Shown in pieces: positions 1-64,000 of a stretch of 64,000 nt of DNA (position 1 is the first letter of the stretch; each line of letters opens with the position of its first letter). The DNA comes from Panopea generosa (Eukaryota; Mollusca; Bivalvia; Adapedonta; Hiatellidae), in the NCBI GenBank assembly GCA_029582155.1, contig CM055903.1, positions 39,787,353 to 39,851,352 of the forward strand, written 5' to 3'. The notes under the pieces are model-generated. The model was not told where the DNA came from. It worked only from the letters and a program-made list of their open reading frames with translations, and did no database searches. A program made the position numbers and the translations under genes.

Positions 1-493
1 TTTTTATACTAAATGAGGATATTTGTGTAAATTTTAAGATAACTATTATATTTCAAGTTCAGGTTAAATTGCTTTAAACAATTATTTCAAACAAGTATGC
101 AATTTCAAATATTGAACACAATATAGGAAACTAATTTTAAGCGTATCCGTAAACAATTATGCAGTGACTCGGCCAAGTCTCAACAAGATTGCTTCCCTTT
201 GTGCGTAGAGTTGATGTGCGTGAAAAAATATAGAAATCGTCATTAAATAGGCGGATATGGGTCATATTGACTCAACAAATACTTTTTATAAGAAGTTGAA
301 ATAAAAGTTTATATTTTTTTGTCCGATGTCCGCAAACATTCAATGATATTTGTAGTACTGGCGTTCATTTAGTATTTTTCGAAAGTAGAGTACGTGTGAC
401 CCATCGTGAGCAGGTTTATAATAAAGCAGAGAATTTTCTTTTCCTGGACATTTTCTCTGTTTACAAGGAATTGTTTTACATTGTACCATATAT
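1..493. other. AT-rich intergenic sequence
   Basis: No gene, RNA or clear repeat is seen. Open frames of about 60 codons near 396-600 overlap in two frames, are AT-driven and have no recognisable motif, so they are treated as chance. Confidence 0.5.
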
Positions 494-1265
494 TATATAC
501 TCAAACGCAAAAGAAAGTGTGCACTTTTTATTTTTTGATTATTTTAATTCTACAAATTATAAAGTTGACAAATTTGAAACATAAGATTATCGGTCGTTAA
601 GGTTTATAGACACAACGAAAATTAGTCAAAGTATGGCTAGTTATTACGTTATAGCTCAAATTACGATTTTGCAGGATTTCCACGTAGAATATGTATACAT
701 AACTACAAGTGGCCAAACTTGTTTTCTCTTCATTCTTTCACACATGTATAGTGCGAATATCACTGTAGATTTGGAGAATTTATAACAGCTTATATGCCAC
801 GACTATCAGAACGTCACCGTAGTGACGCCTTTATGAGTCTGGGCAGAGGTACGCCGTTACGTCTTTGCGCGCACAAAATGACGTATTTATGCATCAACGT
901 GCCGTAAAACACCATTCATTTACTACAACGTTACGTGCATTCCATGTGGCGACGTATTTTAGAAGTTATTAGACAGAATGGCGGTCATACCAGATATTAC
1001 TGCAACATTTACATAACTTTGCAACAAATAACAGTGAGTCTACGCAAGAAAACATCCCTTTGGCTATTTGTGTATTTTTTATTTTGACCCCTAATCCACA
1101 TAGTTTTATCCAAATTCAAAACAATAAAATAAACATATTGGTTAGAAAGGTAATTGAATAAGCTAAAAATTGATACCACACATGACAGTATTCCATCATT
1201 GGATTTTCAGATAATCAAATATATATATATAAATGTGCACACTTTCTTTTGCGTTTGAGTATATA
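494..1265. mobile_element. Putative non-autonomous DNA transposon with 31-bp terminal inverted repeats
   Basis: Positions 494-524 and 1235-1265 are perfect reverse complements over 31 bp, 710 bp apart. The core reads ctcaaacgcaaaagaaagtg on the left and its complement on the right. The outer ends run into TA-rich sequence, so a TA target duplication (Tc1/mariner type) would fit but cannot be told from the local AT background. The interior holds no transposase-like frame. Superfamily is an inference. Confidence 0.5.
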
Positions 1266-1949
1266 TACAAACATAAAAGTGCTTGACATAAAATGTATAC
1301 TTTAGGTGCATGTTAGCAACATTTATGTGCATAGAGCTTCTTGCTTTTTTTCTATTTCACTATAATAAAAATATTATCTTCGTAGTGCGTTTTGTTTTCA
1401 TCACCAAAGTTAAAAGGTTATGAAGATGTATGTTAACACTCAGTAAACATATAAAGTATTTTATTGTTCATATCCCATGAACGCATACCCATGAATGGTC
1501 ATTCTTGGCTTCGATTATACTTTTGAATAAAAATCTGTCTTGCCGAGATTTGCGATTGATTAGGACAACAGAACGTCATATCTTTTCAAAGTTGCATATG
1601 CAAGTAGTAATCAAAGTGCTCATGTTTAGGGGTCGTACTCACCTACCATTTTTGAGAATATTCTTAAATTTAAGTTTAAAAATCCAAAATTCAACCTTAG
1701 ATATCAGGTTTACCATGACAGATAGCATAAGTGTAAGAGTTCATTTGACTTTGTATTAGGTGTCCCTGAATGCTTGCAAGGTTGTTTTTTTCAAAATTCA
1801 TTCTTGAATATTTTCAAGAATAGTTTGTGAATATCACACTAGATTTTTTGCAAATACAAGACGAGGAAGATAGTGTATATTGTGAATATACATGTCTTCA
1901 GCGTCGCTTACAACGATATTTTTCAGTCGTATGGACTTGAGACAGCATT
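1266..1949. other. Intergenic sequence, no feature recognised
   Basis: AT-rich sequence with no convincing frame, splice-bounded exon or repeat. An 84-codon frame at 1505-1759 has no recognisable domain and no splice or regulatory context. Confidence 0.4.
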
Positions 1950-1963
1950 CTAAGTGCTGAGTA

Positions 1964-2003
1964 CTCGAGTATCATGCAGCAGACACATGGCATGATACTC
2001 GAG
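1964..2003. repeat. Perfect 14-bp hairpin in the first satellite unit
   Basis: The arms at 1964-1977 and 1990-2003 (ctcgagtatcatgc and its complement) are separated by 12 nt. Later units keep only the left arm, so the edge unit carries a stem-loop that the amplified units have lost. Confidence 0.8.
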
Positions 2004-5000
2004 CCATTCATGTTATACAGACAGGGCACCTACCAGATGTAGAACTATCATCTAAGTGCTGAGTACTCGAGTATCATACAGCAGACACATCCGTTCATGT
2101 TATACAGACCACGCACCTACCAGATGTAGAACTATCATCTAAGTGCTGAGTGCTCGAGTATCATACAGCAGACACATCCTTTCATATTATACAGACCGGG
2201 CACCTACCAGATGTAGAACTATCATCTAAGTGCTGAGTACTCGAGTATCATACAGCAGACACATCCGTTCATGTTATACAGACTGGGCACCTACCAGATG
2301 TAGAACTATCATCTAAGTGCTGAGTACTCGAGTATCATACAGCAGACACATCCGTTCATATTAAACAGACTGGGCACCTACCAGATGTAGAACTACCATC
2401 TAAGTGCTGAGTACTCGAGTATCATACAGCAGACACATCCGTTCATGTTATACAGACCGGGCACCTACCAGATGTAGAACTATCATCTTAGTGCTGAGTA
2501 CTCGAGTATCATACAGCAGACACATCCGTTCATGTTATACAGACCGGGTACCTACCAGAAGTAGAACTATCATCTTAGTGCTGAGTACTCGAGTACAATA
2601 CAGCAGACACATCCGTTCATATTATACAGACCGGGCACCTACCAGATGTAGAACTATCATCTAAGTGCTGAGTACTCGAGTATCATACAGCAGACACATC
2701 CGTTCATATTATACAGACCGGGCACCTACCAGATGTAGAACTATCATCTAAGTGCTGAGTACTCGAGTATCATACAGCAGACACATCCGTTCATGTTATA
2801 CAGACCACGCACCTACCGGATGTAGAACTATCATCTAAGTGCTGAGTACTCGAGTATCATGCAGCAGACACATCCGTTCATGTTATACAGACCGGGCACC
2901 TACCAGATGTAGAACTATCATCTAAGTGCTGAGTACTCGAGTATCATGCAGCAGACACATCCGTTCATGTTATACAGTCCGGGCACGTACCAGATGTAGA
3001 ACTATCATCTAAGTGCTGAATACTCGAGTATCATACAGCAGACACATCTGTTCATGTTATATAGACCGGGCACCTACCAGATGTAGAACTATCATCTAAG
3101 TGCTGAGTACTCGAATATCATACAGCAGACACATCCGTTCATATTATACAGACCGGGCACCTACCAGATGTAGAACTATCATCTAAGTGCTGAGTACTCG
3201 AGTATCATACAGCAGACACATCCATTCATATTATACAGACCGGGCACCTATCAGATGTAGAACTATCCTCTAAGTGCTGAGTACTCGAGTATCATACAGC
3301 AGATACCAGATGTAGAACTATCATCTATGTGCTGAGTACTCGAGTATCATACAGCAGACACATACGTCCATATTTTACAGACCGGGCACCTACCAGATGT
3401 AGAGCTATCATCTAAGTGCTGAGTACTCGATTATCATACAGCAGACACTCCGATCATGTTATACAGACCGGGCACCTACCAGATGTAGAACTATCATCTA
3501 AATGCTGAGTACTCGAGTATCATACAGCAGACACATCCGTTCATGTTATACAGACCGGGCACCTACCAGATGTAGAACTATCATCTAAGTGCTGAGTACT
3601 CGAGTATCATACAGCAGACACTCCATTCATGTTATACAGACCGGGCACCTACCAGATGTAGAACTATCATCTAAATGCTGAGTACTCGAGTATCATACAG
3701 CAGACACTACGATCATGTTATACAGACCGGGCACCTACCAGACGTAGAACTATCTTCTAAGTGCTGAGTACTCGAGTATCATACAGCAGACACATCCGTT
3801 CATGTTATACAGACCGGGCACCTACCAGACGTAGAACTATCATCTAAGTGCTGAGTACTCGAGTATCATACAGCAGACACATCCGTTCATGTTATACAGA
3901 CCGGGCACCTACCAGATGTAGAACTATCATCTAAGTGCTGAGTACTCGAGTATCATACAGCAGACACATCCGTTCATGTTATACAGACCGGGCACCTACT
4001 AGATGTAGAACTATCATCTAAGTGCTGAGTACTCGAGTATCATACAGCAGACACATCCGTTCATGTTATACAGACCGGGCACCTACCTGATGTAGAACTA
4101 TCATCTAAGTGCTGAGTACTCGAGTATCATACAGCAGACACATCCGTTCATGTTATACAGACCGGGCACCTAACAGATGTAGAACTATCATCTAAGTGCT
4201 GAGTACTCGAGTATCATACAGCAGACACATCCGTTCATGTTATACAGACCGGGCACCTACCAGACGTAGAACTATCATCTAAGTGCTGAGTACTCGAGTA
4301 TCATACAGCAGACACATCCGTTCATGTTATACAGACCGGGCACCTACCAGATGTAGAACTATTATCTAGGTGCTGAGTACTCGAGTATCGTACAGCAGAC
4401 ACATCCGTTCATGTTATACAGACCGGGCACCTAACAGATGTAGAACTATCATCTAAGTGCTGAGTACTCGAGTATCATACAGCAGACACATCCGTTCATG
4501 TTATACAGACCGGGCACCTACCAGACATAGAACTATCATCTAAGTGCTGAGTACTCGAGTATCATACAGCAGACACATCCGTTCATGTTATACAGACCGG
4601 GCATCTACCAGACGTAGAATTATCATCTAAGTGCTGAGTACTCGAGTATCATACAGCACACACATCCGTTCATGTTATACAGACCGGGCATCTACCAGAC
4701 GTAGAACTATCATCTAAGAGCTGAGTACTCGATTATCATACAGCAGACACATCCGTTCATGTTATACAGACCGGGCACCTACCAGACGTAAAACTATCAT
4801 CTAAGTGCTGAGTACTCGAGTACCATACAGCAGACACATCCGTTCATGTTATACAGACCGGGCACCTACCAGACGTAGAACTATCATCTAAGTGCTGAGT
4901 ACTCGAGTATCATACAGCAGACACATCCGTTCATGTTATACAGACCGAGCACCTACCAGATGTAGAACTATCATCTAAGTGCTGAGTACTCGAGTATCAT

Positions 5001-5593
5001 ACAGCAGACACATCCGTTCATATTATACAGACCGGGCACCTACCAGATGTAGAACTATCATCTAAGTGCTGAGTACTCGAGTATCATACAGCAGATACAT
5101 CCGTTCATGTTATACAGACCACGCACCCATCAGACGTAGAACTATCATCTAAATGCTGAGTACTCGAGTATCATACAGCAGACACATCCGTTCATGTTAT
5201 ACAGACTGGGCACCTACCAGATGTAGAACTATCATCTAAGTGCTGAGTACTCGAGTATCATGCAGCAGACACATCCGTTCATGTTATACAGACCGGGCAC
5301 CTACCAGACGTAAAACTATCATCTAAATGCTGAGTACTCGAGTATCATACAGCAGACACATCCGTTCATGTTATACAGACTGGGCACCTACCAGATGTAG
5401 AACTATCATCTAAGTGCTGAGTACTCGAGTATCATGCAGCAGACACATCCGTTCATATTATACAGACCGGGCACCTACCAGATGTAGAACTATCATCTAA
5501 GTGCTGAGTACTCGAGTATCATACAGCAGACACATCCGTTCATGTTATACAGACCACGCACCTACCAGATGTAGAACTATCATCTAAGTGCTG

Positions 5594-6985
5594 AGTACTC
5601 GAGTATCATACAGCAGACACATCCGTTCATATTATACAGACCGGGCACCTACCAGATGTAGAACTATCATCTAAGTGCTGAGTACTCGAGTATCATACAG
5701 CAGACACATCCGTTCATGTTATACAGACTGGGCACCTACCAGATGTAGAACTATCATCTAAGTGCTGAGTACTTGAGTATCATACAGCAGACACATCCGT
5801 TCATATTAAACAGACTGGGCACCTACCAGATGTAGAACTACCATCTAAGTGCTGAGTACTCGAGTATCATACAGCAGACACATCCGTTCATGTTATACAG
5901 ACCGGGCACCTACCAGATGTAGAACTATCATCTTAGTGCTGAGTACTCGAGTATCATACAGCAGACACATCCGTTCATGTTATACAGACCGGGTACCTAC
6001 CAGATGTAGAACTATCATCTTAGTGCTGAGTACTCGAGTATCATACAGCAGACACATCCGTTTATATTATACAGACCGGGCACCTACCAGATGTAGAACT
6101 ATCATCTAAGTGCTGAGTACTCGAGTATCATACAGCAGACACATCCGTTCATATTATACAGACCGGGCACCTACCAGATGTAGAACTATCATCTAAGTGC
6201 TGAGTACTCGAGTATCATACAGCAGACACATCCGTTCATGTTATACAGACCGGGCACCTACCAGATGTAGAACTATCCTCTAAGTGCTGAGTACTCGAGT
6301 ATCATACAGCAGACACATCCGTTCATATTATACAGACCGGGCACCTACCAGATGTAGAACTATCATCTAAGTGCTGAGTACTCGAGTATCATACAGCAGA
6401 CACATCCGTTCATGTTATACAGACTGGGCACCTACCAGATGTAGAACTATCATCTAAGTGCTGAGTACTTGAGTATCATACAGCAGACACATCCGTTCAT
6501 ATTAAACAGACTGGGCACCTACCAGATGTAGAACTACCATCTAAGTGCTGAGTACTCGAGTATCATACAGCAGACACATCCGTTCATGTTATACAGACCG
6601 GGCACCTACCAGATGTAGAACTATCATCTTAGTGCTGAGTACTCGAGTATCATACAGCAGACACATCCGTTCATGTTATACAGACCGGGTACCTACCAGA
6701 TGTAGAACTATCATCTTAGTGCTGAGTACTCGAGTATCATACAGCAGACACATCCGTTTATATTATACAGACCGGGCACCTACCAGATGTAGAACTATCA
6801 TCTAAGTGCTGAGTACTCGAGTATCATACAGCAGACACATCCGTTCATATTATACAGACCGGGCACCTACCAGATGTAGAACTATCATCTAAGTGCTGAG
6901 TACTCGAGTATCATACAGCAGACACATCCGTTCATGTTATACAGACCGGGCACCTACCAGATGTAGAACTATCCTCTAAGTGCTG
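5594..6985. repeat. Tandem 696-bp higher-order duplication (8 x 87 bp)
   Basis: An eight-unit block with diagnostic variants (attaaacag, acttgag, two successive catcttag, tttatatt, ctatcctc) occurs at about 5594-6289 and again at about 6290-6985. The acttgag variant at 5771 recurs at 6467, exactly 696 bp on. A related block with the same order of variants occurs near 2345-2670. Confidence 0.8.
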
Positions 6986-7335
6986 AGTACTCGAGTATCA
7001 TACAGCAGACACATCCGTTCATATTATACAGACAGGGCACCTACCAGATGTAGAACTATCATCTAAGTGCTGAGTACTCGAGTATCATGCAGCAGACACA
7101 TCCGTTCATGTTATACAGACCGGGCACCTACCAGATGTAGAACTATCATCTAAGTGCTGAGTACTCGAGTATCATACAGCAGACACATCCGTTCATATTA
7201 TACAGACCGGGCACCTACCAGATGTAGAACTATCATCTAAGTGCTGAGTACTCGAGTATCATACAGCAGACACATCCGTTCATGTTATACAGACCGGGCA
7301 CATACCAGATGTAGAACTATCCTCTAAATGCTGAG

Positions 7336-7450
7336 CGTCAAGAGGCAAAGCTTATTGTACCATTTTTAAGATACTGGTATGATCCGACCGGCGATCGAAT
7401 CCACAACCTTCCACATGCGAGAGAGTGTGTAAGAGGCGTGTTTTTTTCTG
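7336..7450 (-). mobile_element. tRNA-derived SINE fragment at the edge of the 87-bp satellite
   Basis: Read on the minus strand, this matches the SINE at 57520-57675: a degenerate B-box-like gattcgatcgccgg, then ggatcataccag, aaaaatggtac and gacgctcagcattta, in the same order and spacing. The match continues across 7335 into the satellite (tagttctac, atct). The A-box side is not clear. No target duplication is visible, because the 3' side has been converted to satellite. Confidence 0.7.
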
Positions 7451-7743
7451 ACCCGTTTACCAAATTTACCTTACGGATGCAACATATTAACGGTATATCG
7501 TTGTTGCATATATAAGTAAAAAACGATACATTGGTGTGTGTCAATAAACAGTCCTGAGATATCAGCTTACAAGTAACGAGCAAAATTTACGGCAGCCCAT
7601 TCAGGAGTACGCATGCACTTAATTTGCTCGTGGCACATGTAAGTTCAGTTCATATCTCATGAACGTCTAACAAAAATAATGAATTCATTAAATATGTAAT
7701 ACGTCACCTATAACTTTGTGTTCAGTACCATGTAAACAAAATT
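7451..7743. other. Intergenic sequence, no feature recognised
   Basis: No gene or repeat recognised. An 81-codon minus-strand frame at 7338-7583 runs through the SINE fragment and is not credible. Confidence 0.4.
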
Positions 7744-8055
7744 TGATCACAAAGAGGAAGGTCCCATTTCGAAGAAAATGGTTGATTCCGATAGTTAATC
7801 TTTTTTTCTGAGAATTCGTAAATACACAGTTCGGCTTTTGACGTTTTATTCATCAATGTTTTAGCATAACCCGATACTGTCCAATGAGTGACTTTATCGC
7901 GGGCCGTGATTTATATGGTCAACAAACTTAAATATTTTTGAACTACAGAGACGCAATACAATATAAGTGATATCCATAATATATAAAGTTTTATATAAAT
8001 GTGCAGTTTTACTGCTTGGATCGAAAACATAGCGCCGATAAAGGCGAAGCCTCTG
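7744..8055 (+). repeat. Dispersed repeat, copy 1 of 2
   Basis: The segment shares blocks in the same order with 28240-28840: gaggaaggtccatttc-like, then ccaatgagtgactttatcgc, then atccataatatat and aaatgtgcagttttactgct. The second copy is interrupted by about 300 bp of other sequence, and this copy is not. No terminal repeats are evident. Family unknown. Confidence 0.75.
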
Positions 8056-8222
8056 TAACATTTAGACAATATATATTTAAATTTGACTTTCTACAAAGAA
8101 AATACAAAAATACGCCACAACAGTTAAAAGCGAAATATTACACAAAGTAAACATAAAAATATGGCATATATCCCATTCTCATCAACAAACGTATTTTGAT
8201 TTTGGTTAATTTGCAAAATCGG

Positions 8223-8231
8223 GCTAAACAG
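8223..8231 (+). repeat. Left target-site duplication of the foldback element
   Basis: The 9-mer gctaaacag lies directly before the left arm and recurs at 21399-21407 directly after the right arm. Both copies are followed by at, so the duplication could be scored as 9 or 11 bp. Confidence 0.8.
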
Positions 8232-8540
8232 ATGACTGTAAAGTTAGTAGGTAGTTCGCAGTTGGTAGTTGGGGATTCGAATAACCAACTACCGACCAGC
8301 TGCCAGTTGGGGATTCGGAATCGTTATTATAATTACTATTTCATTTACATATTTTACTCGTGTTAATATGTTTAAAAATATAATCAATAACAAATGTATG
8401 TAAATTAATATAAAATCTGAATCCCCAACTGGCAGCTGGTTGGTAGTTGGCGATTCACGGCGAATCCCCAACTGAACATTTTGAATCGCCGTCTGGTGAG
8501 TATACTCAATTTATTGAAGAACCAACACGGCCAAAGTGTG
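8232..8540 (+). repeat. Left terminal inverted repeat of the foldback element
   Basis: Pairs with 21090-21398 with only a few mismatches over about 309 bp (for example tgttaat against tgtttat, and cacgg against cccgg). It includes a unique AT-rich stretch, 8325-8415, that does not occur in the internal tandem units, so the terminus is distinct from the subrepeats. Confidence 0.85.
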
Positions 8541-11500
8541 TTATTTATTATTATTAATTTATTTTTAATTGAATTGATTGATTAAAAAAATAAAACAACA
8601 ATTTATAAAAAATCCGAATCCCCAACTGGCAACTGGTTGGTAGTTGGCGATTCGATTCGCCGCGAATCGCCAACTGGAAATTTTGAATCGCTTCCTGGTG
8701 AATATACTCATGGTATTGAAAGAAAAACGCGGGAACGGTGTTTATTTATTGTTATGAGCTGTTTTTCTATGAAACTGATTTGTTTTAAAAAACAAATATC
8801 GATTTGAACAAAAAAAAAATGAATTCCAAATTTGCCATTGTGAATCACCGTATTGTGAGTATATCCGTTTTATTGAAGAACCAAACCACCATTGGTGTTA
8901 TTATTATCCTAAATCTGTTTTCTTTATTGAATTGATATGTTAAAATAATAAAACAGCGATTTAAAAAAAAAATCCGAATCCCCAACTGGCAGCTGGTTGG
9001 TAGTTGGCGATTCGCGGCGAATCCCCAACTGGACATTTTGAATCACCATCTGGTGAGTATATTCATTATATTGAAGAACCAACCCGGCAAAAGTGTGTTA
9101 TTTATTATTATTAACTTATTTTTAATTGAATTGATTGATTAAAAAAATAAAACAACGATTTCAAAAAAAATCCGAATCCCCAACTGGCAACTGGTTGGTA
9201 GTTGGCGATTCGCCGCGAATCCCCAACTGAAAATTTTGAATCGTCTCCTGGTGAATATACTCATGGTATTGAAGGAACAGCGCGGGAACGGTGTTTATTT
9301 ATTGTTATGAACTGTTTTTCTATGGAACTGATTCGTTTTCAAAAACAAATATCGATTTGGAAAAAAAACGAATTCCAAATTTGCCATTTTGAATCACCGT
9401 ATTGTGAGTATATTCGTTCTATTGAAGAACTAAACCACCATTGGTGTTATTATTATCATGAATCTGTTTTTTTTATTGAATTGATATGTTAAAATAATAA
9501 AACAGCTGTTTAAAAAAAAAATCTGAATCCCCAACTGGCAACTAGTTGGTAGTTGGCGATTCGCCGCGAATCCCCAACTGGACATTTTGAATCACCGTCT
9601 GATGAGTATACTCATTATATTGAAGAACCATCCCGGCAAAAGTGTGTTATTTATTATTATCAATTCATTTTTAATTGAATTGAATTATTACAAAAATAAA
9701 ACAACGATTTAAAAAAAATCCGAATCCCCAACTGGCAACTGGTTGGTAGTTGGCGAGTCGCCGCGAATCCCCAACTGGAAATTTTGAATCGCTTTCTGGT
9801 GAATATACTCATGGTATTGAAGGAACAGTGCGGGACCGGTGTTTATTTATTGTTATGAACTGTTTTTCTATAGAATTGATTTGTTTTCGAAAACAAATAT
9901 CGATTTGAAAAAAATCCGATTCCATAATGGGCCATTTTGAATCACCGTATTGTGAGTATATCCGTTTTATTGAAGAACCAAACCACCATTGGTGTTATTG
10001 TTATCCTAAATCTGTTTTCTTTATTAAATTGATATGTTAAAATAATAAAACAGCGATTTAAAAAAAAAATCTGAATCCCCAACTGGCAGCTAGTTGGTAG
10101 TTGGCGATTCGCCGCGAATCCCCAACTGGACATTTTGAATCGCCGTCTGGTGAGTATACTCATTTTATTGAAGAACCAACCCGGCAAAAGTGTGTTATTT
10201 ATTATTATAAACTTATTTTTAATTGAATTGATTGATTAAAAAAATAAAACAACGATTTCAAAAAAAATCCGAATCCCCAACTGGCAACTGGTTGGTAGTT
10301 GGCGATTCGCCGCGAATCCCCAACTGGAAATTTTGAATCGCCTCCTGGTGAATATACTGATGGTATTGAAGGAACAGCGCGGGAACGGTGTTTATTTATT
10401 GTTGTGAACTGTTTTTCTATGGAACTGATTCGTTTTCAAAAACAAATATTGATTTGGAAAAAAAACGAATTCCAAATTTGCCATTTTGAATCACCGTATT
10501 GTGAGTATATTCGTTCTATTGAAGAACTAAACCACCATTGGTGTTATTATTATCATGAATCTGTTTTTTTTATTGAATTGATATGTTAAAATAATAAAAC
10601 GGCTGTTAAAAAAAAAAATCCGAATCCCCAACTGGCAGCTAGTTGGTAATTGGCGATTCGCCGCGAATCCCCAACTGGACATTTTGAATCACCGTCTGGT
10701 GAGTATACTCATTATATTGAAGAACCATCCCGGCAAAAGTGTGTTATTTATTATCATAAACTCATTTTTAATTGAATTGAATTATTACAAAAATAAAACA
10801 ACGATTTTAAAAAAAATCCGAATCCCCAACTGGCAACTGGTTGGTAGTTGGCGATTCGCCGCGAATCCCCGACTGGAAATTTTGAATCGCTTTCTGGTGA
10901 ATATACTCATGGTATTGAAGGAACAGTGCGGGAACGGTGTTTATTTATTGTTATGAACTGTTTTTCTATAGAATCGATTTGTTTTCGAAAACAAATATCG
11001 ATTTGAAAAAAATCCGATTCCATCATTGGCCATTTTGTATCACCGTATTGTGAGTATATCCGTTTTATTGAAGAACCAAACCACCATTGGTGTTATTATT
11101 ATCCTCAATCTGTTTTCTTTATTGAATTGATATGTTAAAATAATAAAACAGCGATTGAAAAAAAAAATCTGAATCCCCAACTGGCAGCTAGTTGGTAGTT
11201 GGCGATTCGCGGCGAATCCCCAACTGGACATTTTGAATCGCCGTCTGGTGAGTATACTCATTTTATTGAAGAACCAACCCGGCAAAAGTGTGTTATTTAT
11301 TATTATTAACTTATTTTTAATTGAATTGATTGATTAAAAAAATAAAACAACGATTTAAAAAAAATCCGAATCCCCAACTGGTAACTGGTTGGTAGTTGGC
11401 GATTCGCCGCGAATCCCCAACTGGATATTTTGAATCGCCTCCTGGTGAATATATTCATGGTATCGAAGGAACAGTGCGGGAACGGTGTTTATTTATTGTT

Positions 11501-14500
11501 ATGAACTGTTTTTCTATGGAAATGATTTGTTTTCAAAAACAAATATCGATTTGAAAAAAAAAAACGAATTCCAAATTTGATTTTGAATCAGCCTATTGTG
11601 ATTATATTCCTTCTATTGAAGAAACAAACCACCATTGGTGTTATTATTATCCTAAATCAGTTTTCTTTATTGAATTGATATGTTAAAAGAATAAAACAGC
11701 GATTTAAAAAAAAAATCCGAATCCCCAACTGGCAGCTAGTTGGTAGTTGGCGATTCGCCGCGAATCCCCAACTGGACATTTTGAATCGCCGTCTGGTGAA
11801 TATACTCATTTTATTGAAGAACCAACCCGGCAAATGTGTGTTATTTATTATTATAAACTGATTTTTAATTGAATTGATTGATTAAAAAAATAAAACAACG
11901 ATTTAAAAAAAATCCGAATCCCCAACTGGCAACTGGTTGGTAGTTGGCGATTCGCCGCGAATCCCCAACTGGAAATTTTGAATCGCCTCCTGGTGAATAT
12001 ATTCATGGTATCGAAGAAACAGAGCGGGAACGGTGTTTATTTATTGTTATGAACTGTTTTTCTATGGAAATGATTTGTTTTCAAAAACAAATATCGAGTT
12101 GAAAAAAAAAACGAATTCCAAATTTGATTTTGAATCACCGTATTGTGAGTATATTCCTTCTATTGAAGAAACAAACCACCATTGGTGTTATTGTTATCCT
12201 AAATCTGTTTTCTGTATTGAATTGATATGTTAAAATAATAAAACAGCGATTTAAAAAAAAAATACGAATCCCCAGCTGGCAGCTAGTTGGTAGTTGGCGA
12301 TTCGCCGCGAATCCACAACTGGACATTATGAATCGCCATCTGGTGAGTATACTCATTTTATTGAAGAACCAACCCGGCAAAAGTGTGTTATTTATTATTA
12401 TAAACTTATTTTTAATTGAATTGATTGATTAAAAAAATAAAACAACGATTTAAAAAAAATCCGAATCCCCAACTGGCAACTGGTTGGTAGTTGGCGATTC
12501 GCCGCGAATCCCCAACTGGAAATTTTGAATCGCCTCCTGGTTAATATATTCATGGTATCGAAGGAACAGTGCGGGAACGGTGTTTATTTATTGTTATGAA
12601 CTGTTTTTCTATGGAAATGATTTGTTTTCAAAAACAAATATCGATTTGAAAAAAAAAACGAATTCCAAATTTGATTTTGAATCACCGTATTGTGAGTATA
12701 TTCCTTCTATTGAAGAAACAAACCACCATTGGTGTTATTATTATCCTAAATCTGTTTTCTTTATTGAATTGATATGTTAAAATAATAAAACAGCGATTTA
12801 AAAAAAAAATCCGAATCCCCAACTGGCAGCTAGTTGGTAGTTGGCGATTCGCGGCGAATCCCCAACTGGACATTATGAATCGCCTTCGGGTGAGTATACT
12901 CATTTTATTGAAGAACCAACCCAGCAAAAGTGTGTTATTTATTATTATAAACTTATTTTTAATTGAATTGATTGATTAAAAAAATAAAACAACGATTTAA
13001 AAAAAATCCGAATCCCCAACTGGCAACTGGTTGGTAGTTGGCGATTCGCCGCGAATCCCCAACTGGAAATTTTGAATCGCCTCCTGGTGAATATATTCAT
13101 GGTATCGAAGGAACAGTGCGGGAACGGTGTTTATTTATTGTTATGAACTGTTTTTCTATGGAAATGATTTGTTTTCAAAAACAAATATCGATTTGAAAAA
13201 AAAAAAACGAATACCAAATTTGATTTTGAATCACCGTATTGTCAGTATATTCCTTCTATTGAAGAAACAAACCACCATTGATGTTATTATTATCCTAAAT
13301 CTGTTTTCTTTATTGAATTGATATGTTAAAAGAATAAAACAGCGATTTAAAAAAAAAATCCGAATCCCCAACTGGCAGCTAGTTGGTAGTTGACGATTCG
13401 CGGCGAATCCCCAACTGGACATTTTGAATCGCCGTCTGGTGAGTATACTCATTTTATTGAAGAACCAACCCGGCAAAAGTGTGTTATTTATTATTATAAA
13501 CTTATTTTTAATTGAATTGATTGATTAAAAAAATAAAACAACGATTTAAAAAAAATCCGAATCCCCAACTGGCAACTGGTTGGTAGTTGGCGATTCGCCG
13601 CGAATCCCCAACTGGAAATTTTGAATCGCCTCCTGGTTAATATATTCATGGTATCGAAGGAACAGTGCGGGAACGGTGTTTATTTATTGTTATGAACTGT
13701 TTTTCTATGGAAATGATTTGTTTTCAAAAACAAATATTGATTTGAAAAAAAAAACGAATTCCAAATTTGATTTTGAATCACCGTATTGTGAGTATATTCC
13801 TTCTATTGAAGAAACAAACCACCATTGGTGTTATTATTATCCTAAATCTGTTTTCTTTATTGAATTGATATGTTAAAATAATAAAACAGCGATTTAAAAA
13901 AAAAATCCGAATCCCCAACTGGCAGCTAGTTGGTAGTTGGCGATTCGCGGCGAATCCCCAACTGGACATTATGAATCGCCTTCGGGTGAGTATACTCATT
14001 TTATTGAAGAACCAACCCGGCAAAAGTGTGTTATTTATTATTATAAACTTATTTTTAATTGAATTGATTGATTAAAAAAATAAAACAACGATTTAAAAAA
14101 AATCCGAATCCCCAACTGGCAACTGGTTGGTAGTTGGCGATTCGCCGCGAATTCCCAACTGGAAATTTTGAATCGCCTCCTGGTGAATATATTCATGGTA
14201 TCGAAGGAACAGTGCGGGAACGGTGTTTATTTATTGTTATGAACTGTTTTTCTATGGAAATGATTTGTTTTCAAAAACAAATATCGATTTGAAAAAAAAA
14301 AAACGAATACCAAATTTGATTTTGAATCACCGTATTGTCAGTATATTCCTTCTATTGAAGAAACAAACCACCATTGATGTTATTATTATCCTAAATCTGT
14401 TTTCTTTATTGAATTGATATGTTAAAAGAATAAAACAGCGATTTAAAAAAAAAATCCGAATCCCCAACTGGCAGCTAGTTGGTAGTTGGCGATTCGCGGC

Positions 14501-16480
14501 GAATCCCCAACTGGACATTTTGAATCGCCGTCTGGTGAGTATACTCATTTTATTGAAGAACCAACCCGGCAAAAGTGTGTTATTTATTATTATAAACTTA
14601 TTTTTAATTGAATTGATTGATTAAAAAAATAAAACAACGATTTAAAAAAAATCCGAATCCCCAACTGGCAACTGGTTGGTAGTTGGCGATTCGCCGCGAA
14701 TCCCCAACTGGAAATTTTGAATCGCCTCCTGGTTAATATATTCATGGTATCGAAGGAACAGTGCGGGAACGGTGTTTATTTATTGTTATGAACTGTTTTT
14801 CTATGGAAATGATTTGTTTTCAAAAACAAATATCGATTTGAAAAAAAAAACGAATTCCAAATTTGATTTTGAATCACCGTATTGTGAGTATATTCCTTCT
14901 ATTGAAGAAACAAACCACCATTGGTGTTATTATTATCCTAAATCTGTTTTCTTTATTGAATTGATATGTTAAAATAATAAAACAGCGATTTAAAAAAAAA
15001 ATCCGAATCCCCAACTGGCAGCTAGTTGGTAGTTGGCGATTCGCCGCGAATCCCCAACTGGACATTATGAATCGCCTTCGGGTGAGTATACTCATTTTAT
15101 TGAAGAACCAACCCGGCAAAAGTGTGTTATTTATTATTATAAACTTATTTTTAATTGAATTGATTGATTAAAAAAATAAAACAACGATTTAAAAAAAATC
15201 CGAATCCCCAACTGGCAACTGGTTGGTAGTTGGCGATTCGCCGCGAATTCCCAACTGGAAATTTTGAATCGCCTCCTGGTGAATATATTCATGGTATCGA
15301 AGGAACAGTGCGGGAACGGTGTTTATTTATTGTTATGAACTGTTTTTCTATGGAATTGATTTGTTTTCAAAAACAAATATCGATTTGATAAAAAAAACGA
15401 ATCCCAAATTTGCCATTTTGAATCACCGTCTTGTGAGTATATTCGTTTTATTGAAGAAACAAACCACCATTGGTGTTATTATTATCCTAAATCTGTTTTC
15501 TTTATTGAATTGATATGTTAAAATAATAAAACAACGATTTAAAAAAAATCCGAATCCCCAACTGGCAACTGGTTGGTAGTTGGCGATTCGCCGCGAATCC
15601 CCAACTGGAAATTTTGAATCGCCTCCTGGTGAATATATTCATGGTATCGAAGGAACAGTGCGGGAACGGTGTTTATTTATTGTTATGAACTGTTTTTCTA
15701 TGGAAATGATTTGTTTTCAAAAACAAATATCGATTTGAAAAAAAAAACGAATTCCAAATTTGATTTTGAATCACCGTTTTGTGAGTATATTCCTTCTATT
15801 GAAGAAACAAACCACCATTGGTGTTATTATTATCCTAAATCTGTTTTCTTTATTGAATACATCTGTTGAAATAATAAAACAGCGATTTAAAAAAAAAATC
15901 CGAATCCCCAACTGGCAATTGGTTGTTAGTTGGCGATTCGCGGTGAATCCATAACTGGACATTTTGAATCGCCGTCTGGTGAGTATACTCGTTATTTTGA
16001 AGAACCAACTCTGCAAAAGTGTGTTTTTTTATTATCATAAACTTATTTTTAATTGAATTGATTGAATAAAGAAATAAAACAACGATTTTTAAAAAATCCG
16101 AATCCCCAACTGGCAACTGGATGGTAGTTGACGATTCGCCGCGAATCCCCAACTGGAAATTTTGAATCGCCTCCTGGTGAATATACTCACGGTATTACAT
16201 GAACAGCGCGGGAATGGTGTTTATTTATTGTTATGAACTGTTTTTCTATGAAATTGATTTGTTTTCAAAAACAAATATCGATTTGAAAAAAAAAAAGAAT
16301 TCCAAATTTGTCATTTTGAATCACCGTATTGTGAGTATATTCGTTTTATTGAACGACCAAACCAACCTCCATTGGTGTTATTATTATCCTAAATCTGTTT
16401 TCTTTATTGAATTGATATGTTAAATTAATAAAACTGCGATTTAAAAAAAATATTCGAATCCCCAACTGGCAGCTAGTTGG
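8541..16480 (+). repeat. Left-arm nested tandem array (547/549-bp units)
   Basis: Each unit contains three related modules beginning ttttgaatcgcctcc, ttttgaatcaccg and ttttgaatcgccgtc, spaced about 152, 198 and 197 bp apart. Between 12.0 and 15.3 kb the units alternate strictly between a 547-bp and a 549-bp type, giving an about 1096-bp dimer; 12580, 13676 and 14772 are equivalent positions. At 9.2-11.4 kb the period is about 1097 bp with more diverged modules. Frames of 64-96 codons recur in each unit on both strands and are treated as by-products of the repeat. Confidence 0.9.
15850..16152. repeat. Inner paired segment of the left arm
   Basis: A distinctive diverged stretch here reappears in reverse complement at 17801-18064 and beyond, so the inner symmetry axis lies near 16,976, while the outer ends give an axis near 14,815. 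The difference means the left arm carries several extra tandem units. Confidence 0.7.
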
Positions 16481-17470
16481 TAAATTTTGCGGTAATCGTA
16501 TCTTCTACGAAAAAAGAGGTCAATGAATATAGTACTAACTACCAAACAGCTCCCAGTTGGGGATTCGGATTTTTTTAAATCGATGTTTTATTATTTCAAG
16601 GAATCAATTCAATAGAAAAAGAGCTTAAAATAATAAAAAAGACACCAGGACCGCACAATATAAAGAGTATACTTACCAGACGGCGATTCAAAATGGCTAG
16701 TTGGGGATTCGCGGCGAATCACCTACCACCAACCAGCTGCAAGTTGTGGATTCGGATTTTGTTTTAAAATCACTTTTTTATTATTTTAATCAATCAATTC
16801 AATAAATAAACAAGACCATTCACACGTTGTTCGTTCAATACCATGAGTATATTCATCAGGAGGCGGTTTAAAATTTCCCCAAACTAGCAATCAGCTGCCA
16901 TTTGGGGATTCGGATTATTTTTTTCAGATCCATATATGTTTAAAAAAAACAATTAGTTCTATAGAAAAACAATTGAAAATAACAAATAAACAACATTCCA
17001 GCGTTGTTCCTTCAAAACCATGAGTATATTCATCAGGAGGCGATTCAAAATTTCTAGTTGAGGATTCGCGGCGAATCGCCAACTACCAAACAGCTGTCAG
17101 TTGGGGATTCGGATTTTTTTTAAATCGTTGTTTTATGATTTTAATAATTCAATTCAATTAAAAATAAGTTTATAATAATAAATAACACACTTTGGCCGGG
17201 TTGCTTCTTCAATAAAATGAGTATACTCACCAGACGGCGATTCAAAATGTCCAGTTGGTGATTCGCGGCGAATCGCCAACTACCAACCAGTTGCCAGTTG
17301 GGGATTCGGATTTTTTTTAAATCGTTGTTTTATAATCTTAATCAATCAATTCAATTAAAAATAAGTTTATAATAACAAATAACACAATTTTGCCGGGTTA
17401 GTTCTTTAATATAATGAGTATACTCACCAGACGGCGATTCAAAATGTCCAATTGGGGATTCGCCGCGAAT
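16481..17470. other. Unpaired centre of the foldback element
   Basis: About 58 nt at 16481-16538 match neither arm. The sequence from 16539 to 17470 holds degenerate right-orientation modules with no partner on the left. No open frame resembles a transposase. This is the place where an autonomous relative would carry its gene. Confidence 0.6.
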
Positions 17471-20400
17471 CGCCAACTAGCTGCCAGTTGGGGATTCGAA
17501 TTTTATTTAAAATCGTAGTTTTATTAATTTAACATATCAATTCAATAAAGAAAACAGATTTAGGATAATAATAACACCAATGGAGGTTGGTTTGGTCGTT
17601 CAATAAAACGAATATACTCACAATACGGTGATTCAAAATGGCAAATTTGGAATTCTTTTTTTTTTTTCAAATCGATATTTGTTTTTGAAAACAAATCAAT
17701 TTCATAGAAAAACAGTTCATAACAATAAATAAACACCATTAACGCGCTGTTCCTGTAATACCGTGAGTATATTCACCAGGAGGCGATTCAAAATTTCCAG
17801 TTGGGGATTCGCGGCGAATCGTCAACTACCATCCAGTTGCCAGTTGGGGATTCGGATTTTTTAAAAATCGTTATTTTATTTCTTTATTCAATCAATTCAA
17901 TTAAAAATAAGTTTATGATAATAAAAAACACACTTTTGCAGAGTTGGTTCTTCAAAATAACGAGTATACTCACCAGACGGCGATTCAAAAAGTCCAGTTG
18001 GGGATTCACCGCGAATCGCCAACTAACAACCAATTGCCAGTTGGGGATTCGGATTTTTTTTTAAAATCGCTGTTTTATTATTTTAACAAATCAATTCAAT
18101 AAAGAAAACAGGTTAAGGATAATAATAACACCAATGGTGGTTTGTTTCTTCAATAAAACGAATATACTCACAAGACGGTGATTCAAAATGGCAAATTTGG
18201 GATTCGTTTTTTTTATCAAATCGATATTTGTTTTTGAAAACAAATCATTTCCATAGAAAAACAGTTCATAACAATAAATAAACACCGTTCTCGCACTGTT
18301 CCTTCGATACCATGAATATATTCACCAGGAGGCGATTCAAAATTTCCAGTTGGGGATTCGCGGCGAATCGCCAACTACCAACCAGTTGCCAGTTGGGGAT
18401 TCGGATTTTTTTTAAATCGTTGTTTTATTTTTTTAATCAATCAATTCAATTAAAAATAAGTTTATAATAATAAATAACACACTTTTGCCGGGTTGGTTCT
18501 TCAATAAAATGAGTATACTCACCCGAAGGCGATTCATAATGTCCAGTTGGGGATTCGCCGCGAATCGCCAACTACCAACTAGCTGCCAGTTGGGGATTCG
18601 GATTTTTTTTTTAAATCGCTGTTTTATTATTTTAACATATCAATTCAATAAAGAAAACAGATTTAGGATAATAATAACACCAATGGTGGTTTGTTTCTTC
18701 AATAAAACGAATATACTCACAAGACGGTGATTCAAAATGGCAAATTTGGGATTCGTTTTTTTTATCAAATCGATATTTGTTTTTGAAAACAAATCAATTC
18801 CATAGAAAAACAGTTCATAACAATAAATAAACACCGTTCCCGCACTGTTCCTTCGATACCATGAATATATTCACCAGGAGGCGATTCAAAATTTCCAGTT
18901 GGGGATTCGCGGCGAATCGCCAACTACCAACCAGTTGCCAGTTGGGGATTCGGATTTTTTTTAAATCGTTGTTTTATTTTTTTAATCAATCAATTCAATT
19001 AAAAATAAGTTTATAATAATAAATAACACACTTTTGCCGGGTTGGTTCTTCAATAAAATGAGTATACTCACCCGAAGGCGATTCATAATGTCCAGTTGGG
19101 GATTCGCGGCGAATCGCCAACTACCAACTAGCTGCCAGTTGGGGATTCGGATTTTTTTTTTAAATCGCTGTTTTATTATTTTAACATATCAATTCAATAA
19201 AGAAAACAGATTTAGGATAATAATAACACCAATGGTGGTTTGGTTCTTCAATAAAACGGATATACTCACAATACGGTGATTCAAAATGGCCAATTATGGA
19301 ATCGGATTTTTTTCAAATCGATATTTGTTTTCGAAAACAAATCAATTCTATAGAAAAACAGTTCATAACAATAAACAAACACCGTTCCCGCACTGTTCCT
19401 TCAATACCATGAGTATATTCACCAGAAAGCGATTCAAATTTTCCAGTTGGGGATTCGCGGCGAATCGCCAACTACCAACCAGTTGCCAGTTGGTGATTCG
19501 GATTTTTTTTAAATCGTTGTTTTATTTTTGTAATAAATCAATTCAATTAAAAATAAGTTTATAATAATAAATAACACACTTTTGCCGGGTTTGTTCTTCA
19601 ATATAATGAGTATACTCACCAGACGGTGATTCATAATGTCCAGTTGGGGATTCGCCGCGAATCGCCAACTACCAACTAGCTGCCAGTTGGGGATTCAGAT
19701 TTTTTTTTTTAAATCGCTGTTTTATTATTTTAACATATCAATTCAATAAAGAAAACAGATTTAGGATAATAATAACACCAATGGTGGTTTGGTTCTTCAA
19801 TAAAACGGATATACTCACAATACGGTGATTCAAAATGGCCAATAATGGAATCGGATTTTTTTCAAATCGATATTTGTTTTCGAAAACAAATCGATTCTAT
19901 AGAAAAACAGTTCATAACAATAAATAAACACCGTTCCCGCACTGTTCCTTCAATACCATGAGTATATTCACCAGAAAGCGATTCAAAATTTCCAGTTGGG
20001 GATTCGCGGCGAATCGACAACTACCAACCAGTTGCCAGTTGGGGATTCGGATTTTGTTTAAATCGTTGTTTTATTTTTGTAATAATTCAATTCAATTAAA
20101 AATGAGTTTATGATAATAAATAACACACTTTTGCCGGGATGGTTCTTCAATATAATGAGTATACTCACCAAACGGTGATTCAAAATGTCCAGTTGGGGAT
20201 TCGCGGCGAATCGCCAATTACCAACTAGCTGCCAGTTGGGGATTCGGATTTTTTTTTTAAACGGCTGTTTTATTATTTTAACATATCAATTCAATAAAAA
20301 AAACAGATTCATGATAATAATAACACCAATGGTGGTTTAGTTCTTCAATAGAACGAATATACACACAATACGGTGATTCAAAATGGCAAATTTGGAATTC

Positions 20401-21089
20401 GTTTTTTTTCCAAATCGATATTTGTTTTTGAAAACGAATCATTTCCATAGAAAAACAGTTCATAACAATAAATAAACACCGTTCCTGCGCTGTTCCTTCA
20501 ATACCATGAGTATATTCACCAGGAGGCGATTCAAAATTTCCAGTTGGGGATTCGCGGCGAATCGCCAACTACCAACCAGTTGCCAGTTGGGGATTCGGAT
20601 TTTTTTTGAAATCGTTGTTTTATTTTTTTAATCAATCAATTCAATTAAAAATAAGTTTATAATAATAAATAACACACTTTTGCCGGGTTGGTTCTTCAAT
20701 AAAATGAGTATACTCACCAGACGGCGATTCAAAATGTCCAGTTGGGGATTCGCCGCGAATCGCCAACTACCAACTAGCTGCCAGTTGGGGATTCAGATTT
20801 TTTTTTTAAATCGCTGTTTTATTATTTTAACATATCAATTCAATAAAGAAAACAGATTTAGGATAATAATAACACCAATGGTGGTTTGGTTCTTCAATAA
20901 AACGGATATACTCACAATACGGTGATTCAAAATGGCCAATTATGGAATCGGATTTTTTTCAAATCGATATTTGTTTTCGAAAACAAATCAATTCTATAGA
21001 AAAACAGTTCATAACAATAAATAAACACCGTTCCCGCACTGTTCCTTCAATACCATGAGTATATTCACCAGAAAGCGATTCAAAATTTC
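17471..21089 (-). repeat. Right-arm nested tandem array, inverted relative to the left arm
   Basis: The same modules as the left arm in reverse complement. Equivalent positions occur at 18485 and 19034 (549 bp apart) and at 20680 (three units further). The stretch shows fewer copies than the left arm, and more diverged copies towards the centre. Confidence 0.9.
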
Positions 21090-21398
21090 CACACTTTGGC
21101 CGGGTTGGTTCTTCAATAAAATGAGTATACTCACCAGACGGCGATTCAAAATGTTCAGTTGGGGATTCGCCGTGAATCGCCAACTACCAACCAGCTGCCA
21201 GTTGGGGATTCAGATTTTATATTAATTTACATACATTTGTTATTGATTATATTTTTAAACATATAAACACGAGTAAAATATGTAAATGAAATAGTAATTA
21301 TAATAACGATTCCGAATCCCCAACTGGCAGCTGGTCGGTAGTTGGTTATTCGAATCCCCAACTACCAACTGCGAACTACCTACTAACTTTACAGTCAT
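21090..21398 (-). repeat. Right terminal inverted repeat of the foldback element
   Basis: Reverse complement of 8232-8540, ending ctttacagtcat next to the 9-bp target duplication. Confidence 0.85.
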
Positions 21399-21407
21399 GC
21401 TAAACAG
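21399..21407 (+). repeat. Right target-site duplication of the foldback element
   Basis: The 9-mer gctaaacag is identical to 8223-8231. Confidence 0.8.
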
Positions 21408-21751
21408 ATAGAGTGCTTTTATTGCTCTTTTATGTAAAGTAACGTTTTGTAAGCTAAATGAGAATATTGTACCTTGTTAGAATATTTCTTTCAAATTGCA
21501 TGCCTCTATAGAGGACATGTTCGGAAATAAAAGCCCACAAAACATAATTCAGATAATATACCACAGTCCATGCATTCAATATCCTAATTCCGTATTTTTG
21601 TCGGAAAATTACCTCCCTTTACATTGCCACATTGCCGGTTTATTACCTCCATTTACATTAAAAAATGAAATTGCATAATATCTGAATCAGATTTTTTATT
21701 AAACTTTTTGCACCCCGTCCAACGCATAGGCAACATAAACGGCTACTACAT
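21408..21751. other. Intergenic sequence, no feature recognised
   Basis: No gene or repeat seen. A 60-codon frame at 21496-21678 has no supporting context. Confidence 0.4.
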
Positions 21752-22920
21752 CGCAAAAATGTGCTTAGTACGTAGCATAGGTAGGTGTCTCGTATATTGT
21801 ACACTACATATGTCAGTGTATTATTTTGTCATTTAGCGGTATTCTAATAACATGAAATAATACTACTATCTAACTATTTCAGGGTTGTTTTTAATTGTAT
21901 CGTTTTTAACATTTCACAAATAAACTGAATATTTTTTTCCGCTTTAAAACATTATCGTCCATCTCACTTATTTTGTATGACATATTGCAGCTGCCGTTTC
22001 AAACCCGTACACCATTGGACCACTTTGGAGCCTAATAACAGTGTAAGGTCTTGAAAGGGGCGTCAGTTAAGTTGACCGAACTAGAGTTAATTCACACGTA
22101 AGATATACGTTTTATGTCATGCAAATCGTTGTAACCGACTAAAAGTTTTTGCTGGTGAATATTAAATATCTCGAAATGCGTATGTTGTATCCATACGATA
22201 CAAAACCGTCCATATTTCTTACTTTTCGCTTGTTTTCGGTATAGTAAGTACCCTATGTTGTATTAAACAAGCATTGCTGCTAGGGTATATCACTCTGTGG
22301 TAACGTTAAAAGTCAAATAGATTCTAAATGTCGCAACTGGCGTTTATATGTCAGATGAAGGAGGTAAAAATTAAGCTTTAATTCTCTTTTACTTCTTTTT
22401 TCCAGGGCTTGTATTGCAGTGATTTAATTTGTCCTACCCTGTATTAAATGCTCAGTATTTTAAAAATCACCACTGAAAATTTGATACTGGTACCAGATTT
22501 CTAGGCAATTCTATGTCATTTAAGAATTGTGGGTTCGAACCGCGTCGTGGGTGAATAGTCAACATATTTTTTTTCTGCAAAATGATACGTATAAGTTTTC
22601 GCTGTGTTTTGGACATAACTGTTACAATTGAACCCTATGGGAAATGTAATAGTTGTGTGAGACGTTAATGTGGCAAACCCATCTGCCGCCAAATGTCGCA
22701 CGTTTAACACGCTATGGCATGGGAACAGGATGCGCTTCCGTGTGGTAGTCGCATAATGGCGTTTATAAATAACTAAAAACTGAATAATAACCCTCAAAAA
22801 GTTGGGTAGAAGTAGTATTTCATGTAATTAGAATACCGCTGAAAAACACAATGCAACAACTTATGTAGCGTACAATATAAGAGACACCTACTTATGCTAC
22901 GTACTAAGCAAATTTTGGCG
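21752..22920. mobile_element. DNA-transposon-like element with about 130-bp terminal inverted repeats
   Basis: The segment 21752-21885 pairs in reverse complement with 22794-22920. The best 40 bp (21763-21802 against 22868-22907, around cttagtacgtagcat) has two mismatches, and the match goes on through agcggtattctaat and catgaaata. The interior of about 0.9 kb has no transposase-like frame. It contains a B-box-like gggttcgaacc at about 22531 and a scrap of the MITE family seen at 48019-48727. No target duplication could be fixed. Confidence 0.65.
22728..22772 (+). repeat. Short fragment of the 48-kb MITE family
   Basis: The words cgcttccgtgtggtagtcgc and ttataaataa match the same blocks at 48210, 54518 and 25688. 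It sits inside the long-TIR element. Confidence 0.55.
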
Positions 22921-24171
22921 TTTAGCTGTCCTAAAACCTCAACTTGTATTTTATAACGATACAACTTGGTGTATAAATATATATAAAACAAATATAAAAC
23001 ACATAAAGTTGTCCCATAATTGTTTCCGAAGTGATAAATGGATCTGTAAATTACGTGTTTTCAATCTGAAAGTGGTTCATTCCGTCACTTTTCTCGAATG
23101 TTCGAGTGAACGGTCATGTTCCTATTAAAAAAACACATGCTCGCTTGGAGCTTAAATACAATGCCGCTCGTATCGGCTATATCTTTGATTTAAAAACGAA
23201 ATGATAATACGAAAATAAAAGAGTTTTCCCACCCCGCTGCCCAACCGCGTGCACAAATAAAACAGGAAGCACCGGTTTATCGTGTGTAGTTATCACCGAA
23301 AATGCGGCGTAGTAGCCGCTTATGTAATGTATACATGTACGTCGGACGGGGCCGTTTATTGCCGAAACAGATTCAGTTTGAGGACATAAACATTCGTAGT
23401 TTACAGACTAGATACCCAAAGGACTTCGAATGTCCCTATTTGAATGTTATTTATTCAGTATATATTTACCCTATTGCAGTTATTTTGTAAATCCGAGACA
23501 TTCACAACTAGGATCGGTGAATTATCCAGTCTTCTCCAGTCTTCTCCAACAGAACAGTTCCCTACCTCAACACACTTTCTTGACAACAGTGCCGGTCTAT
23601 TCAACACATCATATACAATGTACCCCTCGTACCAGTTAACACTGTGCACGGGTTATCTGCTCATTTTGAACCGTGTTTCTCGTGGGTTGCGTTAAGCACC
23701 GTTAAACAGCGAACACGATTAATGCCTGGTTCCCTTAAATTATCGAATACTGTGATCGAGCCCGTATGCAGGAAACTATTATTCGCTAAGTTAGCAAACG
23801 TTTAACCAAACAGAACCCAGCCGTGGTCTAAGTCGGATAAATCACATACAGTTGTAGTTGCTTCATCCAGGCAAAACAGGGATGCGTTCAGTTCAGTTAA
23901 ACGTTTGCTAGCGATAGCTAACGTAGTTTTTCTGGACACTGGCTCAACCTCGTACATATATCAGCACGCTGCACGTGATAATTTTAGGAAACAAGATATT
24001 AAACATGTTTGCTGTTTAACGGTACTGAACATAGCACAAATGTCGAGTGAAACGGTGTACCATCCCAAATGATACCACAGATGTGACCCGACGACCTCTC
24101 AAAAACAACTCATTGCTGTTTCTACCGAAGATTTTTTGTTTGAATATTTAGCGTCATTTTATGTCATCGAG
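22921..24171. other. Intergenic sequence, no feature recognised
   Basis: Mixed-composition sequence. Overlapping 60-83-codon frames at 23302-23695 occur on both strands without splice signals or recognisable motifs. No gene can be supported. Confidence 0.4.
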
Positions 24172-24426
24172 AGATTACAGACGATAAGTTAACATAACCA
24201 CTGTTTGCTTGGATCCTGGAAGGTTAATCAGTACTCGTACACATCCCATCTCCGAAAGTAACTGATAACTTTCCAACTTGCATCTGCAGTGAGAGACAAT
24301 TGATAATGAGACGCAATGCCAAATATCAATCGTCATGGAGACTCTGGCCGGGCGGGAATTCGATCTCACGACCCGTGGATTGATATTTAGACGTGCTACC
24401 GACTGACTGAGCTAACCAGGCTCAGT
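24172..24426 (-). mobile_element. tRNA-derived SINE (family S1), minus strand
   Basis: The minus strand reads ggttagctcagtcagtcgg (A box), then a B-box-like gatcgaattcccgcccggcc. The body has the same order of words (tctcattatca, tctctcactg, aagttatcagttact, gtactgattaacctt) as the copies at 55999-56235 and 60701-61042. No transcription terminator or TSD was fixed for this copy. Confidence 0.8.
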
Positions 24427-24531
24427 GGTTCTACCTAGGAAACGGATTTAAAAATGCGTTTAGCGTTATTTCCAATCGCACTAAAATAAACTAAAAGATG
24501 ATCAGCACATTTTATTTTAAGAGCTCATATT

Positions 24532-25084
24532 TGAATGAATGAATAAGTGAATGAATGAATGAATGAGAATGAAAGTGAAAATGAGAATGAAAATGAATGA
24601 ACGAACGAACGAACGAACGAACGAACGAACGAACACACACATGAATGAATGAATGATTGATTGATTGAATGAATGAATGAATGAGAATAAGAGTGAAAAT
24701 GATAATGAGATTGAATGAATGATCGAATGCACACATGAATGAATGAATTATTAATTGATTGATTGATTGTTAGATTGAATGCTAAATGAATGAATGAATG
24801 AATGAATGAACGAACGAACGAACGAACGAACGAACGAACGAACGAACGAACGAACGAACAAACGAACGAATGAACGAATGAATGAATGAGAATAAGAGTG
24901 AAAATGATAATGAGAATAAATGAATAATCGAGTGAATGAAAGAACGAACACATGAACGAATGAATGATTAATTGATTGATTGATTGATTGAATGAATGAA
25001 TGAATGAATGAAAGAATGAATGAATGAATGAATGAATGAATGAATGAATGAATGAATGAATGAATGAATGAATGAATGAATGAA
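24532..25084. repeat. Tetranucleotide microsatellite block
   Basis: Long runs of gaat, gaac, gatt and related 4-mers, including pure (gaac)n near 24600-24632 and 24807-24870 and (gaat)n near 24990-25084. Interruptions such as gagaataagagtgaaaatg recur at 24683 and 24889, which suggests duplication of longer blocks. Serine/phenylalanine-rich open frames through it have no coding meaning. Confidence 0.95.
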
Positions 25085-25190
25085 TAAATGAAGTTTAACG
25101 GCGAACCGGCACATAAGACTATATGTCACCGGCATGAAGAAATGCTCCTGGCCCACTCTCCATGTACAAAAACAATTTAACATACAGATT
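25085..25190 (-). mobile_element. Retroelement 3'-end-like fragment abutting the microsatellite
   Basis: Read on the minus strand it ends gccgttaaacttcattc and then enters the (attc)n tract, like the SINE at 60701-61042, which ends gacgttaaatattcaatc before a (caat)n tract. A retroposon end that seeded the microsatellite is inferred. Confidence 0.4.
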
Positions 25191-25684
25191 AAAAAAAAAA
25201 CATCAACACATACATATGCAGAATAAGCCTAGAACCTTGATACCTACATAAAAGTAGAACTTTAGCAAATTCTATCCAATATTTAATTTTTCGCCTCTTA
25301 TTACATGCATGATTTACAGTGGTCATCCTTGAAATGGACATGACAACCACTTAGAGGATGCCTGCCGATCAGTGATCCTGTAATTAGCCTGGCACCTCAT
25401 GGGAAATGTTAATCAAGGAATATGCTCGCTTACTTCTATAGTATATTAGAATGATTGGTTTTAGAAAAATAACGCGTACATAAAGATTTACTCAACCCAT
25501 ATACACTTTTATTCGCCCACAGCATTATCTACACTTTAAAGTACAAAATATACAAAAATACTTAATCGAAGTCAATAATATTTCCGTGACAACACGTTTA
25601 TAACAAAAAAACTCCTATACCATAACTAAACGATGTGGGTTCTATCCCCAGTAGGTCCGTTATAAAATAAGTTAAATATGAAAC
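25191..25684. other. Intergenic sequence, no feature recognised
   Basis: No gene or repeat recognised. Confidence 0.4.
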
Positions 25685-26068
25685 AGCAAATGCTTCCTTC
25701 GGGTAGTCGCATAACGAGGGCTATAAATAATCCTTGTTTCTTCTTCTTTAAAAAATCCTTATGTTAATGCTCATTTTTTATTTAAATGTCATTATTCATG
25801 TAGTTTGAACATTTTGAAAGCATTGTCATGTTTGAATTGGAAATTAAGGTATGAATACATGCTTTCGGAAGTCTACTTTCACTTTGTCAACAGTGTGCAC
25901 ACTGAAAAGAAAAAAGAATTCTTCGATGACACATGGCCCCTATTTTTCTCATGTTTTGGAATGCAGAGGTTGACAAATAAAAAAAAAAATTTCTTCTTTC
26001 ATTAGGATCTCTCTATGAATGACAAGCATGCAAACTTTTTTATTTATTATAGAATTAAGATGGGTTTT
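25685..26068 (+). mobile_element. MITE-family copy (internal part)
   Basis: Shares ordered blocks with 48019-48727: gggtagtcgcataac, ttataaata, a ttaatgctcattttt stretch, gtctactttcactttgtcaa, gcagaggttgacaaa and tctctctatgaatgacaag. The terminal inverted repeats of the best copy are not present here, so this copy is truncated at both ends. Confidence 0.7.
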
Positions 26069-26284
26069 ACACCTGATATAGCATTGGTCGATCCCTTGCT
26101 ATACGCATAGTGATTCTACAATCTACTTGTATTTATGCCTGGTGCAGCCGCGTGATTAAAAAGGGATCCGGTATATACGTATATACTACAATACGCCTAT
26201 TAAATGGTAGTTAATTGTTCCGTAGCCCCTCGTCTCCGGATGATGGTTTCGTGATATGACTGAGGATTCATTAAAAATCCTTCA

Positions 26285-26288
26285 TTAA
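26285..26288. repeat. Left TTAA target site of the piggyBac-like MITE
   Basis: A TTAA tetranucleotide directly precedes the terminal ccctttac. Its partner is TTAA at 26572-26575. Confidence 0.6.
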
Positions 26289-26300
26289 CCCTTTACTTCA

Positions 26301-26404
26301 TATAGACGCCTTTGGACACCTCTAATATAGACGCCTTTGGACACCTCTAATATAGACGCCTTTGGACACCTCTAATATAGACGCCTTTGGACACCTAATA
26401 TAGA
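26301..26404. repeat. 25-bp minisatellite, four copies
   Basis: The unit tatagacgcctttggacacc plus tctaa is repeated four times, with the last copy shortened. It begins inside the left inverted repeat of the MITE, so it appears to be an expansion of that end. Confidence 0.9.
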
Positions 26405-26453
26405 AAGCTTTGGAATTATTGGGTGAATTATGTTTATTTTAACTGACAGAGTG

Positions 26454-26520
26454 GAAAACAGTGCAGGAAGTGTTCAGATTGCTCGTCACGAGCAATCTGA
26501 ACTCTTCCTGCACTGTTTTC
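26454..26520. repeat. Near-perfect 33-bp-arm cruciform
   Basis: Arms 26454-26486 and 26488-26520 pair at 32 of 33 positions around a single central base; the one mismatch is t opposite t. It lies inside the piggyBac-like MITE. Confidence 0.95.
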
Positions 26521-26575
26521 AAAAGCCTTCTGTGATTGGTGCCGGAAAACGCGTATCTATGGAGTAATGGGTTAA

Positions 26576-27112
26576 GTAACCCTTATTTCCATTTATACAA
26601 ATTAAATCGAAACATATTCGACACTAGCCTGGAATTCGGGATAATATTTTTCATTTGTAAATTTCATTTAGGGGGATACGCCTAAAATTTTGATGGATGC
26701 AATTCCTGAAATATTATTATGTAGTACTTATATTAATTTAGCTAATTTACAGAAAGTTGCAAACGTATTCGCAAAAATAGACTAATCTTCTTTTTTAAAA
26801 ATAACTATAATTGGGCGACTTTGAATGATTATCCTACATTTCACCATGTTCCAATGGAACAAAAAAAGATAACATGCAATTTAAACTACAGCACAAAAAG
26901 AGCATTCATGATTATCCATTGCCTATATTTCGCTAATTAAAGCACGAATTGTAACTGGGCTAATTTAGCCTGTTAAATGTTGAATTATAAACAAATGTTA
27001 TTAACTGCGCTAAAATGAATCACGCGAATTAAACAGTGTGCTACACAACTGAAACATTTTAAAGAAGTTATAAACTTGTTTTAATCGTTAAGACCCTATC
27101 ATTGAACAGCTT
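26576..27112. other. AT-rich intergenic sequence
   Basis: No feature recognised. Confidence 0.4.
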
Positions 27113-27442
27113 TCATATACACTTAATTAACAACTAAGTTGGTACCTTCGCGTCAGATTTCATATACATCTAATTAACAACTAAGTTGGTATTCTTGCGT
27201 AATCTTTCATATAAACCTAATTAACAACTAAGTTGGTATTCTTGCGTGATCTTTCATATAAACCTAATTAACAACTAAGTTGGTATTCTTGCGTGATCTT
27301 TCATATAAACCTAATTAACAACTAAGTTGGTATTCTCGCGTGATCTTGCATATACCCTCAATTAACAACTAAATAGATATTTTCGCGTGATATTTCATAT
27401 TATACACTTATTCACAACTTAATTGGGATTTTCGCGTGATCT
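27113..27442. repeat. 47-bp minisatellite, seven copies
   Basis: The unit contains taattaacaactaagttggt followed by a cgcgtgatctttcatata-like end. The central copies are almost identical and the two outer ones on the right are diverged, as expected for turnover concentrated in the middle. Confidence 0.9.
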
Positions 27443-27559
27443 AAATTATACATGTTTTTATCATGATCATTGTACTTGGACATAAATTAAAAAAATGTGA
27501 AGCTGTAATTAACAATAGTAATACAATAAACATATAATACTGTACATATTGACAAAACA

Positions 27560-27700
27560 ACGAAAGTCAGTCAAGTCGTTATTACGAGTAACTGTGTCGT
27601 AATTACAGAATAGTTATGTAGTAATTACGAGATACATTCGTACCTCTGTCATAATTAAAAGATAACAAAGTCGTAATTACAAGATAGCTAAGTATAACTT
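27560..27700. repeat. Degenerate tandem repeat around cgtaattac
   Basis: The word gtcgtaattacaagata and variants recur about five times at roughly 24-30-bp spacing. Each core is close to a palindrome (gtaattac). Confidence 0.6.
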
Positions 27701-27761
27701 ATTCGTATTTCAAGTGGCACTAACTGGCTTCCGTATAAATCATTTTTCATATAAAAACTTA

Positions 27762-27957
27762 ATTATTTTACTTCGTTTGTGAAACAAGTTTTTACAACTT
27801 AGGCTAATCACGCTCGAAGTCTTCCTGATTAGAACCAGTACTAAGCAAATGCGGAAAAGTGTCTTGCTTAAGGACACCACACATAGACGTGGCGGAGGAT
27901 CGAACCCACGACCCTCCGATCATGAGCTCGGTGCTGTACCACTGGACCACGCGCTCC
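27762..27957 (-). mobile_element. tRNA-derived SINE (family S2), minus strand
   Basis: The minus strand begins ggagcgcgtggtccagtgg (A-box region), then gtgggttcgatcctccgcc (B box), then gtgtccttaagcaagacac and gaagacttcgagcgtgatt. Copies occur at 29786-29953 and 51456-51642 in the same orientation. Confidence 0.85.
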
Positions 27958-28239
27958 ATATAAACATTTGACGATGGTATTTGACCTAGGTCTATTTTTC
28001 ACGCTTTCAATTATGGTAATGGTTAACATACGGACGTGAAAAAACTTAATTTCTCTGATACAGTAATGTTGATACTGCAGCAGTTTTCCTCATTCCAGAA
28101 TGTCACAATCTAGAGCCTCTACAGCGGATAATAAATACTTCTATTTTATGCCAATTGATGAAATATTTTATTTATTTTATTTAAAGATGCATCACCTTTA
28201 ACTTTCTGTACAGTGAATGATGAAAAGTTTATTAAATCA

Positions 28240-28840
28240 CAGAGAGGAAGGTCCTATTTCAAGATTATGGTTTATTCCGTCATTTTTAGCTCGCTAGGAC
28301 GAAGTCCAATGAGAGCTGTTGCCATGACCCTAGCGTCGGCGTCGACGTCGGCGTCTGTGGACACCAAGGTTAAACTTTTGCGTTTAATTTTAAGATAGCT
28401 ATGCAGCCACTCATTGGATGTGAATGAAACATCGCATGTGTGTTCACCATCATAAATGGAACACACACAGACAAGAACCATAACTCTGGATTGCATTTTG
28501 GCACAGTTATGGCCCTTTTTGGACATAGACACCCAGGGGGGAGCTTTGTTGTCTTCTGACAACTCTTGTTGTTTATCTTGTTTATCAGAATTTCGTTAAT
28601 ACACAGGTCGACATTTTCTGTTTTATTCGTCGATGTTTTAACATAACCTGATACTGGCCAATGAGTGACTTTATCGCGGGCCGCGATTTAGTATTTGGGT
28701 AACAAAAGAATTGTACACTACATAGACAAATACATTACACTCTATTTAAAAGAATATCCATAATATATGATGTTTGATATAAATGTGCAGTTTTACTGCT
28801 AAAATCGAAAAAATATCGACGATATAGGTAAGACCTCTTT
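28240..28840 (+). repeat. Dispersed repeat, copy 2, interrupted by another repeat
   Basis: The left part (gaggaaggtcctatttcaag) and the right part (ccaatgagtgactttatcgc through aaatgtgcagttttactgct) match the continuous copy at 7744-8055. About 300 bp at 28282-28578 are extra. Confidence 0.75.
28282..28578 (-). mobile_element. Insertion inside dispersed repeat copy 2
   Basis: This segment is absent from copy 1. Its minus strand gives a 96-codon open frame with a run of alternating gacgccgacg-type triplets. It looks like an interspersed repeat rather than a gene. Element class unknown. Confidence 0.45.
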
Positions 28841-29785
28841 AATGTCAGTCACTCATACCGCTACTCCTGTTTTGTCAAGATAGTCTCCCTTGGACGAAGA
28901 TTAAATTGGCGGAATGTCGAGCAATACATTTATAGTGAACCGAATATAAAAAACAACATTTTGTTTTACGCATATTCATCCGCGCGAAACACCGAGTGTT
29001 AGATGTTATCGCTTGCGATAAATAATCCGTTTATTAATAAATTGTTCCAGACATTTAGCTTAAAATAAATAAACAAGTTTAATTTTAGTGAATGTTGCAT
29101 ACACTTCGTTTTGAAGTTAGACAAAGTTGTCATTCTCTCACTCTCAGACATATACCATATTCACTAAAACAAACAAAATAAAATATTCTCAGCACATTTA
29201 CAATACATGGGTTAAACCACGCATATATAACATTGATACAAAATTATATTATATTAACACACTTCTAAAATATTTGTTTGTCAAACAGAAATTACTATAT
29301 ACATTTATTCCTGTTGATATCAACCAAGGACTTATATAGAAGTATAGGAAACTTGTACTTCCTGGCTAAATGTTGATAAAATAGCACACAAAGGAATCAT
29401 TATTTGGCTAATGTAAGTTGTATGTAATCTTAGATGTTTAAATATGTTTCGATCACGCAAAATAATCTTGATTTAAAGAGATTGAGGTTTGAAGAAAATT
29501 TCTCGTAATATGCCGTTATTTTAGCTGCAGTATACACATTTTGTAATCAAAAGTACTGCAACAATTTTAAACACAAATTTCTGAGAATGGTATTCTTTTG
29601 ATGAGAATTTCATTCCGCAGTATAATAATTTTGATATGTGTCCCCGAGATGAATGGAACTTATATAATTGAAAACGAGATATTGCGAGATTTTGCGTGAA
29701 TACGCGAGAGTTAAAAAACTCTCAATCAGTTGCCTTTCCTTCTCTTAATAATTCCTTGTATCAACTAATGTTTTTTTCAAGTTTA
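28841..29785. other. AT-rich intergenic sequence, no feature recognised
   Basis: No gene or repeat supported. A 70-codon frame at 29127-29339 is AT-rich and without motif. Confidence 0.4.
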
Positions 29786-29953
29786 AAATGTTTTACTTCT
29801 ATTATGAAACACATTCTTAAACTTAAACAAATCATGCTCGAAGTCTTTCTGAGTTGAACCAGTACTGAGCATATGCGGATAAAGTGTCTGAGGATCGAAC
29901 CCACGATACTCCAATACTGGGTCACTGCTCTACCACTTGACCACACAATCCAC
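29786..29953 (-). mobile_element. tRNA-derived SINE (family S2), degenerate copy
   Basis: The minus strand has gtgggttcgatcctcagac in the B-box position and the family words gaaagacttcgagcatgatt and actggttcaac. It is more diverged than the 27762 copy and lacks the gtgtcctta block. Confidence 0.75.
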
Positions 29954-30301
29954 TAGTTCAAACTTTAGTGTATTCATGCTATTTATACATTTAAAATAAA
30001 AACATTCAACATTCGGACGTCGCGAATTGACCTCAAAGCAGTCAATAAACAGTGATTGCATGACAGGCAATTGTCTTATAGTTCATAACCAAATGAAAAC
30101 GGACCCATTCGATGAACATACAAACTTAAACAAGATAAAGTATTTAATGGACTATTTTGAAATCAGAATCAGAAATTTTAAATGCCTGATTTCTGATCAT
30201 ACGCTTTCATTGATTTCTGGTATATAGTTTCATATGCCTATACTTGCATAAAGTAAATGGTCTCGTTTTACAAAAAACACAACATTTGGATGAAGTTATG
30301 G
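29954..30301. other. Intergenic sequence, no feature recognised
   Basis: A 66-codon frame at 30027-30227 shows no motif. Nothing else is seen. Confidence 0.4.
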
Positions 30302-30834
30302 TTAGTCTATACCAGAACCTGATATCTCCCGAATCATGTCAATTAACCCCAATGAAAGGGCAGAGAATTATATGCCTGTACCACAATTCATAGCAATTGA
30401 ACTCTTACTAAACTGTGACGTCATTCAAACTTTCAGTTGACACAACTGACCAATCAACGTGCCCAAATGTGGCTTTCCCAGCATTACTTTTTAACGGACC
30501 CAATCGGGAGAGCTTATGGTAGAAAACTCTCCTTAACTATTAAGTCCGGCAGTTATATTAAAAACAAAGATACTTTTTTTACTTTCGGAATTTATATATG
30601 ATACGTTTTTTTAAGAATGAGAATTAAGTCTGTAGAGCGGACCGAGCTCTCCCGACTGGGTCCGTTAAATAGTAATATTGGGAAAGGTGAAAGTTCAACT
30701 GAAATGTTAAATGACGTCTCAGTTTAGTAAGCGTTCATTTGCTATGAATTGTGGGACAGGCATATAATTACCTGTTTTTTTCCAGGGGGTTAATATACCT
30801 GATTCGGGAGATATCAGGTTCTCGGATAGACTAA
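30302..30834. mobile_element. 533-bp inverted-repeat element
   Basis: The first about 210 bp (ttagtctataccagaacctg onward, including aattaacccc, tgtaccacaattcatagc, aaactgtgacgtcatt and aacggacccaatcgggagagct) reappear in reverse complement at the right end. The arms are about 80-90% alike and separated by about 90 bp. No coding frame. Target duplication uncertain. Confidence 0.75.
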
Positions 30835-31261
30835 TGAGAGAGAAAAGAAATAAAGATGCACTAGTTCAGTTGGAACATTAAGTCTACCATGAAAGTATGT
30901 TTTACAATTTTAATAAAAATACACAAATACTCGTAAAATAATATATCAAACGAATCACCGGTTTTGGGAATACTTGCCTTGAACTAATACTAAACATAAA
31001 TCGGACGATAACTCATTCACGTTTAACCATGTTATCAAACACATTATCAAACTTCTCTAAAATATTCAAAGGTTTTTGCTAACGTAAAGATACAGAAACC
31101 GTTTTAAAATAAGACATTGTTCAGTTAATAAATAAGACTTTTACCGACCACAGCACTTATAATGTGTTCCTGAAGTTGTTTTTTAACACCCTTTTGTACT
31201 AAATAAAACAATACCTGGATATGATAGAAATGAATACATTTGCATTGCCTTTCAGAATATA

Positions 31262-31443
31262 TAGTTAATCTATCCCAGAGCCTGATATCTCACGAATCAT
31301 GTCTATTAACCCCAAATGAAAAAGCAGGGAATTCTATGCCTGTCCCACAATTCATATCAAATGAGCGGATACTAAACTGTGACGTCATTTAAACTTTCCC
31401 TCACGCAACCGACCATTCAGTGCTCAAATGTGGCATTCCCAAT
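31262..31443 (+). mobile_element. Solo arm of the 533-bp inverted-repeat element
   Basis: Matches the left arm at 30302-30490 in the same orientation (cctgatatctcacgaatcat, attaacccc, tgcctgtcccacaattcata, aaactgtgacgtcatttaaa). There is no opposite arm nearby. Confidence 0.75.
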
Positions 31444-31787
31444 ATCGGTAGTTAAATATTTGATTAGATGCAATGATAAAATTAACCAAGTAATGAAATA
31501 TTTAAACTACACAACATGCTTGTATAAAACACATGATTGTGAATGAAAACTTTATACTGGGCGTCCATTTTCTCCGTCAGGCAGTGCAAATGATTATACA
31601 AGATCACCATTTTAACCATGTCAACATATAACGATTATTTCGTGAATAAATATATAACAATTAAAGTCGAAAAAATTAGGCATACATTTCCATTGCTGTT
31701 TGGTTTGGTCCATACTAATCAATACTCCACCAAATTTCTGTTATGATCTAGGCTCAAACCCGACTTTTAATGTGGGTAAATGATTTG
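31444..31787. other. Sequence downstream of the terminal exon
   Basis: This should hold the 3' untranslated region of the minus-strand gene ending at 31788. No canonical polyadenylation signal on the minus strand was clear; a variant attaaa lies very close to the stop (31766-31771). Confidence 0.3.
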
Positions 31788-32067
31788 TCAGACGAAATAC
31801 AACATCATCCATGACAACCACGTTAACGTCAACATAAGAGTTTGCGGTAAGACTACGTCGCTGTTGTTATGGTCAGAGCTGCTATCCGTGTCCCATCGAT
31901 CATTGTTTATGCCGTTATAGACAGGCTTGTACTCTGGGTTATAGGACGAGAGTTCACAATATGGCGGCATGAGACCTGTGAGTATGGTGAACACGAAATT
32001 TGCAGCCTCACGCCCACAGTGGTATTCTGTCGTGTTGGCAAGACACGTTCTAGCAACCGCATGAAAT
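31788..32067 (-). CDS. Predicted terminal exon: cysteine-rich protein with GPI-anchor-like tail
   Basis: On the minus strand a pyrimidine-rich acceptor (tctattttactccag) precedes a frame that starts with one leftover base and runs 92 codons to TGA. It contains three cysteines (ARTC, YHC, PPYC), an NTT glycosylation sequon, then a polar S/D/N-rich linker and a C-terminal run of about 19 mostly hydrophobic residues (LMLTLTWLSWMMLYFV) reaching the stop. That tail shape is typical of GPI-anchor addition signals. The exon joins in phase to 33006-32895. The likely product is a secreted or cell-surface protein of unknown function. The cysteine spacing resembles the last exon at 45693-45538, which supports a shared domain. 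Splicing is predicted by eye only. Confidence 0.5.
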
Positions 32068-32159
32068 CTGGAGTAAAATAGAAGGTTGATCAGAAAGTGT
32101 TTGAATACAGATATTTTACATATTATACATTGCTATACAGATTCTGAACAGTGCTTCCT

Positions 32160-32620
32160 GGCTTAGATCGATGTGTATATTTGTTTTGTTTGGATCATAG
32201 TGCAAGCTTGTGTAGTCTAAGTTAATGTGTATGCTTTCTAGCAAATGCCAATGCGCATGCTTACTAGCTTGTTTTTAATTAGATCAACACACTTGTCAAT
32301 ATAACTACTTAGTGCCAATACGCATGCTTATTTAATTATAAGTCAATGTTAATTTTTAATTAGATCAATGATTATGTGCAAGCTGTTCTAGATAAAGTCA
32401 ATGTGTATGTGTTCTAGTTAAGATCAATACGGATGTTTACAAGCTAATGTCAATGGACAACAGCTGTTTAAATCAATGAACAAACCCTTTCTAGATAAGG
32501 TCAACGGGCATGTCTTCTATCCAATACTAAGCACAGGCTTATTAGTTCACTCAAACAAATGAACATTAACTGTTTAGATCAGTTGACAAGCTTTTATAAT
32601 TTAATTCAATGCAAGTTCGT
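32160..32620. repeat. Highly degenerate tandem repeat in the predicted intron
   Basis: Words such as gatcaatgtgtatg, gccaatgcgcatgcttacta and aagtcaatg recur at roughly 30-40 bp. It is the same word family as the cleaner block at 33325-33490, so this may be one ancient array broken by the exon and later insertions. Confidence 0.5.
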
Positions 32621-32894
32621 AGCCACACTGATGCAAACGGAGGCACTTGTCTCCTGTAGAATTTGCGAAAATTTAATTTTTGATTTAATATTGTTGTAAA
32701 ACAAAGATAGTTATCCGCAAAATATGAATTACTCTTGCAGCAATATGTGCATATGTCCAGTATTAAAATATATCACAGTACAAAGCAAGCAGTCTTATTG
32801 CCAAGTTTTGGTGTATACTGATATGTTGTGTCTAAAAACTACCATTGTTATATAGGTGTAAACCATAGACACATATAAAATGCAGTTATGTTAC

Positions 32895-33006
32895 CGATTT
32901 GAAAGGCGTAACATTTCAGGAAACCGCAGGGAATGCATTCTAGAAGCTATTTTTCTTTCGGTGGAGCATGTCCCCGTATCCTCTAGCAAGGATGGGATTG
33001 TGCCAC
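32895..33006 (-). CDS. Predicted internal exon of the cysteine-rich/GPI gene
   Basis: On the minus strand: acceptor aattttatag, 112 nt, donor gtaaca. The frame starts with two leftover bases, runs 36 codons and leaves two bases, which fit the single leftover base of the exon at 32067. The peptide begins GTIPSLLEDTGTC and has one cysteine, followed by a basic, helix-prone stretch. The other two frames contain stops. The donor is weaker than consensus. The exon has the same phase pattern (1 in, 2 out) as the exon at 46325-46178. Confidence 0.45.
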
Positions 33007-33148
33007 CTATAAAATTAAACTTTTGCTACGGCCATGCAAAGTGCACGATTTCCAGTTAACGTCACTTCGCATACTTAGTATTACTTACATTAATGAGCAT
33101 CTTTTGTTTAGATCAATATGCAAGTTTTTTCTAGATTAAGTCAATGTA

Positions 33149-33305
33149 CAGTAGAACTTCGTTGGCTCAAACACGGTTGACTGGAACACCGCATGTAGCT
33201 GTAACCACTCATTTGGTCCCGGCCGAATAAACTATTTAGCTAATACAATATTTATCGTTAACTCGAATTATTTTGTCCAATCATGTCGAGTTCGAAGTTT
33301 TACTG
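33149..33305. mobile_element. pogo/Tigger-like MITE, 157 bp
   Basis: The ends cagtagaacttcg and cgaagttttactg are inverted repeats with one mismatch, each flanked by TA. The inner part keeps weak symmetry (ggctcaaac, gtcgagttcg). A TA duplication with CAGT termini is the pattern of pogo-type elements. No coding capacity. Confidence 0.6.
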
Positions 33306-33324
33306 TATATGCTTTCTGATCAAT

Positions 33325-33490
33325 GCCAATGCGAATGTTTACTCCTTTATATCAATGCGCATGTTTACTATTTTATGTCAATGCGCATGTTTACTAATTT
33401 ATGCCAATATGCGTATTTTACTACTTTATGTCAATGAACATGTTTACTACTTTATGCCTATGCGCATTTTTACTACTTGGTGTCAATGAA
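33325..33490. repeat. About 26-30-bp minisatellite
   Basis: Six or more copies of a unit like atgtttactactttatgtca followed by atgcgc or atgaac. The 68-codon frame through it reads as a repeat and is not treated as a gene. Confidence 0.8.
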
Positions 33491-33559
33491 CATGTTTCCA
33501 ATGTAAGGTATTTCTACTAAAAGGCCAGTACGGTCACTTTTTTGGGTTAGGTTAATATA

Positions 33560-33940
33560 TTAAACGGAGCAGCTAACCCGCCATATGCCATTTTATGTAC
33601 GACCATCGCTCCGCCCACTGGCCACGTAACGTTGTTTGTCCAAGTAAATACAATGTACTACAATGTAGTGTTTACTTAGAGACGGTTTGTTTGTCTAAAT
33701 AAATTAAACCAAATAGCTAACCCTCCAGCTGACATTTCAGTTACCTGACATTTAATTTTTTTTTTCAAAAAGTATCAAATCAATTTCCTTGAAATTTAAA
33801 CTTGAATAAGAAGGAACATTTAGGATAAGTAAAATCAATACACGATTGTCCGTAAATATACAAACTTTAGTTGCGCTTCTCAATCTTTTGAGGAAGATAT
33901 TGGAAATGCAAAACTGGCAGGTTAGCTGTACCGTTCAGTT
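33560..33940. mobile_element. Diverged copy of the 48-kb MITE family
   Basis: The end motif cagctaacccgcc at 33570 and a second version, tagctaaccctcc, at 33716 resemble the left terminus of 48019-48727. The right end ggcaggttagctgtaccgtt matches its right terminus. Internal words (gaaatttaaacttgaataag) agree too. About 110 bp at 33598-33706 separate two left-end-like segments, so this is a rearranged or nested copy. Confidence 0.6.
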
Positions 33941-34609
33941 TATGCGTTTTGTTTATTCTCAGTTTGAATTTTGAAAGACTCTTCACAAGTATAATAGTAC
34001 ATTGCATTGATACTACACTATATCTCAAGTTTATATAAGTTTTGCAAAAATAGATGAGATACTTAGAAGTTTCATTCCCCCACCACTTCAAAGTATTCCT
34101 ATGTTACAATCGAAGTCATCTTCCAGACTCATATAGTCCATTTATTTGAACTGAAATTATAAACCATCCTCATATTGATGATATGAGTCAAATATGAGCG
34201 AAGTGGACTGACCGGTTATTGAAGGGAAGATATGTTATGGACCTGAACTGGTCGCTTGTTGAAATTCATTTCGCACCAAATTTCACATGACTAGATATTT
34301 CTTCAGATTTTCATTTAAATAAATTATTTGAAGAAATGTATCATAAAATAAGAATTTACCATTTACACATATTGTGCCTAAATAAAAACCAAGTCCCCTT
34401 ACTGGGTCATATAGAGCTAAGCCCTTTAAACCAATGTGAATCTCCTAGTCGTACAGATAACTCATGCTATATATGAACAATAAGTTGACCTATTCTTGAA
34501 CTGACGACTGTTCAAAATATCAATTTAACACATCTTGCACTCTTCCTGTCCTCTTAAGACTTTGGAGCCGTATATTTGAGAAAAAAAACCACAATAATCT
34601 GGGGTAGGG
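33941..34609. other. Predicted intronic or intergenic sequence
   Basis: No convincing exon seen. If 34860-34783 and 33006-32895 belong to one transcript, the phases require one more exon here, and none could be identified. Confidence 0.3.
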
Positions 34610-34690
34610 ATGGTTAAAACGGCCAACGGCAGACGGACGGCGGACACAGGACGGTCACAAAAGCTAACATGTGAGCACTTGACTTAGATG
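34610..34690. mobile_element. Fragment of an interspersed repeat with gacggacgg motif
   Basis: The words cagacggacggcggacacag and tcacaaaagctaacatg resemble ends of interspersed repeats common in molluscan DNA. The family assignment is from memory. Confidence 0.35.
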
Positions 34691-34782
34691 ATCTTAAAGA
34701 GATACAAAGTTACTGTCCAATAGCAGTGGGCTTATTGTATATTATTAAGTCGACAAAGTCAGCATTTAACATGTAGGTATAC

Positions 34783-34860
34783 CTGCAAGATCCTTCTATG
34801 AGTACATCCATAGTGGCACCAGTTTTGGTTCTTGTCTTGAACGACTTATGTGCGTCGGTA
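34783..34860 (-). CDS. Predicted exon beside the 60-bp satellite
   Basis: On the minus strand: acceptor gtattatgcag, 78 nt, donor cag/gtatac. The frame takes one leftover base, runs 25 codons and leaves two bases; both other frames have stops. The peptide includes KTRTKTGATMDVLIEGSC, a polar stretch ending in a cysteine. It lies 22 bp from the first unit of the 60-bp satellite, on its upstream side for this strand. Its outgoing phase (2) does not fit the next predicted exon at 33006 (which needs 1), so an exon is missing or the two belong to different genes. Confidence 0.35.
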
Positions 34861-36000
34861 CTGCATAATACTACTTCGTCATGGTGACGTGCTATACATT
34901 TGGTGTGCTTCTCGTATACTGAATATATAAAAGTTAACTAGTCAGGACGTGCTAAACATTTGGTGTGCTTCTCGTTTACTAAATATATTATAGTAAACTA
35001 GTCAGGACGTGTTATACACTTGGTGTGCCTCTCGTATACTGAATATATAATAGTAAACTAGTCAGGACGTGCTATACACTTGATGTGCTTCTCGTATACT
35101 GAATATATAATAGTAATCTAGTCAGGGCGTGTTATACACTTGGTGTGCCTCTCGTATACAGAATATATAATAGTAAACTAGTCAGGACATGTTATACACA
35201 TGGTGTGTCTCTCGTATATTGAATATATAATAATAAACTAGTCAGGACATGTTATACACTTAGTGTGCCTCTCGTATATTGAATATATAATAGTAAACTA
35301 GTCAGGACGTGTTATACACTTGGTGTGCCTCTCGTATACTGAATATATAACAGTAAACTAGTCAGGACGTGTTATACACTTGGTGTGCCTCTCGTATACT
35401 GAATATATAATAATAAACTAGTCAGGACGTGCTATACACTTGATGTGCTTCTCGTATACTGAATATATAATAGCAAACTAGTCAGGTCGTGTTATACATA
35501 TGGTGTGCCTCTCGTATACTGAATATATAATAGTTAACTAGTCAGGACATGTTATACACTTGGTGTGCTTCTCGTATACCGAATATATAATAGTTAACTA
35601 GTCAGGGCGTGTTAAACACTTGGTTTGCTTCTTGTATACCGAATATATAATAGTAAACTAGTCAGGACGTGTTATACACTTGGTGTGCTTCTCGTATATT
35701 GAATATATAATACTAAACTAGTCAGGGCGTGATATACACTTGGTATGCTTCTCGTATACTGAATATATAATAGTAAACTAGTCAGATCCTGTTATACACT
35801 TGGTGTGCTTCTTGTATACTGAATATATAATAGTCAACTAGTCAGGACATGTTATACACTTGGTGTGCTTCTCGTATACCGAATATATAATAGTAAACTA
35901 GTCAGGACGTGTTATACACTTTGTGTGCTTCACGTATACTAAATATATAATAGTAAACTAGTCAGGGCGTGTAATACACTTGATGTGCTTCTCGTATACT

Positions 36001-36840
36001 GAATATATAATAGTAAACTAGTCAGGACGTGTTATACACTTGGCGTGCTTCTCGTATGCTGAATATATAATAGTAAACTAGTCAGGACGTGTTATTCACT
36101 CGGTATGCTTCTCGTATACTGAATATATAATAGTTAACTAGTCAGGACGTGCTATACACTTTATGTGCTTCTCGTATACTGAATATATAATAGCAAACTA
36201 GTCAGGGCATGCTAGACAGTTGGTGTACTTCTCGTATACTGAATATATAATAGTAAACTAGTCAGGACGTGATATACACTTGGTGCACTTCTCGTATACT
36301 GAATATATAATAGTTAACTAGTCAGGACATGTTATACACTTGGTGTGCTTCTCGTATACTAAATATATAATAGTAAACTAGTCAGGACGTGTTATACACT
36401 TGGTTTGCTTCTTGTATACCGAATATATAATAGTAAACTAGTCAGGACGTGTTATACACTTGGCGTGCTTCTCGTATGCTGAATATATAATAGTAAACTA
36501 GTCAGGACGTGTTATTCACTCGGTATGCTTCTCGTATACTGAATATATAATAGTTAACTAGTCAGGACGTGCTATACACTTTATGTGCTTCTCGTATACT
36601 GAATATATAATAGCAAACTAGTCAGGGCATGCTAGACAGTTGGTGTACTTCTCGTATACTGAATATATAATAGTAAACTAGTCAGGACGTGATATACACT
36701 TGGTGCACTTCTCGTATACTGAATATATAATAGTTAACTAGTCAGGACATGTTATACACTTGGTGTGCTTCTCGTATACTAAATATATAATAGTAAACTA
36801 GTCAGGACGTGTTATACACTTGGTTTGCTTCTTGTATACC
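36001..36840. repeat. Tandem 420-bp (7-unit) duplication in the 60-bp array
   Basis: The block 36001-36420 is repeated at 36421-36840 with the same variants in order (cgtatgct, cactcggta, ctttatgtg, gctagacagt, ggtgcactt), essentially identical apart from the last units. Confidence 0.85.
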
Positions 36841-39789
36841 GAATATATAATAGTAAACTAGTCAGGACGTGTTATACACTTGGTGTGCTTCTCATATACT
36901 GAATATATAATAGTAAACTAGTCAGGACGTGTTAAACACTTGGTTTGCTTCTTGTATACCGAATATATAATAGTAAACTAGTCAGGACGTGTTAAACACT
37001 TAGTTTGCTTCTTGTATACTGAATATATAATAGTAAACTAGTCAGGACGTGTTATACACTCGGTGTGCTTCTCGTATACTGAATATATAATAGTAAACTA
37101 GTCAGGACGTGCTATAGACTCTGTGTGCCTCTCGTATACCGAATATATAATAGTTAACTAGTCAGGACATGTTATACACTTGGTTTGCTTCTCATATACT
37201 GAATATATAAGAGTAAACTAGTCAGGACGTGCTATACATTTGGTTTGCTTCTTGTATACCGAATATATAATAGTAAACTAGTCAGGGCGTGTTAAACACT
37301 TGGTTTGCTTCTTGTATACCGAATATATAATAGTTAACTAGTCGGGGCGTGTTAAACACTTGGTTTGCTTCTTGTATACCGAATATATAATAGTAAACTA
37401 GTCAGGACGTGTTATACACTTGGTGTGCTTCTCGTATATTGAATATATAATAGTAAACTAGTCAGGGCGTGATAAACACTTGGTATGCTTCTTGTATACT
37501 GAATATATAATAGTAAACTAGTCAGAGCCTGTTATACACTTGGTGTGCTTCTTGTATACTGAATATATAATAGTAAACTAGTCAGGACATGTTATATACT
37601 TGGTGTGCTTCTCGTATACCGAATATATAATAGTAAACTAGTCAGGACGTGTTATACACTTGGTGTGCTTCACGTATACTGAATATATAATAGTAAACTA
37701 GTCAGGGCGTGTTATACACTTGATGTGCTTCTCGTATACTGAATATATAATAGTAAACTAGTCAGGACGTGTTATACACATGGTGTGTCTCTCGTATACT
37801 GAATATATAATAGTAAACTAGTCAGGACGTGCTATACACTTGATGTGCTTCTCGTATACTAAATATATAATAGTAAACTAGTCAGGACGTGTTATACACT
37901 TGGCGTGCTTCTCGTATGCTGAATAAATAATAGTAAACTAGTCAGGACGTGTTATACACTCGGTATGCTTCTCGTATACTGAATATATAATAGTTAACTA
38001 GTCAGGACGTGTTATACACTTGGTATGCTTCTCGTATATTGAATTTATAATAGTAAACAAGTCAGGACATGTTATACACTTGGTGTGCCTCTCGTATACT
38101 GAATATATAACAGTAAACTAGTCAGGACGTGCTATACACTTCATGTGCTTCTCGTATACTGAATATATAATAGCAAACTAGTCAGGGCATGCTAGACAGT
38201 TGGTGAGCTTCTCGTATACGGAATATATAATAGTAAACTAGTCAGGACGTGATATACACTTGGTGCACTTCTCGTATACTGAATATATAATAGTTAACTA
38301 GTCAGGACATGTTATACACTTGGTGTGCTTCTCGTATACTAAATATATAATAGTAAACTAGTCAGGACGTGTTATCGCTTGGTTTGCTTCTTGTATACCG
38401 AATATATAATAGTAAACTAGTCAGGACGTGTTATACACTTGGTGTGCTTCTCGTATACTGAATATATAATAGCAAACTAGTCAGGGCATGCTAGACAGTT
38501 GGTGTACTTCTCGTATACTGAATATATAATAGTAAACTAGTCAGGACGTGATATACACTTGGTGCACTTCTCGTATACTGAATATATAATAGTTAACTAG
38601 TCAGGACATGTTATACACTTGGTGTGCTTCTCGTATACTAAATATATAATAGTAAACTAGTCAGGACGTGTTATACACTTGGTTTGCTTCTTGTATACCG
38701 AATATATAATAGTAAACTAGTCAGGACGTGTTATACACTTGGTGTGCTTCTCATATACTGAATATATAATAGTAAACTAGTCAGGACGTGTTAAACACTT
38801 GGTTTGCTTCTTGTATACCGAATATATAATAGTAAACTAGTCAGGACGTGTTAAACACTTAGTTTGCTTCTTGTATACTGAATATATAATAGTAAACTAG
38901 TCAGGACGTGTTATACACTCGGTGTGCTTCTCGTATACTGAATATATAATAGTAAACTAGTCAGGACGTGCTATAGACTCTGTGTGCCTCTCGTATACCG
39001 AATATATAATAGTTAACTAGTCAGGACATGTTATACACTTGGTTTGCTTCTCATATACTGAATATATAATAGTAAACTAGTCAGGACGTGCTATACATTT
39101 GGTTTGCTTCTTGTATACCGAATATATAATAGTAAACTAGTCAGGGCGTGTTAAACACTTGGTTTGCTTCTTGTATACCGAATATATAATAGTTAACTAG
39201 TCGGGGCGTGTTAAACACTTGGTTTGCTTCTTGTATACCGAATATATAATAGTAAACTAGTCAGGACGTGTTATACACTTGGTGTGCTTCTCGTATATTG
39301 AATATATAATAGTAAACTAGTCAGGGCGTGATAAACACTTGGTATGCTTCTTGTATACTGAATATATAATAGTAAACTAGTCAGAGCCTGTTATACACTT
39401 GGTGTGCTTCTTGTATACTGAATATATAATAGTAAACTAGTCAGGACATGTTATATACTTGGTGTGCTTCTCGTATACCGAATATATAATAGTAAACTAG
39501 TCAGGACGTGTTATACACTTGGTGTGCTTCACGTATACTGAATATATAATAGTAAACTAGTCAGGGCGTGTTATACACTTGATGTGCTTCTCGTATACTG
39601 AATATATAATAGTAAACTAGTCAGGACGTGTTATACACATGGTGTGTCTCTCGTATACTGAATATATAATAGTAAACTAGTCAGGACGTGCTATACACTT
39701 GATGTGCTTCTCGTATACTAAATATATAATAGTAAACTAGTCAGGACGTGTTATACACTTGGCGTGCTTCTCGTATGCTGAATAAATAA
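36601..39789. repeat. 1.3-kb duplication in the 60-bp array (offset 1859 bp)
   Basis: The unit series at about 36601-37930 reappears at about 38460-39789 in the same order, including gactctgtgtgcc, gtcggggcg and gaataaataatag variants. Confidence 0.8.
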
Positions 39790-40679
39790 TAGTAAACTAG
39801 TCAGGACGTGTTAAACACTTGGTTTGCTTCTTGTATACCGAATATATAATAGTAAACTAGTCAGGACGTGTTAAACACTTGGTTTGCTTCTTGTATACCG
39901 AATATATAATAGTAAACTAGTCAGGACGTGTTATACAATTGGTGTGCTTCTTGTATACTGAATATATAATAGTAAACTAGTCAAGACGTGCTATAGACTC
40001 TGTGTGCCTCTCGTACACTGAATATATAATAGTTAACTAGTCAGGACATGTTATACACTTAGGTTGCTTCTCGTATACTGAATATATAATAGTAAACTAG
40101 TCAGGACGTGCTATACATTTGGTTTGCTTCTTGTATACCCAATATATAATAGTAAACTAGTCAGGACGTGTTATACAATTGGTATGCTTCTCGTATACTT
40201 AATAAATAATAGTAAACTAGTCAGGGCATGTTGTACACTTGGTGTACCTCTCGTATATCGAATATATAATAGTAAACTAGTCAGGACGTGTTGTACACTT
40301 GGTGTGCCTCTCGTATACTGAATATATAATAGTAAACTAGTCAGGACGTGTTATACAGTTGGTGTGCTTCTCGTATACCGAATATATAATAGTAAACTAG
40401 TTAAATCGTGTTATACAATTGGTGTCGTTCTCGTATACTAAATATAATAGTAAACTAGTCAGGACGTGTTATACACTTGGTGTGCCTCTCGTATACCGAA
40501 TATATAATAGTAAACTACCCAGGGCGTGCTATACACTTGGTGTGCCTCTCGTATATTGAATATATAATAATAAACTAGTCAGAACATGATATACACTTGG
40601 TGTGCTTCTCGTATACCGAATATATAATAATAAACTAGTCAGGACGTGTTATACACTTGGTGTGCTTCTCGTATACTGA

Positions 40680-43677
40680 ATATATAATAGTAAACTAGTC
40701 AGGGCGTGTTAAACACTTGGTTTGCTTCTTGTATACCGAATATATAATAGTAAACTAGTCAGGGCGTGTTATACACTTGGTGTGCTTCTCGTATACTTAA
40801 TCAATAATAGTAAACTAGTCAGGGCATGTTGTACACTTGGTGTGCCTCTCGTATATTGAATATATAATAGTAAACTAGTCAGGACGTGCTATACACTTGA
40901 TGTGCTTCTCGTATACTGAATATATAGTAGTTAACTAGTCAGGACGTGCTATACACTTGGTGTGCTTCTCGTATACCGAATTTGTAATATTCAACTAGTC
41001 AGGACGTGATATACACTTGGTATGCTTCACGTATACCGAATATATAATAGTAAACTAGTCAGGACGTGGTTTACACTTGATGTGCTTCTCGTTTACTAAA
41101 TATATAATAGTAAACTAGTCAGGATGTGATATTCACTTGGTGTGCTTCACGTATACCGAATATGTAATAGTAAACTAGTCAGGGCATGTTATACACTTGG
41201 TATGCTTCTCGAATACCGAATATATAATAGTAAAATTATCCAAGACGTGCTATAGACTTTGTGTGCCTCTCGTATATTGAATATATAATAGTAAACTAGT
41301 CAGGACGTGTTATACACTTGATGTGCTTCTCGTATACTAAATATATAATAGTAAACTAGTCAGGACGTGTTATACACTTGGCGTGCTTCTCGTATGCTTA
41401 ATATATAATAGTAAACTAGTCAGGACGTGTTATACACTCGGTATGCTTCTCGTATACTGAATATATAATAGTTAACTAGTCAGGACGTGTTATACACTTG
41501 GTATGCCTCTCGTATATTGAATATATAATAGTAAACTAGTCAGGACGTGCTATACACTTGATGGGCTTCTCGTATACCGAATATATAATAGTAAACTAGT
41601 CAGGACGTGTTAAACACTTGGTTTGCTTCTTGTATACCGAATATATAATAGTAAACTAATCAGGACGTGTTATACACTTGGTGTGCTTCTTGTATACTGA
41701 ATATATAATAGTAAACTAGTCAAGGACGTGCTATAGACTCTGTGTGCCTCTCGTATACCGAATATATAATAGTTAACTAGTCAGGACGTGCTATACATTT
41801 GGTTTGCTTCTTGTATACCGAATATATAATAGTAAACTAGTCAGGGCGTGTTAAACACTTGGTTTGCTTCTTGTATACCGAATATATAATAGTTAACTAG
41901 TCAGGACGTGTTATACACTTGGTGTGCTTCTCGTATACCGAATATATAATAGTAAACTAGTCAGGACGTGTTATACACTTGGTTTGCTTCTTGTATACCG
42001 AATATATAATAGTAAACTAGTCAGGACGTGTTAAACAATTGGTATGCTTCTCGTATACTTAATAAATAATAGTAAACTAGTCAGGGCATGTTGTACACTT
42101 GGTGTGCCTCTCGTATATCGAATATATAATAGTCAACTAGTCAGGACGTGTTGTACACTTGGTGTGCTTCTCGTATACTGAATATATAATAGTAAACTAG
42201 TCAGGGCGTGTTAAACACTTGGTTTGCTTCTTGTATACCGAATATATAATAGTAAACTAGTCAGGGCGTGTTATACACTTGGTGTGCTTCTCGTATACTT
42301 AATCAATAATAGTAAACTAGTCAGGGCATGTTGTACACTTGGTGTGCCTCTCGTATATTGAATATATAATAGTAAACTAGTCAGGACGTGCTATACACTT
42401 GATGTGCTTCTCGTATACTGAATATATAGTAGTTAACTAGTCAGGACGTGCTATACACTTGGTGTGCTTCTCGTATACCGAATTTGTAATATTCAACTAG
42501 TCAGGACGTGATATACACTTGGTATGCTTCACGTATACCGAATATATAATAGTAAACTAGTCAGGACGTGGTTTACACTTGATGTGCTTCTCGTTTACTA
42601 AATATATAATAGTAAACTAGTCAGGATGTGATATTCACTTGGTGTGCTTCACGTATACCGAATATGTAATAGTAAACTAGTCAGGGCATGTTATACACTT
42701 GGTATGCTTCTCGAATACCGAATATATAATAGTAAAATTATCCAAGACGTGCTATAGACTTTGTGTGCCTCTCGTATATTGAATATATAATAGTAAACTA
42801 GTCAGGACGTGTTATACACTTGATGTGCTTCTCGTATACTAAATATATAATAGTAAACTAGTCAGGACGTGTTATACACTTGGCGTGCTTCTCGTATGCT
42901 TAATATATAATAGTAAACTAGTCAGGACGTGTTATACACTCGGTATGCTTCTCGTATACTGAATATATAATAGTTAACTAGTCAGGACGTGTTATACACT
43001 TGGTATGCCTCTCGTATATTGAATATATAATAGTAAACTAGTCAGGACGTGCTATACACTTGATGGGCTTCTCGTATACCGAATATATAATAGTAAACTA
43101 GTCAGGACGTGTTAAACACTTGGTTTGCTTCTTGTATACCGAATATATAATAGTAAACTAATCAGGACGTGTTATACACTTGGTGTGCTTCTTGTATACT
43201 GAATATATAATAGTAAACTAGTCAAGGACGTGCTATAGACTCTGTGTGCCTCTCGTATACCGAATATATAATAGTTAACTAGTCAGGACGTGCTATACAT
43301 TTGGTTTGCTTCTTGTATACCGAATATATAATAGTAAACTAGTCAGGGCGTGTTAAACACTTGGTTTGCTTCTTGTATACCGAATATATAATAGTTAACT
43401 AGTCAGGACGTGTTATACACTTGGTGTGCTTCTCGTATACCGAATATATAATAGTAAACTAGTCAGGACGTGTTATACACTTGGTTTGCTTCTTGTATAC
43501 CGAATATATAATAGTAAACTAGTCAGGACGTGTTAAACAATTGGTATGCTTCTCGTATACTTAATAAATAATAGTAAACTAGTCAGGGCATGTTGTACAC
43601 TTGGTGTGCCTCTCGTATATCGAATATATAATAGTCAACTAGTCAGGACGTGTTGTACACTTGGTGTGCCTCTCGTA
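40680..43677. repeat. Tandem 1.5-kb (25-unit) duplication in the 60-bp array
   Basis: The block 40680-42175 is repeated at 42182-43677, offset 1502 bp. Rare variants coincide: aatcaataatag at 40799 and 42301, the odd unit gtaaaattatccaagacg in both, and aatttgtaatattc in both. Confidence 0.85.
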
Positions 43678-44514
43678 TACTGAATATATAATAGTAAACT
43701 AGTCAGGACGTGTTATACACTTGGTGTGCTTCTTGTATACCGAATATATAATAGTAAACTAGTCAAATCGTGTTATACAATTGGTGTCGTTCTCGTATAC
43801 TGAATATATAATAGTAAACTAGTCAGGACGTGTTATACACTTGGTGTGCCTCTCGTATACCGAATATATAATAGTAAACTACCCAGGGCGTGCTATACAC
43901 TTGGTGTGCCTCTCGTATACTGAATATATAATAATAAACTAGTCAGAACATGATATACACTTGGTGTGCTTCTCGTATACCGAATATATAATAATAAACT
44001 AGTCAGGACGTGTTATACACTTGGTGTGCTTCTCGTATACTGAATATATAATAGTAAACTAGTCAGGGCGTGTTAAACACTTGGTTTGCTTCTTGTATAC
44101 CGAATATATAATAGTAAACTAGTCAGGGCGTGTTGTACACTTGGTGTGCCTCTCTTATACCGAATATATAATAGTAAACTACCCAAGGCGTGCTATACAC
44201 TTGGTGTGCTTCTCGTATACTGATTATATAATAACAAACTAGTCATAACATGATATACACTTGGTATGCTTCTCGAATACCGAATACATAATAGTAAACT
44301 AGTCAGGACGTGATAAACACTTGGTGTGCTTCTCGTATACCGAATATATAGTAATAAACTAGTCAGAGCATGTTATACACTTGGTGTGCTTCTCGTATAT
44401 TGAATATATAATAGTTAACTAGTCAGGACGTGCTATACACTTGGTATGCTTCTCGTATACCGAATGTATAATAGTAAACTAGTCAGGACATGTTATACAC
44501 TTGGTGCGCTTTTC

Positions 44515-44661
44515 ATGACCAAACCAGTTAGGACATGTTATACACTTGGTGGCGATTTTCATATAACCAAACCAGTTAGGATATTTTATACACTTGGTGT
44601 GTTTTTCATATAACCAAGCTAGTTTGGACATGTTATACACTTGGTGTGTATAAAAATGTTG
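44515..44661. repeat. Degenerate right edge of the 60-bp array
   Basis: Three diverged, shortened units keep gttatacacttggtg but replace the rest with ttttcatataaccaaaccag. Confidence 0.8.
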
Positions 44662-45225
44662 TGATCCAATGACAGACTGTCTGAATCCACACTATTAACA
44701 TTGGCAGATGACTAAAGACGGAGACAGTTCAATCAGAAAACATCAGTTAAGTCTCAGAGTGACAAATATAGGATTGTACATATTATATAGCATCTATTTT
44801 CAATAGTCACAACAAAGCACGAGCAATATACACATCATATAGGATAAGAACGAAAAAATACAATTCTTATAGAGTTCTTCTCCATAGTAGTATATCAGTT
44901 ACAGTGTAACATGGCGGTAGACAGAGGAAACAGGTTTTTTGTAACAAAAATATGAAACTATGAATACAAAAGGAATGACGATTGTAATCAGACAAGAAAA
45001 AAAACCGGGACACTAATAATTTGAGTGTTTTCAATTTAAGGTTAAGTTAGTTGAAGAGACCTTAGGAATAGTAGTTTTGCGAATTTCATGCAAATGTATC
45101 AATGATGACGCATGTCAACAACAAGCTGGTATCTTAATAAAATCGCTCTTAAAAAAATAAAATATCGATTTCAGCATAACGTTGTCCCGAAAGGGCCATC
45201 GCGGCATATTCAATTAAGTGAAATG
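44662..45225. other. Sequence between satellite and inverted minisatellite
   Basis: No exon or repeat recognised on either strand. Confidence 0.35.
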
Positions 45226-45400
45226 TCGAAACTACGATAGTGAAAAGTCCAAAAAATGATGATGAAAATTTGAAACTACGATGGTGAAAAGTCAAAACTA
45301 CGTAGGTAAGACTTTTCACCATCGTAATTTCGTTGTTTCAACTTTTCATCATCATAACTTCGTTTTTTCGACTTTTCATCATCGTAGCTTCGTTGTTTCG
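45226..45400. repeat. Inverted minisatellite around gacttttcaccatcgta
   Basis: The unit (about 30 bp, gaaactacgatggtgaaaagt) occurs in one orientation at 45226-45300 and in the opposite at 45310-45400. The inner arms 45277-45293 and 45310-45326 are perfect over 17 bp with a 16-nt loop. Confidence 0.85.
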
Positions 45401-45537
45401 TCGTAACGACTTGATTTAATTCAAGAAATATGCAGCGATGATCCCAACGGGACACCTTACTTCTAGAAACGTTTGCTAGATAAAATGAAGTTACAAACAA
45501 CTTCAAAAATAATGAAAGTTGTTTGATGGGGGAGCAA

Positions 45538-45693
45538 TTAATCTCCATTCCTCATTTTACCTCTTAAATGTCTGCAGAAGTAGTCCACAGTGCCTATCGT
45601 CTTTTCCTTGTCAATCAGTTTATGCAGGAATTGTTCGTCTTCAGTTGTTCCTCGACACTTATCTAGAATGTCTTGTATACAATCTGCAGCGCC
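45538..45693 (-). CDS. Predicted exon, probably terminal: cysteine-rich secreted-type protein
   Basis: On the minus strand, with an acceptor at ttctcgactgcag, the exon starts in phase 0 and reads GAADCIQDILDKCRG onwards, 51 codons to TAA. Three cysteines (DC, KC, FC) in a helix-prone context resemble the spacing in 32067-31788. A possible donor (aagag/gtaaaa) lies at 45561/45560, so the exon could instead splice onward with one leftover base. An alternative acceptor 16 nt upstream (tttacag) would break phase with 45953-45899. Function unknown; secreted small cysteine-rich proteins expanded in molluscs are the nearest impression, not a family match. Confidence 0.5.
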   Translation of the reverse strand, partial: GAADCIQDILDKCRGTTEDEQFLHKLIDKEKTIGTVDYFCRHLRGKMRNGD

Positions 45694-45898
45694 CTGCAGT
45701 CGAGAATCCCTGTAAACACGAGAATTATATAACTTTCTCACATAAATATTTTGGACCGAGCAAGGTCAAAATACCCCTCAGCGGTCTATAAAAAAAGTGG
45801 TCATGAGACCGTCCACGGAAGACCCACCTCGTCCAGTTTTCATGATGGAAGAATACCCCAGAATCACCAGAGTAGAACAAACGTCCTTCCGCCCTTAC

Positions 45899-45953
45899 CT
45901 GGTTATCTTTCTCATACATAGAACAGCGAGCCAGCTGCGCTCTAATCAACGTC
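45899..45953 (-). CDS. Predicted internal exon of the cysteine-rich gene
   Basis: On the minus strand: acceptor gcactgctgag (weak pyrimidine tract), 55 nt, strong donor cag/gtaagg. One leftover base completes the codon from 46178, then 18 codons, LIRAQLARCSMYEKDNQ, with one cysteine, ending in phase 0 as the next exon requires. The other frames contain stops or fail to join. Confidence 0.5.
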
Positions 45954-46177
45954 CTCAGCAGTGCATGGTGAATGATTTTGAGATTATATATGAAATATTT
46001 TACTTCAGAATTTTAATACTTTATTGTTTATGTCAATAGTTAATACAATACTAAACGTTTGTTATTATGATTTATTCAAAATGTGTTCAATGAAGATTAG
46101 ATTCTATAAATCAACACAAACTGAAATATGTTTCTATTAACATATATGAAGATGAAAAGACTAAATAAACAACATAC

Positions 46178-46325
46178 CCACAAGAATCCCGTGCATTTTG
46201 CACGTGGGTTGTATATGCTCTTGGTCCATTTGAGAAAGAATTAAGTTCAGGTAAAACATCGGAGGTACATCTCTGTACTTTGTCTATAGGTTTCTCCGGA
46301 CAAGTGGCCTTGACGAATGCAAAAC
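46178..46325 (-). CDS. Predicted internal exon of the cysteine-rich gene
   Basis: On the minus strand: acceptor ttgtcgtttcag, 148 nt, donor gtatgt, both good matches to consensus. It takes one base from an upstream exon, runs 48 codons and leaves two bases that join in phase to 45953. The peptide has three cysteines (ATCPEKP, QRCTSDV, DSCG) and is soluble-looking with no membrane segment. It is the best-supported coding exon in the window. The 5' end of the gene, where a signal peptide would be, was not found. Confidence 0.6.
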
Positions 46326-46727
46326 CTGAAACGACAAAATATCTAATCGTCAATAAATTAATTACTCAAGAAACAACACATGTTGATATAATTTTACAAA
46401 TTTGAGTCTAAAAGTTAAATTCTATTTGACTAAAGATCGCATAAATTAAATGCATAAACATGTTTCCATAACTGTGTTTGTAACTCGAATAATGAGCAGA
46501 GTAAACGTTTTAAGAACGGTCAGCGGTAATTAACACATGGGGATTAAAACTGGATCACTGAATTGTTTATACTCGCCGTCCTTTGGGTTAAACAATACAT
46601 ATATTCAATATACAGCGATACACAACAAAAGAACTGAGAAAAAAAGCTATTTCTAGCTTGTACAAAGTCGTCTTCTTTTCACGAGACGAGACTGTGTAAA
46701 ATAGATTAAAAATAAAAAAGCTCATAC

Positions 46728-46758
46728 CCACTTGAATGCCAAACTGAAGCTTACAGGT
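46728..46758 (-). CDS. Possible 31-nt upstream micro-exon
   Basis: On the minus strand: acceptor aaatttatcttag, 31 nt reading TCKLQFGIQV plus one base, donor gtatga. The leftover base fits the incoming phase of 46325-46178. Such a short match can arise by chance. Confidence 0.25.
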
Positions 46759-48018
46759 CTAAGATAAATTTTCTTTCAACAACAGTGGTGTACTTGATTT
46801 TTTATTCGAAGGAAATGTCAAACAGATTTAATTTAGTGCTGGCTTCCTGCGTATATGAGTTCCGATGAAACGATAACTGTTATAATATTAAACCGCTTAG
46901 TGCAAGAAGTGTTTAATTGCCTATAAAATTAGACTGCTCTTCGAACCTTAATACTCGAAATGATTAACTTATGATTCTATATGTAGCTCAGTCATTTAAA
47001 AGAATAGTGTTTAATCATGCTAACCTATTTCAAGTATTGTAGATACGATTCAGTTTTTATTTTCATTTCTAAGACACAAAGTTGTTATTGTTTGTCAAAA
47101 AATAGAAAAATGCTTAATTCGATGTTATCGTGTGAGATTTGTTACATTCTAGCATTACCCCCTCATTAACAAACTCAGATAATTTACGCTTTTCTTGCTC
47201 TTTGATTGCGTTCTATGCATAACAAGGTCCCTTTGATAATTTTACACATATCTCCGTGCTTTAACTCTAGGTTGTTACAATTTCTGCTCTTTTGCAGTCA
47301 TAAAGCTTATTCAATGCGACTCGAAAATACATAACAGATTTTACTAGAGCAACAGGGCGTAAATTGTGTTCCCTTAAACGTTTCCCCTTAAGTAGAAACT
47401 GAATAAAATCGAATCTAGAATTTTCTTTTCCGGTTTGCGTTCTGAGGATCCAAATGGTCCTTTTATTGGAAATTATTAATCATCGTCGAGCAAAATATAT
47501 AGGTTTAGGCGGAAAATGACTGAATATAATCAGAGAGAAAACAATTACAACACTGAGAAATGTGCCAATCAATACAAACAAGAAGATAAATGTGCAACAG
47601 GGGATGAAATACACAACAACAATGCCTAATATAATTAATGCATCTTATAATCTAGACAGTGACTCTACATATTCAAAGAAGACCTGACAATAGGGGTTAC
47701 GGAAAACCATGATTTTTCGGCTAACAAAGGGCTTAAGAAAGGTTTTCCAAAAGTTCATGGACAGATCTAAACAAATTACATTGATGCCAGTACCGCACTA
47801 TGTTTGAGATACACACTTAAGTATTTTCTACATCAAAGGCATAGTCTCATTTTATAAAATCTCTCATAAACAAGTTACATGAACTATGTTCAAAGTTAAA
47901 ATACTACACAATCCACCCAGCCTTATAAAACAAAAAAAAAACTCTAGGATTGCATTTTGTTTGTTATATTACAGAGATATATAGTTTAGTTTAAGCATAT
48001 GTCTTGCTTATAACAATA
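46759..48018. other. Intergenic or upstream sequence
   Basis: No further exon, start codon with a signal peptide, or promoter could be identified for the minus-strand gene. Confidence 0.35.
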
Positions 48019-48727
48019 CTGAAAGGAACAGCTAACTCGCCACTTGGCATTTTATGTGCCTGACATGTAATGTATTAACTCAAAAAGTACTAAGGCAATT
48101 TTCTCGAAATTTGAACTTGAGTAAGAAAGACCGTTGTTATGTAAAACACATGTATAACTGTCTACTTATATCGTATACAATTTGCTATAGGCAAAGTACC
48201 ACCATTGGAAAAAGAAAGTGCTTCCGTGGGGTAGTCGCATAATAACGGTTATAAATAGTCATAATTTCATCTTCTTTAAAAATGCATTTTCCTTATTTTA
48301 ATGCTCATTTTTTTATTTGAATGGCATTGTTGAGGTATTTTGAACATTTTGGCAGCATTGTCATGTTTAAATTGTGAATTTAAAAAAAACAATTATGCTT
48401 GGAAGTTGGGGTATGAATACATGATTGCGGAAGTCTACTTTCACTTTGTCAACAGTGTACACACTGAGCAGAAAAAAAATCTCTTATATGACATATGACC
48501 CCTACTTTTCTCATCTTATTTTGATAGTGCAGAGGTTGACAAACAGTAAAATGTAAGTTTCACTACTTTCATTTGGGTCTCTCTATGAATGACAAGCCTT
48601 CAAACTGTTATTATTTACTATAGAATAAAGAACAAAAATCAATGGTGGGGCAACACCTATAACGCTACTCACTATTTTGACGAATATATTAAAAATACAA
48701 AAGTGGCGGGTTAGCTGTTCCGTTCAG
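48019..48727. mobile_element. MITE, 709 bp, best copy of its family
   Basis: The left end ctgaaaggaacagctaactc and the right end (other strand) ctgaacggaacagctaaccc are inverted repeats over about 27 bp with few mismatches. The flanks share aata (48015-48018 and 48728-48731), a possible short target duplication. Internal blocks match 25685-26068, 33560-33940 and 54478-54955. No transposase frame. Confidence 0.75.
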
Positions 48728-49384
48728 AATATAAGCAAGAGGGTTTGCCACACATTCTGCCAAGAGTTATATATATATATATATATGTATGTATACTCGG
48801 TAGATCTAAAATACGATGTTAGTTTCCATTAACGACAAAACTTAACATGATTTATTTCCCCGCGCAATGTAAAACTGTCGAATGAAAAAGCGCCTGAAAC
48901 ATGCCTCGATGTTGATGACTAGATACAAAACGATACATAATACAATTCACGTTTATCCCCATGGCTAGATTAAAAGATTATATTAATAAACTTTTCAGAC
49001 TCCAACTGTGTACTACTATCTACTGCTATCTGTACGCTAGCAGAAATGAAACGTTTTTTTGCTTTTTCATAGAAACATGTTCAGATTGTGAAATTACAAA
49101 GAGTAATATACAAGATATTGAGGAGTTCGCTTTTATAGAAATTATCTTACTGGTATGAATTCAAAATCTGATAAAAGGGCTCAGAACGCTTCTACACCAA
49201 CAAGAAGACTCTGTAATTTATAAAGTATGTTCATAATGGGTAATGATTGAAATATGATTCACCCACAATTCCAATAGCACCGGATCAAGCAGAATTCTAT
49301 TTTCGAGCAATACTGAACGAATGGCAGTAGATTGACAGCATGACTTTAAACTCGTGATAGCAGACAAAACTAATTGCAAAGCTA
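48728..49384. other. Intergenic sequence, no feature recognised
   Basis: An (at)n tract at about 48770-48786. A 65-codon frame at 48961-49158 has no motif or context. Confidence 0.4.
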
Positions 49385-49815
49385 TCACATAGTCGCAATC
49401 ATTACGTCACTAACTGCTGTAGTGTCACTTTATCGTATTTCTGTGTTATTTTTTGCAATCATTACAGCATTAACTAATGTATTGCCATTATAATCACATA
49501 TGAGTGTAAATTAAAGTTAATACCCGCAACGAGTACAGCACTAACTGTTGTATTGTCGTTATTATCACTGTACTGTAAAACACTTAAAATTTGCGAGAAC
49601 TTTATTTCGCGAAATGTTGAATTCGCGACGTTCGAAAAGTGAAACCGCTTCGGATATTGTAAACATGATTGTAATATTAGCGAAATCTTTGAATTCGCGA
49701 GTGTAGGAACTCGCGAATATTAGCGGAAATAGAGTTCCCGCTAATAAAAAGTATAAACCATAACCGTGACAACACTTGCTGCTGTAGTGTCAGTTTTATC
49801 ATGTATTTGTGTTCA
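49385..49815. repeat. About 65-70-bp degenerate tandem repeat split by an insertion
   Basis: The word cactaactgctgtagtgtca and variants occur near 49410, 49470, 49539 and, after a gap, 49774. The gap at about 49570-49757 is filled by a different repeat with cgcgaa hairpins. Confidence 0.65.
49570..49757. mobile_element. MITE-like insertion with multiple short palindromes
   Basis: Contains ttcgcgagt/actcgcgaa and tattagcgg/ccgctaata (49718-49726 and 49738-49746) as perfect inverted pairs, plus further ttcgcgaa words. It interrupts the tandem repeat around it. Terminal repeats not defined. Confidence 0.5.
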
Positions 49816-49826
49816 TCAGAGTTTGA

Positions 49827-50015
49827 GTCCTCCGTGGCCGAGTGGTCTAAGGCGCCGTCTCAAGATCACCTACCTCTCACCGCTGAGGTTGTAGGTTGAG
49901 TCACGATCGCTCCGAAAACTTTATGTGAGAAAATTTGCCAGTTACTTGCGGAAGGACGGTGGTTCTACTCAAATTCATTCTGAGGTCTTCCTCCTCCAAT
50001 AAAACTGGATTGTTT
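49827..50015 (+). mobile_element. tRNA-Leu/Ser-like SINE (family S4)
   Basis: Begins gtcctccgtggccgagtgg, an excellent class-II tRNA D-arm and A box, followed by an anticodon region and a degenerate B box (ggttgagtcac). The body (gccagttacttgcggaagg) then departs from tRNA. The B box and acceptor stem are broken, so a functional tRNA is unlikely. Confidence 0.7.
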
Positions 50016-50329
50016 TATTATTCTATGATTATACTATGCATATACATTAACTACTCATAGTTCAAAACAACATTACATAGTTTTACTGATAAACATACAT
50101 TACATTATAGCAATTTTCTCAGTAACATACCAAATGGAAACTATATATCACCTAAAGACAATAGAATATCGGTGGAACCAATAGATGCTCCCAAAAGTGA
50201 GTAAGACTCTGTACCATATGGTAATGATATTGAACGGGGGAAGTATCTATGAGAGTTCTAAAGAGAAGCAAATACATTATTTTTTATTTCGTGGTATAAT
50301 ACATTGTACATCATACTTTGAAATAGGTC

Positions 50330-50625
50330 ATTATAATGCATCCTAGCAAGTTTCATAAAATTCCAACATGGGGTTGTAGAGAAATAGCTCGGACAAGAAT
50401 TTGGTCACAGACAGTCTCAAAGGGCTATAACTCTGTGAAAAATCATCGAACTGGAACACAAAGACAATATGTGCATCTGTACTTGGTAATGATGCATCCT
50501 AGCAAGTTTCATAAATTTCCAAATAGAGGGTGTAGAGAAATAGCGCGGCCAAGAACTTGAGGACGGACGCACGCACGGACGAAGCGGCGAATATATGCTT
50601 CCTCCATTTAGGGGAGCATAAAAAA
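50330..50625 (+). repeat. Interspersed repeat with internal duplication
   Basis: The words atgcatcctagcaagtttca and ggttgtagagaaatagc occur at 50337 and again at 50488, about 150 bp apart. It ends ggacgcacgcacggacgaag and ttaggggagcataaaaaa, a 3' end like those of interspersed repeats in molluscs (family from memory). Confidence 0.6.
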
Positions 50626-51455
50626 ATAATATTAACTATTTTTTATTTCAAGCCCTGAACAGTTTATAGATTAAAAATGTTAAATGTACTTGTGAAGGTT
50701 AACAGTTCTATGTGATGAAATGAATGTGTTAACTGAAAAAAATATGGAATCATCTGCGAAAAAAAATAGAGGAAAAAATATGAATGCTAAAAAAAAGTTT
50801 TCAATTATACTTCAAAATGACTTCTGTCTGTTTTTCATTTTTATTCATTCAAACACAAAAGTGTTCCAAATTTGGTTTATAATACATAATTGTTCTAACA
50901 TCGTGTCGATACTTGCATATTCAGACAGTTTAAGTACGTTAAAACATTTAATCGTGGTTATAAAGAACTGTTGTATGGATCCATTACCTCTCGTCAGATT
51001 ACTATCTAACAAAACACGTCAATAAATCGAACCATTATAGTGACGATTTGATCCTGCGTTCTATTACATGCTTCCATATTTCCGTTTATGGGTGGTGTTT
51101 GCAAGTCTGGATGACATTTTTCACGTACGATTTGTTAGAAATAATGGATAATGGCCTGCTGGTTAGAGTGCATTACTACTGTCCATCTCCGTATCTCTGT
51201 ATGATATCCTCTCATATAGCCCAATTGCCAAGTCCTGTCTTTACAGCAAACGCACTAGACATAATAGTACAATCATAACGTCATTAGATGCGGCTGTTCT
51301 ACAGCGAAGATAATTTTCAGCCCATTATCAGAAGGCTGAAATAACACTTAATATAGAATATTTATGATCTGTTTCTTTTTTTATTAATTTAGAAGGCAAA
51401 CATTAAAACATGTTTTTGTATGGTTCACTAAAAGTGTCATAAAATTTAGTTTTAA
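50626..51455. other. Intergenic sequence, no feature recognised
   Basis: Frames of 101 and 76 codons (50720-51025, 51048-51278) are AT- and hydrophobic-rich without motif, start context or splice support. No gene is called. Confidence 0.35.
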
Positions 51456-51642
51456 CTTATTTATTTCACTTCTATTGTGAAACAACTTATTATTAGATAA
51501 ATCACGCTCGAAGTCTTCCTGGGTAGAACGGTATTTAGCATATGAGGAAAACAGTGTCTTGCTCAAGAAAGGACACCACACATAGTCGTGGCAAAGGATC
51601 GATCATACGTTCGATACTCTACCACTGCACCACGCGCTCCAC
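51456..51642 (-). mobile_element. tRNA-derived SINE (family S2), minus strand
   Basis: The minus strand begins ggagcgcgtggtgcagtgg and keeps gtgtcctttcttgagcaag and gaagacttcgagcgtgattt. The B-box region is damaged by a deletion (gtatgatcgatccttt). Confidence 0.8.
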
Positions 51643-51909
51643 AATTTGATTTTTGGTAATATTTTCAAAATAACCAATAAATCCATCAATGGTCGAATCG
51701 TAAAATAACAAAAAAAAACAACAAAAAAAACTGCGTTAAAATGAACGACAACAAAGAACTGTTATTAAAACACAATAAAACCCAAGCAAATGATGACAAT
51801 TTATGTCCTTGCTATCTATGTAAAGTAATGCTCGCCCCAATTGTGGATTATTTTACATTCTTCATTACACTCGGTTGCAATTCCCAAAAAATAAAATATA
51901 AGGACTGTA

Positions 51910-51975
51910 TAGATTGACTTATTGCATGCCTGTGCATTGACCTATTGCATTGCTGTATATTGACCTATTGCATGT
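51910..51975. repeat. Short tandem repeat around ttgacctattgcat
   Basis: Three copies at about 26-27-bp spacing. Confidence 0.7.
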
Positions 51976-53186
51976 TGTAAATGTCGTTCAATTCCGTTAA
52001 AAGTGTTTACATGTATTTATTCTGCCATTATCTTGAACATTTTTGGTTTTTAGAACACTTTCTCACTTAATTTCATTCTGTTTTATAAAATAACATTACC
52101 AAACACAAAATCCTTTTCAATTTCACTAAAACACATTTACTTGGAAAGTTGTACAATATTGTCTGTTAATAAAATTTATCTTCAATTTTAAGATTATTAG
52201 AAACCACGTCGTCAGCGTCTTTCTTATCCCACAAGTCATCAAATGTATTTTAAAATCTGCAACTTCGATTTTCACTCCGGTATTTTGACAAGATGAAGTA
52301 AATGCAGAGACATGATAAACACGGAGGTTGATGCTTTTCTGTAAGATCTGACACGAAAAATGGTTATCCCCTTGTGACTGAATAAAATCTTAGTTGGGAG
52401 GGTGATGTGTTGCATGTTTTAATGTCAATTTCATCTTTTTAGTGATGTTACAGTGATGCCTTCTGTAAATATAAGTAGTCTATACCAGTAAGTGTAAGCC
52501 AATCACCTACTCCATATGTTACCACGTGACCGTACACTATGTAGAAGTTTACTGGAGCCAATAAATATTTAATATTGTACAGTTCAAAAATCAAAATGGC
52601 AATTAAAAAAAGGGAAAGAAAAGAAAAAAAAGTAGAAATTTCAACCATGAAAACAAACAACCGGCAAAATGTCGAGATAATCAGATTAGCTGTCACTGCA
52701 ACTTCCTTCGTCTGCCGCTTTGAACTCACGGTGTATTTATTTAAAAGTATCTTGATTTTTCTTTACTCTTTTAGTAAATTCTTTCGGATTGAGGTTAAGA
52801 ATAAAAGGATCATTTTACAGCGTTTTTCTCGTACGTTTTTTTTGGTGAAAATTATATTAGCGGCGTCTCGTCCAATATGGTTTTCACCAAAATACATACT
52901 CGTACAATATATTTCCACATTGTACAAAACACTGTCAAATAAACCTAACAGTATTATGCACTTACACTGAAGGATCAGATCACAGAATGGTTGCATGCTG
53001 TCTCATTTCGAAATCCCAAAACTTACACATGGTCGAACAAATGCTGAGCGTTATCAAAGAGACGATGCTGTCCATTTTAAAGCATTTACTACAACATGGT
53101 TTCGTCGATATTTCCTTTAATTTATATACGTTTTATCTGTTCGATCTGTTCTGTGATTTATTTGAGTCAGTCTAAAAGCATGATCA
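51976..53186. other. Intergenic sequence, no feature recognised
   Basis: A 131-codon frame at 52575-52970 is lysine- and phenylalanine-rich, overlaps frames on the other strand and has no recognisable motif. It is not called a gene. Confidence 0.35.
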
Positions 53187-53204
53187 TCTCTCTCTCTCTC
53201 TCTC
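53187..53204. repeat. (CT)n microsatellite
   Basis: A run of tctctctctctctctctc. Confidence 0.9.
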
Positions 53205-54477
53205 CTGATGTCGTTGTAACCCATTTTTAAATTCTCTTAGGTGTCTGTGTATTGTCTTCATTATGATTATATTTATTCTATACATTTTCAGTGTTTGTGT
53301 TGTGCCATGCGGATTTGTATTTTTCAAATTCTACGCATCTGTTTGAAATTACATTTTATTATTTTAGGCATCGAAAACATCAGAAAACATTATTTTTGTT
53401 ACGTATGCCAAATAAATTGTATATGCATATGAATACGAATTCACACAGCCCACCCAACGTGGAAGAATGAGTAGGACTCACTTAACTAATATATCCCCAC
53501 GATCACTTTAGATTTACAGAAGATGGAAGAAGACGAACACATATAGTTCCTAAGATATTCTACCCCTAGTAGGACCTTATAATATTTTGATTCAGTTATA
53601 GTTTTCAGTATTCCAGCAAAAGATCATATAAGGTTGTATGATTTATAACCAGTGTTGTCATCTTACACAATCATATAGTTTTAAAGTTGAAACACTGCAA
53701 ATTGATTGGTGTAAACTATGTATACATGTATACTATCCTAGTAAATATTTCTGAAAGAACTTCGACCTGCCTATTAAAGAATTACTTGAATCCAGTGATG
53801 TAAAACATTGTTTTATTAACAAGATTAAGCAGAGAAATCTATGAAAAAGTAATAGTGGTGTGAGACGAGCAAGGCGTTACCATATTACATAACCCTGCAC
53901 ACAATAACCCCATGTCTGGCAGGTAAACATGGAGATTTATTTAACTAAACAAAGGTCTAAAGCCGCTGCAACTCTTAATTAGATGTCTACATAATTGCCT
54001 CAAGGAACCGCTGTAGACAATTCAGTTGCTCTGCCAAACGATGAGCCAATTGTGACTCAAGCAACAAGTAAGTTTTGGTATAATTTATACAAAACCAGAA
54101 GCAGGTTAATCACACTTCTGTATCACTCTAACCTACATATGATGTAGGGAATTAAAATCATAAAAAACAGTATGGCTTTCGTACATAATGTTGATAGTTT
54201 AATTTGAAATCAAAGCACAACATTAAAATAAATTTGCCATCACAACAGGTTAAAAGTCGCAGTGATTGGGTAAGCGCTATGCACATCATATACAACTCCT
54301 ATATGAGGAACATTATTATAAATGGTTGTATGTAAGAGGTCACGTTGCGTATATAAGACTTTTATTGCATCAAACATAAGAAAAATTGTGTTATGTCTAT
54401 GCGTTGTGGAACCACAACAGCCCACTGCTATTGTAATACATTTAGTAGACGTCTTAATTTGATATGGTTGGGGACCT
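53205..54477. other. Intergenic sequence, no feature recognised
   Basis: No supported gene or repeat. Confidence 0.4.
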
Positions 54478-54955
54478 TTTGTTGCATAGGCATCGTACCA
54501 CCATTGGAAAAGGAAGTGCTTCCTTGGGGCAGTCGCATAATGGCTGTTATAAATAATCCTTGTTTCTTCTTCTTTAAAAATGCTTTTTCCTTATTTTAAT
54601 GCTCATTTTTTTTATTTGAATGGCATTATTGATGTATTTTGAACATTTTGATAGCATTGTCATATTTGAATTATGAATTGAGAAAAAAAAATGATGCTTG
54701 GTAATTGGGGTATGAATACATGATTCCAGTAATCTACTTTCACTTTATCAACAGTATACATACTGAACAGAAAAAAAATCTTATATGAAATATGACCCCT
54801 ATTTTTCTCATCATGTTTCGGTAGTGCAGAGGTTGACAAACAGTAAAATGTAAGTTTCACTTTTTTCATTTGTGTCTCTCTATGAAAGACAAGCCTTCAA
54901 GCTTTTATTATTTACTATAGAATAAAGAACAAAAAACAATGGTGGGATTAGACCT
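54478..54955 (+). mobile_element. MITE-family copy, ends missing
   Basis: Runs from ccaccattggaaaaggaag to aacaatggtgggattagac, in step with 48190-48650 of the best copy. The short ends ccaccattg and caatggtgg are themselves an inverted pair inside the family's outer termini. Confidence 0.75.
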
Positions 54956-55998
54956 ATATGTATGTCCTTTGATCCAGCGACCAACAACCATGCATTTTTT
55001 GGCATAGTTGCGATTTGGTCTTGCAGTTCCTTTAATCATCAGGTGAATAACAATCTTGTATAATTGCAATAGATAACGTTTTACACAGACTGGCGACCCT
55101 TGCATATTTGTTGGTAGTTCTCCTTTAATCATTGGATGAAAAAATTAGAGAGTGATATCCTTCTTGATCGTATAAAAACTAATTTGCTGAATACTCAAAA
55201 TAAATTGCTCGACTTTTGAGTTAATAAGTTAATTAATTGCCTTTGCTGTTTGATTCATTTTGGATGGAGGTTTGTGCTAAGTGAACGACTTGCCAGGATA
55301 TTTGCAAACGGCGCGCCCCTCTCCAACGACCACATGGAGCAACAAGTCCAAATAAGGCCACTTACAAGACGGAAGTGTCTTTGCATCGTTTATGTGACCA
55401 GACACAGAGGTCAGTGATGTTATGTGTATCCTATTCGATAAAAAATGTGGCCGCTTTAAGGAGATGACCCCCGTTCATGTTGCCGATGATTTTGTGTCAG
55501 CATTATTGTATTCGCGCTGTTGCAGTTTATATGTCCTATGAATGCATCGTTCACTGTTGTATATTATAATTTCTTTTAAATATATGTTAAATTTATATTG
55601 AACATAAAAATGAGAATAAATTATATTTCTGCCGAACAGCAATATTGTGGGCGACACTGACCAAGTACGAAATACTTCTGATGCTAAATAAAGCGCCTAA
55701 GTCATATTGGACAACTAACATAGATATCAATAGGTATAATGGCACTGACGAAATTTAATTTTTATGCACACGTCACGTTTGTGCAGAAAAATTTGAGCTT
55801 CTTGAAGAAAAAATCTTTACATCAACGACCGCAAGCATTATAAATGTTGAACAAAGATTATATTAAAAGGGGTCACTAAGTGAAAATGCAGCATCTGTGT
55901 ACGATAACTAATAGTTACTTGAGCGTCTGCGTTATTACATGATAGGTTGTAGTGCCAAAAGGCCATTCAGATACTGCTTCAAGAGATGCACGAGCCGA
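54956..55998. other. Intergenic sequence
   Basis: A short direct repeat (ctttaatcatcaggtgaataa near 55030, ctttaatcattggatgaaaa near 55122). Otherwise no feature recognised. Confidence 0.35.
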
Positions 55999-56235
55999 GC
56001 CAGGTCAGCTCAGTCGGTAGTGCGTCTCACTATCTATTCAGGGCTCGTGAGTTCGAATCCCCGCATCACCGTCTTAGTGATAATGGATATACGACACTGC
56101 GTCCCATTGCCATTTGTCTCTCACTGCTGATTCAAGTGAGAAAATTATCAGTTGCTTGCGGAAATGGGTGTGCTAGAGTACTAGTTAAAATTTCAGAATC
56201 CAAGGAACGAGTTGTAAGGTTAGCAATCAATGGTA
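55999..56235 (+). mobile_element. tRNA-derived SINE (family S1)
   Basis: A box cagctcagtcggtagtgcg, B box gagttcgaatcc near 56049, then the family body (tctctcactgctgattcaag, aaattatcagttgcttgcgg, gagtactagttaa). No simple-repeat tail remains. Confidence 0.85.
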
Positions 56236-56365
56236 TACACAAGACACGGAGTATTCAAAAAAAGACAGCGCGTCATAAGAACACACGAGTAACTGGTCTA
56301 GAATTGTAAACGCTATCATTCCGGTATACTCTTACTGTGGAACTAAATGATTTTGTTCTTACCAG

Positions 56366-57235
56366 CGAACACTCTATACGTATATACCTGTATCGTCTGT
56401 CAGTCCTTACATGGAGTCTGCAGCGAACACTATACGTCTATACGTGTATCGTCTGTCACTCCGTGCACTGAGTCTGTAGCGAACACTCTATACGTATATA
56501 CCTGTATCGTCTGTCAGTCCTTACATGGAGTCTGCAGCGAACATTATACGTCTATACGTGTATTGTCTGTCACTCCGTGCACTGAGTCTGTAGCGAACAC
56601 TCTATACGTATATACCTGTATCGTCTGTCAGTCCTTACATGGAGTCTGCAGCGAACACTATACGTCTATACGTGTATCGTCTGTCACTCCGTGCACTGAG
56701 TCTGTAGCGAACACTCTATACGTATATACCTGTATCGTCTGTCAGTCCTTACATGGAGTCTGCAGCGAACATTATACGTATATACGTGTATCGTCTGTCA
56801 CTCCGTGCACTGAGTCTGTAGCGAACACTCTATACGTATATACCTGTATCGTCTGTCAGTCCTTACATGGAGTCTGCAGCGAACACTATACGTCTATACG
56901 TGTATCGTCTGTCACTCCGTGCACTGAGTCTGTAGCGAACACTCTATACGTCTATACTTGTATCGTCTGTCACTCCGTGCATGGAGTCTGCAGCGAACAC
57001 TCAATACATCTATTCGTGTATCGTCTGTCATTCTTTGCATGGAGTCTGCAGCGAACACTCTATACGTCTATTCGTGTATCGTCTGTCACTTCTTGCATGG
57101 AGTCTGCAGTGAACACTCTTTACGTATATACGTGTATCGTCTGTCACTCCGTGCATGGAGTCTGCAGCGAACACTCTTTACGTATATACGTGTATCGTCT
57201 GTCACTCCGTGCATGGTGTCTGTATACAGTCTTGG
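56366..57235. repeat. About 57-bp minisatellite with 114-bp dimer
   Basis: About 15 monomers (gcgaacactctatacgt, atcgtctgtca, tggagtctgca). In the left two thirds two monomer types alternate (cagtccttacatgg and cactccgtgcactg), giving a 114-bp dimer. Since 114 is divisible by three, one frame stays open for 312 codons at 56347-57285, the longest in the window. The encoded repeat (VYTCIVCQSLHGVCSEH) is rich in cysteine but has no codon-level sign of being a gene. Confidence 0.9.
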
Positions 57236-57496
57236 GGAAGAACAGAGTACACCTGATTAAGTTCGCTAAGCTTCATTTAACCTGATCAAAAATAAGACCT
57301 GTTTTAATATTCACACGCACATTTTATGATTGGTTGCCATGGAGAAATAAAAGGAATAATTGTAAAATGACAGTGTGTAACCATAACCTTCCCCGCGTTT
57401 AGATGTACGTTTATATTCGGTCAATCGATTAACGTATACACTGAAAGAAAGAAGAAACATTCGCCATTTAAATTTTCATCCTACCACTCGTTTTTT

Positions 57497-57675
57497 CTTA
57501 TATTTAAAAACCGCAGCTGTCGTCTGTAGGGAAAGAGCGCCCGCGGCCTCGCATGCTGAAGGCCGTTGGTTGAAGCCCCGGCCGGGTCATACCAAAGACT
57601 TGAAAAATGGTACTAGAAGTTACCTCACTTGGCGCTCAGCACATAGAAGATAGTTCTAGGTCTAGTCGCTCCGAA
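57497..57675 (+). mobile_element. tRNA-derived SINE (family S3)
   Basis: A degenerate tRNA head with gttggttgaagccccggccg in the B-box position, followed by gggtcataccaaagacttg, aaaaatggtactag and ttggcgctcagcacatagaa, then gatagttctaggtct. It is the reference copy for the fragment at 7336-7450 and for the 87-bp satellite. Confidence 0.75.
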
Positions 57676-57839
57676 CTTATAGCTATTGATGTATGGCCAA
57701 AGCTTGACATATAACACCAAACCGAGATCCAATACCTTAACAAATAGTTGTTAAATAATCTTTGATATATTGAGATATGATCATAAAAGCTAATTAGGCC
57801 ATTATAAATTAATTGCTAGATTATCATCAACATTTTCTT

Positions 57840-57960
57840 AAAAAAAAAAGGTGATGGGGGAGGGGGATTTTTTTTTTCTTAAATATATTTATATATTAAA
57901 TGGGTTTTTTTTTTGGTGTTTTTTTATAAAAAATAAAAAAGGTCGGGGCGACATGAAAAT
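57840..57960. repeat. Low-complexity A/T/G-run tract
   Basis: Homopolymer-rich runs (aaaaaaaaaa, gggggaggggg, tttttttttt) interrupt otherwise normal sequence. Confidence 0.8.
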
Positions 57961-57999
57961 AAGGGGGCGAGCGGGGATGATAATTTAGCAATTAATCTA

Positions 58000-58745
58000 T
58001 TATGGCCTTATGCATCGGAGTACATGTTATCCGAAAACATGGTATGTGGTTTTGAGTAATATCAGTCAATACACAATTACTAAAATGTCTCGTTTACATT
58101 ATTTTGGAACAACGTATGAAGCAGCTATCGAGTCAAGACCAACGTTAGGCAACTAACATGAAACAGAGATGCAATACCAGGCCATGATATTTTAATATAT
58201 TTAATGACAAAGATATGTTCATTGCAGTTAAGTATATGCGTCGGAACTCAGGTCATCCGAAAGAAATGGTAAATGGTTTCGAGTAGGACCGATGATAAAC
58301 CAAGAATAATGGGATTGTGCTTACAGCATCTAAAAGAGAGCTAAACACAAGAACATTTACATATGTTTTTAATAATTTCATCCATAGAGGTTAAGTTTAA
58401 ACATATCTTATTGCCATCTAAACACATATTACAATATATATCATGCTATAAGTCAAATACAATTTAACTTGAGGCAAAAGCGTCTGGCCACAAGTTCTCA
58501 CGAGGTCAAGGTCATCTACAAAGGTCATACATAGTTTTGAGTAATACCATCACAGACATTAAATAATTAACTGGTACCGCCCACTGTACAACTATATACT
58601 GAGTATGGTGGATCCAGACTAAAAATATCCAAGAGATTGAGCAAACACAAAACCATTACATTTATTAGACTATGTTAACTTTTGTGTAGAAGTCAAGGTC
58701 ATGCAGAGAAATGCTGCATGGTTTTGAGTAGTACTATTTCTAGCA
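58000..58745. repeat. Diverged long-period direct repeat
   Basis: The composite ggtcat...aatggtatgtggttttgagtaat recurs at about 58019, 58244, 58502 and 58687 with spacings of about 185-260 bp. Too degenerate to define a unit precisely. Confidence 0.5.
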
Positions 58746-58767
58746 CAATCATAGACAGAGTTTGGTC

Positions 58768-58982
58768 TCTAGAGGTCAGGCGCAATAACATGTGGAATAA
58801 CATTGCCTAGAGGTCAGGCGCAATAACATGGAATAACATTGTCTAGAGGTCAGGCACAATAACATATGGAATAACATTGGCGCAATAACATATGGAATAA
58901 CATTGTCTAGAGGTCAGGCGCAATAACATATGGAATAACATTGTCTAGAGGTCAGGCGCAATAACATATGGAATAACATTGT
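58768..58982. repeat. 38-bp minisatellite, five to six copies
   Basis: The unit tctagaggtcaggcgcaata followed by acatatggaataacattg, with one copy lacking the first half. Confidence 0.95.
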
Positions 58983-60688
58983 ATGGTGGTCTTAGGTAGT
59001 AGAATAAGATAAGAGTAGCAAATCAGATGATCACCATGTTTACCCCGCAGTATCAGTTCAGTGCCGTGTTTACATCGCCCTGGCTCTAGCCATATCAGTT
59101 CAACACCATGTTTACCTAGCCTGTCTCTGGCCAGACAGCATCAATATAGTTAATCGAAATAAATCCGTCAATCAAATAAATGTACCAGAAAGATATAAAA
59201 AGGGAACAAAATCATTAGTAGTTTTATTGGGAATAATAAAAACAACAACAATTGACTTTTGGTACACACTGCATTTGAAGAATATATATATTTTTGGATA
59301 GTCCTTATATATTTTAGCTACAGACCTTTCAAGGGCAGTGAACCCCTTCGCCACATAAAATTATTCCGTGTGCTAATTATAACCATGTTGCTTTGGTAAT
59401 TGTGCTCTTTAAATAACACGTCTCCTGATGGATCCATTTTTTTCTATCTTAAGTGACAGTAAAGCAAAAATGTTAAAATATAACGAAAACGCTATGAAAA
59501 CACAAATACACGGTGACGTCCGACTAACATCTCCAACAGAAGCATCGTTTAGCATTTAAAATAAAGTTATATATATCAATGACTGACAGAGACTATCGCT
59601 TATATAAAATGACAATGTACTAGACGGTTTGCCGTTGAAGCACCATCACTGTTTATATATGTTTTGTTTACATCTATTGATAAATTAATATTACATGATT
59701 TTTCTTTTAAAGCAAGATACTTTGACCATAAGAAAACTAAACTATACTGTTACCGTAACCAATATCATTGTTGTTGTATTTAATCAACAGAAACAGCCAT
59801 ACCACCTTATACTAGGGTTACGTTTGAAGATATGCCGGGAACAACGAGGTGACGTGTACCTATAAACTAGGCTGTTAAGCTCCTCAGTGGCGATTTTGCT
59901 ACTTTCCGTCCCATGACGGTGATAGCCTGGTTCTCGGACCCAAAATGCTCTCTGCGTTGCCTTCGCATCAATATTATATGAGACCGGGGATCAGTCTATG
60001 GCGGTATTTCGTCTGTATGTTTATAGTATAATTACCATAATTATGAATAGTATATGTATAAACGGTGTATGTGTTGTGGTGGCTGACTGTGTCCTTTAAC
60101 TATCCTAAATAAGAACATAATGGTGTGATAAAATGGGTTACCGTCCTGGAACGCAGAGTGACAACACCTCAGTTTGGGAGATTTAACATGTGTGGGAATT
60201 TTCTAAAAGGTATTTTTACATTCTATTTATTTATTCTGAAAGTAAAAAAGTTTTTAAAGTTCAATAAAGTTTCAATAATTATGTGAATTACTTAAAATCT
60301 TTAATTCAAGATGGTAAGATTAGCGACATATTTAATACGGCAGCTGGACTCAAGCAAATGTTCATGTCCGTGTATAAGGTTGGACATAGGTTGATCGTAA
60401 AACGTTATTTTTATATACGTCTGTAGTTATAAGATGTATCATCTTACATTTTAACTGCTAATGTGCAAAAAAGCATTTCTGAGTGTTTTTGAATATATTC
60501 CCGACTTCACCAAGATAAAAGGAAACAACTCTATACACACAATACAGAAAATTAAGTAACGTCAACATAAAGAATTGGTTTAATATTAATATCTGACAAA
60601 AGGATCTCTTGGTGGCAAGTAACGCAATCAAAATAGCAGACTCGGTTTTATTAAGTCTGCTCATGAGGGGAAAATATGCCACATCCCC
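58983..60688. other. Intergenic sequence, no gene recognised
   Basis: A two-copy repeat of about 62 bp lies at about 59030-59135 (catgtttaccccgc, atatcagttcaacaccatg). Frames of 60 and 74 codons have no motif. Confidence 0.35.
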
Positions 60689-60700
60689 TCACACCTCCTA

Positions 60701-60979
60701 AAGCTGGACCTGATTAGCTCAGTCGGTAACGCGTCTAACTATCAATCCAGGGGTAGTGAGTTCGAATCTCTGCCCGGCCACAGTTTTCGTGATGATTTAA
60801 TATACGACATTGTGTCTCATTATCATTCGTCTCTCACTACTGATTCAAGTGGGAAAGTTATCAGTTACTTGCGAAGATTGGGTGTGCTCGAGTACTGGTT
60901 AACCTTTCAGGATCCCAGGATACAGTGGTTAGGTTAACTGAGCGTCTGTTAGCCCTCGATGGCATAAACTGACGTTAAA

Positions 60980-61042
<63 letters not shown>
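60701..61042 (+). mobile_element. Intact tRNA-derived SINE (family S1) with target duplication
   Basis: A box tagctcagtcggtaacgcg, B box gagttcgaatctc near 60758, full body, then a (caat)n tail from about 60985. The 12-mer tcacacctccta flanks it at 60689-60700 and 61043-61054. RNA polymerase III transcription from the internal boxes is expected for such elements. Confidence 0.9.
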
Positions 61043-61045
<3 letters not shown>

Positions 61046-61054
61046 CACCTCCTA

Positions 61055-62439
61055 CATGTAGCACCGGCTTAATTAAGCAATATCCATTTCTCAATATACA
61101 CAAAATTAACTCCTTGAGACATAATAACAATTTTCTTTTCTTAGAAGTACAGAACGTATCAAAAAAAATACGAGTATCATATCATATAAAATAAAATAGA
61201 ACTCGACTGTCAGAGAATCTTGCGGTATTTTTTTTATATGTACGTGGTATTTCGAAGCAAGTAATATACTGATATTTAACTTCTGTTTCCTACAAAAATC
61301 TTCTTTTTTATCAAGTATATAGGCAATGACCTGGATAAGATAATTCACTATGACATCTACTTTCTTTCTTGATAAAACATTCGTTTTTAATTTGCATTTT
61401 TATTTTACTAAAACAAAACAAAAAAAATCTGTCAATATCATACCAAGAACTTTTCCATAAAACCGAGATGTCGACGTTATATTTGTTGTTTTTGCCTTGA
61501 TCTATTCATCATAGATATTTTCTATGGACGGATGCTTATTGTCGTTTTCCCAATTCACATTTACGATTTTTCTAAAGGACAACTAATGCTTTAGCTATCA
61601 CGCTCTTAGAACACTGCCAATCTGGACGTTATGTTGCAGTCACGTGACACGATACCCCACCCAGTCATATTATATTTACACTGAGGCATCCTCTAAATAC
61701 TGAACTAATTCGAAAGACATGGTGGTTGAGATTCTAACAGTCTACAATATTCAACAAGGTATCTCCCATTTGCCTCACCTAATACAATTTTTAACTATTT
61801 TACACGAACTGCTGCCTCCCTTTGACATACATAAAGGATCTTACATGAGAGAGAGTTTATTATTTAGTTTATTAAACGATATTATACGAGGCTCTGCTGA
61901 TCATCATTCCATGTTTGCCACCAAGTTTAATAAATTAAATAATAAATGAGCACAAATATAAGATTCTTTTTATCATGTAATTAAGGAAGTTACCATTAAT
62001 TTTTCATGTCACCTCTACAAGGAACAAGAAAATTTCCGCCAATCATCGCATGACCTAACGTCAAATTTTACCATATGAAATCGATTCGGGCAAGTCGGAT
62101 AGTAGCTCAGTATTTTACGTACGAAAGCCGAGTTATACGGATACCGCCGATTGGTGATGAATCGGTAGTGTTTTATAACAATTCTTTTACACTTCTTCAC
62201 CGTATATTATGCGGTAAACTGGTATATCTTAATTCAATATTAAGTTCTATAAACGACTTTACCTCATGCTTTATCTGATGTTTTAACAACCGCTGGTCTG
62301 ATAATGCAGTAAAAATGTTTTTTTATCTCGATAAAAAATAGCACTCAGTTTCATCCTCTACCATAATGCTAGATTTTTGTATCTAATAGTAGAGATGTGA
62401 GGACCTCCAAGGGGATGAATCGGGATCTCTTAATGACCA
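61055..62439. other. Intergenic sequence, no supported gene
   Basis: A 76-codon plus-strand frame at 61719-61949 has balanced composition but no recognisable domain. See the rejected list. Confidence 0.35.
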
Positions 62440-62615
62440 TTGTTCCCAAGATCTACAAAAGTATTTGCCATAGCTCCCCAAAACTATTTCTCCCATATCT
62501 CTAAAATTAAGCCTTTGAACCCTGGATCTCTGAAAGTAATGATGGCCAATGTTCCCCAGATCCCTAAAAATAATTAGCCATGTTCCCCAGATCTCCAAAA
62601 CTCCTGGGAGGGCCT
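62440..62615. repeat. Degenerate tandem repeat around gttccccagatctc
   Basis: The words gttcccaagatctac, gctccccaaaac, gttccccagatccc and gttccccagatctcc recur at about 35-45 bp. The 96-codon minus-strand frame across it is a consequence. Confidence 0.7.
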
Positions 62616-62867
62616 CAGATGTCTTATAGAAAGTGCAAGCAGCTTTTTTGACACACACTGACTCATACGACAAGTATCAAATTAGCTTAAGAAAACATGT
62701 CCTACTATTTTTATACGTATCCCTTGGCTACTAAGACCACGAGTTGTCGTTATTTGTAAAAGGATATTTCGACAAGGCTATTTTATACACACCGTTTAGT
62801 TGCGTGATGTGATGACGGAGGAAGTGTGTTGTTGAATTAACCAGGTTTACATTCCTAAGTTGTGATT

Positions 62868-63008
62868 TGTTAACCGATCGATCCTGTGCGGTAAACTCCA
62901 TAGTGTCAACTGAACGATCAGGTGCGGTAAACCCCACTCTGTCAACCGATCGATCCTGTGCGGTAAACCCCAATGTTGTCAATTGATCGATCCGGTGCAG
63001 TACCCCCT
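62868..63008. repeat. About 37-bp minisatellite, four copies
   Basis: The unit accgatcgatcctgtgcggt followed by aaaccccac and a gtca word. Copies diverge to the left and right. Confidence 0.85.
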
Positions 63009-64000
63009 GGAGTCGTCTATTCTAATTTGTCAAAAAATCTCTTACAAATATTTGATTTTAAATTTTAATACAGATTGGTCTGTATGATTTACACTTGTTA
63101 GTATGTTTGTGATCTCCTCTGCTCGTATGTCATGTTTAAAGTTCGCCATTGTATAAAAAATATCAAGATTTCAATGTCACACGTCTATTTATTTTCTCTT
63201 ATTTTCAGTTATTGTAATGTGAGTACATTGAAGTTATGCGATTAGTGATTGATAAGTCTTATTGGACTGAGAAATGTCTCCATATGTGTTACGAGTACAC
63301 GCATATGTTTAGACGCTTTATTTTGATTTATCCATGCATTGCTTTTGATATTGTGCTCTTGTTTGGCAGTTGTGTTTCTTATATCATATGTAACAATATC
63401 AAGGTCATTTATTGATCTAGTTGCCAACATAATTCGTTTCAAACCGTATAAATTCCAACACTCAAACAAATATAATATTTTCAATTCGGTACAAAATACT
63501 ATCTTGAAAACAGACGCCAATCGATTTTCTCCAATTTTATACCACAAAACACAAAGAAGCAATACCATCTGATAAATAAATCATTGGGAAGGGAAGTACA
63601 TAAGGTAACCAAAAAACTGACATACTCAGTTTTATCGAGACTATACATGAGATGCAGTGCTAAGTGCAACAATACTCACTTACGCACTAGCACCGACTTT
63701 TATCACCATTTTTTCACAAATTTATTTGATTAAAATACGCAAATACGCAGCTTATTTGGAGCACTTAATAGTATAACACGTGTTGCCTCCCTTCTACTTT
63801 TGAGACGACCTCCAGTATAATGTGTTTCTGACTCAACACCACCGCAAAACAATCGATCAAATAGTGTTAACAAATCTAATATTTTGTATGTTTTTCGTCA
63901 TTATAGATAATACTTTGAATGTGGCGAGCATACTAGAAGTTCTGATTGTATCGAATCGACCGTTGTATTGAGACCACAGTTTCAATTTTTCCTTGCATTT
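63009..64000. other. AT-rich intergenic sequence, no feature recognised
   Basis: A 108-codon minus frame (63242-63568) overlaps a 77-codon plus frame. Neither has a recognisable motif or splice support. Confidence 0.35.

Follow-up and report, generated by a model that had tools for sequence, protein, structure and literature searches.

Within the window (the whole stretch of 64,000 nucleotides analysed, G000:C10:39787353-39851352, from a genome of 1.474 Gb in 39 contigs) lies a complete element of 13,167 bp, at positions 8232-21398, bounded on both sides by exact 9-bp direct repeats of gctaaacag. Its parts, in window coordinates, are as follows.

8223-8231, no strand: left target-site duplication (TSD), gctaaacag, 9 bp, exact duplicate at the right junction
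8232-8540, plus strand: left terminal inverted repeat, 309 bp, tip ATGACTGTAAAGTTAGTAGG, three mismatches against the right end
8541-16481, plus strand: left arm, about 15 tandem units of ~549 bp (self-comparison and unit alignment)
16482-16535, no strand: stub of the middle domain, 54 bp, ~96% identical to one middle edge in copies S2 (on contig C15) and F14
16536-21089, minus strand: right arm, about seven ~549-bp units, reversed and in mirror order relative to the left arm (unit alignment)
21090-21398, minus strand: right terminal inverted repeat, 309 bp (ungapped end comparison)
21399-21407, no strand: right TSD, gctaaacag, 9 bp, exact duplicate at the left junction

An ungapped comparison of the two ends gave three mismatches, at offsets 133, 277 and 295, and similarity collapsed past 309 bp, so that the boundary of the terminal repeats is exact. 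The earlier note on this DNA had described positions 8223-21407 as a complete 13.2-kb foldback element with its TSD, the outer 309 bp of whose ends are near-identical, and these coordinates proved correct to the base. The self-comparison that it had proposed recovered both the inverted arms, in matching stretches as long as 1,259 bp with 97% identity, and the opposite-facing tandem arrays that it had reported: units of ~549 bp run on the plus strand at 8412-16440 (about 15 units, the first of which starts inside the terminal repeat, at 8412) and on the minus strand at 16800-20950 (about seven units). The tip-like motif TAGTTGG[G/C]GATTC occurs 41 times on the two strands of the element (27 + 14), compared with a mean of 0.0 in 50 single-base shuffles. 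The claim that the element lacks a coding region was also borne out, in that we found none within it: stop-to-stop frames of at least 90 amino acids peak at 124, and the one repeat-unit frame scanned has no Pfam match. Rfam gave 0 matches across the window.

The internal order of the arms was obtained by aligning 20 long unit matches out of 22, the other two, which are partial, being excluded. In the left arm, outer units of types a-b-c-b-c are followed by an expanded type d in the middle and by inner types e and f. Units are paired across the arms by position; the innermost right unit is 98% identical to the innermost left unit, and the pairs R04-L13, R02-L05 and R01-L04 share 100% (rounded), 99% and 99% identity, respectively, and the difference between adjacent units in one arm can reach 8-9%. 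The extra units L06-L12 form an expansion private to the left arm; within it the pairs L09-L11 and L10-L12 are each about 100% identical, a pattern that points to a two-unit duplication step. Long inverted repeats are difficult to assemble, and the whole might be taken for a misassembled palindrome, but the arms are not perfect mirrors, their paired units being 97-100% identical and the left arm having its own expansion, and a like architecture recurs on many contigs with differing flanks and TSDs; we therefore regard an assembly artefact as extremely improbable.

When the left end was used as a query against the genome, all 40 of the places scored, out of 1970 candidates and with the window's own two included, matched over the full length at 98-100%. 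A 23-bp tip pattern, allowing up to two mismatches, was found 419 times in the forward and 405 times in the reverse orientation, giving 824 tips or, very roughly, 400 element-equivalents, and the reversed pattern used as a control gave 0 and 0. Copies for study were taken in two sets. The first comprised 14 copies from the left-end list, nine two-ended and five one-ended (one of which revealed a second end), and, being drawn from the best-scoring ends, is biased towards close relatives; the second comprised 17, namely all further inverted pairs less than 20 kb apart among the 100 exact tips listed (contigs C1-C4). For S1, S2, S3 and S5, the second end lies outside the 10 kb taken, and these copies were excluded from the TSD count. 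Thirteen more single-ended places among the 40 scored lie outside the copy set, one of which, on C12, was partly read (L050). The resulting 28 two-ended copies, including that in the window, range in length from 581 to 15,881 bp.

Two of the copies have foreign or additional sequence associated with them. Exterior to E6 (L015, about G000:C1:410797-410868), there is a second inverted tip fragment, 92% identical over the first 72 bp, which points either to an older copy or to inter-copy recombination. Copy S3 (L026:3772-6767) contains a non-LTR reverse-transcriptase-like frame with, by eye, an FADD motif, in sequence unlike the arms, and this stretch is probably a nested insertion.

Across the 28 two-ended copies, the 9-bp duplication was exact in 19, had one mismatch in five and two mismatches in one (F16), and the flanks of E10, F8 and F10 differed at five to seven positions, leaving no recognisable duplication. 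Cross-paired flanks of different copies, used as a control, gave 0 exact duplications in 756 and 1 in 756 with one mismatch, and at the remaining lengths between 5 and 13 bp none of the 28 copies had an exact duplication. Recombination between copies would fit the missing duplications of E10, F8 and F10, although other events could also lie behind them. The earlier note had expected further copies with their own duplications and had allowed that the ends might occur at this locus alone; the 824 tips genome-wide, together with the 19 exact TSDs, confirm the expectation and dispose of the reservation.

Sequence corresponding to the target before insertion was recovered for some copies. E7, E9 and F17 interrupt tandem arrays, the imperfectly alike monomers of which continue across the insertion point with a single copy of the target, and the joined flanks of F3, which has one TSD mismatch, match all 40 places scored (from 64 candidates) with 96-99% identity across 179 of their 180 letters; by eye, this host repeat resembles a LINE gag zinc knuckle. 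These four copies were inserted into pre-existing sequence, and a single target is restored on their removal. The flanks of the window element are single-copy in the genome, and when joined they matched solely their own two flanks (two of two candidates), with no related empty site in the assembly. The empty-site check proposed in the earlier note was thus successful for F3, E7, E9 and F17, but not for the window copy itself.

Helitrons are not known to have long terminal inverted repeats or a TSD. The 309-bp inverted repeats and 9-bp duplications found here refute the suggestion that the element is a Helitron or Helentron bearing satellite repeats, to which we attach negligible probability, even though elements of that kind hold satellite-like arrays in the oyster Crassostrea gigas, according to the available part of that report (PMC7492417). 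A satellite array that was duplicated locally in inverted orientation, was never mobile and is flanked by a chance 9-bp repeat would agree with the satellite-like nature of the arms, and the accessible text on the Drosophila virilis element Tetris indicates that foldback repeats can seed satellites (PMC4079207), but such a history is refuted by the 824 tips, the exact TSDs in 19 of 28 copies and the empty sites, and we give it almost no credence.

Typing of the units in 32 copies (28 two-ended and four single-ended) against the window-derived types showed that the outer order a-b-c is kept in several long copies and that e or f lies beside the centre in several, with a variable number of d units between the outer and inner types; other copies depart from this order, and F16 has no unit of sufficient length for typing. 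Mean unit identity to the window types ranges, with the window copy excluded, from 82.7% (F8) to 97.3% (S5).

The divergence of the 309-bp ends was determined in 16 of the 28 copies, F7, F8, F9 and nine copies shorter than 3.9 kb being excluded. The median was 1.6% for the two ends of one copy and 1.9% for ends of different copies (480 pairs, range 0.3-6.8%). Such values would fit a fairly recent spread, although both the bias of the sample and conversion between arms could lower the divergence. The earlier note had taken the similarity of the arms as a mark of recent movement; alone, this is weak evidence, because conversion can keep mirror arms alike, and the 1.9% inter-copy median for those 16 copies is the stronger hint. 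The second set also includes older-looking copies: the two ends of F2 have 18 mismatches and those of F8 have 32.

The C15 copy has a unique middle of 2.3 kb, one edge of which is matched at 96-97% by the reversed centre of the window element (16482-16535). With that middle as a genome query (40 of 3583 candidates scored), the lengths measured from the common edge were 54 bp in the window, ~186 bp in F14, ~340 bp in four copies, 916, 1051, 1655 and 1744 bp in others, and 2,386 bp in C15 and C6. Outside this nested series, three places on C5 match the inner part 684-1035 alone, and short secondary middle pieces were also found, for example 349-465 at five places. At the two loci that were read with a match ending at 1744 (C4 and C12), the arm begins within a few bases, and we take these middles to be internal deletions. 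A different centre of 119 bp (M2) is present in E6, E10 and F12, and a search of the genome with it gave 11 places; in the C6 copy M2 lies 465 bp past the long middle and is therefore the other edge, making the fullest middle ~3.0 kb. The unique part extends 102 and 114 bp into the examined pieces of the C14 and C11 copies, respectively, before the arm begins, so that their middles are about 0.2 kb. By the search used, 701 bp of the C6 middle contained no arm sequence, and no frame of 70 amino acids or more. The 54-bp centre of the window element is the remaining stub of a middle domain whose fullest form, in one copy, measures ~3.0 kb, and the nested lengths are those expected to result from internal deletion in a once longer element.

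We found no transposase between the family's tips in the copies examined, and the copies therefore look non-autonomous; the hunt for an autonomous copy that the earlier note had called for, covering the middle, M2 and MULE loci, was similarly without success. The genome nevertheless has at least 134 matches to the MULE profile PF10551 (150 of 329 candidates scored). Of these places, 35 are on C1-C4, and none comes closer than 25.6 kb to an exact tip in the list of 100, which stops at C4:66.86 Mb with one of the 35 beyond it. Three of the 134 loci were read, one of them in part, and had inverted repeats of other sequence and no family tip; among the 35 MULE places, the 100 listed tips and the three loci, no MULE transposase lay between tips ATGACTGTAAAGTTAG. 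Armless relatives, sought with the 12-bp tip without the next T, showed no excess (338 compared with 341 in the control), and visual inspection of the 100 listed places revealed no inverted pair.

A separate observation was made at L052:1536-4821 (G000:C5:22581000-22588000), where a 444-amino-acid MULE transposase frame is situated between inverted tandem-repeat ends (GGGTGGACAAAAGATCCCA...) of sequence unlike the family's. By eye, no clear TSD was seen at this locus, which is likely to be a Mutator element with minisatellite ends; a MULE of this genome therefore bears tandem-repeat ends.

On the minus strand of the middle there is a 60-amino-acid frame that follows a splice-acceptor-like ATTTCAG and ends in GHFVSVFTFRGKNILYDGLK.... 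This exon-like frame (YIIFGITYGNGGHFVSVFTFRGKNILYDGLK...) lies on the minus strand of L025 at about 7310-7495 and also at C6:77649474-77649653; all 29 candidates in the genome were scored, and these two places, both family middles, are the only ones. It has no Pfam match and no PDB match, and it may resemble the histidine box of ubiquitin-protease-type domains. We mention as a speculative possibility, improbable on present evidence, that the ~3.0-kb C6 middle is the relic of an autonomous element carrying an intron-containing gene that ends in the GHFVSVFTFRGKNILYDGLK exon; because the frame is confined to the family's middles and is without a Pfam or PDB match, the family might then belong to an unrecognised transposase lineage with giant tandem-repeat ends.

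The copies have fixed tips, 9-bp TSDs and mirror tandem arms, with a variable number of units and nested middle lengths. Tandem-repeat inverted ends, a variable middle, a duplication of ~9 bp and many dispersed inserted copies are the structural hallmarks of foldback elements, and we conclude with high confidence that the window element belongs to a dispersed family of non-autonomous foldback-type DNA transposons; the recurring ends, their own duplications and the empty sites of other copies support the foldback reading put forward in the earlier note. We suggest that a transposase made elsewhere would recognise the tips and mobilise the copies in trans, the element being cut or copied and then reinserted with a 9-bp stagger. 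The internal copies of TAGTTGG[G/C]GATTC may act as extra transposase binding sites, by analogy with Galileo. Unequal exchange between 549-bp units, or their slippage, would lengthen and shorten the arms, and internal deletion may remove the middle domain, perhaps when gap repair between the two inverted arms aborts.

Our best guess for the mobiliser is a transposase of the Mutator superfamily, because 9 bp is typical of that superfamily, of which most foldbacks are believed to be members, and the 9-bp duplication lies within the 8-11 bp characteristic of Mutator elements. P and Galileo elements have TSDs of 7-8 bp. A transposase from outside the Mutator superfamily, either P/Galileo-like or unrecognised, is possible but less probable: Galileo has foldback-like arms and yet belongs to the P superfamily, as the available parts of two reports describe (PMC3573991, PMC3688188), no MULE transposase was present between the family's tips among the places checked, and the middle has an exon-like frame without a Pfam or PDB match. 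Against this, all 19 exact duplications are of 9 bp and 0 of the 28 copies have an exact one at 7 or 8 bp, and the genome contains the MULE matches described above, one of them in an element with tandem-repeat inverted ends of its own.

The FB elements of Drosophila melanogaster have long tandem-repeat inverted ends, a middle that is sometimes absent and a TSD of ~9 bp. The present family is like FB in architecture, with a unit of ~549 bp, the comparison being one of structure. The following comparisons draw on the accessible parts of the papers cited. The nearest in style is Tetris, a foldback with TIR-220 tandem repeats in its ends, TSDs of 8-10 bp and no autonomous copy in the portion of the report available (PMC4079207). 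Both have a variable middle without apparent coding, tandem repeats in inverted ends and no known transposase; the comparison is again one of structure, and the window copy differs in its ~7.9-kb left arm of 549-bp units (PMC4079207). In root-knot nematodes, Tm1 (Mutator/Foldback) has TSDs of 8-10 bp, mostly of 9 bp, at 45 of its 53 complete copies, and resembles the family in its composite inverted ends, its MITE-like to longer forms and the predominance of 9-bp duplications, but its repeats are of ~14 bp and some copies encode a Phantom-type Mutator transposase, whereas we found no transposase here (PMC3169594). Galileo, whose transposase was shown by gel shift to bind two repeat-borne sites (PMC3688188), has similarly long, internally repetitive inverted ends with possible secondary binding sites and a length that varies through unit number, but it is a member of the P superfamily with ends of up to ~1.25 kb in D. 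mojavensis, whereas the TSD found here is of 9 bp (PMC3573991, PMC3688188). MULE duplications are of 8-11 bp, and those of Rehavkus, a clade near Mutator, of 9 bp; like our family, Rehavkus has an internal minisatellite, but its ends measure 26-400 bp and its single ORF contains a PHD finger, and we saw no such ORF (PMC6446971).

The word 'foldback' does not occur in the examined text of a survey of bivalve transposons (PMC10294476), and no report of a mollusc foldback family was among the matches listed, as judged from titles and the starts of abstracts, with most subscription literature and Repbase outside that scope; several of the satellite papers among those matches do mention foldback. 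The family is a new one, of an established structural class, with large arms and a high copy number. Complete foldback copies are few in the systems compared, with three structurally complete copies in the accessible account of Tetris (PMC4079207) and the 53 of Tm1 (PMC3169594), against 28 two-ended copies and 824 tips here. Having hundreds of tips, and copies of 0.6-15.9 kb, in a single assembly makes arm growth and middle loss legible from sequence, and the family is also informative on how foldbacks might feed satellite DNA. It further suggests that such elements could be masked as ordinary tandem repeats during repeat annotation.

The surroundings of the element contain tandem arrays of other kinds. 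Adjoining 87-bp satellite arrays occupy window positions 2007-7335 and end about 0.9 kb from the element, and a 60-bp satellite array extends over 9.6 kb at 34886-44511 (about 160 copies, 89% matches). The array at 56363-57222, with periods of 58 and 114 bp, contains an open frame of 312 amino acids, which is probably fortuitous.
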